From Leptasterias polaris (lineage: Eukaryota; Echinodermata; Asteroidea; Forcipulatida; Asteriidae), in the NCBI GenBank assembly GCA_037783415.1, contig JAZGTN010000054.1, positions 558,001 through 622,000 on the forward strand: 64,000 nt of DNA. The letters are read 5' to 3'. The translations under genes and the position numbers were made by a program. This document shows, in pieces, positions 1 through 64,000 of the stretch. The notes beneath the pieces are model-generated. The model did not search any database. It was given only the letters and a program-made list of their open reading frames with translations, and was not told the DNA's origin. Every line of letters starts with the position of its first letter. Position 1 is the first letter of the stretch.

Positions 1-619
1 CTTTGCTAGGGGCGACTTTGTAGTTGGTGACTTTGTACATGTGTTTTTTGAAATTGGCGACTTTGCTAGGGGGGCGAGTTGACTGGTTTCCGTGTCTGTT
101 GTTTATACACACTTAATAACACAATCACTGTAGAACACATCGGGTTAAATGATTGGAGCGTATCAGTAACTATTCACGGTAGGCATTATTTATTTTTATG
201 AGGCAAAACACACATCTTAAAAAATTATTATAATAATGAATTTTAAGATAAGTTTACTTTATTTCTTTAGTTACTAAATTAATGAAGGAGTTAACACCCA
301 CAAAACACACCCACAGATGTCTCAAGCGCAAGCATTCAGTACATTTACAGTAACTAAAATTAGTACTACCCTTAGATAAAATGGACTCGTCTTCATGATC
401 GTCGCTACAGCAACCGTAATGTACACTGCGTTCGTACATGAATAAATGAATATGAACCGCCGGCGGGTTTCACAAGTCGTTAATGACGAAGAGTCGGCAG
501 CCAGCAACTTCGCGCGAGAGCAGTGATCTCGCGAGAACATTTTTTATTAGGCTACAGCACTACACGCGACTCCACTCACCGCGACCATCATTAACGACTT
601 GTCAACAAGTCTACGGCAC
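1..619. other. Flank with no recognised gene
   Basis: I see no convincing gene here. The first 80 bases carry an imperfect repeat built on GGCGACTTTG and GACTTTG. Around positions 455-600 there is a GC-richer patch (TCGCGCGAGAGCAGTGATCT region) that weakly resembles 33655-33790. Both patches include an ACTTGTCNACAAGTCTAC motif, so they may be an old dispersed repeat. Short open frames on the minus strand lack family signatures and clear splice context. Confidence 0.4.
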
Positions 620-738
620 AGTCAGTCCTCGGGGATTTTACACCGGCGACTAATGTGATTAGACACCATCTTATATAGATGTTCAAAATTTGTAATTGCT
701 TTTACATTTAATTTGATATAATCTGTGTAATAATAGTA

Positions 739-744
739 TTTATT
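739..744 (-). terminator. Candidate poly(A) signal of DUF4773 gene I
   Basis: An AATAAA hexamer on the minus strand lies about 120 bases downstream of the predicted stop codon of gene I. The same hexamer at the same distance is present in copy II (13152-13157). No transcript evidence is available. Confidence 0.45.
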
Positions 745-862
745 TGCCATATATTCGTTATTTTGTCAACCTCATTGCAGGATCTCCGGCTCCTCTCATT
801 AGGTACTAGCTAGTATTATAATATAATTATTCGCTTCATATCAAGAGCAGTTCTCCTTTAAC

Positions 863-3800
863 TCAAAAACCTCTAACTGGCTTGTGTGGAATCTTCAGTG
901 TGTTCCTTCCTGAAAAGATAAAGGTGTAAAACAGAAAGTGGTCATTTAAAAACTTGTATGTATGACTGAACATTATTTTACCTGATTTTTATGACAACGC
1001 CTTATATCTGCCATATCCACAATCTTACCTTTGAATGGTATCTTGAAACATCCCAAGTCCACCGTTGCAACAGTCTTACTGAACACCTTGCCCTCTAGGC
1101 GGGCACAAGCTTGCATGTCCGCCAATGACACGGCAATGTTGTACAATTCAACACACAACTCAGCACCGAATTTGTTTTCGCCCAGTTTCACGCAGACCGG
1201 ATCTGGATTTTGGACTGTGGAGAGAAAGAACAAAACATACATTAAGTTGTAGGCGATCCGTCTAGGTCGAGTTGGTATCCACAGAATGAAAAAGCCAATT
1301 GTTGCTTAGGCTGTCTGAGGTGGCTTCTTCTATGGCTCAGAAGGCCCATCCTTTTTGGCCATAGACTACTTGGCAAAAGTTACACGGTGTTAGTCAAAGG
1401 AACATTTTGGGAAATGGGAAATTTAGAAACTTCTCATCATTCCAATCCAATAATCGCAACAAACTCTCACTCAGCAATTTATTTGATCGTTTTCTTTGAT
1501 AATATTTACTCACTTGATACCGTTTTGTCGAAGAGGACTTTTCCATCCACGGAGAGAGACAATTTCACACCAATCTGCGTGGACAGGAATGTTACGTTGA
1601 CACAAGCTGTACAATTGGGAAAATTAATAATCAAATGTTTATAATTAAACAAACTTGCGCATACTTTGTTGTTGTTTGTTGGTAGGCACTTTGTGTATAT
1701 TTTATCAACGCACTTTTGCCTATACTCAATCATTGTTTCAATCTTGACTTAATTATCCCTTCTCGATATCCAAATCCACTTTTCAAAGGCCTACCTTGGG
1801 AATCGATGCCCACTTCCTTGATCTCAATATGCTGGCAACATCCACATGTCTTTTCTGAACATGCACAAGAAGAAGCGTCATTCAACTGCATGCTTTCTAA
1901 CAAGTTTGTCCAATCCATGGCCAGTGGATGGCCTGCTCCCAGCAAACCTGATGCTGCATTAAATATGGACAAAATAAGGGTATCAAAATTATGAATGACT
2001 CCAAACCAAACATGTTGGCAGAGTGATCATATTCAATCGCACAACCAAGCAATGCTTAAGTTGTATAATTTTTGAGAATTTTGTAAAGGTTATATCTATA
2101 AAATTGTTTCATGCATGTTGAAACGCTAATACTTGATTTGTGCATACTTTTAGACTGTGCTGCAAGTCTCGCGCGTATCCGAACGAGAAAACACGTCAAA
2201 CGAAGAACATTTTTGGCCATAGACTATACTTGGCAAAAGTCACCCCACGGTGTTAGTCAAAGGAACATTTTGGGAAATGGGAAATTTAGAAACTTCTCAT
2301 CATTCCAATCCAATAATCGCAACAAACTCTCACTCAGCAATTTATTTGATCGTTTTCTTTGATAATATTAATACTCACTTGACACCGTTTTGTCGAAGAG
2401 GACTTTTCCATCCACGGAGAGAGCCAATTTCACACCAATCTGCGTGGACAGGAATGTTACGTTGACACAAGCTGTACAATTGGGGAAATAACCAAATGTT
2501 AAATTAAACAAACTTGCATATACTTTGTTGTTGTTTGTAAATTGATAGGCACTTTGCTTATAGTTTATCAACGCACTTTTTCCTATACTCAATCAATGTT
2601 TCAATCTTGACTTAATCCCAAATCCACTTTTTATAGGCCTACCTTGGGAATTGATGCCCACTTCCTTGATCTCAATATGCTGGCAACATCCACATGTCTT
2701 TTCTGAACATGCACAAGAAGAAGCGTCATTCAACTGCATGCTTTTTAACAAGTTTGTCCAATCCATGGCCAGTGGATGGCCTGCTCCCAGCAAACCTGAT
2801 GCTGCATTTCAAAACAGGAACGGAATAAAATTAATGTGTAATTTTGACTATAACAAATAATATATGTTCAGGGACAGCAAGGTTTTAAAAAAGTCATAAC
2901 TACGGCAGTGCAATCACATCCAATTGACAGAACCAGGCAATTTGTTTTTTCCAGCAACTTTTTACACTCCTGTAAAACCGCCGGGTAGGAATTGACTCGG
3001 ATCTGGGTCCCATTGGGCTTATGACTCGTTTCTAGGTCAGTGTGACCCGGATAAAGAAATTGATCAAAATTACCCAGAAATGGGTCATAATGACGCAGAT
3101 TTCGAGTTAAATCCTATTTGTTTTAACCACTTTCAGGGTCATCCTGGCCCACAAATTGGTTCTGGCCCGCTGGGAACCTGGCATCCAGGTCAGTTCTAAC
3201 CCACCAATGGTTCTAGCCCATTGGGACCTGGAATCCAGGTCAGTTCTAACCCACCAATGGTTCTGGCCCGCTGGGACCTGGAATCCAGGTCAGTTCTAAC
3301 CAGGGAGTTTAAGAGTCTATTTCAATGATCTGATAAAATGGTTTAGTGGATGTTGAAGCATTAATACTTGGTTTGAGCCATATTTTGTTTCCTATTCCTT
3401 GCTTGTAAGACAAATTAAAATATTATATGAAGATGGTTAGGCCCTAAGTGTTACGTTTTAACTAACTGAGTGATAGACCTATCATGATCTTTTAATTTCA
3501 CGAAATCTTATTAATTTTTAAAGTGTGGTTGCCTATACAAGATCTTACCTTTGAATGGTATCCTGAAACATACCAAGTTCACCGTTACAATAGTTACACC
3601 AAACACATTGACCTCTAGAGGAACACAAATTTCCACGTCCTCCGACGACACGGTAACGTGCAATCCAACACACAACCCGGCACTAAATTCGTTTACGCCA
3701 ACATCCACGCAGACCGAAGCTTGAAATTGCGTGTCCACCAATGACACGGTAAAGTTGTGCAATTGAACACACAACTTGTCACCAAATTCGTTTTCGCCAA

Positions 3801-6800
3801 GCTTCATGCACACCGGATCTTGATGTTTGACTGTAGTGAAAAACACATTTTAAATAGTAGTATTAGTTCGATCCCTCTATGGTCGAGTTGGTCAAAATAG
3901 AATGGAAAAGCCAATTGTCAAACTGTCTGAGGTGGCTTCTTCGATCGCTCAGAAGACCCATCCTTGAGCTACAAACTACTTGGCAAAATTCACAGGGCGG
4001 CAGTAAAGGATCAAGGAAGTTCATTTGGGGAAATGGGAAAATTTGCAACACCTCATCATTCCAATCCAATAATCCAATAACAAAGAAAAGAACCCCACAA
4101 CACCAAGAACCCAGCTGTTTTAAAATAATGTTTTTAAAACTCTTGTCTTTATACTGTTATGGTGTTTATGCAATTTAAATTGTATAACGAGGATTGTAAG
4201 CAATTGTGGGTTTTTACATTTCCATTGTGTGCTTTTACTCTATGGTATATAATTAATTAACTATTTGTTAACTGATTTTCTGGTTTACTGTATATATTGT
4301 TGTGATTTCCTGTACAGCCCTTTGAGTTTTTATGTAAGGCGCTATATGAAGAATAAATTATTATTATTATAATTATTATTAATCGCTAACTTGCTCGTGA
4401 TTCTTTTTCTTTGATAATATAAATACTCACTTGACACCGTTTTGTCGGAGAGGACTTTTCCACCCAGAGAGAGAGTCAACTTCACACCATTCTGCGTGGA
4501 TAGGAATGTTACGTTTACACAAGCTGTACAAAAAGGGGGGGAATAAAATCTAAATAACTTTCCGAATTTTTGTTTCGCACTTTTGCCTATATACTTTACT
4601 AGTGATTCAATAAAGAAAAGTAATTTTATCATAAAATCTTTTTAGAAGCGGTCTGGGCTAAGTAAAGCATAGGCCTATTATACTATATGCAGCGGCGACA
4701 TTATTATTTTTCAAACAGTAGGCCAGCTATCATGTCAAAATTTATTAAAAAAATTGAATCGGTGTTTTAAAAAAACACCCCGCTCGATATCCAAATCCAC
4801 TTTTCAAAGGCCTACCTTGGGATTCGATGTCCGATTCCTTGATCTCAATATGCTGGCAACATCCACATGTCTTTTCTGAACATGCACAAGAAAAAGCGTC
4901 ATTCAGCTGCATGTTTTTTAACAAGTTTGTCCAATCCATAGCCAGTGGATGGCCTGCTCCCAGCAAACCTGATGCTGCATTAAATATGGACAAAATAAGG
5001 GTCTTATAATGACTCCAAACCAAAGATGTTGGCAGTGTGAGCATATCCAACCACACAACCAAGCAATGGTTAGTTTGCATCAACGTTTGTCTATGTAAAA
5101 ATTATGTACAAATTATATCTGATAAAATGGTTTAAAGGGTGTGTACAACATTGGTAATTGCCAAAGAACTGTTTCCAAACTTGATGTGACCCAACATATA
5201 CATAAAATAACAAACCTGTGAAAGTTTAAGCTAAATCGGTCTTCGGGGTCATGAGAAAACAGTGAAAAAACCTTATGTGTTTTAACTTCTTTTCAAACAT
5301 TGGAATTTATCCTGCAGGATAAAGACTATTATTTTACTCATTTCCTAAAAACTATGGCATTTCAAACAAAACTATTTCAAGGGAAGTTTTCCACCATGAC
5401 CATCTTTATACCATAAGTTATGTGCAAATCTGTGAACATTTATATTTTCGTTCTTACCAATTTTGTACACACCCTTTAATGCATTATGTTGAATCGCTAA
5501 TACTTGAGTACCTTAATTTGCATTCATATTATCCCTAACTTGTAAGAACTATAAAATGAACGTGCTTAGGCCCTAACTCTCAATTGAGATCGTGATCATT
5601 TCAATGCTACGAAATCTTATTAGTTTTTCAAGTGTGGTATCCACTCTACCTTTGAATGGTATCTTGAAACATCCCAAGTCCACCGTTGCAACAGTCTCAC
5701 TGAACACCTTGCCCTCTAGGCGGGCACAAGCTTGCATGTCCGCCAATGACACGGCAATGTTGTACAATTCAACACACAACTCAGCACCGAATTTGTTTTC
5801 GCCCAGTTTCACGCAGACCGGATCTGGATTTTTGACTGTGGAGAGAAAGAACAAAACATACATTAAGTTGTAGGCGATCCATCTAGGTCGAGTTGGTATC
5901 CACAGAATGAAAAAGCCAATTGTTGCTTATAGGCTGTCTGAGGTGGCTTCTTCTGTGGCTCAGAAGGCCCATCCTTTTTGGCCATAGACTACTTGGCAAA
6001 AGTCACCCCACGGTGTTAGTCAAAGGAACATTTTAGGAAATGGGAAATTTAGAAACTTCTCATCATTCAAATCCAATAATCGCACCAAACTCTCACTCAG
6101 CAACTTATTTGATCGTTTTCTTTAATATTTTACTCACTTGATACCGTTTTGTCGAAGAGGACTTTTCCATCCACGGAGAGAGCCAATTTCACACCGATCT
6201 GCGTGGACAGGAATGTTACGTTGACGCAAGCTGTACAATTGGGAAAATTAATAATCAAATGTTTATAATTAAACAAACTTGCGCATACTTTGTTGTTGTT
6301 TGTTGGTAGGCACTTTGTGTATATTTTATCAACGCACTTTTGCCTATACTCAATCATTGTTTCAATCTTGACTTAATTATCCCCTCTTGATATCCAAATA
6401 CACTTTTCAAAGGCCTACCTTGGGAATCGATGCCCACTTCCTTGATCTCAATATGCTGGCAACATCCACATGTCTTTTCTGAACATGCACAAGAAGAAAC
6501 GTCATTCAACTGCATGCTTTTCAACAAGTTCTCCAAGTCCAGGGTACTGTCGGAATCCAGGGGCCCTATGTTCACGGAAATATAAACAGGAGAGCATGCA
6601 ATTACAATGACCTGATTTGTTAAATGTTGGCCGATACCATGTTTGAAGGATGATCCAGACCATGATAATATTGAATTTCCCACAATCTGATCTTACTTCC
6701 TCTCCTTGCTGTTTCGCTTTGATTTTTTATTCACAGAACTAATATCATAACCAATAACGGAAGAGGCCAGCATGGAGGCACCCATACCGGTACTTAATTT

Positions 6801-8704
6801 AGATCCACACGCATGCGCATCAACTTTCTTTGGGCACAAGTACCTACAGCTAATAGTAATAGTGGCCCAAAATTTTCCCCCAAAGTTCCGAAATTTGACT
6901 TCTGAATGTTATGTCTGCGACTTTCTCCCCGAGTCGAAAATTTGACAGCAACAATCATGTTTCTCCCAAGTCACAGATTATTTTGTTCAGCAAATTTTAT
7001 ATTAATTTGCGATTTAACCCAACGGCAATAAAGGGACACAAAAGACTTATCTATTGACGTCTAATAATAATATTCATGCGAACAAATTTCGTGACTTATA
7101 CCCACAACATTGTCTAGAGTCCAACTTCCTCTGGGCCATCGGCTGAAGTCCCATACATGAAATTGATTATCAATGTTCGCGACTATGTGAAAAAGCGTGA
7201 AATCATTCATAGTGAAATTTTCCATCATTTCGGTTCTGTGTGTACCTCCAGGTCCATTTGCACACACTCCGCCACTTCGGACTTCATTGAGTCATAGAGC
7301 CAGTGTTGTAGTCGAGTCACCTGTGTCGAGTGCGAGTCCGAGTCTCAAGTCACTTGGGTCGAGTCCGAGTCCGAGTCCCGAGTCACTTGGTCCGAGGGGG
7401 AGTCCGGGTCACGAGTCACTTGGTCCGAGTCCGAGTCCGAGTCACGAGTCACTTGTTTTTTTTTTTATTGCGAACCAAATGTCGTAAAATAAGAATTGGA
7501 AATGCAAAATAAAACACATTTATTTTAAACAAAGTTCTGTTAAAGTTGGTATAACCAAAATAAAACAATACGGGGCGGAACGGCAGATGCCATGATTAAA
7601 AAAAATTTGTACTACTTTTTACTAGTGACGTGCCAAACTTGACGTCGTGTTTGTGTGTCGACCATGTGTAGAAACTGGTGCAAACAACACACAGCCATCA
7701 CAGTGCAATATGCAGGCTGTGTTTTACAGGTACCAGACATGCCATTTCCCTGGCATCAAGCAGTGGCTATGGTGTTAACGTTGACAGAATACCAGCATAA
7801 TACTGCTGGTGTCGTGCATCCCAGTGTTAATATGCGTACTGAACATACGAATCGAACATACACGCGCTGTACTTAGATGGCCATCTACACAATAATCATG
7901 AACACTATTACTTGCAACACCATACGACAGTACTTATTTATTGTGCTAGACGTTAACTCTATGACATGTGCACACCGGGAATGACGATCGGATCGTCGGA
8001 ATTGTTTTTAATATTTAAAAAAGGTATTGTTTGTAAAAAAAATACGTGACACGAGTCACGACTCCTCGGGGACAAGTCCGAGTCATGATAGTCGAGTCCG
8101 AGTCCGAGTCCGAGTCTTTTGCAGACGTGACTCGAATCAAGTCCGAGTCACCGAAATTGTGACTCGAGACGGACTCGAGTCCGAGTCCTGGACTCGAGTC
8201 ATACAACACTGCATAGAGCTATGTTAGAATCATACACGACCACTAATTCACTTGTATTACATTAAGACATTCGCACAGAGCACATATAGGGACAGGTAAA
8301 GAAACAAATTAACAGGTAACCAAATAAAAACAAATTAAAGTACAAGGTAAATTATAGTTCCCCATATTTGAAAGAAATAATATTACAAAGGATTACAATA
8401 ATTTTTTCTAAGGGAACGGAGTATAGGTACTAGGAGTTTTAATTAATTGATTTTTACCTGTCAAGTTTTGTTCTTTGCTTACCCTTTTAGGGGCTCCATA
8501 CCTTCGGAAACACAAGGATGTTATTATTTTTACATAAACCTGCATTTATTTAGGAAACAAAGAAAGTTTACCATTCTGATGCATCAACCAAACTGCCGAA
8601 TTATCTTTCGGAATCTGCAGTGCCGGCAGTGCAGATACGTCAGTTACGCACTGCACGCAAAACACAACGGCCAATATTGTCACCATCGGTACCAACGACA
8701 TCAT
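863..8704 (-). CDS. Secreted multi-DUF4773 protein, gene I (14 exons predicted)
   Basis: Predicted secreted, cysteine-rich protein of unknown function made of four tandem DUF4773-like modules. Exons in order: leader 8704-8572; module A 6565-6419, 6230-6138, 5835-5650; module B 4974-4816, 4523-4431, 3830-3549; module C 2801-2643, 2471-2379; module D 1953-1795, 1606-1514, 1214-1029; last exon 909-863 with TGA. All borders are GT-AG and phase 1; the total is 1830 bp, 609 aa. Residues 1-44 hold the signal peptide (MMSLVPMVTILAVVF, then a VSA cleavage-like site). A module has CxC-x4-CxCC, then ACVNVT (an N-glycosylation sequon), PDPVC, and three more Cys. Module B's third exon is 96 bp longer than usual; module C lacks its third exon. 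The start is the first real ATG after the TATA box; frame-open sequence further upstream has only non-ATG starts. The units could instead be separate transcripts, but internal first exons begin at splice acceptors and no second leader exon is seen. Confidence 0.75.
3149..3305. repeat. 50-bp minisatellite, about 3 copies
   Basis: A unit of about 50 bp (CCCACCAATGGTTCTGGCCC, then CTGGGACCTGGAATCCAGGT) repeats about three times. It lies between module B and module C of DUF4773 gene I. No counterpart is visible in copy II of the segmental duplication. Confidence 0.75.
4074..4380 (+). mobile_element. 5'-truncated LINE 3' end
   Basis: This AT-rich segment interrupts the module B intron between its second and third exons. 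It ends in GGCGCTATATGAAGAATAAA followed by a TTA-type microsatellite. The GCGCTATAT-plus-(ATT)n ending matches the 3' tail of the LINE at 23089-27085 in style but not base for base, so it is probably a related CR1/L2-like family. Other modules of the array lack it, so it is a later insertion. Confidence 0.6.
5132..5479. mobile_element. MITE with 26-bp terminal inverted repeats, copy 1
   Basis: The ends TTAAAGGGTGTGTACAA... and ...TTGTACACACCCTTTAA form an inverted repeat of about 26 bp with one mismatch. The interior is noncoding and matches 34500-34853 and 48140-48482. The junctions are compatible with a TTAA (piggyBac-like) or TA target site; the sequence does not decide between them. It lies between modules A and B of DUF4773 gene I. 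Confidence 0.75.
7301..8211. mobile_element. Non-autonomous hAT element with GAGTCC subterminal arrays
   Basis: The 911-bp element has inverted ends (CAGTGTTGTA on the left, TACAACACTG on the right) and is flanked by a perfect 8-bp target duplication CATAGAGC (7293-7300 and 8212-8219), the hAT signature. Both subterminal regions are arrays of GAGTCC/GAGTCAC hexamers. No transposase is encoded; a 73-codon open frame at 7655 has no family signature. Copy II of the segmental duplication has the matching empty site near 22062-22069. It sits in the first intron of DUF4773 gene I. Confidence 0.85.
8572..8704 (-). other. Leader exon (signal peptide) of DUF4773 gene I
   Basis: This 133-bp exon starts with tandem ATG ATG and encodes a hydrophobic signal peptide (LVPMVTILAVVFCV) followed by about 20 polar residues. 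It ends CAGAATG before a GTAAAC donor, phase 1. It is identical to 22416-22548. Only two leader exons exist in the window, one per four-module array, which is the main argument that each array is one gene. Confidence 0.8.
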
Positions 8705-8798
8705 GCTTGAATCACCGACACTGGACTTTGTTTCTTTTAGATTCAACTGCTTTCAATTCTGGTCACTCTAATTAGATCGAAGTCAGCTCATGGAGCCG

Positions 8799-8829
8799 TA
8801 TTTATAATACTTCTGGGTTGTTTACGTCA
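8799..8829 (-). promoter_or_regulatory. TATA box and CRE-like site, DUF4773 gene I
   Basis: On the minus strand a TATAAATA box (8799-8806) lies about 95 bases upstream of the leader ATG, and a TGACGTAA CRE/ATF-like site (8822-8829) lies just upstream of it. The same arrangement occurs in copy II. A focused, possibly cAMP- or stress-responsive promoter is an inference. Confidence 0.55.
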
Positions 8830-9727
8830 TGGGAACTTTTACGAAGAACTGGAAATCCTAGTACTCGGTTTCGTTATCGCGCCCTTCTAAACAAGGAAGT
8901 GTTCCAGAAACATGAGAAACTTTGGTACTAGTTTCCCGATCCAGGCCTCGCGCAGGATCTTCACAATTGTTAGTTTTGTGTCCACTCTTATTTGTGCGCT
9001 TATGATCAACATGTTTTAATGTCTTGTAATTAAACATTAATTTTTAGGCATTTAATACATAATACCAAGTGCAAATCAGAAGTCCTAACGCACACCAAAC
9101 TGTTGGTTATTTACAGAGAAAAGCAGATAAAACGTGACCGTGTACCAGATTCGTTTCACTTTACCTGGCTGCTTTGAACACGTAAAGCATATCCTGGTTC
9201 AGTCAACTTTAGTTGTCGAGTTAAATTACTTTCCTCATTACTGGCGAGGGCGGGGCACGTGCCCATTACCCCTTCCCCATCAATTGACGTCCGTACCCAC
9301 TAGTGCCCCTTCCCCAATCACACACACATTTGGAATCGGGAGTTTCTAAATAATAAAAAAATAACCAGAGTAAAATGTTACGTTTTATAAACTTTAATGT
9401 TATACTTTTAATGTTTACACACGGAAAACGCATTTGTTTTTACACTTTCAGAATGATCTTATAACACTAACCCTTAGTAAACTGCATAACAAGAGCGCTG
9501 AAAAGGGGCTTGTTTAAGATAAATACAAATGAGCTGCCGATCGCCTCATAGAAAAACATTGACTAATAGAAAAATCCAATCATTTACTGTTGTACATTGA
9601 GAACACAGCTCAGGAGAACGTTATTTTTGTGTTGTTTTTAAATTCTGGATGCATGCGTACCGATATCAAATGCGGTAGCAACTAGCCTGGTTCCGGTGGC
9701 ATGGTTATAGTTGCGGACTTGTGGTGT

Positions 9728-10478
9728 AAGCCTAGTACTAGTAGTTGCTTCACATTTTTGACGTTATTGGTGTGCTTACTGCTAGTTTTGTTGAGTAAAC
9801 GGTTATTTTAGCGAGCGACATTGCGATATTTAGGCTATTTTTAAGACCTATGTTCACAACTATTGTTTTCTTATGCTAAGCTATTGCAACCCCAGAACAC
9901 TGTCAAACCTACATGTACGAATAAACAGACATCTTTATTCAATTAATCAAATTTGAAAACTTATGTGTGTTTAAATTGTTATCTTTGTAAGTCATTGTAG
10001 ACCCACTGTTCTTGTATCCATCTCTCCTGCGCCAGGAGTGTCTTATGGACAGACATGGTGCATTACTAATGGGCATCACTATTAATATTATTATTGTCAT
10101 GATCGATTATCATTTTTAGGGTAACTATATCAGGTACCACTCCATTCATACTGTTGTTATTATAATTATATTATTTGTTTTCAAAACTAAAAAAGACATG
10201 TTGTATTACCATGTATTGATTAGTTTGGATTCACCAATCAGTGTATGAATGTATGAATAGAAATTAAACAAACAAACAAACCAACAAACAAACAACCCAA
10301 CAACCCAACAAACAAACAAACAAACAAACAAACTTATGAAGGTTTATTTTCCACACCCTTGGATAAAGTACGAGCGAAAAAATCTCAAATGAACGTCATG
10401 TATTTCAAAAATACTAAATTCTCTTATTAATTACATTAAATATGAAATAGGAAATGTTTCCAAGAAACGTCTTCCAGC
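9728..10478. other. Intergenic; possible LINE 3' remnant and (CAAA)n
   Basis: I see no gene. A stretch around 9990-10262 resembles a degraded LINE 3' end (repeated TGTATGAA just before an A-rich tail), and a (CAAA)n microsatellite occupies about 10265-10333. The left edge marks the end of segmental duplication copy I. Confidence 0.4.
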
Positions 10479-11348
10479 CAAGGGCGTCGATCGCTACTGA
10501 AAAGTAGGGGGGACGGGCGAGCAAGTCTTGACAAAATACATCTTACATTATTTGCACCCCACACCATTAGGCCTACTTTTACATTTAATTTCTGTGTTAC
10601 ACTTTTTGTTCCCTATTTTTTGTTTGACCAGGAGGCGAGTTACGGGGGTGATATTTAACAGTAACATCATCCGAAAATGGTGTTTGGGCCTGGGTTTCCC
10701 TTATGTAAAACCGAGATTCTACCAAATACAAACATGCTTCGGGAGTCCGGCGTTTATCGTGTGTCAGCTTGAAGTTCTTCGAAAAAACAAAATACTGCTT
10801 CTTCGACAAATCTTGTCATGACCCAAACTGCTCCTATTTATTTTAATGGATTTTACTACATTTTGTGCGTTGTGCGGTTGTAAAAAAATGTAACACATTT
10901 GCACGTGCGCGATGTGGAGGGATGTGTACCGTACATTATAGCATACACAAACGACGCATAACTTGAATGCTAACAAGGTATATGTAAGCGGGATTTTGGC
11001 GTTCATGTCTTGGACGAAACTTGTCGTCTAGCCTATTGTCTGTATTATAGAAACGGAAATAGACCCAAAATACCATTCTGCGCGTGGTCCATCAGAACAA
11101 AAGATGCAAATGAAGAAAACATTAATTTCACCGTTTGTTCGCTATACTTTTATTTGAACAAAAAATGTAATGAAATATTAAATCTAGAAAATGGTGTATA
11201 TTTTTATATGTTGTTGCATATTTCTAATGAACAGTCAATCAAAAAGTGGGGGGGACATCTGATATGCTGTCCCCCCCCCCCCAGTCTAAAAAGTGGGGGG
11301 GGGGGGGGGGGGACATGTCCCCCCCGTCCCCACCCATCGACGCCCTTG
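10479..11348. mobile_element. Non-autonomous hAT element, family CAAGGGCGTCGAT, copy 1
   Basis: The 870-bp element begins CAAGGGCGTCGAT and ends with the inverted ATCGACGCCCTTG. It is flanked by the 8-bp target duplication CTTCCAGC (10471-10478 and 11349-11356). The right part has long G and C runs forming a GGGGGGACATGTCCCCCC palindrome. It shares its interior with 43358-44008, which has its own distinct 8-bp duplication. There is no transposase coding sequence. Confidence 0.85.
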
Positions 11349-11477
11349 CTTCCAGCACGTCTTCCAGATAGATCATATAAATGTTGAATATCCTAATTTC
11401 TATCTACACTCACTTTATTTATTTTGTTTCCTTACATGTAGCTTTGATTCCCGTGTAAAAGATAGCAGTGGCATTAA

Positions 11478-11881
11478 TTATCATAATGCATGTTATATTG
11501 TGTTTTCTTTTCAAACTGATGCTAGTATATAACAGCAGACTGGGTGGGTGCTTCATTACAGTAGGGTCTCACCTCTTCTGAATGCAACCGCCATTCCCAC
11601 CAGTAATAACAATGATTTGTTCACTACCCATAACTATTCAAAATTTGTTACATTTATGTTGTAAAAATGGAAATAGCCAAACAAACAAAACACCCCAACA
11701 AACTTTCTAGTGAAAACCTTATATTCTGATTTCATCAGAAACTATAATTCAATTTTGCTGAGGAAAAGTCCCATCCAGACTGAAAACAATTTCGTTTTAA
11801 GTTACTTTCTTTTTGATAAGTTTTACAACAATTCTTTTCTTCAAACTAATCTTTGATTTTTTCTCTTTAAATGTGCGGTAA
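11478..11881. repeat. 404-bp near-identical dispersed repeat, copy 1
   Basis: This segment is almost identical to 29911-30314. It is noncoding and has no obvious terminal inverted repeats or flanking duplication. Copy 2 abuts the Penelope-like remnant. The high identity over 18 kb suggests recent copying or gene conversion. Confidence 0.8.
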
Positions 11882-13021
11882 TTTTATGTTTAAGGGACAC
11901 ACCAGCTTCGTTGGGCTATTTGGGCTACAAAATATAGACTATAAAACATGACTACAATGGTCTTCTGGGAATGGAGGAGAACGGTTCTTTAAAAAATCAA
12001 TCAAACTTTGCCGTTTTCGAGCATTTTTCAAAAAACAAAGGTCACGTGGGTTATCCGAACCACATTTTTGGTTCGGATAACCCTCGTGATCTTCGGAGTT
12101 AGTTTTACTTCCAGCCGTAGGCCTATACAAATTTATTACTGCACCAAAATCAGCTCTGTTTTTTACAATTAATCTTGAGTATTTTACAATCCGCGCCTGA
12201 TATACCCTACTCATCATTGGCAGATTGAGTGCAATTCATTGAATGAAAGTTAATAAAACTTTCTCAAATCTATGATAAAAGCTAAGGCCTATTTAAGACA
12301 TTAATTTAATTTTCTAGTAAAATCGGCCAAAAATCGGACCTATAGCTGTAGCTCAGTCTCATGCATGCTCCTAACAAATGTCTTTCAAAAACAAAATTGC
12401 CTCCTCGCATGACGACAATCCACCAACACAACAAAAAAAGGATTCCGAAAATACATACGTTTTAAAATGTACCCATGCAGTCAGCAGGTTCCCTTGTGGT
12501 TTACTAATAGTACGTTGATAACATCACCAAAACCATATGAACCTCATCTTGGTAAATTCGATTTACTATGATGGGGTTATACTGTGCCCCTCCTTTCATT
12601 TAGGGTCGTGATTAGAATTTTGTTTTAAAGACATAAAATAGCCAAGGTATACAACGTCTACAGCGATACAGGCCCACTCCCACCCCAAGTTTCTGCTCAT
12701 TAAAAGTCGAACATGTAAACTCGCGCATGTTTGTTACTTTTTGAATTACGGCGGTTTGTTTTACACAGAATATAATCAAACGGGGTTTTTTTACATCAGA
12801 GAGAAAGTTTGTTTTCTTGAATTTACATTATAGGCCCTGTATAAACATTATTAAGTGTGATGCACAATGCATAACATGGATACAATCTAATCGTTTTTTC
12901 AGGTTTTTAATGGGTTTTTTAAGCCATTAGGCCATAAGCACAACTTTGGTATAACTGTTTTCATCGCATATTATGGAAATATCTGTGGCGATGATCATTC
13001 AAGGCCAAAATGTCGGCGCCG
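11882..13021. other. Intergenic stretch with a strong hairpin
   Basis: I see no gene in this 1.1-kb stretch. It contains the 22-bp-stem hairpin at 12040-12091 and otherwise AT-rich sequence up to the start of segmental duplication copy II. Confidence 0.4.
12040..12091. repeat. 22-bp stem hairpin
   Basis: The arms GGTCACGTGGGTTATCCGAA (plus CC) and GGTTCGGATAACCCTCGTGA (plus TC) pair at 20 of 22 positions around an 8-base loop. It could be a small foldback repeat or, if transcribed, a stem-loop RNA. No function can be assigned. Confidence 0.6.
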
Positions 13022-13151
13022 TCAGTCAGGGATTTTACACCGGCGATTTGCGTGATTAGATTGACTTAAACACCATCTTATAATATGAATATGATATGTT
13101 CAAAGTATTTGCTTTTACATTTAATTTGATATAATCTGTGTAATAATAGTA

Positions 13152-13157
13152 TTTATT
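13152..13157 (-). terminator. Candidate poly(A) signal of DUF4773 gene II
   Basis: An AATAAA on the minus strand about 120 bases past the predicted stop codon of gene II, conserved with copy I. Confidence 0.45.
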
Positions 13158-13278
13158 TGCCATATATTCGTTATTTTGTCAACCTCATTGCAGGATCTCC
13201 GGCTCCTCTCATTAGGTACTAGCTAGTATTATAATATAATTATTCGCTTCATATCATCAAGAGCAGTTCTCCTTTAAC

Positions 13279-16200
13279 TCAAAAACCTCTAACTGGCTTG
13301 TGTGGAATCTTCAGTGTGTTCCTTCCTGAAAAGATAAAGGTGTAAAACAAAAAGTGGTCATTTAAAAACTTGTATGTATGACTGAACATTATTTTACCTG
13401 ATTTTTATGACAACGCCTTATATCTGCCATATCCACAATCTTACCTTTGAATGGTATCTTGAAACATCCCAAGTCCACCGTTGCAACAGTCTCACTGAAC
13501 ACCTTGCCCTCTAGGCGGACACAAGCTTGCATGTCCGCCAATGACACGGCAATGTTGTACAATTCAACACACAACTCAGCACCGAATTTGTTTTCGCCCA
13601 GTTTCACGCAGACCGGATCTGGATTTTTGACTGTGGAGAGAAAGAACAAAACATACATTAAGTTGTAGGCGATCCGTCTAGGTCGAGTTGGTATCCACAG
13701 AATGAAAAAGCCAATTGTTGCTTAGGCTGTCTGAGGTGGCTTCTTCTATGGCTCAGAAGGCCCATCCTTTTTGGCCATAGACTACTTGGCAAAAGTTACA
13801 CGGTGTTAGTCAAAGGAACATTTTGGGAAATGGGAAATTTAGAAACTTGTCATCATTCCAATCCAATAATCGCAACAAACTCTCATTCAGCAATTTATTT
13901 GATCGTTTTCTTTGATAATATTAATACTCACTTGATACCGTTTTGTCGAAGAGGACTTTTCCATCCACGGAGAGAGCCAATTTCACACCAATCTGCGTGG
14001 ACAGGAATGTTACGTTGACACAAGCTGTACAATTGGGGAAATAATCAAATGTTTATAATTAAACAAACTTGATATCAAATCACAAACCACAAGGGAAACT
14101 GACTGGGTAAATTTTAATGATTTTGGGTTGGACAAGGAAAAATTGACTAGAGCGGGATTTGAACCAACGACCTCCGGATTGACGTGCCGGCGCTCCACCA
14201 ACTGAGCTATCTAGCCCTATGAGGGCGGTCTCCCTATTTTGTCAATATCCTTGTTCGGTGGGTGCCAGTCAGAAGCCATTCAACCGTAAACTGCCCTGTA
14301 GCCAAGGATCACACACCCGAGTTTAAGATACAACCTGGGAAACGGCAGCCAGTGGATCACCATAAGGGGATGCGACTTTTTATATCAGATATCAAATAAC
14401 AAACCACAAGGGAAACTGACTGGGTAAATTTTAATGATTTTGGGTTGAACAAGGAAACATTGACTAGAGCGGGATTTGAACCAACGACCTCCGGATTGAC
14501 GTGCCGGCGCTCTACAAACTTAAACAAACTTGAGCATACTTTGTTGTTTGTTGGTATAGGCACTTTGGGTATATAATCAAAGCACTTTTGCCTATACTCA
14601 ACCACTGTTTCAATTTTGACTTAATTATCCCTTCTCGATATCCAAATCCACTTTTCAAAGGCCTACCTTGGGAATCGATGCCCACTTCCTTGATCTCAAT
14701 ATGCTGGCAACATCCACATGTCTTTTCTGAACATGCACAAGAAGAAGCGTCATTCAACTGCATGCTTTCTAACAAGTTTGTCCAATCCATGGCCAGTGGA
14801 TGGCCTGCTCCCAGCAAACCTGATGCTGCATTAAATATGGACAAAATAAGGGTATCAAAATTATGAATGACTCCAAACCAAACATGTTGGCAGAGTGATC
14901 ATATTCAATCGCACAACCAAGCAATGCTTAAGTTGTATAATTTTTGAGAATTTTGTAAAGGTTATATCTATAAAATTGTTTCATGCATGTTGAAACGCTA
15001 ATACTTGATTTGTGCATACTTTATAGACTGTGCTGCAAGTCTCGCGCGTATCCGAACGAGAAAACACGTCAAACGAAGAACATTTTTATTTCTGAAATCA
15101 AATCTTTGTTTTAAAATATATCTCATGACAAAATCTGAACAACAAAAATAAATCATTACATTTTTTATGAAATTAGTCATAGCTTTTGAACAAAATACGC
15201 CAAAGTGTGTTAATTATTATTGAAAACAAATTAAAACTCTGGGACAAGGATGCTTTTTTGATGTTAACTTTTTAGAAACCCCTTACGCGGATTCGTGATG
15301 GTCAAATGGGGTTAAAATTTACCCGTATCGCAGTTTAAAGAGGGTGCTGACGCCTCAACACCATACTTTGCAATTACAGCATCTGGCGATTATAATCGCG
15401 CATCCAAAACAAGCTTTTACATAAGTTTTATGATCGGAGGTGAGCACAAAATTCTTAATTTTTTGCTATAACCGGAAGCTAAGGTCAAGTTTAATTCTCG
15501 GGTTTTCTTCGTTATATTGTTGAATTGGTTTTACTTTCATATGTTGTTATCACTTAGTATTACATTCCCAACAACATGTATAATTTTCTAGGTCATAAAC
15601 TACGTTAAACTAAAATAATTGACGAAACAAAATCTCGCCCACGTTAAACTCCATATGGTTGGGACCACTATGGCCCCGGAAGTTCGAATGCGCGCGAGAC
15701 TTGCACAGTCTATTCCTATCCCTAACTTGTAAGAACTATAAAATGAACACGGTAAGGCCAAACTCTCAACTGAGATCATGATCGTTTCAGTAATCTTATA
15801 AGTTTTTGAAATGTGGTGTCCACTCTTACCTTTGAATGGTATCTTGAAACATCCCAAGTCCACCGTTGCAACAGTCTTACTGAACACCTTGCCCTCTAGG
15901 CGGGCACAAGCTTGCATGTCCGCCAATGACACGGCAATGTTGTACAATTCAACACACAACTCAGCACCGAATTTGTTTTCGCCCAGTTTCACGCAGACCG
16001 GATCTGGATTTTTGACTGTGGAGAGAAAGAACAAAACATACATTAAGTTGTAGGCGATCCGTCTAGGTCGAGTTGGTATCCACAGAATGAAAAAGCCAAT
16101 TGTTGCTTAGGCTGTCTGAGGTGGCTTCTTCTATGGCTCAGAAGGCCCATCCTTTTTGGCCATAGACTACTTGGCAAAAGTTACACGGTGTTAGTCAAAG

Positions 16201-19200
16201 GAACATTTTGGGAAATGGGAAATTTAGAAACTTCTCATCATTCCAATCCAATAATCGCAACAAACTCTCACTCAGCAATTTATTTGATCGTTTTCTTTGA
16301 TAATATTTACTCACTTGATACCGTTTTGTCGAAGAGGACTTTTCCATCCACGGAGAGAGACAATTTCACACCAATCTGCGTGGACAGGAATGTTACGTTG
16401 ACACAAGCTGTACAATTGGGAAAATTAATAATCAAATGTTTATAATTAAACAAACTTGCGCATACTTTGTTGTTGTTTGTTGGTAGGCACTTTGTGTATA
16501 TTTTATCAACGCACTTTTGCCTATACTCAATCATTGTTTCAATCTTGACTTAATTATCCCTTCTCGATATCCAAATCCACTTTTCAAAGGCCTACCTTGG
16601 GAATCGATGCCCACTTCCTTGATCTCAATATGCTGGCAACATCCACATGTCTTTTCTGAACATGCACAAGAAGAAGCGTCATTCAACTGCATGCTTTCTA
16701 ACAAGTTTGTCCAATCCATGGCCAGTGGATGGCCTGCTCCCAGCAAACCTGATGCTGCATTAAATATGGACAAAATAAGGGTATCAAAATTATGAATGAC
16801 TCCAAACCAAACATGTTGGCAGAGTGATCATATTCAATCGCACAACCAAGCAATGCTTAAGGTGTATAATTTTTGAGAATTTTGTAAAGGTTATATCTAT
16901 AAAATTGTTTCATGCATGTTGAAACGCTAATACTTGATTTGTGCATACTTTTAGACTGTGCTGCAAGTTTCGCGCGTATCCGAACGAGAAAACACGTCAA
17001 ACGAAGAACATTTTTATTTCTGAAATCAAATCTTTGTTTTAAAATATATCTCATGACAAAATCTGAACAACAAAAATAAATCATTACATTTTTTATGAAA
17101 TTAGTCATAGCTTTTGAACAAAATACGCCAAAGTGTGTTAATTATTATTGAAAACAAATTAAAACTCTGGGACAAGGATGCTTTTTTGATGTTAACTTTT
17201 TAGAAACCCCTTACGCGGATTCGTGATGGTCAAACGGGGTTAAAATTTACCCGTATCGCAGTTTAAAGAGGGTGCTGACGCCTCAACACCATACTTTGCA
17301 ATTACAGCATCTGGCGATTATAATCGCGCATCCAAAACAAGCTTTTACATAAGTTTTATGATCGGAGGTGAGCACAAAATTCTTAATTTTTTGCTATAAC
17401 CGGAAGCTAAGGTCAAGTTTAATTCTCGGGTTTTCTTCGTTATATTGTTGAATTGGTTTTACTTTCATATGTTGTTATCACTTAGTATTACATTCCCAAC
17501 AACATGTATACTTTTCTAGGTCAAAAACTACGTTAAACTAAAATAATTGACGAAACAAAATCTCGCCCACGTAAAACTCCATATGGTTGGGACCACTATG
17601 GTCCCGGAAGTTCGAATGCGCGCGAGACTTGCACAGTCTATTCCTATCCCTAACTTGTAAGAACTATAAAATGAACACGGTAAGGCCAAACTCTCAACTG
17701 AGATCATGATCGTTTCAGTAATCTTATAAGTTTTTGAAATGTGGTGTCCACTCTTACCTTTGAATGGTATCTTGAAACATCCCAAGTCCACCGTTGCAAC
17801 AGTCTTACTGAACACCTTGCCCTCTAGGCGGGCACAAGCTTGCATGTCCGCCAATGACACGGCAATGTTGTACAATTCAACACACAACTCAGCACCGAAT
17901 TTGTTTTCGCCCAGTTTCACGCAGACCGGATCTGGATTTTTGACTGTGGAGAGAAAGAACAAAACATACATTAAGTTGTAGGCGATCCGTCTAGGTCGAG
18001 TTGGTATCCACAGAATGAAAAAGCCAATTGTTGCTTAGGCTGTCTGAGGTGGCTTCTTCTATGGCTCAGAAGGCCCATCCTTTTTGGCCATAGACTACTT
18101 GGCAAAAGTTACACGGTGTTAGTCAAAGGAACATTTTGGGAAATGGGAAATTTAGAAACTTCTCATCATTCCAATCCAATAATCGCAACAAACTCTCACT
18201 CAGCAATTTATTTGATCGTTTTCTTTGATAATATTTACTCACTTGATACCGTTTTGTCGAAGAGGACTTTTCCATCCACGGAGAGAGACAATTTCACACC
18301 AATCTGCGTGGACAGGAATGTTACGTTGACACAAGCTGTACAATTGGGAAAATTAATAATCAAATGTTTATAATTAAACAAACTTGCGCATACTTTGTTG
18401 TTGTTTGTTGGTAGGCACTTTGTGTATATTTTATCAACGCACTTTTGCCTATACTCAATCATTGTTTCAATCTTGACTTAATTATCCCTTCTCGATATCC
18501 AAATCCACTTTTCAAAGGCCTACCTTGGGAATCGATGCCCACTTCCTTGATCTCAATATGCTGGCAACATCCACATGTCTTTTCTGAACATGCACAAGAA
18601 GAAGCGTCATTCAACTGCATGCTTTCTAACAAGTTTGTCCAATCCATGGCCAGTGGATGGCCTGCTCCCAGCAAACCTGATGCTGCATTAAATATGGACA
18701 AAATAAGGGTATCAAAATTATGAATGACTCCAAACCAAACATGTTGGCAGAGTGATCATATTCAATCGCACAACCAAGCAATGCTTAAGTTGTATAATTT
18801 TTGAGAATTTTGTAAAGGTTATATCTATAAAATTGTTTCATGCATGTTGAAACGCTAATACTTGATTTGTGCATACTTTATAGACTGTGCTGCAAGTCTC
18901 GCGCGTATCCGAACGAGAAAACACGTCAAACGAAGAAAAAATTTATTTCTGAAATCAAATCTTTGTTTTAAAATATATCTCATGACAAAATCTGAACAAC
19001 AAAAATAAATCGTTACATTTTTTATGAAATTAGTCATAGCTTTTGAACAAAATACGCCAAAGTGTGTTAATTATTATTGAAAACAAATTAAAACTCTGGG
19101 ACAAGGATGCTTTTTTGATGTTAACTTTTTAGAAACCCCTTACGCGGATTCGTGATGGTCAAACGGGGGTTAAAATTTACCCGTATCGCAGTTTAAAGAG

Positions 19201-22200
19201 GGTGCTGACGCCTCAACACCATACTTTGCAATTACAGCATCAGGCGATTATAATCGCGCATCCAAAACAAGCTTTTACGTACGTTTTATGATCGGAGGTG
19301 AGCACAAAATTCTTAATATTTTGCTATAACCGGAAGCTAAGGTCAAGTTTAATTCTCGGGTTTTCTTCGTTATATTGTTGAATTGGTTTTACTTTCATAT
19401 GTTGTTATCACTTAGTATTACATTCCCAACAACATGTATACTTTTCTAGGTCAAAAACTACGTTAAACTAAAATAATTGACGAAACAAAATCTCGCCCAC
19501 GTAAAACTCCATATGGTTGGGACCACTATGGTCCCGGAAGTTCGAATGCGCGCGAGACTTGCACAGTCTATTCCTATCCCTAACTTGTAAGAACTATAAA
19601 ATGAACACGGTAAGGCCAAACTCTCAACTGAGATCATGATCGTTTCAGTAATCTTATAAGTTTTTGAAATGTGGTGTCCACTCTTACCTTTGAATGGTAT
19701 CTTGAAACATCCCAAGTCCACCGTTGCAACAGTCTTACTGAACACCTTGCCCTCTAGGCGGGCACAAGCTTGCATGTCCGCCAATGACACGGCAATGTTG
19801 TACAATTCAACACACAACTCAGCACCGAATTTGTTTTCGCCCAGTTTCACGCAGACCGGATCTGGATTTTTGACTGTGGAGAGAAAGAACAAAACATACA
19901 TTAAGTTGTAGGCGATCCGTCTAGGTCGAGTTGGTATCCACAGAATGAAAAAGCCAATTGTTGCTTAGGCTGTCTGAGGTGGCTTCTTCTATGGCTCAGA
20001 AGGCCCATCCTTTTTGGCCATAGACTACTTGGCAAAAGTTACACGGTGTTAGTCAAAGGAACATTTTGGGAAATGGGAAATTTAGAAACTTCTCATCATT
20101 CCAATCCAATAATCGCAACAAACTCTCACTCAGCAATTTATTTGATCGTTTTCTTTAATAATATTTACTCACTTGATACCGTTTTGTCGAAGAGGACTTT
20201 TCCATCCACGGAGAGAGCCAATTTCACACCAATCTGCGTGGACAGGAATGTTACGTTGACACAAGCTGTACAATTGGGAAAATTAATAATCAAATGTTTA
20301 TAATTAAACAAACTTGCGCATACTTTGTTGTTGTTTGTTGGTAGGCACTTTGCTTATAGTTTATCAACGCACTTTTGCCTATACTCAATCAATGTTTCAA
20401 TCTTGACTTAATTATCCCTTCTCGATACCCAAATCCACTTTTTATAGGCCTACCTTGGGAATCGATGCCCACTTCCTTGATCTCAATATGCTGGCAACAT
20501 CCACATGTCTTTTCTGAACATGCACAAGAAGAAGCGTCATTCAACTGCATGCTTTTCATCAAGTTCTCCAAGTCCACGGTACTGTCGGAATCCAGGGGCC
20601 CTGTGTTCACGGAAATATAAACAGGGGAGAGCATGCAATTACAATGACCTGATTTGTTAAATGTTGGCCGATACCATGGTTTGAAGGATGATCCGGACAT
20701 GATTCTTTGGATTTCCCACAGTCTGATCTCACTTCCTCTCCTTGCAGTTTCGTTTTGATTTTTTATTCCGAACCAATATCCAATAACGGAAGAGGCCAGC
20801 AGGAATACACAATGTGTGTTTTACGTCAATTGACCTAAACCAGTGTTCATATTTTGGAAATATGAAGGTTTTTTGAAACCTAGTTTAGAACGTCCTCGGT
20901 GACGGTCTCCCTCTACAAAATTCTCCTGCGGAGGGACTTTTTTTTTCGTGAAAGATGCACCCTTATTTTTAATTCCAGCACTTGTAATGTACTAATACGG
21001 TACATGAGAAACCAGCGAAGCTCCGAGGTGAAATCAGGAGTTTTACGATATCCGATAGAAATTTGTTTGCGAATACAGGATTTGCCATAGGTTTCAACGT
21101 TTGTAAAAGAAATTGTTTTGTATGGGTGGGTAAATTGTTTTGTATGGGTGGTAAAGTATTACATACGAAGTGTGGAACTGAGAACAAAAGAGGTCCACAT
21201 AAGGCAGGGTTTTGAAACACTATTGGACTTACACACGTCCACACAGAGTTATTTACAGTGTTGCGGAATAGGGTTTTTCTCAAGTGTAGAACAAAGGAAT
21301 GTCCACACAGTGACTGCAACATGCGTGCTCTCACTTTCGAAACCTTATGGAAACCAAGAACAAATTGTCAAATTCGTACCGACATCCACAATGCAGCAGA
21401 GTATCAATCAATCAAACAATCAATCGATCATGAATCAAACAATCAGTCCAACAAGGGGGTGTGTGATGGAATGATCTTAAACACGGGGCAATGTGCCCTT
21501 AATAATAATCCTCTACAATCCACTGCCGGTATTTTTCAGTTCCACGAACTTCTGCCCAAGCGAGAAATATAAAAACGAACATGGAAATACCCATATCGGT
21601 ATACTTAAAAGCCACACGCATGCGCATCAACTTTCTTTTGGCACAAGCACTACAGCTAATGGTGGCCCAAGTTTTCACCCCAAAAATATGAAATTTTACG
21701 TCAAATTTTATGTCTGCAACTTTCTCCCCGAGTCGAAAATTTGACAGCAACAATCATGTTTCTCCCAAGTCACATTTCATATTAATTTGCGATTTAACCC
21801 AATGGAAATAAAGGGACACAAAAGACTTATCTATTGACGTCTAATATTCATGCGAACAAATTTCGCGACTTTTACCCACAACATTTTGTCTAGAGTATTT
21901 GGGGTCCTAATTCCTCTGGGCCATCGGGTGAAGTCGCACATGAAATTGATATCATTGTTCAAAGCGTGAAATCATTCATAGTGAAATTTGCCATCAATAT
22001 TTCGTGTGTCCCTCCTGCAGGTCTATAATGCACCCAATTGCCACTAAGGACTTCGTCGAGTCAAAGAGCTGCTAGAATCATACATGTATAAGATATTCGC
22101 ACAGAGCCAAGTAAAGAAACGAATTAACAGGTAAAACAAAATACAAACATAAAAAGAACAAGGTACATTATAGTTCCCCATATTTATAACTTGAGTTCGT

Positions 22201-22548
22201 TCCCTTGATGACCTATTGAGCGAAATAACATTTCAAAGGAACACAATAATTATTTCTAAGGGAGCGGAGTACGGTATAGGAGTTTCAATTTATTTGTTTA
22301 CCTGTTTAGTTGTTTCCTTTACTTACCCTTTAAGGGGCTCCATACCTTTGGAAACACAAGGATGTTATTATTTTTACATAAACCTGCATTTATTTAGGAA
22401 ACAAAGAAAGTTTACCATTCTGATGCATCAACCAAACTGCCGAATTATCTTTCGGAATCTGCAGTGCCGGCAGTGCAGATACGTCAGTTACGCACTGCAC
22501 GCAAAACACAACGGCCAATATTGTCACCATCGGTACCAACGACATCAT
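13279..22548 (-). CDS. Secreted tetra-DUF4773 protein, gene II (14 exons predicted)
   Basis: Predicted secreted protein of unknown function with four complete DUF4773-like modules. Exons: leader 22548-22416; A 20600-20454, 20265-20173, 19873-19688; B 18682-18524, 18335-18243, 17943-17758; C 16754-16596, 16407-16315, 16015-15830; D 14825-14667, 14024-13932, 13630-13445; last 13325-13279. All introns are phase 1 and GT-AG; the total is 1920 bp, 639 aa (leader 1-44, modules 45-186, 187-332, 333-478, 479-624, tail 15 aa). Module A has a distinct first exon (GPLDSDSTVDLENL) that joins the leader; modules B-D start ASGLLGAGHPLAMDW. Each module has 10 Cys: five in CACSEKTCGCC, one in ACVNVT, then PVC, ELC, QAC and GC. 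The pattern and spacing match the DUF4773 family, usually single-domain secreted proteins in arthropods and other invertebrates. Retention of the intron after exon 13630-13445 would give an alternative tail ending RRCHKNQVK. Confidence 0.8.
13445..20600. repeat. Tandem array of ~1.93-kb units carrying DUF4773 modules
   Basis: Four units in direct orientation each hold one three-exon module. The period is 1928 bp between units C and B and 1930 bp between B and A. Introns and inter-module spacers are nearly identical between units, not just the exons, which points to recent unequal crossing-over or gene conversion. Unit D is lengthened by the tRNA-like insertion. Confidence 0.9.
14073..14519 (-). 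mobile_element. tRNA-Asp-like retroelement, truncated dimer, 14-bp target duplication
   Basis: This 447-bp insertion splits the intron between the first and second exons of module D of gene II. It is flanked by a perfect 14-bp duplication TTAAACAAACTTGA (14059-14072 and 14520-14533), typical of LINE-driven target-primed insertion. On the minus strand it carries a tRNA-like head with an A box (TAGCTCAGTTGG) and a B box (GGTTCAAATCC), and the anticodon-loop position reads GTC. One head is complete and a second is truncated, giving a head-to-tail dimer of about 1.4 units (unit about 319 bp). The acceptor-stem pairing is poor, so this is not a functional tRNA gene. Confidence 0.75.
20805..21580. 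other. Insertion specific to copy II, identity unknown
   Basis: About 770 bp here has no counterpart in copy I, which runs from the GGAAGAGGCCAGCA motif (near 6750) directly to the CCACACGCATGCGCATCAAC motif. It includes CAAT-type simple repeats near 21405-21450. Open frames on both strands lack recognisable domains. I cannot see clear terminal repeats. Confidence 0.45.
22416..22548 (-). other. Leader exon (signal peptide) of DUF4773 gene II
   Basis: Identical to 8572-8704. It encodes the signal peptide and a short polar linker and ends in phase 1 before GTAAAC. It joins the module A first exon at 20600, giving the reading ...HQN-GPLDSD. Confidence 0.8.
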
Positions 22549-22642
22549 GCTTGAATCACCGACACTGGACTTTGTTTCTTTTAGATTCAACTGCTTTCAA
22601 TTCTGGTCACTCTAATTAGATCGAAGTCAGCTCATGGAGCCG

Positions 22643-22673
22643 TATTTATAATACTTCTGGGTTGTTTACGTCA
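22643..22673 (-). promoter_or_regulatory. TATA box and CRE-like site, DUF4773 gene II
   Basis: A minus-strand TATAAATA (22643-22650) with TGACGTAA (22666-22673) just upstream, about 95-125 bases above the leader ATG. It is the same as in copy I, so the two genes are probably co-regulated. Confidence 0.55.
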
Positions 22674-23088
22674 TGGGAACTTTTACGAAGAACTGGAAAT
22701 CCTAGTACTCGGTTTCGTTATCGCGCCCTTCTAAACAAGGAAGTGTTCCAGAAACATGAGAAACTTTGGTACTAGTTTCCCGATCCAGGCCTCGCGCAGG
22801 ATCTTCACAATTGTTAGTTTTGTGTCCACTCTTATTTGTGCGCTTATGATAAACATGTTTTAATGTCTTGTAATTAAACATTAATTTTTAGGCATTTAAT
22901 ACATAATACCAAGTGCAAATCAGAAGTCCTAACGCACACCAAACTGTTGGTTATTTACAGAGAAAAGCAGATAAAACGTGACCGCGTACCAGATTCGTTT
23001 CACTTTACCTGGCTGCTTTGAACACGTAAAGCATATCCTGGTTCAGTCAACTTTAGTTGTCGAGTTAAATTACTTTCCTCATTACTGG

Positions 23089-26000
23089 GCCTTTAAATAA
23101 TTGCAGTGATGAGCTCATCTCAAAAACAACAACAAATAAACTGTATTCCTATTGTTACGAAGCCACAAATCGAAAGGACAGCTTAACAGAATTTAAAGGG
23201 GAAAAACCCGTACTTGAATGAATGTGAATGGGAGTCAACGTTTAGAACAACAAAATATAAGACATTTAATGAAATACATACTCAGCGCTTCAAAAATATA
23301 CAAGCATAAGTGGAAATCGAATTATTTAAATACAATGAGAATAATTAAATACAATGAAAATAGGGTGGTGGTAACGGAACGCGTGAATAGGGGAGAGGTA
23401 TACCTCCATTGAGATTCTAGGCTGGGGTTTGAAGTCCCGTGGCTGGTCCAGTCGTGGGCGAATCCGCGATGTGCTCTGCGGCGACATCAACGTCTGTATA
23501 CCGGATGAACCAGCGAGGGAGGTAGAAAGTTGACCATCAAGAACGCGGGTGTGTCATCACTGCAGACGGCAGTAGGTACCGGCGAGGACTCCATACGGTC
23601 AGCAGGAGATCTCCGGGCCACGCCTCACGGCTGCTAACCCGGCAGTCGAAGTTATCACCCGTCAGTTTCTGGAAACCAAAGCTTAGATTCTGCCGACTCG
23701 CAAGCATGGTCCGTCCTTTTAAACCACCGATTACTCGTGGAATTCCAATGTTCTTCTGGCAAATGCGCTCGGGGACAATGGGTCATCAAGACGAGAATCG
23801 CGACCACCGGTTAACATACTTGGACTTACATAAGGTTGCGTAGACTTACATAAGGTTTCGTAAACATTATAAATACGAATTCTTAACACTATGACAATGG
23901 TCAACTTCTGAAACTAGGAAATACCCGTACTACTTTCCCTATTCTTCCATCATTATGGAAAATGCTTAATAACTTGAAAATTTGCTCCAAACCGAGAACA
24001 CGTAGAGGTTTCCGTGGTGGAACACGCAAGCGGTCGAGTAATGCAAACCTTGTGACATGTTACCCTGCTGAAACCAACATTGCACTTCCAACTCCCGACA
24101 AAAAGAAGAGTAATGCCCCACGCCTTCGCTTTGCCTTGTGGAATGCCCATTCAGTCAAGTCCAAAGACAAATCAACTGCCCTATGTGATTTTGTTATCAG
24201 TCACCAGTTGGACATAATGGCTATAACTGAAACGTGGCTCACGGGAAGTGATCGAGATGATCGGGCCCTAGCTGATATAAAAAGCACACTACCAAACTAT
24301 ACTTTCCATCACTCTCCAAGATTACACTCAAGAGCTGGCGGTGTTGGTGTTCTTCTTCGAGATGGCATTAGCTTCAAAATCCACAAAAGTCAAGAATACA
24401 GAGCATTTGAAACCATAGACCTCTCATTAACAGTCCATGCTTCTACCTTTCGGCTTGTAGTAGTTTACAGGCCTCCGCCAAACAACAAAAACAAGATTAC
24501 CAATGTCATGTTTCATGATGATTTTGGTTGCCTTGTAGAATTCCTTATTGCCAATCCTGGTAAATTTCTCCTGGCAGGAGATTTTAACATACATGTGGAT
24601 GTGCCAGGTAACCGTGAAGCTGAGATTTTTCATGATTTTCTGAACTTGAGCAATTTTGAACAGTATGTCTCTGTTCCTACACACACTGCTGGGCATACTT
24701 TAGATCTGCTAATATCCAATGCAAATGATGACCTGATTTCTTCTGTTACTGTTCACCATGATCTTCCATCGGACCATGCTGCTGTTCAGTGCCTCATAAA
24801 TATTGCTCGACCGGCTGCTCCCACTAATACCATTTGCAGCCGCAAACTCCGCACCATTGATATGGATTCATTTAAGCGTGACATTTCTAATTCGAACTTA
24901 GTTATGAATCCTGCTGATGATTTGGAAGGTCTTGTTCGTCAGTATGATACCGTTCTTCAAGCTACTCTTGACCGTCATGCTCCAGAGATTGTGAGGACTA
25001 TTATTTTACGCCCTCATGCTCCCTGGTACACAGACTCACTACGTGAAGCCAAACAGGAAAGACGCCGCCGTGAGAGAAAATGGTCCAAAACTGGTCTTGT
25101 GGTTCATAAAGAATATTACAATGATCAGTGTCTTTTTTACAGAAACCTCCTAAATTCTGTAAAATCTAATTATCATCGCCAGGAAATATCTGACTCCCAA
25201 CCTAAAGATCTGTTTCGGATAATTGATAAACTTTCATCTGCCAAATCCACAAAAACTCTGCCCACGTTTCATGACCCTAAAGAACTTGCGGACAGGTTTG
25301 CAATTTTCTTTGATGACAAAATTCGCAAACTGCATGGTAAAATGGATAGTGTCCAGCCTGCACCGCTCTCTGTTACGATACATGATCACTGTACTTCACT
25401 GTTCACTGAATTTCGCCCTGTTTCCCCAGAGGAGGTGCTGAAAATTATTAAATCGTCTCCTGTCACTTCTTGCAAGTTGGACCCATTACCATCATCTGTT
25501 TTTAAGGATTGTGTTCCTGTATTGCTTCCTGTTTTAACGAAAGTGATTAATCTTTCGCTTTCCTCCGGACTTTTTCCTGATCATTTGAAGGAAGCATGTG
25601 TACTTCCTCTTTTAAAGAAGCCGAACTTAGATCCCGAAAGCCTTGCCAGCTACCGCCCAATTTCTAACCTGAGATATATTTCTAAATTAACTGCAAGAAT
25701 CGCTGTGGATCAACTTCAAGCTTATTTATGTGATAACAATCTTTATGCAAAAATGCAGTCTGCTTATAGACCATTTCACAGTACCGAGACTGCTCTCCTC
25801 AGCGTGCAAAATGACATCCTGCTCGCGCTAGATAATCACCAAGAAGCAGTCTTGGTACTCCTGGATTTCTCCTCCGCCTTTGACACTCTCGACCATAATC
25901 ATCTTTGCAAGCGTCTTTCTTCTCGTTATGGGTTACGTCACACAGTTTTGAAATGGATCGCTTCGTATTTGGAGAACCGTAATCAATCAGTACTCATTGA

Positions 26001-27085
26001 TAGTGTGAAATCTGACTGTCATTGCCTGTGGTGCGGTGTGCCACAAGGTTCTGCAGCCGGACCCCTATTATTTATATTGTTTAGTGCACCTCTGCAAGAT
26101 ATCATAGCTGCTCATGGAATAAAGAGTATTGTTTATGCAGATGATACACAGCTTTATATCACCTATAATCCGGCGAATCGTGACTTAGCCCTTGCAAAAA
26201 TTGAGGCTTGTATTGACGACATTAAATCTTGGTCTTTATCTAACAAGCTTGCTCTTAACGATGCTAAAACCGAAATCATCATTTTCAACTCACGTTTTTC
26301 TAAAAACGTTTCTCCTACAGAAATTAACATTGGACAATCTCTTATTCAACCATCTCGTGTAGTTAGAAACCTCGGTGTTCTAATGGATTCTACAATGAGT
26401 ATGACCGACCAGGTAACCAATATATGCAAATCTGCTCTTCTACAAATTCGAAAAATAGGTCGAATCCGGCGCCATCTTGATGATGATTCTACTCTTTTAC
26501 TGGTTCATGCCTTTGTCACTTCTAGACTCGACTCTTGCAATTCTCTTCTAATTGGTCTGCCAGATAGAGAACTTTCTAAAATTCAACGAGTTCAGAACAC
26601 CGCTGCTCGCCTCGTCTCTCGCACCCCTCGTTCCCAACATATTACTCCCATCTTACAAGAACTCCACTGGCTCCCGATCAAACTGCGTATCGTTTATAAG
26701 TTAAATCTTCTCACTTTCAAAGCTCTTCATGGCTTATCCCCTGACTATATATCTGATCTTCTCCATAAATATATTCCTGTTCGTCCTCTCCGATCTGCTG
26801 GCCAATCCCTACTCACGCAAACTACTTTTTCCACAAAATGTTATGGTCAAAGAGCCTTCAACTTCATTGCACCTTCATTATGGAATGACTTACCTCTTAA
26901 TATTCGCCAAGCTGGCTCTCTTCAGATTTTCAAGGGACTTTTAAAAACTCATTTGTTTGAATCTTTATTTGTGTAACTTGCTTTTTAAAATAATATTCTT
27001 TTCAATGTTTTTGTTTTTGTGTTGCGCATAGAGGCTTCTGCATTATGCGCTATATAAATTTCTCGTATTATTATTATTATTTATT
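23089..27085 (+). mobile_element. Full-length-looking CR1/L2-like LINE
   Basis: This 3997-bp non-LTR retrotransposon is flanked by the 8-bp duplication ATTACTGG (23081-23088 and 27086-27093). The matching empty site is at 9237-9244 in copy I, so both borders are exact. It has an 870-bp 5' region with no clear ORF1, one intact long ORF (23962-26976), and a 3' end of ATGCGCTATATAA followed by a (TTA)n tail. It inserted after the segmental duplication and is therefore young. Confidence 0.9.
23962..26976 (+). CDS. LINE endonuclease/reverse transcriptase polyprotein
   Basis: Single uninterrupted 1004-aa ORF. Residues about 55-285 form an exonuclease-endonuclease-phosphatase domain (start LRFALWNAHSVKS, then TETWL, LLAGDFNIH, and SDHAAV near residue 270) that nicks the target. 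Residues about 490-800 form the reverse transcriptase, with LASYRPISNL, LLDFSSAFDTLDH (near 636), GVPQGSAAGPLLF, and the catalytic YADD near 724. The C-terminal part (HWLPIKLRIVYKLNLLTFK...LHGLSPDYI) is typical of the CR1/L2/Rex1 group. It starts at the first in-frame ATG and ends before the element's short 3' UTR. The absence of stops or frameshifts suggests it could still be active; whether an ORF1 is needed or supplied elsewhere is unknown. Confidence 0.92.
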   Translation: MLNNLKICSKPRTRRGFRGGTRKRSSNANLVTCYPAETNIALPTPDKKKSNAPRLRFALWNAHSVKSKDKSTALCDFVISHQLDIMAITETWLTGSDRDDRALADIKSTLPNYTFHHSPRLHSRAGGVGVLLRDGISFKIHKSQEYRAFETIDLSLTVHASTFRLVVVYRPPPNNKNKITNVMFHDDFGCLVEFLIANPGKFLLAGDFNIHVDVPGNREAEIFHDFLNLSNFEQYVSVPTHTAGHTLDLLISNANDDLISSVTVHHDLPSDHAAVQCLINIARPAAPTNTICSRKLRTIDMDSFKRDISNSNLVMNPADDLEGLVRQYDTVLQATLDRHAPEIVRTIILRPHAPWYTDSLREAKQERRRRERKWSKTGLVVHKEYYNDQCLFYRNLLNSVKSNYHRQEISDSQPKDLFRIIDKLSSAKSTKTLPTFHDPKELADRFAIFFDDKIRKLHGKMDSVQPAPLSVTIHDHCTSLFTEFRPVSPEEVLKIIKSSPVTSCKLDPLPSSVFKDCVPVLLPVLTKVINLSLSSGLFPDHLKEACVLPLLKKPNLDPESLASYRPISNLRYISKLTARIAVDQLQAYLCDNNLYAKMQSAYRPFHSTETALLSVQNDILLALDNHQEAVLVLLDFSSAFDTLDHNHLCKRLSSRYGLRHTVLKWIASYLENRNQSVLIDSVKSDCHCLWCGVPQGSAAGPLLFILFSAPLQDIIAAHGIKSIVYADDTQLYITYNPANRDLALAKIEACIDDIKSWSLSNKLALNDAKTEIIIFNSRFSKNVSPTEINIGQSLIQPSRVVRNLGVLMDSTMSMTDQVTNICKSALLQIRKIGRIRRHLDDDSTLLLVHAFVTSRLDSCNSLLIGLPDRELSKIQRVQNTAARLVSRTPRSQHITPILQELHWLPIKLRIVYKLNLLTFKALHGLSPDYISDLLHKYIPVRPLRSAGQSLLTQTTFSTKCYGQRAFNFIAPSLWNDLPLNIRQAGSLQIFKGLLKTHLFESLFV

Positions 27086-27567
27086 ATTACTGGCGGGGGC
27101 GGGGCACGTGCCCATACCCCTTCCCCATCAATTGACGTCCGTACGCACTAGTTCCCCTTCCCCAAACACATTTGGAATCTGGAGATTTTAGATATACAAA
27201 AAATAACCAGAGTAAAATGTTACGTTTTATAAACTTTGTTGTTATACTTTTAATGTTTTTTAATGCATTTGTTTTCACACTTTCAGAATGATCTTATAAC
27301 ACTTAGTAAACTGAATAACAACAAGAGCACTGAAAAGGGGTTTGTTTTAAAAGATAAATACAAACGAGCTACCGATCGCCTCATAGAAAAACATTGACTA
27401 ATAGAAAAATCCAATCATTTACTTGTTGTACATTTACTGTTGTACAGCTCAGCTCAGGAGAACGTTATTTTTGTGTTGTTTTTAACTTTTGGATGCATGC
27501 GTACCGATATCAAATGCGGCAACTAGCCTGGTTCCGGCGGCATAGTCATAGTTGCGGACTTGTGGTG

Positions 27568-29174
27568 TTTAGACCGGCAGCCAAAAGCCACTTTTTACCT
27601 GAACCTTGCAGTGGAGGATAACAGGTTTGATTGATCCATGTTCAGTAGACCTTGTATAAACAGAATCTGCATGATGACAGTTTGGGCATTTCGAGATATA
27701 GGCGAAATATTCCTCCAACTTTATGGCCCAGAAAAGTCATGACATCAGGCAAACTATGGCGCTGTTTGCTTGTATGCAACTATAAATTTAATTGAAACAT
27801 TAAAAATAAAATAATACTTGCGACACTTTAAGTCTTACACAAAAACAATTATGATAATAAATGCTTGATACTTTTCAAATATGTTTTCAAACATATTTTT
27901 ATAGAAAGAAATACTTCAAAATAATTTTAAGTTGTAGAATGAGCCTGCAGTAGCTTGAAACTTATCACACTGGTACCATTTTGGTGCAATGTGTGAAACA
28001 TCATTTTGATAAAGTCTGGGTATATTGCTGATGTAAACAACAGGACACGTGGAGAGAATTAGCCACATGATATATGGCTACCTCGCTGAACATTAAATTG
28101 TCAGGGTAAATATTGTTTATAGCAGCTACATTTTAACACGAACTTCCAAAGATGTAGCATTACACTCATATAATTAACAGGTTTTGTGGCTTATTAATAG
28201 AGACAGAGATTGTCATGATTATTTGCAATAAGTTTGGATTTATAATGACCGGTGACAGACATATAGTATCAGTAACCTGGTCAGAGGTGACAAATAAAAT
28301 AATGATATTATTATAAGCCATGCTATCACATTGAGACCTGCCTCTTATTATAAGGACTTAGGGAGGAGTTTTAGTAATTACATTTTCATCACATGGATCA
28401 GGATACAATTGTATCATTACTTGGGCATTGCCATTTGAATCCATGATGATAAAGTACACCAAGCAGGGCAAGTGAAATTCATCTAAGTTTTTGTCTGATT
28501 AACTGCACCTGGCTTTATGTATAATATAATTTGGATTTTTAGAAACGGACATGAACAGAAGAATGTCATTTCAGATGGAAATATAACTACCCCCCCCCCC
28601 CCCATGATTCAAGCAACCTGTCTGATGCAGGGCCCGAAATAATAGGCCCTATACATAAAATTATTAGCTGCAGTAATGAATATGATGGTCACTTACACAG
28701 CGAACTCTAAAGCACAACATATAATCATGTCTTTACTTACACATCCAAATTGCAAAGAAAAAGGCATCTTATAAGGTAGTTGCGATAATCTGAACCTTCC
28801 ATCCTCCCGACCGTCCGGAGGATGGAGGGTTTTGATTAATATCGCACCTACTTAAAGGGCAAGCAAAACAAACAGAGCTACAAGGACCCAGTAAGCCAAA
28901 GAGGAAACAGAGATGATCATGATACAATATGTTGATAGCACTGTCCAATCCAGTGACACTGTATCTGTTGACTTGTAATTTGAAAAATGTATTTGTGATA
29001 ATACAAATCCAAACATGGTAAACTGTGCTGGACTATTTCCACTTGGTGTTATTTTATAACAGGGAAGTGGTGGGGAAATAGTTCTACCGAAATGTCGTGA
29101 TCCTTCTTGACCGTGTGTGTCAGTAGTGAAAGGGGGGGGGGGGGGATTTCGAGATAAAGAATTGTTTTTTCCCC
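27568..29174. other. Intergenic stretch, small foldback at 28782-28846
   Basis: I see no gene. A hairpin lies at 28782-28846, with arms AACCTTCCATCCTCC and GGAGGATGGAGGGTT inside a weaker GCGATAAT/ATATCGC pair. A related ACCCTCCA...TGGAGGGT foldback occurs at 57301-57352. Homopolymer C and G runs occur near 28590 and 29130. Confidence 0.45.
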
Positions 29175-29193
29175 AGATTCATTGAGTAGATTG

Positions 29194-29239
29194 AGTAGCT
29201 ATAGCTAACTTTCAGAAGTCATGTACGCCTTCTCATCAG
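29194..29239 (-). ncRNA. Hammerhead-ribozyme-like core, left arm
   Basis: Minus strand: CTGATGA (29239-29233), an AGAAG/CTTCT stem with a 10-base loop, GAAA (29213-29210), then a stem GTTAGC/GCTAC closing just before TC. This is the order expected for a type I hammerhead core. Helix I pairing is not obvious, so activity is uncertain. Confidence 0.45.
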
Positions 29240-29376
29240 TTGCATGTGGGTTGATTCAAAGAATCGGGCAAATCTCTGTATATTTTCAAAATATGTGGGG
29301 TTGCAACAAGTGTATGAGATAAAAAAGCATGTTTGTGTTTAATAAGGAGTAACATGGCGTTTATCCGCTGCTGTCT

Positions 29377-29646
29377 TTAAAGCAATAAAAGGTGAGTCCA
29401 CAAATATATCTGAAGGCTGTGATCGCTCTGAATTAGAGGCAAGAATTTGTTGATTGCCCGTGATAATTCCTTGTAGAATAGTGCCGGGTTGTAGGTTGTC
29501 GTGAACACGAAAGGTGTTTTTGAGTTTTGTTTTGCTTCTGGTTTCATATGAATCATATTTGTCTTTTCACGATGTGATACTTTTACGATCTGCGTGTTCA
29601 TTGCTTTCAAACAACAACGATCATCATTCTCCCTCAAATAATTCAT
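29377..29646 (-). pseudogene. Fragment of Penelope-like reverse transcriptase
   Basis: An 89-codon open frame contains the segment TPFVFTTTYNPALFYKELSR then AINKFLPLIQSD. This resembles the conserved TTYNP...LL..D region near the start of the Penelope-like reverse transcriptase. No downstream polymerase motifs or GIY-YIG endonuclease are present, so the coding region is a stub. Confidence 0.5.
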
Positions 29647-29838
29647 ATGAATTACAAAACACTTGAGGATTTGATTGTCTTACTTTGAACAGTCGAACAA
29701 TGGATGAACGCCTGTTATTCATAAACAGAAACTACCCACGGCTTTGTCTTTATTTCCCATAGTCCTACACTTGTTGCAACCCCACATCTTTTTACGATGT
29801 ACAAAGGTGCCTGATTCTTTGAATCGACCAACATGCAA

Positions 29839-29886
29839 CTGATGAGGAAGCGAACATGACTTCCGAAAGCAAGCTAGCTATTGCTA
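29839..29886 (+). ncRNA. Hammerhead-ribozyme-like core, right arm
   Basis: Plus strand: CTGATGA (29839-29845), stem GGAAG/CTTCC with loop CGAACATGA, GAAA (29865-29868), stem III GCAA/TTGC around GCTAGCTA, then TA at the expected cleavage dinucleotide. Core and two helices fit a type I hammerhead; helix I does not pair clearly with the flanks. It is likely a degenerate terminal-repeat ribozyme of the Penelope-like element. Confidence 0.5.
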
Positions 29887-29910
29887 CCAAATGGATCTAA
29901 AAAAAAATCT

Positions 29911-30314
29911 TTATCATAATGCATGTTATATTGTGTTTTCTTTTCAAACTGATGCTAGTATATAACAGCAGACTGGGTGGGTGCTTCATTACAGTAGGGT
30001 CTCACCTCTTCTGAATGCAACCGCCATTCCCACCAGTAATAACAATGATTTGTTCACTACCCATAACTATTCAAAATTTGTTACATTTATGTTGTAAAAA
30101 TGGAAATAGCCAAACAAACAAAACACCCCAACAAACTTTCTAGTGAAAACCTTATATTCTGATTTCATCAGAAACTATAATTCAATTTTGCTGAGGAAAA
30201 GTCCCATCCAGACTGAAAACAATTTCGTTTTAAGTTACTTTCTTTTTGATAAGTTTTACAACAATTTTTTTCTTCATACTAATCTTTGATTTTTTACTCT
30301 TTAAAAGTGCGGTA
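29911..30314. repeat. 404-bp near-identical dispersed repeat, copy 2
   Basis: Near-identical to 11478-11881. It lies between the Penelope-like remnant and the 3' end of GH3 gene A and is noncoding. Confidence 0.8.
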
Positions 30315-30599
30315 TTTTACGGTAACTTCTCGAAGCAAAAATTGTTATTTAGTTGATACCAAGTGTTGTACCACAAAGTAAATTTGTAAAAAAATATATA
30401 GTAAAGACATAGACGGATTGAAAAGCCTGTAGTACCATCCCCACCTTCTCTTTTGGGAGAGGTTAGGTAACAGCAGACGCACCAGCACGACCAGGTTAAA
30501 TAAATGTTGCTAGAAATGTGCACATTATGAACAATGTCTTTTTACCTTGTATCTCTGCTGCCACCTTGTGGTCTAAAGTCCCTTATTCACCAAATCGTT

Positions 30600-33500
30600 T
30601 CAAGAAGTACACTTGGAAAAAGAAGTCACTGGTCCTTCAACTTTGAAAGATTTACTAAGCACATTGGAGCCAACTTGTCGTTTTTGTCCTGGTTGTTGAC
30701 CACCAGCATACACAGTAAATAGGCCAGGTTGAAGCACCAGGCTATCTTGGTAAACAGCCCTTACACGGACTGGAATGGTCAGTTGAATTGTCATTTGGTT
30801 CTTCACAGTTGTTTTCATGCGTGTAAAAGCAGCGAGTTGCAGCTTGGGAGCGACTACTGAGGAGTTATGCCACTGTATGTAGACTTCAATGGTCTGAAAA
30901 CAAAACAAAATTGTCAAAAAATATCTCTAAACAGATTGTGGGAAAAAAGGATTGAATGTGCTAACAATATAAGTGGATGATGGTGGCCGCAACATTGAAT
31001 GTGATAACAATATAAGTGGATGATGGTGACCGTAACATTGAATGTGTTGTTGTGGTAAGCAGTGCAAATAAATTGGGCCAAGGTGGTGTACCAACCGCAC
31101 ATTTTGATCTGTAACATTATGCTCTGTTGTCTTCAGAAGAAAACATATAATGAGTAACTAGAATATTTACTCCAAATATTTTATTAGATACAAAAGTAAA
31201 AAATATATAAATTGACAAATCAGAAAGGGGGGTTTATTTCATTACCTCATCAGCATCATATTTGCCAACATTCATCAAAGTGACATTGACTAATACATCA
31301 TCACATGGACCAATAGTGTCCGGTTTTAAGGTCAAGTCAATGTACTTGAATTGGGTGTAGGATAGACCGTACCCAAATGGGTACAATGGGATCTCTGAGG
31401 AATAGCGATAGGTGCGATTTGCCATACTGTAGTCTGTCATGGGAGGTACCTAGAAAAGAAATCAAAACACTGGTTTTAATAGCTCGGCAATTATTTGGGC
31501 TATAAGATAAAAGGAAAGACCAACTATCATCAGAACTTCAGAAATAAAACAAAGACAAAATGACAACAGAACTAAAAGAACTCCAAGTTCTAAAACAAAA
31601 CACAGATAGTCAAGGGCCATTAAAATGATAACACAGAATTAACTTCTGAATACAAATAAGGTATACAAAAAGTCAAATTAAGATGTACTACTGACAACAA
31701 GACAATTTGTTTGAGTCTTTTTAAGTTTATGAAATATTATGGTAGACCGTTATGAGTAGCCCCAGAGATGCATTAGAGAGCTCCAATCAAAAATAACTTT
31801 TGACTCCTGGCAATACGTTTAATCCATTACCATTATAATGTTGTATCTTACCTGATCCATTAGAGCAGGCCATGTGAATGGTAACCTTCCTGCAGGGCTA
31901 GCGAGGGTAGCACTTCCATCATTTGTAAAAAGAGCTCTGAGGGCTACACCTGTTGCCTGAGCTGGGAAGAAGCACTCTACTATCACAGGTACCCCTGGGT
32001 TAGCATCGGCCCATCTGATGTCTAACGGCCCAGCATTAAAGAGGAGGAGAACAACTGGCTTCCCTGACGCTGATCAAGAAAGATTGTTACAGATTCACAG
32101 TTTAATTATCAAGCATGGATACCTCTTTAACATGAGATTTTGTTATTCTTCACTCATCCATCCAAACAACAATTTGGGTTTCCAAGTAAAATAAAAGTAA
32201 AAGCCTTTTGCTTTAAAATCTTTTTCTTTTTAATCCCCTCTTCTAAACTCACACTCCAAGAATCATAGTGGGGACCACAAATCATAGTGACAATGGCCCT
32301 CAGGCTTATTCTGCAATTCATTATTACAGCTTCCTTTTTTAGTAGTTACATTTTTTGGTTAGAAAACTACCTGATTGGTTTGTGGTTCATCAAGGAGTGG
32401 GAAAACTGACAATCTAGAAACTAAATGTGGTAATCCATTTGGGTTATTTTTATCATAAAAGTATTTCCTTTTATCATCCTAAATGATAAAATGCCTTATG
32501 CTCAGTGAACAGCCCATGCACAAAGCACCGTCCATTGAGCGTTAATACATCCAGGTCAGTGCGGCTGCGCGCAACGGGGCATTCGTGACGTCCTTTGTTG
32601 ATGTTCCGTTGCCGAGCAACAGCGGGCGGTGCTTGCGCAATATAAATTGGGTCAAACTTCTAACCAATCATTGCTCTGGGTTTAGCGTCGGTAGTAGTAC
32701 AGGTACGTGGGAACTTTCACTTGGTCAGTCAGCTAAACTTTTAGTAGTGTTGGGCTTATTAAGCCAGTTGTTAAAGATTTATGTCTTAATTGTATCAATT
32801 CGTATAACTTGTGACTTGGTATAGTTGCCTTAGCGCTCGCAAGTTTCATGGGGCTAGGTTTCCGACAGAAGGTTACAGCGGTGGAAGCGCAACTATACTT
32901 AGATGACATTTCGAGGTAATCACAAATCAGTGTTAATCAGTTGTTATGAAATAAGTAATTATTGGGGCCGATGTAAGGCTCTCGTTTTCATGTGACCGGT
33001 TTGCCGAAACTTAGGTAGCCGGGGTGTTATGAATAAAAACAGTTTAGTTGAAGACTGTGGCTTGAATTCACACAACAAAGCTTTCTTGTTTATCATTTTG
33101 GAGTCTGAGCATAAAATAGAATTATATGGTTTTTTTAAAAAGAACATTCACTTTATTCCTCTATGGAAAATGTATCAAAGACGAATGGCTCAACAAACAC
33201 TTTAATTAAGTTCATGTACATACCAAATTTGACCGCATCTTGAAGAAGTTGAAGCTGATGACCAGGTAGAGCCATACTTCTCCTATCATTGCCCTCACTT
33301 TCAACACTTATTCCTTCAAATAGTAAGAAATAATAAGAGACATGAAGACAATTTTCTTTACTAGTATTTCTCATGAATATTGAAATTGTTTTTCAAAAAT
33401 TGCAAAAGGAGAAATATATAAGTTGCAATAGGATATCATCTATAGTATTAGATTTGAAACTGTTGACATAGTTATTTTAGTGTACAATTGTTGCCATTAC

Positions 33501-36500
33501 CAGAGAAAATTTCAGAATTATTCTTCTTTAAACATATTTCAGGACCATTTAGAAAATATATAAAGTTTATGAACTGCATTTTACCTAGATTTGTGGACAA
33601 GTTGTTAATGTTTGTCTCTGTGATAGTTATAGTGTAATACACTCAGATCTCCGCGACCGAAGACTGCTCTTGTGCAAGGCTGCTGGCTCCCATCTAGAGT
33701 CACAAGAGCAGTAGTCTTGCGGGGGCCAGCAGTCTCGCAAAAAACAACGCTATCATCGCAACAAACATTTCACAACTTGTCCACAAGTCTACATTTTACC
33801 CAAAGTAGCCACAAAATTCCATACAAAATATGTAGCTGTTGCTCAAAAAGGAACCACATTTCTCACCTGTTCCAAGACAGACTACAATCAAATCTGCACC
33901 AGTCACTGCCTTCATTATATCTAGCTGGTTGTAAGTGTCACATACTGGATTGCTACAACCTGCAGCATAGTGGTTTACTTGAGCAAGATTCTTCAGACCA
34001 GTCCTTGGAGTTGTTATGAACTTGGGATCAGTCTGAGGTTGATAACTACCCAACAATTGTTGTGGAGAGTCTGCAAATGGACCCACTATCTGGAGTTAAG
34101 GGAGAATGAGGGAAAAATCAAAAATCTTTAAACAAATAATAGGGTTTTTAAAACTTTGCAAGGTGGGAAAACTAAGCTTGGTGGTTGAATCTAGGTAAAA
34201 TCTTTAATGAGCTGGGATGGTTCTGGAAAGATTCAGTCAGTGAAATGACTCAACGTTTCGATCGGAATTCTTTGATTGTCTTCAGAACAAAAGTACTGTG
34301 TGGGAGAATCCACTTGATGAAGCATGAAGGCTGGGAACTAGACCAGGATCTACTGAAATGATGCTTACTGCTGCATCATTTGGGAACAAGAAGCACAAAA
34401 AGCACAAGGCGCTACGTATCATGTTGACAAGAGTTTAACAATTCAGACATTACATTTTCTAGAGACAAAGATTAATCCATTTGATAACTCATCTTACGAT
34501 TAAAGGGAGTTTATACTTTTGGTAAATGTCAAAGACCAGTATCCTCACTTGGTGTATCCCAACATATACATGAAACAATAAACCTGTGAAAGTTTAAGCT
34601 CAATCGGGCATTGCAATCACCAGAAAAAAGTGGGGAAAAACCTTAAGTGTTTTCACTGTTTTCAAACATCGAGTTTTTGACTTATTGAGATCAAAACTAA
34701 TTGTTTTACTCATTTCTCAAAAACTATAGCATTTAAAGCAAAAATATTTCAAAGGGAGTATCCCATCATGACCATCTTTATACCACGTAAGTTATGTGTG
34801 AATCTGTGAACATTTATATTTTTACTCTTACCAATGTTACAAACACCCTTTAATCGTAGCTCTATTTGACATTTGCCCCTGTGTACTTAAAGGGGCTGTG
34901 TCGTCATAATCAAACCAGGCATGTGGCTGTACATGGAGTTATGAACTTTCACCCAATAACTATCCGCTTGCCCTCCCCCTATCATGGAGAGCCTGGGTGC
35001 TGTAATTCAATTTACAGCCACAGCCTTGCTTTGCATCATGACATCACAGCCCCTTGGAAGGATATATTCTTGTGAAATATTTCACAGCCTAGTGTAATGT
35101 TGAAAACCTGAATGACAATAAAAACAAATCTATAAAACAAAATCAACTCATCATCCGCTGACTAAAGTTTGTAACTCAAAAAGAGTACAAAGAGTATAAT
35201 CCAGCTTTTACCGTTCACTTTATACAGTAAGCAGTGTATAAAAGTGATTTGTTCACTCGTCATAAACCCCACAAAATCTAGCTCAAGATTTTATTTTGAA
35301 GGTCTTGACAGAATAACTTCTATAAACTACAACTCAAGTCAAGTATGCAGTAAATTCATTTTGGAAGGTGCGACTATCTTCAAAGCTAAGAATAACTTAC
35401 AGCTAATGTATGGATTTTGCTAACTGGTAGAACGCTTCCTTCATTCTTCAGTAAGACAAATGACTTAATAGCTGCCGTAATCGCTACATTCCGGTGAGGT
35501 TCAGACTCGACAATATCCTTGGCATCAAAATCAGCATAAGGATTCATTGCAGGTGGGTCAAACTCTCCCAATCTCAGTCTGGTGTAGAAGAGAGGTCTGA
35601 CCAAGGCCCTGAGTTCTGCCTCAGCCACCAGGCCTAGCTGTAATGCCTTAGTGAGGTTGGTATACACATTTTGAGCTGAGTAACATAACTCTAGGTTACA
35701 TCCTGCTTTGACTGCAGCTACTGCGGTCTCGAGAGCAGTTTGTGTGTACTTGTGCTTTGTCAGGACATACTCCACTGCTTTTTGATCGCTGACTACATAT
35801 CCTTGGAATCCAAACTCAGTGCGGAGGATGTCAGTGAGAAACCTCTTGTTAACGCATGAAGGGACACCATTAATACTGGGAACAAATTAAACATTATGGT
35901 ACAGAGCAAAAACAACATATTGAGAAATTGCATGCACTTTAAAATCAAGAAAATTTTTAGCACAGATTTATTGCTGCATAACTGGCATCTATGGATCTGA
36001 CAGTCAATGATGTGAAGTGGACAAGTGCATCATTACACAATGTGCAACACAATGTGCAACACAATGTGCAACACAATGTGCAACACAATGTGCTACACAG
36101 CTTTCCTATTTGCAGTGAATTCATGCTTGACACTACCTGATCATACACACTGTAACTATGACTACAGCACTAACACTCGGCATCCCATAATAAGACTTTA
36201 TTTTGTACACACTGTGACTACGACTGAGTCCTAAGACTTGAAAAGAGTAAAGATTCAATCTTGTAAACACTACTATGAGTACTCACTCAGAATCCCATAA
36301 TAAAGACTCTATCTCATACAAACTACTATGAGTACTGACACTCAGAAACCAATAATAAAGACTCCATCTCATACACACTACTGTGAGAACTCACACTCAG
36401 AAACCCATGATAAAGACTCTATCTCATACAAACTACTATGAGTACTCACACTCAGAAACCCATGATAAAGACTCTATCTCATACAAACTACTATGAGTAC

Positions 36501-39500
36501 TGACACTCAGAAACCAATAATAAAGACTCCATCTCATACACACTACTGTGAGAACTCACACTCAGAAACCCATGATAAAGACTCTATCTCATACAAACTA
36601 CTATGAGTACTCACACTCAGAAACCCATGATAAAGACTCTATCTCATACAAACTACTATGAGTACTGACACTCAGAAACCAATAATAAAGACTCCATCTC
36701 ATACACACTACTGTGAGAACTCACACTCAGAAACCCATGATAAAGACTCTATCTCATACAAACTACTATGAGTACTCACACTCAGAAACCCATAATAAAG
36801 ACTCTATCTCATACAAACTACTATGAGTACTCACACTCAGAAACCCATGATAAAGACTCTATCTCATACAAACTACTATGAGTACTCACACTCAGAAACC
36901 CATGATAAAGACTCTATCTCATACAAACTACTATGAGTACTCACACTCAGAAACCCATGATAAAGACTCTATCTCATACAAACTACTATGAGTACTCACA
37001 CTCAGAAACCCATGATAAAGACTCTATCTCATACAAACTACTATGAGTACTGACACTCAGAAACCAATAATAAAGACTCCATCTCATACAAACTACTGTG
37101 AGAACTCACACTCAGAAACCCATGATAAAGACTCCATCTCATACACACTACTGTGAGAACTCACACTCAGAAACCCATAATAAAGACCATCTCATACAAA
37201 CTACTGTGAGAACTCACATTCAGAAACTAATAATAAAAACTGTTACTCATACACACTACTGTGAGTACTCACATTCCGAAACCCACAATAAAGACTCCAT
37301 CTCATACACACTTCTGTGAGAACTCACACTCAGAAACCCATAATAAAGACTCCATCTCATACAAACTACTGTGAGAACTCACACTCAGAAACCCATAATA
37401 AAGACTCCATCTCATACACACTACTGTGAGAACTCACACTCAGAAACCCATAATAAAGACTCCATCTCATACACACTACTGTGAGAACTCACACTCAGAA
37501 ACCCATGATAAAGACTATCTCATACAAACTACTATGAGTACTGACACTCAGAAACCAATAATAAAGACTCCATCTCATACACACTACTGTGAGAACTCAC
37601 ACTCAGAAACCCATGATAAAGACTCTATCTCATACAAACTACTATGAGTACTGACACTCAGAAACCAATAATAAAGACTCCATCTCATACAAACTACTGT
37701 GAGAACTCACACTCAGAAACCAATAATAAAGACTCCATCTCATACAAACTACTGTGAGAACTCACACTCAGAAACCCATAATAAAGACTCCATCTCATAC
37801 ACACTACTGTGAGAACTCACACTCAGAAACCCATAATAAAGACTCTATCTCATACAAACTACAGTGAGAACTCACATTCAGAAACTAATAATAAAAACTG
37901 TTACTCATACACACTACTGTGAGTACTCACATTCCGAAACCCACAATAAAGACTCCATCTCATACACACTTCTGTGAGAACTCACACTCAGAAACCCATA
38001 ATAAAGACTCCATCTCATACAAACTACTGTGAGAACTCACACTCAGAAACCCATAATAAAGACTCCATCTCATACACACTACTGTGAGAACTCACACTCA
38101 GAAACTAATAATAAAAACTGTTACTCATACACACTACTGTGAGTACTCACATTCCGAAACCCACAATAAAGACTCCATCTCATACACACTTCTGTGAGAA
38201 CTCACACTCAGAAACCCATGATAAAGACTATCTCATACAAACTACTGTGAGAACTCACACTCAGAAACCCATAATAAAGACTCCATCTCATACAAACTAC
38301 TGTGAGAACTCACACTCAGAAACCCATAATAAAGACTCCATCTCATACACACTACTGTGAGAACTCACACTCAGAAACCCATAATAAAGACTCTATCTCA
38401 TACAAACTACAGTGAGAACTCACATTCAGAAACTAATAATAAAAACTGTTACTCATACACACTACTGTGAGTACTCACATTCCGAAACCCACAATAAAGA
38501 CTCCATCTCATACACACTTCTGTGAGAACTCACACTCAGAAACCCATAATAAAGACTCCATCTCATACAAACTACTGTGAGAACTCACACTCAGAAACCC
38601 ATAATAAAGACTCCATCTCATACACACTACTGTGAGAACTCACACTCAGAAACTAATAATAAAAACTGTTACTCATACACACTACTGTGAGTACTCACAT
38701 TCCGAAACCCACAATAAAGACTCCATCTCATACACACTTCTGTGAGAACTCACACTCAGAAACCCATGATAAAGACTATCTCATACAAACTACTGTGAGA
38801 ACTCACACTCAGAAACCCATAATAAAGACTCCATCTCATACACACTACTGTGAGAACTCACACTCAGAAACTAATAATAAAAACTGTTACTCATACAAAC
38901 TACTGTGAGAACTCACACTCAGAAACCCACAATCAAACCAACCTACTAATAATCTCACCTATTATAGCTACACATGATACCATATGATCCTGCCTTCACA
39001 CACTCACGAAATGCTGGAAGATATGTCATATAGAGGTCCTGATCTGTTACCTGGAATTTGGAAACAAGCCATAAGTTGAACATTTAGATGAACATTTTCC
39101 CCCAAATTTGGCACAACTGAAAGATGTAGCAATTTCCCTTCTGCGTGCATGACAACCTACATGTAGTACATTTACCAATGTTTTTACCAAAATAAAGTCT
39201 AAGAGATCTACTTAACCACAAAAACGATGCAATTTTAACAAACAACTTGCACTGTTTAGTCTCACAGGGATAGAGATACAATCTTTTAGATAGAAAAGCA
39301 TTTTGTTCTTTACACTCATCATGCTGGTGAAGCAGTCTTTGGCTCTCTATGTTGATGAGTATTAGTAACCTTTATGCACCAATAAAATCAAAACATATTT
39401 GGAGTGCCTCTTTGCCTGGCGTGATGGGAACATTTTCAACCTTCAGTTAGCATAATTGTGAAGTGCAAAATTGCAAAGGAATCTCCCGTACAAAGTATAA

Positions 39501-42500
39501 TTGCCAATTGGTATTCGATCAAAAACTTGCACAAAATGAAAAAATAAAATTCATGCCAAGAAATGTAACAGCTTTACATCAGTTGCTGAAGCAACGAAAG
39601 GAGGTTCTTCTTTATCAATAGAAATTTCCAAGGGCCCCGGAAATGTTTTGGATTCTAGATGCTCTGTGGTGCAATCTGAGCAACTTCTGGCTTAATCCGT
39701 TGAATCAATTTTTTCTTTAAATCATCACATTTTTTGTTACATTGACTCCTGAACCTACCATAGATTTTGATTTCATAAAAAGTATTTCTACGTTTTCCAT
39801 GTCAGTAGTGAAGGGTTGTTGGACACATGAAAATTGTTCCCATTAAAAAACATAATATCCTTGGAATGCTTTTGCTTTTTTATTACATGCTCACTGCTCA
39901 ACTGGAATGGAAATTGAATTGTATGGTAGCAAGTAAAAAAAATATATATAATTCAGTCATTGACAGTACTTTAGCTCGGGGAAAATTGTAGGGAGTGGGA
40001 AACTGGGGGGAAAAACTGGGAGGAAAAAATGGGGGGAAAAATGGGGGGAAAAAATTGGGGGGATAATTGGGAGAAGAAAAAAAAAGGAGCCCGCAGCAAA
40101 GGACTGAGTAGCCGGTGAAAACGCCGGCAGCCAGCGCTTCTGGAAAACCCTAAAGAATCAAGGATTCAAGTTTCCTTGAAGATAAGTAGTGTATGCAGGG
40201 CAACCAACTTGAACTATTTGGGCATTCCCTATACAGCAATCCTTCACCGATCTTGAACTCTTGGTGGCAGCAGATACCGCCATTATTGCGGTGGTACCTG
40301 GGTGGTACTGCGCTGCCGAGCGACGGGTTTAAGCGATTTGCAAAGTGAAAGTCCAATAACCCGCGACTGATCAAATGATCGCCGTGTAGCCCAAACCTTA
40401 TACCAGTCGCTAAGCAGCGCAGTACCACCCAGGTACACCGCAGTAATGGAGGCATATCTGCTGCCACGAAGAGTTCAAGATCGGTGAAGGATTGCTGTAT
40501 AGGTAAAGAAATGTTATCAATAAATCAAATCAAATTTAAATGAATCATATCGTACCACAGCATTGAATGTAAATCTTGAGGTAGGGATATCTTCTGGTCC
40601 ACTGTGTACATCAAAGTGTTTACATCCAGCACTAGTGCGGAGTATCCTCTCATCTGTGCCTCGTAGTCCATTAATAAATGCCTTGGCTGCTACTCCCGTC
40701 AAGAATGGATCCTCACCATATGTTTCCTAATCGTCATTAAACAGAAAAGTGATCATAATGAGAGAGAAATTGTAACTTTTTTAATAAATCTTTTTAATGT
40801 GAGTATAGGCCGACTATTATAAATGTGTTTTGTGCTTTTCAGCATTTCAAGAGACTTGAGTTTGACTACAATTCTTTCCATCCTTTGGTTCAGGCTTTTT
40901 CCATGTTTAAAAGGGCCTTAAAATAAATCATAATACGTTGTTTCCATGACCAAGTATGAAAAAGCAAGCACATCAGATGGAGAACAAAAACCGCGTAAGT
41001 TTTTTGAGATACCACTGAATCAAGTTTCAAATACCACTCCACTAAATGATAAAAGACAAACTACCAAATTATTCAAAATTGTTTCCAATTTTAGTTTCAA
41101 AAGGCACAAGTGCATACATGTACTATACAAAAAAAGTTTAACAATCTACCTGTAAACCATCTTTTGCTTTTAGTTGTGAAGCATATAGGGGCATTGCTTG
41201 GCAACAGACAGCTCAGGATCATGGGATAGAGAGAAATGGATAATTGGTGAAGAGCCAATTTCTTTCTGCAGTAGAGTGAAATAGAGAAAGAAGTAAAAAG
41301 CAATGATGAAGTTCGGTACCTGATTACGCCCCCATAGAGGGTGTCTCATTATGTTGACAACTGGGCTGAAACAACTTAATCCACCATGATCACGGTGGAT
41401 ACCATGGTGTGTTAAGTTGTTATACTTTGCTCGGACCTCCTCACTAGTCGCCTTGGCTACTTCATAAATTACATTCACACTGCAAAGAGCAAAAGTTTAA
41501 TAAAACATGCAAACCATAAGAAGCATGAAATATTTTGGTTTATACTTGACAGGATTTCACAAAAGCACTAAGTAATTGATTCATAATCATAAGAGTTGAC
41601 AGTTACATAACCACAGTAGCCCTAATGTAGTTTGTGTGTGACATCACACTTTGAAAAAGGTCTCCATGGAGGTAGAATAACGGAAACAAAATTTCTACAT
41701 CCCATCTCCATGGTCTACAGCATGATTTTAAGCATGGAGATCGGACTTCCTCCATTTGGTCTAGAGCCTGGACTTGCTAAATTTATTTATACTTATAGGC
41801 CCCTCATCACCATCATCTGGGGAGTACAGGACTCTTGCTGGGGATTGTCCTACAGTAGGTGAAAAGGTTTAATAACCAAAAGAAGAATGGTAAACAGAAA
41901 TAACCGGGATATTTTGCCATTACTGTTCTCATCAACCCATGCAAAACCAGACACTGGACAGTAACAGGAACACGTAATCCAAAAAAAATTCCAAAGGTGG
42001 TGGGTCTCGAGGTTGAAGTGCAAGTAAAAACAGCCGATATTAGGGGAGTAACCGAGGCTTTAGTTTTTAGCCGGGTCTACTATTGACTATTAAATCATTG
42101 TCAGATCTCTGCTGAAGTTGGTTCAGGCCTAGGCTCCCAACCTCAGTTAACTTAAACCATCCATGGAGGAAGAAAACTCCATGGTTAAATAAACGGATGT
42201 TTCAACTTAACATTTAAATAAAAGTAATAAACGCTTACTCAAATGTGGCTGCCAGGCCCAATGCCTGTGGGAAAGATGTTGCATTTCCTGCCTCACCGTC
42301 TCCATGAATACACTCTGTGTTCCAGTTATACGGACCGATACCTAACCGTGTGATGGCAGGAGCTGGGCCGTTGGGTCCCGCTCCACCACGGGTCAACTGC
42401 AGCACGATGTCTGGCACATCTAGACGGGAAACTAAATCATCCAGTCGCTCCTCCCAAGAAAGTGAAGTATTTTTGAAAGGGAAAGCTGATTGTGACGATA

Positions 42501-42576
42501 CAGCTGAGAGAAAACATATGATGTTTAATAACCGAAAGAAGAATGGTAAACAGAAATAACCGGGATATTTCGCCAT
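30600..42576 (-). CDS. Secreted GH3 beta-xylosidase-like enzyme, gene A
   Basis: Ten exons: 42576-42239, 41479-41320, 40726-40556, 39050-38959, 35875-35401, 34089-33867, 33313-33224, 32063-31852, 31449-31246, 30893-30600 (TGA). They sum to 2259 bp, 752 aa, all GT-AG, phases 2,0,0,2,0,1,1,0,0. An N-terminal hydrophobic signal (residues about 1-30) precedes AFPF and a GH3 N-terminal barrel. Seen: GPYNWNTECIHGD, TEFGFQGYVVSDQ with the probable nucleophile Asp284, Lys202-His203 in SAGCKHF, and ESEGNDR with the likely acid/base Glu near 491-493. The last two exons form the C-terminal fibronectin III-like domain (FYPFGYGLSYTQF-type motif, here LYPFGYGLSYTQF). GH3 xylosidase relatives cleave terminal beta-xylosyl or arabinosyl residues from plant or algal polysaccharide; the exact substrate here is inferred. 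Gene B upstream is its tandem paralogue. Confidence 0.9.
30951..31046. repeat. 43-bp tandem repeat, about 2.2 copies
   Basis: Units starting ATTGAATGTG at 30951, 30994 and 31037, in the last intron of GH3 gene A. Confidence 0.7.
34500..34853. mobile_element. MITE with AAAGGG termini, copy 2
   Basis: Same family as 5132-5479: TTAAAGGG at the left, CCCTTTAA at the right, and the shared interior (ACCTGTGAAAGTTTAAGCT and CATGACCATCTTTATA). The copy is divergent. It sits in the intron between exons 5 and 6 of GH3 gene A. Confidence 0.7.
36035..36098. repeat. 12-bp tandem repeat, about 5 copies
   Basis: The unit ACACAATGTGCA repeats about five times with a final variant, in intron 4 of GH3 gene A just before the large minisatellite. 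Confidence 0.8.
36130..38935. repeat. 55-bp minisatellite, ~2.8 kb, with higher-order structure
   Basis: About 50 copies of a 55-bp unit (CTCACACTCAGAAACCCATA, ATAAAGACTCCATCTCATAC, ACACTACTGTGAGAA) fill most of intron 4 of GH3 gene A; the first 120 bp are degenerate. Many units contain the palindrome TGAGTACTCA, extended to TGTGAGTACTCACA in some. Variant units recur at a 548-bp spacing (for example 37863 and 38411, 38139 and 38687), giving a higher-order repeat of about ten units. Repeated short open frames in it are artefacts of the repetition. Confidence 0.95.
39975..40090. repeat. G/A-rich low-complexity tract
   Basis: A purine-rich tract of GGGGGGAAAAA-type repeats in intron 3 of GH3 gene A. 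On one strand it is almost free of pyrimidines and could form triplex or G-quadruplex structures. No coding content. Confidence 0.7.
40228..40502. mobile_element. Foldback element with 89-bp inverted arms
   Basis: The left arm (40228-40316, start CCTATACAGCAATCCTTCAC) and right arm (40414-40502) are inverted copies with only a few mismatches and a 97-bp spacer. Both arms include AGATCGGTGAAGG or its complement and a GTACCTGGGTGGTACTGCGC-type core. It is a noncoding MITE/foldback in intron 3 of GH3 gene A, between exons 4 and 3. A target duplication is not evident. Confidence 0.8.
41872..41925 (-). pseudogene. Duplicated 5' end of GH3 exon 1 inside intron 1
   Basis: About 50 bp nearly identical to the start of exon 1 (42521-42576). 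On the minus strand it retains an ATG at 41920-41918 and reads MAKYPGYFCLPFFF, then diverges into a frame that stops 35 codons after the ATG. More distant upstream flanks also show spaced similarity (around 42100 and 42820), so promoter plus exon start may have been duplicated together. It probably does not give a functional enzyme because the GH3 part of exon 1 is missing. Confidence 0.65.
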
Positions 42577-43357
42577 ATTTTGTTAACTGTTATTTATTAA
42601 TAGTAGTGCCTTGTTATTCCTTTCCGCATATCTGCAGCATGTGCACTATTTACATTTTACGCGCTGTGGCTGCAGGTCAAAGGGCGATCATCCCAAAAGC
42701 AAGTTATGGGCGGCCAAATGAACAAACAACAAGAACCACGCAGGCAAAACACGGAATTGAAATTCTGACTACAAAGAATAATCAAAAAGTTAAACAAATC
42801 ATGTTCACATTGATCACAATCAATGTCAGATATCTGTGCTCAAGTTGGTTGATCAGCTCCCATCAGCAAAACGAATTTTGTGTTGTAGTAGGTCTAGAGA
42901 GGCTATCTTCTGTCAAAACCTGCCTTCCGGCCATTGGCAATACCCAAGGGTCTAAGGTCTTCCTAGTCATTTATGTCACTGTCTCCATCATACGCTATAG
43001 GTCAACCCCATCACAAACCCTTCCTAAATTAGGCTTCCTAAGTGTAAACTGTAAGGTGAAACTGACGGTCATTAAACAATTTTCAAACATTTAGTTTTAT
43101 AAAATTCAGTAAAACATTTTATTTACGAAAGAAAAGTTTCTCCACCAATACCGATATGAAAATAAACACTGAGATACTAAAGGGCCAAAACCAAAATAAT
43201 CTAAACTAAACAGTGGCGTAACTAGACATTTTCATTTGAGGGATTGGAAAGATAAAAGTAAAATAAAAACAATTAGAGAGCAATTAAGTGTGATATACTT
43301 AGTACAAATTTGTTACAATATATATGATGTACTGAACCAAACGTTTATGCTTAGGAC
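42577..43357. other. Intergenic upstream of GH3 gene A
   Basis: I see no real gene. A 183-codon plus-strand open frame (42543-43094) overlaps the antisense of exon 1 and has no domain-like composition. The region should hold the promoter of GH3 gene A, but I see no clear TATA box. Confidence 0.4.
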
Positions 43358-44008
43358 CAAGGGCGTCGATCGCTACTGAAAAGTAGGGGGGACGGGCGAG
43401 AAGTCTTGAACAAATACATCTTACATTAATTGCACCCCACACCATTACTTTTACATATCCATTTTAATATGCTTCGGGAGTCCGGCGTTTATCGTGTGTC
43501 AGCTTGAAACTCTTCGAAAAAACAAAATACTGGATTTTACTACATTTTGTGCCTTGTGCGATTGTAACAAAATGTAACACATTTGCACACGTGCGCGCAC
43601 ACACAGACTTCCTTTTATATGTGTGGAGGGATCGTGTACCGTACATCATACACAAACGACGCATAACTTGTGATAACAAGGTATGTAAGCGGGATTTTGG
43701 CGTTCATGTCTTGGACGAAACTTGTCGTTAGAACGGAAATAGGCCCAAAATACCATTCTGCGCGTGGTCCATCAGAAAAAAGATGAAAATGATGAAAACA
43801 TTTCACCGTTTGTTCGCTATTCTTTTATTTGAGCACAAATTGTAATGAAATATTAAATCAAGAAAATGGTGTATATTTTTATATTTTGTTGCATATTTCT
43901 AATGAACAGTCAATCAAAAAGTGGGGGGGACATCTGATATGCTGTCCCCCCCAGTCTAAAAAGTGGGGGGGACATGTCCCCCCCGTCCCCCACCCATCGA
44001 CGCCCTTG
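43358..44008. mobile_element. Non-autonomous hAT element, family CAAGGGCGTCGAT, copy 2
   Basis: The 651-bp element has the same ends as 10479-11348 and a perfect 8-bp target duplication CTTAGGAC (43350-43357 and 44009-44016). Compared with copy 1 it has internal deletions and much shorter G/C runs. It lies between GH3 genes A and B. No transposase. Confidence 0.88.
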
Positions 44009-44262
44009 CTTAGGACTCAAGGAGCCAACAGTCTGGCTAGATCATATGTTACCTTTTTGAGCAAGCATTGCCTGACTGCATCTGTCACAAACAGGTGATA
44101 CTGGGAAAATTCAATAGTGTTCAAGATTCCGTCCAGTTCAGTTATTATATAAAGTTCAGAGCAATAAAACCATTACTTTTACCATAAGATTTTATACTAT
44201 TTCCTTCTATCTAATTGAGTGGGTTTTTTTGGTGGTGTTTTTTTTTTTTTTGGGGGGGGGGG

Positions 44263-44576
44263 CAGAGCTCCCCAAGTACGCAACTGAATTTAAACAATAG
44301 GTAACAATTTAAGTTGAAGGCATAGTATAGTACTGATCTGATAGCCATGATTCTATATCAACCATTCAAAGTATTTCACATTTTCAAAGTAACCATATGA
44401 AACATATATATTTCAGAGCTCCCTAAATAAAGTATGCAACTGAATTTAAACAATAGGTAACAATTTAAGTTGAAGGCATAGTTTAGTACTGATATAAGTA
44501 ACAACAAATCTGATAACCATGATTCTATATCAACCATTCAAAGTATTTCACATTTTCAAAGTAACCATATGAAACA
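44263..44576. repeat. ~150-bp tandem duplication
   Basis: Two copies of a segment starting CAGAGCTCCC and ending CAAAGTAACCATATGAAACA lie 151 bp apart, just downstream of GH3 gene B. A T/G homopolymer tract (44222-44262) precedes it. Confidence 0.8.
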
Positions 44577-44856
44577 TTTCAAGGTATTCTACTTTAGCTA
44601 GTGTTTAGACAGCCATTTTATCTACTAATAGGAATATTTTTCAACTTCTTAATACAAAATATATATAAAAGTTTCATGACTGTTGCATTTCAATCATAAA
44701 TACCCGTCATTTTTTAAATTCACCAACAATTATGTGTGCTAACTGAATAAACATTGCATAAAATGTTTTAAAGTATGCTGACGAAAATTGCCCTCATATC
44801 TTATAAAAAGGAAATTGAATTCAGCTTGACAGCAAAGATCTCATACACCCAACTAA

Positions 44857-47800
44857 TTATTGTGGGCAGGATGCCAAATCCGTTTCTTGCCCAGTGACAG
44901 TAAAACTTGTTACAAGGACATTAGAGGGAACTTGTCTTCTCTGCCCAGGCTGTTGTCCTCCGGCATAAACCATAAATTTCCCTGGCTTCAGAACTAAGCG
45001 ACTTTCATATACCGCCCTCACACGAGCTGGAATGGTGAGATAGTTTGTGATTTGGTTCTGGGGGTTGATTTTGACACGAACAAATGCCCCTAATTGTAGG
45101 CGAGGAACAGGGAAGGTTGCACCTGGCCATCCGATGTATACTTGGGTCACCTGAACAAAGATGATAGCATACCAAAAAGGTTATGAAAATTCCTCTTTAA
45201 GTGCAGATATTTGTGCCATGAATTTGTGCAAATGAAGATTATACAAAGGACTAATAGATATGTGGTAAGGGGGAGAGGAAAAAGGAAAGGAGCAGTAGGT
45301 AATGGGTAGGCTCACACGATGGATTTTCTGAATGTCAAAGTATTTAATTCATACATTTCCTTGCAGACATGACACTTGTGTGTAGTGTAGTTTTTTTCTT
45401 TTGAATTGTCATCTCTATAAATTTCTACTTGAACACTTCAAGAACTACTAAAGTTTGCACACAGTGAAACAGTTTTTCCAGATGGCAAAGTGGTTATTAC
45501 ATCACAAGCGAGTGCAATCTGCAATATGTTTGTGTATAATTGTACTTTTTCATCATTCACTTTAGACATTTCCAATGCTAAAGACTGATCATTCTGAGAA
45601 AACCCTGAATCTTTGAAAACACAATTGTCTGATAGGCAAATCAAATTTGTTTGTTTTCAGACACAATTTCAAAACAAAACTAACTCAATACTTTTCCTAT
45701 GAACTTCTGGTGATCGATTGAGCCAGTTTGTGTAAAGTGGGCGTGGCATACAGTGAAACTATTTCACACTTTCTGCTTTCTGAGTTCCTCTTTTGTTAAA
45801 CCCTGGCCCTGTTTTAATGGCCTTGTGATTGGCAACTTCCCATAAAAACAATTTCAATAGGAAAAAAGTATAAATTCATCTCAATTGCTGATCAGAAAAA
45901 TGTGACATCACAATAAAAAAGACCACAGTGAAAATAAAAACTCATTTCAAGATGACTTGTATCTCTTTGTTAAAGGATGGGCACAGGGCCGAATTGCATA
46001 GAGTCGCTTAATCAGAAAATCCTGATAACACTTTTCTGCTCAGCAGAAATAAGCAGGACACCAGTCACAAATTGTTCATGTGACATTGGAGTTTGGTTGG
46101 TAACTTTATTCTGGTAAGCATAATTTTGTTGTGCTTAGCTACAATTTGTGCTTAAGCAGCTCTTTGAAACTGGGCACACGTCTGCTAAGTCGGGCAGATA
46201 CAGGAAGCAATGACAGGAATGACTTACCTCATCTCCAAGGTATTTGCCGACATTGGACAAAGTGACGCTCACGTGCATATCGTCACATGGTTTCAGGACA
46301 GGGTTAGTTACCACAAGCTTATCATAATGGAACTGTGTGAACGACAAGCCGTAACCAAATGGGTAGAATGGTACCCCAGTGAAGAAACGATATGTCCGAT
46401 TGAACATGCTGTAGTTGGTCATCAAAGGCACCTGGAAAAAAAAATGCAGTAGTTAGTTGAATAGCTGGGAGGAAAACTAATGTTTCATACCTTCTAAAAA
46501 TAGACCGATTTGAAATCAAGAAAGTACAATTGGAGCATGACTTTGACGTGCTAGGTGACAGCTAGCCCATGAGCAACACAATTTTGTGCACTAGGGCTTG
46601 TCAAGTAGACACTATTAAAACAAGTTTCATTTGTGCATTATGCGGTAAGTATTATCTTAAAGTCATTTTAAAGAATTTCATAATTTAAATTAGACTACCC
46701 TTCTTCATATCCAAATCCCAGCACCAAAATATGTATTTTGTCATGCATAATGTTCATGGGTGAAATTAGTAGCGTTTACAGGCAAAATTTCAGCTACAGA
46801 GAGTTGAAATTTTCTGCCCTTTGCTTAATAGGACTAGCTGTTTCTGTGTACAGCAATAAGAAAGAGTACTACTGGGGTAAGTTACAGTAGACAATCCACA
46901 GACTTCCCATTGTTTTGTTTACATAGCTATGAACAGACAAACACTTCCAGCAACATGGATTTACCTGGTACGTCTGCTGCCATTCCGCAGCCCGTGAAAG
47001 TCTGTTAATGTAAGATACTTTGCTACAATGTCTGATTCAGTATATTGAGTTGAGTGCCAAACATCCCCTAGCCTTCCATTGACTCCTGCCCTTCCCTCCT
47101 CCATCCCCAAATTTAAAGTTATCCCATTATCAAGGTCAAACTTACATCATCCATAGATGCTGGCCAGGTATAGGGAAGCCTACCAGCCGGGTTGGCGTCC
47201 ACACCATTGGTGAAGAATCTACGGAGTGCTTTCCCGGTAGCCTGGGCTGGTAACCAGCACTCCACTATGGCCTGGACGCCAGGATTTTGGTCTGCCCAGG
47301 AGATATCCAGAGGACCAGCATTGAAGAGGAGGAGAACCACTGGTCTGCCGGCAGCTGAATGCAGAAATAAGTTCAATCAGTTCCTACTTTAATTGGGCAA
47401 CTTTCATTGTTGTACAAACACATCATAATGAAGTCAATTTGTCATCTTCTTGTTACGTGATAATTAACTGATAATTTTCAAGATGCCAAGCAATAAAAAC
47501 TTTCAATTAATATTATTTTACTTGATTTTTACACCATATGTTTCATCTTACTTGGAATGTTTTCATGTCCTGGAAAATTAGTGATAATGTTTGCAGTAAC
47601 TTTAAAAACAATAAATCAACCATGTTTTATAGAAGTTAACCCCAAAACGTAAGTTTCACCATCCTTCCAAAAACTCATCCTTTATTTTTAAAACAGAAAA
47701 CTGATGAACATATCAAAATGCTAACATGATTGTTATAGTTAATTCCACCAACAATGACACTGACAAATTTAGCATCAATAAGTTAGACTGAACTAAACTA

Positions 47801-50800
47801 GCTTTTGCACCTACCATATTTCACAGCATCTTGTAGGAGTTGGAGTTGCTTCCCAGGAAGAGCTAAGCTGATACGATCACGAGCCTCTGACTCAATAGAT
47901 GTCCCTGGTGGAAAAATACTGCACTAAATATTAAGTCATTCTAGTATCAGATACTTAAAAAATATACATTGTTGAGTATTCCTTAAACATTTGAAGTTTC
48001 ATGAAAAGGATTGTGTTCAATTTGATACAAAACAAGGTACAATATCTTAACTTTTTGCATTATTATTGAACATTTCAAATGTTATCATTTTTAGTACACA
48101 TATCTTTCAAGTAGTTGTAAATGTTTTTGCTCAAGCACATGTACAAAATTGGTAATTGTCAAAGACCAGTATCCACACTTGATGTGACCCAACATATAAA
48201 TGAAATAACAAACCTGTGAAAGTTTAAGCTAAATCAATCTTCAGAGTAATGAGAAAACAGTGAAAAAAATCCATAATAAATTTTCACTGTTTGCAAACAA
48301 AAGATTTTATCACGCGTGATAAAGACCAACTGTTTTACTCATTTCCTAAAAACTATAGCATTTCAAGCAAAACTATTTCAAGGGAAGTTTTCCACCATGA
48401 CCATCTTTATAACATGTAAGCTGTGTGCAAATCTGTGGGAATTTATATCTTCAAGCTTATCAATGTTGTACACACCCTTTAACCATAGGTAACACATTTT
48501 TTGTCAAGTAAGAACCAGGTATTTGTGAATATTCCATTTACACATGAAGAGTCAAGTCTGAGATTGCAAATTGTTCAGTATCACAAATTGTTATGCGTTT
48601 CTTTAAATCTGTCACACCTGGGTGCACACAACTATTGATGACCGTTTGAAAAACACGGAACTCACATTTGAAGTGATTGCAGGTCGTACAGATATAATGT
48701 ATTCATCGTCCACGAGGGTTTGATATTTTTTGTGGAAAAACCCTGAAGCGAACCTTAACATTCAAGACTGGTTTCATGAACAAATTTCTCTTGTACGGGC
48801 CTTATGCATTGGTTTCACCACAATGCCATCTTAGAGGTAAACAAATGATGAAACAATGGTAAACGCACAGCTATGTAAGTTTGGCGTGCACGATGGGCAA
48901 ATGAGCAACCTCCTTTTGACCTCTAGCCCTACTCAAATGACATCATGTGCATTATTAGGTCTATTAGTTTGCTATTTAAAAGACGAGTTGAATATGCTTT
49001 TTTAAGCTGAGAGGAAACATTTGCAGAGTCAATGATGAAATGTAGACACAAATGTTTTGTTTATTTGTTTGGGATGCCCTCATTCCTTGGCAATGATAAG
49101 GGGGAGTCTGTTATCAAAAGCGACATTCAGGCTAGGTCTATAGACGCCTCAACACGCTGCAAACAGGAACAAAGTTCTCAAATTATGGAGACACCCTCAC
49201 CTGTTCCTAAACACACAACAACAAAGTCCACTCCCATAACTGCCTGATAAATCTCTGATTGGTTATAAATGACACAGGCAGGATTGTCGCATCCAGCACC
49301 AAACTGGCTCACTGATGCGATGCTCTCCAAACCCTCTCTAGGTGTAGTGATGTAATCTCGTACGGTGTCTGGGGGATAGTCTCCGAACAAGTCATATGGG
49401 GAATCAGCAAAAGGACCAACAACCTACAGGAATAAAGATGTAGACAAAGGGCATGAATTTCACAAAAGCAGTTTGTTAAAAGGTTGTGCTTTGAGACCTG
49501 TACATTGGTGGATCAACCACAGACCTCAATGGTTCACTTAACATTTCTTTATCTCAGTCTCAAGGCACGCAAGTCATAAAAGACCACTGCTTACAAGCTC
49601 TTCTTTTAAAATGGATCCCTCTGCAGTGTCATATTTGTTTTGCATCTAGTTCTTCAAATTTTGGGGTGAACATGTATTTTTGTATTAATATTTTTTTAGT
49701 GATATTGTAATTTTTATTCTGGTACTGTAAAAAATAAATAGGCCTTGAATTTCACCTTCAAGAGGGCAAGGCATTTACATTTTGCAAAGGGCACAACCAC
49801 TGGAAAACTTAGAGCCTAAAAGAAACTTTTTAAGGGGCACCAATGCCAAGACCGGGGGAAAAAGGGGTCATGTGGCCCCTGTAGCCTCTGTGTATTTATA
49901 GGTCTGAATATGAACCTCTGCACTGTCACATTTTTTTGCATTTAGTTCTCCAATTGTTTTGTGTGAAAATGTACTTGTTTCTTTATCTCTTTTGAGTTTT
50001 TATTCCCAAAACTACAACTCACAGCTAACTTTTGGATCTTCCCAACTGGTAGAACATTATTAATGTGCTTAAGCAAGACAAATGTCTTCAACGCAGCTGT
50101 GACAGCAAGGTTCTGATGCTCTTGGCTTTCCACCACATCCTCAGCACGTAGAGATGTGTACGGATTCAACTTGGGTGGGTCAAACTCTCCAAGCCTCATC
50201 CTGGTGTAGAAGAGGGGACGGACCAAAACTAAGAGCTCCTCCAAGGTAAGGAGACCTAATTGAACAGCCTCAGTCAGATGGGAGTAGGCGGTGTCCTGTG
50301 CACTACTTAGCTCAAGATTACAACCAGCCCGGACAGCTGCTACGGCAGAGTCTAGTGGACCTGTGGTGTAGTGGTGCTCAGTATACATGTACTCAAGAGC
50401 AGTCTGGTCACTAGACACATATCCCTTAAAGCCCCATTGAGTGCGGAGGATATCAGTCAGGTACTTCTTACTTGCACAGGCAGGAACACCATTGATCCTA
50501 ACAAATATAACAAATAATAATTGCAATTAAAGTGAAAGGTTCGAACGCAACATTTATTTATGAGAGACGTTCTTTTAAAAAGACAATAAGCAATTGACTC
50601 CACCTCAACAACCAGGCACATCGTAATTGAAACTTTTCACTGAAAACAAATGAAAATAACAGACACTTTGTTCTGATTGATCTATTGTTTTCATGACCTA
50701 ATGATTCATTTTTCCTACTGTTGAATGGAATTTGTTCCAGAGATTTATTTTCTCAATAAAAAAACAAATTTTAAATAGTTGTAATGTACCAAATACACTC

Positions 50801-53800
50801 AATTAGCGTCACTCCATTACGACGCTAGAAATTAAGTGTTTGGTACATTACGTTACACACTCAACGTGTTCAGGTGTCATTGGGGACAGTGTTGTGTGTA
50901 AGTGTGTGAACTATTTCATTATTTGATGAAAAGATTGATGATAGCTATAGAAAAGTCTTTACACATCTTTACAAGCACAAGACTGTTAGATTGAGGTCAG
51001 TATGTGGTCAGTATTTCTCTATGGTACAACATAACAGCTGACTGTTAGATTGAGGTCAGTACAACATAACAGCTGACTGTTAGATTGAGTTCAGTATGTG
51101 GTCAGTACAACATAACAGTTGACTGTTAGATTGAGTTCAGTATGTGGCCAGTACAATATAAACAGTTTAGGCCATAACAACTTTTACTGTTTTGGGTTTA
51201 ACATTGGAATACCAAGGTTGGGTTTTGGGTCATGGTTATTTCTAACTTTCTAAAGACCTTGATGAAAGGTTACATGGTTTATTGACCCCTCTCACAATGT
51301 CACACCCATGGTTTATTGACTCCTGTCACAATGTCACACCCATTTACTGTCTGCAAAACCCCCTTTTTGGGGAGTCAGTTGTAGTGTGTAAATGCCACAC
51401 TACGCTGTAGAATACACAGGAATATTGACTTCCAAAAATGATGCAAACAAGCTTTATTGTGAAGACGACATCTGGTGAATTGAGTCAATGCTAAGATTAT
51501 ACTTTTGCAGAGAGACAATTTTAAATGTTTAAAGAGTATATTTTGTCAAATAACAAAGTCTTCTAAACTTGCTAAAAGGGGGAAAAGAACATATGTGATG
51601 CGATCAAGCTAAATGAGTCGTTTGTCGGAAATTTTATTACGGAGAAACAAGCCAAAACACGCCAACAGGGGTAACATTTTCAAAAAAATTTATTTTGTAA
51701 ATTCAAGTGCCAAAATATATCTATTTTACATTGGCGACTTCTTTTCTGATAACTAACATTACTAAGGGGTTAAAATTAGCATGGAAACTTGCCGATGTAC
51801 ATGTGAGAGAAAGAGAAATCAACGAAAAATTTGAAAACATTGTTTGCGTACGTTTGTTACGTGGAAAGTTGTGCACACAAGTTCTCTCAACTCAACTGTA
51901 CTGTCATCTCAATGGGGAAAATACTACAAAAATGATTTAAAACAATCACAACATACCTTTGAAAATAAATACGAGTGCCTCTCTTACCTACAGATAACTT
52001 CTGCACCTCAAACCCTTTGAAAAATCCTATCAAATCACGGTATTCCGTGTGTAAAAACACCAATAAGTTTATCGCGAAAGAAGCGGAAGATTGCCATTAC
52101 TGTGTACATTGCGCGTGTGATACATGGTACATACAATACGGTCTGTACATCCATAGAGCTTGACAGCAACTCGTGCTTCACATGCGTTGGTGATAATAGG
52201 ACTTCCGACCTTTGAACCTTTGGAGGGGATTTTTGCTTATGGGCATCATGTGCTATTTTTAGACTGTTGTCATGTCCAGATAGCGTTCTATCTACGGCCG
52301 TTTGCTGCATGTTAATCGCATGTTTAGAACTAATACAACTTGTCAAACTTCAAAGGCGTTTCGATCCCAGTATTCGAAGTATACGCAGGGCGCCTGCGGA
52401 CTGTATGCGCGCGCGCTAAAAGGGTTTTAAACCCCTTTCTCTTTGTTTCATTTTCTCATATCACTTGGTGTTTCTGCTTTCACAACTTTTGAACAAAAGG
52501 TTTTATAAACATGTGGTTTTAAAAGTAGTAAAGCATAGCTTTTGCTCTTTTCAGATGTATAAAAAAATAAAAAATGACAAGGGTCGACAAACGACTCATT
52601 TTGCTTGATCGCATCACATATATAAGTTTTCTGTTAAATAATCTAAATTAGCTGTTAGTCCAAAATAATAAACCTGAAGATTCAAACTGTCAAAATGATC
52701 CAACCTGTTGTAGCTACAGACAAGATTGTATGTTCCTGCTTTCACACACTCCTGGAACATTGGAAGGTATGTCATCCACATATCCATATCAGTAACCTAA
52801 TTGAGATGAGGAAACAATAGAAAGAAAAAATTATTGTATGATCTAATTAACACTTTGACTGCTGAGCCCGAGTATTCTCGGGATAGACTTACCCCCCAGC
52901 TGGTGCTGAGCCCGAGAATACTCGGGCTGACTCGGGCTGGTTGTATAACGTTGTACTGCCCTCTGTAGATCAAGGATTGAAATGCTTTTCATGTATAAAA
53001 CGTATTGACATACGTTAGGGGAACCAATGGAGTTGTTTTCGATGGTTTTACTCATCAGGCCCGGGCACCAGCGGTGGTAACGTAACCCGGAAGTTTATAC
53101 TTTCGGAGTAAAAAAATGGCGGCGCCCAGGAAACGCGTGAAGTGGTTAGTGAGTGTAGCAGAGCTGTTGTTGAAATATTCGCAGATAGTGACTCTGAAGT
53201 AAAGTGAGTTTGATGAAAATGATCATTCTGATAATATAGAGTCTGAAAGTAATGCCAGTGACGTTGAAAGTGAATTTGATCGACAGGAATCGTCCGATGA
53301 TGACGGTAATTTGCAGACGGTAAACTTCTGCTAACATTTTTTAGCAACAGTGTAAAATTCCATTTCACCAGACCCCTTGCTACGATGTATACCACTCCAA
53401 AAAAGATATGGGGTGTAATAGAAAATAAAAGCAACAGTGTCATTTATTGGAATGTTTTTATTTATAAATCTTTGATGTAGTTCTCCAAATAAAACCTGCA
53501 GAATCGTGGGGACAGTGTAAAACTAAAATATGAAGTTTTTTTGTAGTTTTGTAAAACATCTGCAGCACCATGCGGAGGGACCGTGTAAACATTTGCAGCA
53601 GTCAAAGTGTTAAATAAATATAGCTTTTTGACCAACTCTGAACACTTGTTTTATAACTCAAAATTGTTATACATGTAAGTACCATTTCCGGCTGAAATGA
53701 TGCAGTTTCAAAGAATGTGGCAGTTCAAAATAAACTGAAATTAACAAACACATGGATAGAACATGAACGTATAAACATCAACAAAAACATCATGGATTTG

Positions 53801-56800
53801 ATGAAATTAATACGGGTTGGGTTATGATACTTTAATTTAGAACAAAAACCCACTGTTTCACTATAGGCTCTAAAAAACAAAGCCATTGGCTGTTGCCTTT
53901 AACATCTAAAGCAGCCATTACAACTTGTTGTGGGGTTGTGTGCGCAGTCCTGATAAAAATGGCTGCATTAGTTTTGAAGTCATAACAACAGTGGTGCAAT
54001 TCAAGAGTTTCATAAAACACAAAAGCACACATGATGAATCAAGACTGTGTGGGTTAACATAGTGTTCACATTGAGGTCATAGCCTACATGTATAAAGCCA
54101 CTATATGGGACAATGCCTTAGTCCTACTTTGCTTTGGGTTAATTTTAAAGCCTCAAAGGCTTTGTCTCTTACTTTAAAATCATGTGATTTTGGGTTGAAC
54201 AAGGAAAAATTGACTAGAGCGGGATTTGAACCAACGACCTCCGGATTGACGTGCCGGCGCTCTACCAACTGAGCTATCTAGCCCTATGATGGCGGTCTCC
54301 CTATTTTGTCAATATCCTTGTTCGGTGGGTGCCAGTCAGAAGCCATTCAACCGTAAACTGCCGTGTAGCCATGGATCACACCCAAGTATACGATACAACC
54401 TGGGAAGCGGCAGCCAGGGGATCACCATAAGGGGATGCGACTTTTTATATCAGATATCAAATAACAAACCACAAGGGAAACTGACTGGGTAAATTTAGCC
54501 AGTCAGTTTCCCTTGTGGTTTGTTATTTGATATTTAAAATCATGTGTCAGTAGAACACATTTTTTATATTTTGTGGTGTGTCAAGGCCAAGCGGATAAGG
54601 GCACCGAACTCAAGCTCTGGTGTTTGCGAGACACTTGACAATTATTTCTTCATCCTTCGGATGCGACATAGTCACGTGTGTTGTGTATGCACCTAAAAGA
54701 ACACAGAGCACTTATCGTAAAGAGAAGGGGTTCGCCCCGGTGTTCCTGGTTTGATTGGCTGCATATTGCGCCACAGCACCTTGTAAACCATTACATGGTG
54801 CTATGTAAAGGAATAGGTCTCATACTTCAACACGTAACTCCACATACCTTGCAGGAATAATACTGAGCGCTTTGAGACACCCATCGGATGTGATAAAGCA
54901 CTAATTAAGAGCTTTGTATTAATATTATTATTATATTATATGCAGTGTTAATTCACAATCATCAAACATCAAGTTAATTGGACTTACATGTGCATCAAAT
55001 GAATACCTTGAAGATGGGATATTCTCTGGTCCATCGTAAGCAAAAATGTGCTTACAGCCAGAGCTTGTACGAATGTAACGTGGGTGAGGTCCATGCAAGC
55101 CTGTCACATAAGCCCTGGCTAACAATCCTGTCATGAATGGATCTTCACCATAAGTTTCCTAGATAGTGGGAAAACCAGGCTAGTATTACACAAAAAGTCA
55201 GCCAAAACTGACACAGAAAACAATTGTTTATATGTAAGAGATGATGTGATTGTCTTAAAATTTCAGTAAGTATATAGCAGAAGGCGGGAAGATGAAAAGG
55301 CAAGAAGGCAAAAAACCAACAATGTTTACATTTGCTCAGTCCCATCTGTCTTCACAGTCTTATCCAAGACTGCTGGGATGGGCTGATGAGTTTGTACAAC
55401 TTCTTGTTCAGGAAAGATGCCATGACTGTGCAGCCAAGTGAGGCATGATGGGATTGACAGTATTGCACAATCACATATGAACGTGTTGGTCGTTGTACTA
55501 TGAACGTTGCATGCATGACCAACACCATGGAGAAAGCATGAGATTAGGTCCCATTCATGTCTGTTTATTTTGGTTTCTACTTGATTCGTATTTGCTCATC
55601 ACTCAGCCCCTTTTCAGACCAGTGGGACAGAGTGAACTAAACATATTCTTGACCCAAAATTCATTGTGGAACAAAATTGCAGACAATTTTTTCAAAAACT
55701 TGAAAGAAAACAGAACTTACAGACTAGCTCACCCGCTTAACTGCGGAGGAGCAAGAAATGCATTGTTTAGTAAGTTATTAATATTGCGATTAAGCCCTGC
55801 AAGTTTTCAAGCTTGGATAAGGGAAATATTATAACAATATTTCCAGTGGATTTGCACTTTATGAGCTACATGTAGACATCTTTTTTACAGGTCGAGTCTT
55901 TCAGAAACATAAAGAGGTGACTAATTGGACCAATGAGCGTGGATGTCAGCCCATCCCAGAGCCTTTTGTTAAAGTGATTTGGAAGAGTGGAGGGGAAGGT
56001 TGTACCTGGTTTCTGCCCCACAGGGCATGCCTCATAATATTAATCACTGGGCTGAAACAGCTTAGTCCGCCATGATCCCGATAAATACCATGACTCGTCC
56101 AATTATTATGTTTGGCACGGACCTCTTCACTTGTAGCCGTAGCAACATCTGTCAGCAGGTCAGTACTGAAAAAGAAATAAAATACATTTTAATTCTTAAT
56201 TTATTTGCAAAAATTAAAACACCTGAAAGAGGCCTTCAAAAATGAACAAGGGGACAAAAATGGTGCTCACAAAAAAGCAAAATAAACAACGAGGGAAAAT
56301 ATATCCTCCATGCACCACAAAAAGAAATAGTTCTTTCCATAACAATGGGTAAACCAGTCTGGTCTCCGATCAAATAATACCAAACTAAGCTGCCTGACCA
56401 CTTCATGTGTGCGTAGGTGGACAAGGAACCCAACTAAGCTGCCTGACCACTTCATGTGTGCGTAGGTGGACAAGGAACCCAACTAAGCTGCCTGACCACT
56501 TCATGTGTGCGTAGGTGGACAAGGAACCCAACTAAGCTGCCTGACCACTTCATGTGTGCGTAGGTGGACAAGGAACCCAACTAAGTGTGGCATGCAATTA
56601 GTTCAAATTAATCAATTCAAGTGCACAAACAAATATAGCTTGAAAACAGTTGCATTTCTTTCCACTTTGTGACCTTTTTCAACACATATTCTAACTAATG
56701 GGAAGCCTGGATGATATTTTATCAGTACTACTAGCATTTTGTAATTCATAGCTTTTGATCACATCCCTTATCCTTAGCCTTAAGGATTCTACATGTACAT

Positions 56801-58345
56801 GTATGACTACAAACCATATGTGCTAAAACTTGGCAATTTGTTTACATTTTTTCTTGTGATGTCCCAATTTGGTTTCATTAAAAAGTGTTGAAAAAAAAAC
56901 CTGCACACTTTTAGTAATAATAATAATAATAATAATAACTAGTTCTTATATAGCGCATTTCACAATAATGTCTCAATGGAATGCGCTTTACATTAGTGCC
57001 CTGGTCATTGGGCCAATAACATTCCTTTAATCTTTCTCAGCTCCCTGGGGAGTATCCAGCCCGGGCTGCCGTGATGGCGCTCCGAAGGCTTTTTCAAACA
57101 CAATATCAACCTCTACCCTCGCAGGTACCCATTTATACCCCTGGGTGAAGAGAAGCAATTATAGCAAAGTGTCTTGCTCAAGGACACAAGCGTCATGACC
57201 GGGACTCGAACCCACACCCCGATGACTAAACCACCAGAACTTGAATCCGATGCTCTTAACCACTCGGTCATGAAACCCTAGTACATGGTTCATTGTTATT
57301 ACCCTCCAGTTCAGTCTACATCTGTCAGACGGATGGAGGGTTACAATTATCGCAAACATCAATCAGTAGGCCCTAGTTTGCCTTGACTTTATCTCGTCAG
57401 GTAAAGTCAGTTGAAACCAAAGTCAAGTCTGGTCTGTGAATGCACACTTTGGGCCAATGACTGATGACATCACTGGTATAATTACATCCTATATCAATGG
57501 CTGTACCCATCATGATGGTCATACTATTGAGAAAGCATTTTAGTTCGGATAATCGTAACCCTCATGCCTAAATCCTCATGGAAACTTAGTGGAATTATCA
57601 TCCTAAGTAATAATAGTACATTTGTTGCAATTTTTCCCTCCAATTGACAAAACCAAAGATCTACACTTGGATGAGACAAATAATGAATGTTTCGCATTTG
57701 TGCAATGGAGTGAATTTTCTTTGGATGACAGATTGATTACAAGTTCTATTTAACTCGATTGAACATTAAATCTTTCAACTTATGAAAATAAGTTGCACTC
57801 ACATAATTATTGTTAGGCCTAGTATTTTTTAGTAAGTATCAAAAGCTCTTCAGTTTACTTTTTGTTTTTACAAAGGCTTTAGTCTTATTTTATTATAAAA
57901 TATTGAAATTATGTTAGGCCTAGTTATATTTTGTGTAAGTTAGCACAGAGTCCTTGCTCTATGATTATTGTAGTACATGTATTTGTGTGTGTGTCTTTTG
58001 TAATTACACCCCAAAAACCCAATACCTAAACGACGCAGCCAGTCCCAGAGCTTGTGGATACGACGTCGCATTACCAGCTTCACCATCTCCTCTTAGACAC
58101 TCTGTATCCCAGTTGTACGGGCCAATACCTAGTCGAGGGATAGGAGGAGCAGGACCATTTTGCCTCCAACCCGCTCTCGCCATCTGCTGTGATACCTCAT
58201 CAAGGTAAAGCCGTGGAATCAAATCGTCTAGACGCTTCTCCCATGAAAGGGTTATATCTTGAAATGGAAAAGCAGCGTTGACCTGTTGCAGCCCATAAAT
58301 AAGTTCAAATACGAAAAGCAAAAGACAAATCAATAAGTTTGCCAT
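44857..58345 (-). CDS. Secreted GH3 beta-xylosidase-like enzyme, gene B
   Basis: Ten exons: 58345-58026, 56165-56006, 55158-54988, 52796-52705, 50497-50023, 49423-49201, 47904-47815, 47354-47146, 46431-46228, 45150-44857 (TAA). The sum is 2238 bp, 745 aa, with exactly the intron phases of gene A. The signal peptide is MANLLICLLLFVFELIYG..., followed by AFPFQD. Seen: GPYNWDTECLRGD, Lys196-His197 in SSGCKH, nucleophile Asp278 in GYVSSDQTALEYM, ESEARDR with the probable acid/base Glu (485 or 487), and a C-terminal beta-sandwich domain starting near FYPFGYGLSFTQF. It is probably an extracellular exo-acting xylosidase or arabinosidase for dietary polysaccharide; substrate preference cannot be read from sequence. 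The matching architecture shows gene A and gene B arose by tandem duplication. Introns carry many transposon insertions but the exons are intact. Confidence 0.9.
48140..48482. mobile_element. MITE with AAAGGG termini, copy 3
   Basis: Third copy of the family at 5132-5479. The right terminus (GTACACACCCTTTAA) is intact; the left has lost the AAAGGGTG end. It lies in the intron between exons 6 and 7 of GH3 gene B. Confidence 0.65.
50781..50851. repeat. 71-nt hairpin
   Basis: The arms GTAATGTACCAAATACACT... and ...AAGTGTTTGGTACATTAC, with inner AGCGTC/GACGCT pairs, fold into a nearly complete stem-loop in intron 4 of GH3 gene B. Size and pairing resemble a microRNA precursor, but a tiny foldback repeat is equally possible. 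Confidence 0.6.
50981..51166. repeat. Irregular tandem repeat (GACTGTTAGATTGAG)
   Basis: Four units beginning GACTGTTAGATTGAG at about 50981, 51040, 51075 and 51121, with spacing varying between 35 and 59 bp. Intron 4 of GH3 gene B. Confidence 0.7.
51273..51343. repeat. 34-bp tandem duplication
   Basis: Two copies of CATGGTTTATTGAC...CACAATGTCACACC in intron 4 of GH3 gene B. Confidence 0.75.
51594..52618. mobile_element. DNA transposon derivative with 35-bp TIRs and TA target
   Basis: The inverted ends start TGTGATGCGATCAAGC and continue to GAGTCGTTTGTCG, about 35 bp with one mismatch. They are flanked by TA on both sides (51592-51593 and 52619-52620). The 1025-bp interior encodes no recognisable transposase. 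The superfamily is not clear from the ends; a TA-targeting group is inferred. Intron 4 of GH3 gene B. Confidence 0.75.
52851..53609. mobile_element. piggyBac-type deletion derivative
   Basis: The 759-bp element is bounded by TTAA target sites (52847-52850 and 53610-53613). Its 14-bp inverted ends read CACTTTGACTGCTG and CAGCAGTCAAAGTG. Subterminal CCCGAGTATTCTCGGG-type palindromes follow on the left. It retains a frameshifted stub of the transposase N-terminus but lacks the catalytic core. TTAA sites and this architecture are diagnostic for piggyBac. It lies in intron 3 of GH3 gene B, close to exon 4. Confidence 0.88.
53116..53330 (+). pseudogene. piggyBac transposase N-terminal stub
   Basis: An ATG at 53116 opens MAAPRKRVKW... 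and reaches a stop after about 28 codons. In other frames the downstream sequence reads IFADSDSEV and then EFDENDHSDNIESES, the acidic Asp/Glu/Ser-rich stretch usual at piggyBac N-termini. At least one frameshift and a large deletion of the catalytic region make it dead. Confidence 0.6.
54187..54532 (-). mobile_element. tRNA-Asp-like retroelement with 14-bp target duplication and terminal inversion
   Basis: Same family as 14073-14519. It is flanked by the 14-bp duplication TTTAAAATCATGTG (54173-54186 and 54533-54546). The minus-strand tRNA-like head has an A box complement at 54265-54276 and a B box complement at 54219-54232. One end carries an inverted copy of the element terminus (CCAGTCAGTTTCCCTTGTGG and its complement), forming a perfect stem of about 34 bp. 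Such end inversions are known outcomes of LINE-mediated twin priming. It lies in intron 3 of GH3 gene B. Confidence 0.75.
54577..54945 (+). mobile_element. SINE-like element with (ATT)n tail
   Basis: It starts with an A-box-like GGCCAAGCGGATAAGGGCA and carries a B-box-like GGTTCGCCCC near 54729. It ends AAGAGCTTTGTATTAATATT with an ATT-type tail. A-box to B-box spacing (about 145 bp) is longer than normal, so it may be rearranged. Intron 3 of GH3 gene B. Confidence 0.5.
56384..56585. repeat. 49-bp tandem repeat, about 4 copies
   Basis: Four nearly perfect copies of AACTAAGCTGCCTGACCACT-TCATGTGTGCGTAGGTGGAC-AAGGAACCC in intron 1 of GH3 gene B. Confidence 0.92.
56915..57278 (-). mobile_element. 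tRNA-Leu(CAA)-derived SINE sharing the LINE 3' tail
   Basis: On the minus strand a tRNA-like head runs from about 57278, with A box CCGAGTGGTTAAGAGC, an anticodon region GGATTCAAGTTC resembling tRNA-Leu CAA, and B box GGTTCGAGTCC. A body of about 260 bp ends in ATGCGCTATATAAGAAC and (TTA)n. The 13-base ATGCGCTATATAA is identical to the end of the LINE at 23089-27085. A short flanking TAGTA may be the target duplication. Intron 1 of GH3 gene B. Confidence 0.8.
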
Positions 58346-59193
58346 AATCGCAGAAACTTTTTAGAGAAATTCGAGCATAAACACAGGCTTGAACTAGGCT
58401 AGGACACCAGTCACTGAGTCAGTCTCCTCGCTAGCCTCACACGATACAGTTTGACCTTGACAAAATGAAACGCCAACTACTCGTCGTGTAGTCTAGTCAT
58501 GGTCATATCACGAGATAGTTCTGCCAGTGCTAAATAAGTACAATGGCCTGGCTTGTCATTGTTATCGTGCAAACCGAGGAGAAAGTCATGCACTGTCGAT
58601 CTGGCGGCATCCACCTCTGCGGTAAATATTGTTTAGTTGGCTTAAGCCGCTTAGCCAGAGCGAGCATTTGCATGTAAATAGAACCAGTGAAGTTCGCAGC
58701 AAGCAGAAGAACGGACGTTAGAAATAGAATTATTATGAGTTTATATATTTAATAATTCTGCATACATGGACTCTGGAGGAAAGTTCCTTCCTCCATGTGC
58801 ATACTTGTCAAATTCCTTCCAGAAGCCAAATTAGAATGAGATCTGATTAATGAGATGGAAGAAACATTATACGTAAAAGAAGTATTACTGATTCCAAATA
58901 AAATATAATTTTACCATTAACTACTTTTTTACACTGGTAAAAGAAACGACGACCCCAGCTTGTTTCTAGGCCCTGCCGGGCCGCACAGGAAATCTGTCAC
59001 ATTATGATAATGATATGCAATGACCCCAGAAAACGTCATTTGTAAGAGACCCCCGCGAAGCCTGCGCGTCACCAGGAAGTACATGTGTACACGTTGGCAT
59101 GGTACTACTGCGGAAAGAGTTTTCATTTCGTTAGTCTTTTCTTGGCTGCTATTCGGAGATTTTTCTTGTCTTTTTCAATGTCGACGCTGTACA
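58346..59193. promoter_or_regulatory. Divergent intergenic region between GH3 gene B and the THAP gene
   Basis: About 850 bp separates the start codons of minus-strand GH3 gene B and the plus-strand THAP gene. No coding sequence is recognised. It must contain both 5' ends and may be a bidirectional promoter; I see no clear TATA box near either start. Confidence 0.4.
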
Positions 59194-61447
59194 ATGCCAC
59201 TTAATTGTGTGGTAGGCGGTTGCACACGCAATTGGGTGAAAAATCCCGACGTATTTTGGTTAATTTACCCCCAAAATGTGTCGACTCGGAGAGCGTGGGT
59301 TCGCTTCGTGAACAACACACGTTCAGATTTCACCGTGACCAACGCTTCCAGAATATGCTCGGAACACTTACTTCACCGAAGATTGCACCGACGAAACCGT
59401 TCGAATAAAGAGAAGCCTTGGTTTAAAGACGAGATTTAAGTTAAAGGAAGGGTCAGTCCCGACCATAAAGGCACCAACATTGAGTTCAAGTTCAACATCA
59501 AGCGGAACTTCCACTGTGCCGTTTCAATCGGTGGGCGATGATGATGGGCAGCATGCAAATGCAAGCACTTCAACAACCCCTGACGTCGACGTTGCACCCT
59601 CGGACATGTCGGAGCTGACTGAGCTCGAGACAAGTAAAGATTCTCGCAAGCGATCCGGCGGAGCATTCCGTAAAAGAGAACGAGCAATTAGGGTAGGTGT
59701 ATATTTTTTGGTTTTTTTTACTAATAAATTTAACATTAAAGGTGAGAGAGGGAACGAAATAAAAGTTTTGAAAATTGTAACCAAAACTGCTCGTACTCAA
59801 TTGAAATAGAGAGAATATAACATACGAATCGATAACATTTTGAGGGACTACAATTTTTAACTTTAAAAGCAATGGCATGTTTTTTTGGTGCCTTGGAGTG
59901 GACACGAGACATAGCCTAACTAAAGGAAGCTTGTCAGTTGTCAGAAACTAAAACTTCACTGATTTTTTTCTTCTTCTGCATCAGATAGTTTAATGGCCCA
60001 ATTTCAATTATCATTTGAGAGGTAGAAGAACAAGTTGTTTATGTTTTTTTTCCATTCACCAATTTCTATGATACCTACTTGGTAGCCTGCTCGTAAGATT
60101 ATTATTAGGCCCTAACGTTATATCTAAAGAATCAAATGTGATTGTGTGTGTGTTGTTGTTGTGTTTTTTTGTGTGTTTTTTTTGGGGGGTAGGGGATTGT
60201 GACTATTGATTGCGAAATAATTTTTTAATCAAATTTTCCCCCTATTGTGTACAGATACTCCAAGAGATGATAAAAGAGGGTACAGCAGATCCGTCTTCAG
60301 AGTCTTGCAGTACTAGTCCAGAACCTGGAGAGATAGTGGATGTAAGTCAATAATATGAATGTACTGCATGGTATGCCAATTCAATGTGGCATAGGCCTAT
60401 GACATTGTTTTCTTTGATACGATTGTTTATCTAAACTTGATTTTAAAAAAATAGAGTTGAAGGGGCAGTGACTGACAAAGCACTGTTGGCGATTTCCATG
60501 AAAACATTTGCATAAAATAACAGCTCATGTTTGCCAACCACAAGGCACTGAACAGGGCACTCAAGGGGATGGGCCAAAGGGGATAAGCCAAAATTAAAAT
60601 CATTTTACTAACAATAATTTCTATTATTTATTTTGTTAGATCACAGATCCTGAAACTGATGACCCATCAGTTCGACGCATTGGAGTACATACAGTTGGTG
60701 TTCAATGTGAACTTCTCAAAGGACCCAAGAAGCCTGCTATCACAGTCAAAAGCCAGGAAGAGGAAGTCTCTGCACCAGAAGTTCAGTCTTCCAGTGATGA
60801 AGAAGAGAACCCCAGCAGCAATTACAGTGTATCAAGTGCTCCAAGCTCGGACACACATGAAAGGTCAGTTATTAACTTAAGCCCTTTTTCATTAGTTCTT
60901 CAATATTAATAAAATTATAATAACCAAAAGATATAATTTTAAAATTACAAACCCAACATCTAACCATTAAAACCTACATCGTGCCCCCGCCCCACACACA
61001 CAAACCTCACAAATTTGAGTTTTTAACAAACGTTATATAAAAGCGGCATTTAGAATTTGCATAATTAATGGTCCCTCTTAAACTCCATAATTTTGGTGCA
61101 TAATCCATTCGCTAAGTTGAAGACATCGCACCGTTCTAAAAACAATAAATGTACCCACGCATTAAGAAAGACATTGCATAACTGACAATTTGGCCATGTT
61201 ATTTCTCTACAGCTCAGATGAAGAACCTGAAGAAGACGTTTCTCCTGTGAAAGAGAAGAAATATTTGATCTTTCATCGCAATCTCCTTCAGCTATTTGAA
61301 GAAGAGCAAAAAAAGGAGTGCCGAAGGACAAGCAGAGGAAGAGAGTTCAGGCCAAAGAAAACAAAAAAGAAAGTAAATGCAGAGTTTGCAATGCTAAATT
61401 TCACCATGCAAAGTTTCAAGCCCTATTTAACCGGACTATTGTTTTGA
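59194..61447 (+). pseudogene. THAP-domain protein gene with a 4-bp frameshift
   Basis: Four exons: 59194-59692, 60255-60341, 60640-60863, 61213-61447, all GT-AG, phases 0,0,2. Exon 1 opens MPLNCVVGGC and continues to SRICSEH, giving the C-x4-C...C-x2-H zinc ligands, and later LKEGSVPTI, the AVPTF-like box that ends a THAP DNA-binding domain. Between them ACTT is duplicated (59366-59369 and 59370-59373). Read as is, the protein stops at about 82 residues; without those 4 bases the exons sum to 1041 bp in frame (346 aa). After the zinc finger come a Ser/Thr-rich linker, an acidic region (SDEEPEED) and a basic C-terminus after KKYLIFHRNLLQLF. It was probably a nuclear DNA-binding protein. A null allele, a recent pseudogene or an assembly error are all possible. 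The start is the Met two residues before the first zinc-ligand region, as usual for THAP; the frame is open upstream to 59020. Confidence 0.75.
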
Positions 61448-61876
61448 AAGAATACAATTTTTTTTACCCACCACTAATAATAATTTTAAAAAGAAACAAC
61501 ACCCGAGTATATTATGTGTGAGGATAGATACATGAATAAACACATGTGTAATTTATTCAAACAGTTGTACGTGCAAATAATTACAATGTGAAAAACAGTT
61601 TAAAAACATTTGTTTGGTCCAATCGGGCCATGCAACTTAAATCAATAAAAAAATCTCCTTTTTAGTAACAAATGTGTCATTTGGGATTACATTGTAGTTG
61701 TATGTACATACACTATTGTATGAACATTTTTGGTGACTCATTATTGGAGACTTATCATTTTTCAAACATTTATTGAACGGACAATACAGTAGGATGCTTG
61801 CTTTAATTTGTATTTAAAGTCTCATAAAGATTTTACAGAAGAAAAATACAAAAAGGTATGTTTAGCTCCAACAACT
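61448..61876. other. Convergent 3' region
   Basis: The THAP gene (plus) and the P2RX7_C gene (minus) converge here with 429 bp between stop codons. A plus-strand AATAAA at 61535-61540 and a minus-strand AATAAA at 61769-61774 are suitably placed as their poly(A) signals. Confidence 0.5.
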
Positions 61877-63494
61877 TTACATATCATCTAAATCTGGATA
61901 TGAAAACCCCTCGTAGTTGTTTTCTGGATCTGGAAATGTTATCCTTGTCTTATGCATGATACACGATGGCAGGGGTACACGGTTATGCCTCCCGAGAAAT
62001 CCATAGCACCACCGTATCACTTGTCGGTACGACACATGTCTGTATTTCCTGTGTGAAATAAATAAAATTTTGTGTAAACAAAATATATATTGTACAAAAG
62101 TCTTACATTCTTACAGTTTGAGTTGTTTTTTTATTAGCCATAATTGTAAACTGCTGAGTACCAAATTTTACCAATGGATTGTTAAAGGATTTTACTTCAA
62201 ATGACTGACAGAAGATAAAATGGCTGGTTTTTTTTCTAGTCAAAATGATAAGGCAATCAAATGTACATGAAGTTGGATTCAATCAAATTTTTTTTTTTAT
62301 GTAACTGGTCATACCATAATTATTTTGGGGACAGTACAAGTTTTATTTAATTTTCTTCGTGAGTACTACATGTAACAATATATTTTAAATCTTACCTGGC
62401 CTGGTCACCCTCTATAGCTCTTGCCCCATACTGCTGCTTATAGTGGTAGTATGCTGTCTCCAAAGTTCCTGGGTTCAGGCAGGTCGCCTCATACCATGGA
62501 TGTTCAGTGAAACAATTGATATCATCAGGGTTTACTCCAGTGTGTTGTATTTTGTCCTGGATTGCGTCCACTTCTTTGCAGCACATGCTGTTGTGTACAA
62601 ACTCCATGACGACACATCGGCCACAGGAACACCTTCATGAAAGAACAAAAATACATGTATAAAATAAATAGGTTCTTTTTTAAATGCAAAATTGGCCTGC
62701 TAAATCCATAACGAGTATAGTATTTCAAATAAAATGCTTTATATTTATGAGATAACTGATATTAATAAGCTCCAACTCTAGCAACACTCAATGCAAGGTT
62801 AGAGATTTATAGATTGTTTTAAGCACAGCAGATGTAAGAAGAGTGTACCAATACCACCAGTGACAGTTCTGTGTTGCAAGCTGTTGATTTGCACAAAGCT
62901 CACTTATTTATTTCGTTTTAAAATGGAAACACACAAATTTGGCAAACATTTCATTCTTTCCAGTCAGTTTCCATTGTGGTTTATTACAAAAACATTAAAA
63001 CTGACACCACTCCTTGGCTCGGTCAAAGTGCGTGGGCCCAAGTCGTAATCACAGTCGGTGACAGTGACATGACATCATCACTTCAGCTTTTATCATGATT
63101 CCATGCTCTTTTCCATGTTATACTGAAAGTGAAACAAATCGACCCCAGTTCTGAGCTTTGATGTAGCATACATACATTCATACAAAAACTAAAATTACCA
63201 GTTAGTATTGTTTAGGCGATCGTTGTTGGCTGGTTGAGGTTCGACATTCTCGCCTTCCATTTCATCGCCGGCGTCATCTTCCTGCTGCACGCGTTGTGGT
63301 GGTCTCGCGGCCAGCAGAGGCTCAAACCTGTATGGTTCGGCTCCGCGTACCACTTCCTCCTCGGAACCAGCCTCATCAATATCGTCACTGTCTTCTGTTC
63401 CCGAAGAATCGGAAGTACTGATTTCTGAAAACCCAGCAGAATCCACGCTATTTTCCTCCCAAAGATCCTCGTTAGAGCTTCCAGAATCGGACAT
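61877..63494 (-). CDS. P2RX7_C (P2X7 intracellular-type) domain protein
   Basis: Three exons: 63494-63199, 62632-62396, 62048-61877 (TAA), both introns phase 2, total 705 bp, 234 aa. The N-terminal 80 residues are acidic and Ser-rich, followed by EPYRFEPLL. From about residue 99 comes the cysteine-rich domain: WCSCGRCVVME, MCCKEVDAI, NCFTEHPWYEATCLN, a tyrosine-rich AYYHYKQQYGAR, then SYRQVIRWCYGFLGRHNR, LPSC and FPDPENNYEGF. This order of Cys/His motifs is that of the C-terminal intracellular domain of vertebrate P2X7 receptors, which occurs as a stand-alone protein in many invertebrates. No membrane segments are present, so it is not an ion channel; zinc binding is likely, cellular role unknown. 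The ATG at 63494 starts a typical MSDSGSSNED leader. Confidence 0.9.
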
Positions 63495-64000
63495 GTTTAT
63501 CGCTGTGAGTGTAGTGTGATCATTCGATGGGTAAACAATGCGAGCAGTGCGTGAAAGTTATGCGTAAAACGTGCGTGAGTATAGGTACCAGACCTAGTCA
63601 GCATTTTCGTGTCTTAAGAGTGACGTCATCCAATTTTGCACAATCAGTCTCCGTGACCTCTCTTTTACTCTTCCGCGACGAAAAGGCCTCACAAAAGGTT
63701 GTCGTTTTTTGTGATTTGGGGGGTTCGCAAAAATCTCAATTAATATTTATTTATTATGTTGGATATATCAGCAATTAAAAACCGAAAAGAAATTGAAATT
63801 GAAGTTCTCATTCTAATTTGGCTGCTTGCCTGGTATACTTTCACATAGTATACGAACCAGCTACATGACGGGACATGAACGTCCAGTCTTAGTTTAGAAA
63901 GAAGATTAATAATTTCCTATGTCCGACGACACGTGATCCATAGATCGCCAATAACGACAGGAAGACCAATCAGAGACCGTCCGCGCAATGCTTGCCATCG
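63495..64000. other. Upstream flank of the P2RX7_C gene
   Basis: I see no gene in the last 506 bases. It should contain the 5' UTR and promoter of the minus-strand P2RX7_C gene. Short open frames have no recognisable features. Confidence 0.4.

Follow-up and report, generated by a model that had tools for sequence, protein, structure and literature searches.

Single-domain DUF4773 proteins, for example those of Crassostrea virginica (P0008) and Owenia (P0016), carry, in one module, the same cysteine frame as the sea-star chains considered here. Our literature search found no assigned function for DUF4773 and no description of multi-module DUF4773 proteins. The published cases come from distant animals, are single mentions, and concern expression or presence, not function. 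In oyster haemocytes, a DUF4773 gene is over-represented (log2FC 2.45, with presence in 34% of the remaining cells) in cluster 1, a cluster of macrophage-like cells according to the authors (PMC12064177). A DUF4773 protein is contained in octopus skin mucus (PMC11431876), and in the locust a DUF4773 transcript is approximately 601-fold up in pleuropodia as compared with legs (PMC6966819).

Sequence databases do contain multi-module members. The protein search with the 633-aa product of gene II, one of the two genes analysed below, yielded seven matches with 6, 5, 6, 2, 2, 3, and 3 DUF4773 stretches; multi-module proteins were observed in Asterias rubens (6 and 5), Patiria (6), Acanthaster (2), Solemya (2), and Mytilus (3). 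This search covered proteins of 0.55–1.75 times the query length among the best 8000 candidates, and hence speaks of the existence and not the frequency of multi-module entries, all of which are database predictions. The first-pass annotation had regarded a four-module chain as apparently undescribed. Given database proteins with two to six stretches, including longer arrays in A. rubens and P. miniata, the multi-module form could at most be new to the literature, as the databases already contain it.

The window, i.e., the whole analysed stretch of 64,000 bp from Leptasterias polaris, corresponds to positions 558001–622000 of contig C54; the searches of the whole assembly covered 629.7 Mb in 334 contigs. 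Exon borders re-derived from the sequence define two tandem genes on the minus strand, gene II (22548–13279) and gene I (8704–863). Both start with one leader exon, followed by repeated three-exon A-B-C cassettes and a short terminal exon:

22643–22650, minus strand: TATAAATA 5' of gene II
22416–22548, minus strand: gene II leader exon with the start codon and a hydrophobic N-terminus (133 bp; identical to the gene I leader)
20173–20600, minus strand: gene II module 1, exons A (20454–20600, 147 bp) and B (20173–20265, 93 bp)
19688–19873, minus strand: gene II module 1, exon C (186 bp; exon match to PF15998)
17758–18676, minus strand: gene II module 2 (A 18524–18676, B 18243–18335, C 17758–17943)
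15830–16748, minus strand: gene II module 3 (A 16596–16748, B 16315–16407, C 15830–16015)
13445–14819, minus strand: gene II module 4 (A 14667–14819, B 13932–14024, C 13445–13630)
13279–13325, minus strand: gene II last exon with the stop codon (47 bp)
13152–13157, minus strand: AATAAA 3' of gene II
8799–8806, minus strand: TATAAATA 5' of gene I
8572–8704, minus strand: gene I leader exon (133 bp)
5650–6565, minus strand: gene I module 1 (A 6419–6565, B 6138–6230, C 5650–5835)
4431–4968, minus strand: gene I module 2, exons A (4816–4968) and B (4431–4523)
3549–3830, minus strand: gene I module 2, exon C' (282 bp), an internally duplicated C
2379–2795, minus strand: gene I half-module 3, without a C exon (A 2643–2795, B 2379–2471)
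1029–1947, minus strand: gene I module 4 (A 1795–1947, B 1514–1606, C 1029–1214)
863–909, minus strand: gene I last exon with the stop codon (47 bp)
739–744, minus strand: AATAAA 3' of gene I (a second AATAAA is at 543–548)

Gene II consists of 14 exons between the ATG at 22548 and the stop at 13279, with lengths of 133, 147, 93, 186, three times 153, 93, and 186, and finally 47 bp (1902 bp, 633 aa). Gene I, from the ATG at 8704 to the stop at 863, has 13 exons of 133, 147, 93, 186, 153, 93, 282, 153, 93, 153, 93, 186, and 47 bp (1812 bp, 603 aa), in the order ABC, ABC', AB, ABC. All 25 introns (13 in gene II and 12 in gene I) have GT-AG borders and are in phase 1. The 14-exon and 13-segment models proposed earlier thus stand on the re-derived borders, as does the claim that every junction is in phase 1, and the models support tandem paralogues with in-frame multi-module chains. 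The proposed leader and short last exon are present in both genes, whereas the four modules hold for gene II and not for gene I. The exon sums differ from the 1920 and 1830 bp given before: in each gene, three non-first A exons have a second in-frame AG six bases upstream (ATGCAG/CATCAG), and the earlier totals require its use in all three (3 × 6 = 18 bp). Judged by the sequence, either of the two in-frame AGs could be the acceptor. In each gene, TATAAATA is situated 95–102 bases 5' of the ATG, and AATAAA is located 3' of the stop; an extra copy of TATAAATA in gene II intron 1 (22181–22188) is taken as chance. Since a module is one A-B-C cassette flanked by phase-1 introns, cassettes or single exons could be gained, lost, or skipped in frame.

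Directly upstream of gene II, a 1029-codon open frame (23887–26976, plus strand) encodes endonuclease and reverse-transcriptase domains of the LINE type, and an open frame with a THAP domain is located at 59014–59439 (plus strand). Two glycoside hydrolase family 3 exons (35386–35886 and 49942–50526, minus strand), together with two similar leader-like open frames lacking a Pfam match (42235–42582 and 58004–58360, minus strand), suggest at least two tandem secreted GH3 genes. A minisatellite at 36248–38933, in which a 55-bp unit is present 49 times, is strongly strand-skewed, and a 50-bp tandem repeat in three copies (3148–3301) lies in the gene I intron that separates module 2 from module 3. 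tRNA-Asp-like stretches were observed at 14144–14216 and 54211–54283 (minus strand); the former, apparently of SINE origin, is part of an insert, itself partly duplicated, between exons A and B of gene II module 4.

The assignment to DUF4773, which the absence of a PF15998 match would have overturned, is borne out by both chains: gene II scores 358.6 bits (1.1e-108) in four stretches and gene I 285.7 bits in five, far above the curated cut-off of 27 bits, and three single units scored alone reach 97.6, 77.9, and 45.9 bits. The domain is not complete in every unit, as gene I half-module 3 covers only positions 2–56 of the 118 in the profile, and gene I module 2 matches in two stretches, the best of them covering profile positions 2–83. 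Other Pfam matches to the chains, among them Plk4_PB1 in gene II (28.5 bits; cut-off 26.4) and FAM194 in gene I (27.3 bits; cut-off 27), which narrowly exceed their whole-protein cut-offs, were dismissed: they lie within DUF4773 modules and are absent from the single-module scan, and hence look like weak scores added up over the repeats.

In the alignment, the gene II module has the cysteine frame CxC-x4-CxCC ... C ... PxPxC ... C ... C ... C, which is shared by 30 aligned database members of the family. Exon A encodes the CxC-x4-CGCC part, exon B the part with N-x-T, and exon C the remaining cysteines. Of the 42 cysteines counted in gene II, the hydrophobic N-terminus contributes two and every module ten; each module also has one N-x-T site. 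Module 2 differs from its A. rubens counterpart at 1 of 61 residues in exon C, 6 of 24 in the A part, and 2 of 30 in B; exon C, with the fewest differences, may therefore hold the most constrained surface. A PDB sequence search gave no solved relative up to E 10.

The closest protein relative of gene II is A. rubens LOC117295440 (86–87% identity), whose isoforms X2 (P0001) and X3 (P0002) have the same leader, 144-residue DUF4773 modules, and short tail. X2 has six stretches, and X3 has five plus a stretch like C' of gene I; gene II has four, and gene I has C' along with three and a half. Gene II therefore fits the multi-module sea-star type of leader, 144-residue repeats, and short tail, and gene I fits it in part. 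Patiria miniata LOC119741641 (P0003) has six DUF4773 stretches with a period of 144, of which five are nearly alike. It differs from gene II in its lower identity (59%), in its last module, which is divergent and forms a pair with Acanthaster module 2, and in the deposited model, which by eye has no evident signal peptide. Mytilus californianus (P0006, three modules) and Solemya velum (P0005, two) resemble the sea-star chains in having several modules, but these are unlike one another in sequence and stand apart from the sea-star modules in the tree. A query with an 11-row module alignment matched 34 of 567 candidates in a length-limited search, all with PF15998 and 69–263 aa long; with a 201-aa query of one module, none of 54 candidates matched at E 0.001, and the family search over 14 control genomes gave no match in any of them.

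Elsewhere in the genome, a single-domain DUF4773 gene is present in two copies approximately 11.8 kb apart (contig C119, 2833176–2845177). Phase-1 borders before B and between B and C are at array-like places in these copies, and a stop ends C; a cysteine-motif scan of the plus strand found no exon A upstream. Because the B and C borders are shared, at least the B and C part of the cassette is not peculiar to the array. Within the window and the 10 kb before it, tblastn with gene II and P0003 listed no DUF4773 match outside gene I and gene II.

The likeness between modules extends into non-coding DNA. Gene II modules 2 and 3 are identical over 919 bp, 487 bp of which are intron, and gene I module 4 differs from gene II module 2 by one base in 919 bp, introns included. 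Across the whole units of approximately 1.93 kb, gene II modules 2 and 3 differ at 10 aligned sites and are hence distinct copies. The following features mark the history of these units:

16952–17642: high-copy mobile-element-like insert (approximately 690 bp) in an intron separating two gene II modules
~15023–15714 and ~18880–19572: further copies of this insert in gene II
~2150–2214: remnant of the insert in gene I
8506–9244: near-identical patch covering leader and promoter (2 mismatches against gene II)

The insert has inverted ends and 2687 candidates in the assembly at first look, 40 of which were scored. Its three copies in gene II occupy the same intron place with 98–100% identity, whereas the other full-length copies listed show 89–94%; the pattern thus suggests one insertion that was then copied along with the 1.93-kb unit.

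Between the two genes, divergence is patchy. Near-identical patches adjoin intron diverged by 10–15%: next to the leader and promoter patch, region 8263–8505 has 32 mismatches (2/652 in the patch vs. 32/310 in its diverged neighbour; Fisher p 1.7e-14). The other end of intron 1 has 35/238 mismatches, and in its middle more than half of the sites mismatch in a forced alignment, while region 705–1019 shows one mismatch plus a 3-column gap. Given this patchiness, we rejected a simple recent whole-gene duplication. In the tree of 31 modules (25 different rows), modules group by species, namely those of the window (92/83), those of A. rubens (97/94), and Patiria modules 1–5 (98/91); Patiria module 6 pairs with Acanthaster module 2 (97/93). 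The window group is under the star level of the tool, and the node uniting it with A. rubens has weak support (80/40). As expected under concerted evolution, the proteins are more alike within than between species, and the likeness of introns was seen within this genome. Identical introns are not explained by selective conservation, and these observations point to gene conversion or unequal exchange in recent times, after an old duplication. The array would have grown through duplication of units of approximately 1.93 kb, and the sequence pattern suggests that unequal exchange and gene conversion keep modules alike within species and also between gene I and gene II.

Gene I could represent either a functional variant or a copy in decay. 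Following the intron, its positions 1901–2214 match 14773–15087 of gene II, and the sequence then jumps to one matching 16153–16416, with the junction at:

2210–2214: deletion junction in comparison with gene II, with 5-bp TTTTT common to both sides

By this comparison, the AB half-module 3 arose by a deletion of approximately 1.07 kb relative to gene II that removed exon C. Along with the half-domain that is left (55 of 118 profile positions), the donor after module 1 exon C is weakened (GTAGAG, with GTAAGA after the other C exons), and gene I therefore possibly does not make the predicted chain. A decaying copy that stays in frame only through its symmetric internal exons would also account for module 2 exon A, which taken alone has no visible constraint (dN 0.061, dS 0.067). 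On the other hand, the 13-exon frame has no internal stop, and promoter and leader are retained. Exon C' repeats part of C internally (it matches C twice, at 1–104 and 107–282), is open, and is identical at 67 of 92 residues to the additional stretch in isoform X3 of A. rubens; it therefore arose before these species separated and is very likely coding. In module 2, exons A and B differ from those of gene II module 2 at 9/153 and 10/93 positions, far less than the introns (83/188 and 66/285 differences plus gaps), and dN/dS values are 0.068/0.139 over A and B together and 0.080/0.246 for B, with few changes in each case. By these measures, exon C' and module 2 of gene I appear to be under constraint, and we consider decay a possible but not the favoured state of the gene.

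The N-terminus, hydrophobic when read by eye, would serve as a cleaved signal peptide. Behind it, the chain is predicted to form a string of beads, each with ten cysteines and probably five disulfides, and each presumably bearing one N-glycan at its conserved N-x-T site. In an epithelial, mucous, or coelomic secretion, such a chain could act as a multivalent binder. Among the roles weighed, multivalent binding as part of barrier or immune secretions would be the most likely, albeit tentatively; an adhesive or structural secretion comes second and a reproductive protein third. The oyster, octopus, and locust cases speak for the first of these roles. The main text of the A. rubens coelomocyte proteome has no occurrence of "DUF".

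As a component of a structural or adhesive secretion (tube-foot glue or a mucus scaffold), the beads would provide cohesion. Tandem EGF-like, cysteine-rich repeats are called common in marine adhesives (PMC9382459), and the octopus DUF4773 protein comes from skin mucus (PMC11431876). Yet the A. rubens footprint catalogue names other domains, and its main text has no "DUF" (PMC9382459), which does not amount to absence from the footprint; we regard this role as rather unlikely.

Abalone VERL is a reproductive protein with repeats that evolve in concert, and a sea-star bindin paper (PMC3605852) reportedly mentions concerted evolution and gene conversion. An egg-coat or sperm-egg recognition protein with such repeats would fit the species-by-species homogenisation seen here. 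The family contexts found are haemocytes, mucus, and pleuropodia instead, and module 2 exon C, which differs from A. rubens at a single one of its 61 residues, is unlike rapid recognition evolution, so that a reproductive role seems improbable.

An assembly artefact, with haplotypes placed in tandem or units misassembled, is very unlikely to account for the two genes or for the identity between modules. The 919-bp identity of gene II modules 2 and 3 is indeed hard for assemblers, but their 1.93-kb units carry the 10 differing sites noted above, and A. rubens and P. miniata entries have similar arrays. False duplication of haplotypes in particular is unlikely, as module make-up differs between the genes, intron 1 is strongly diverged (most of it unalike in the forced alignment), and all matches listed in two DNA searches (12/12 and 2/2) are on contig C54 alone. 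That each cassette yields its own short mRNA seems unlikely in the extreme, because a leader and promoter query over the 629.7-Mb assembly listed two matches, gene I and gene II, and later modules lack a leader exon; the region has two leader exons and two last exons, to be set against the short lengths of the 34 DUF4773 proteins matched by the length-limited module search.

We therefore consider it highly probable that the locus comprises two tandem genes, each encoding one secreted DUF4773 chain, shaped by unit duplication and conversion. As such, it is a clear example of both processes acting on an exon-cassette gene, marked by a copied mobile-element-like insert. The find extends existing database predictions in a family that spans molluscs and arthropods to sea stars. 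The four-bead array, the single-domain pair of the same genome, and the half-module paralogue form a natural series for the effect of module number. A more speculative reading, to which we give little weight, is that the two genes are a self-homogenising pair of immune or barrier effectors: cassettes would vary module number and exon choice between species and paralogues, and perhaps between splice forms or individuals, and conversion would spread an optimised module, thereby tuning avidity. If this is true, the pair would represent a new class of multivalent DUF4773 binders.
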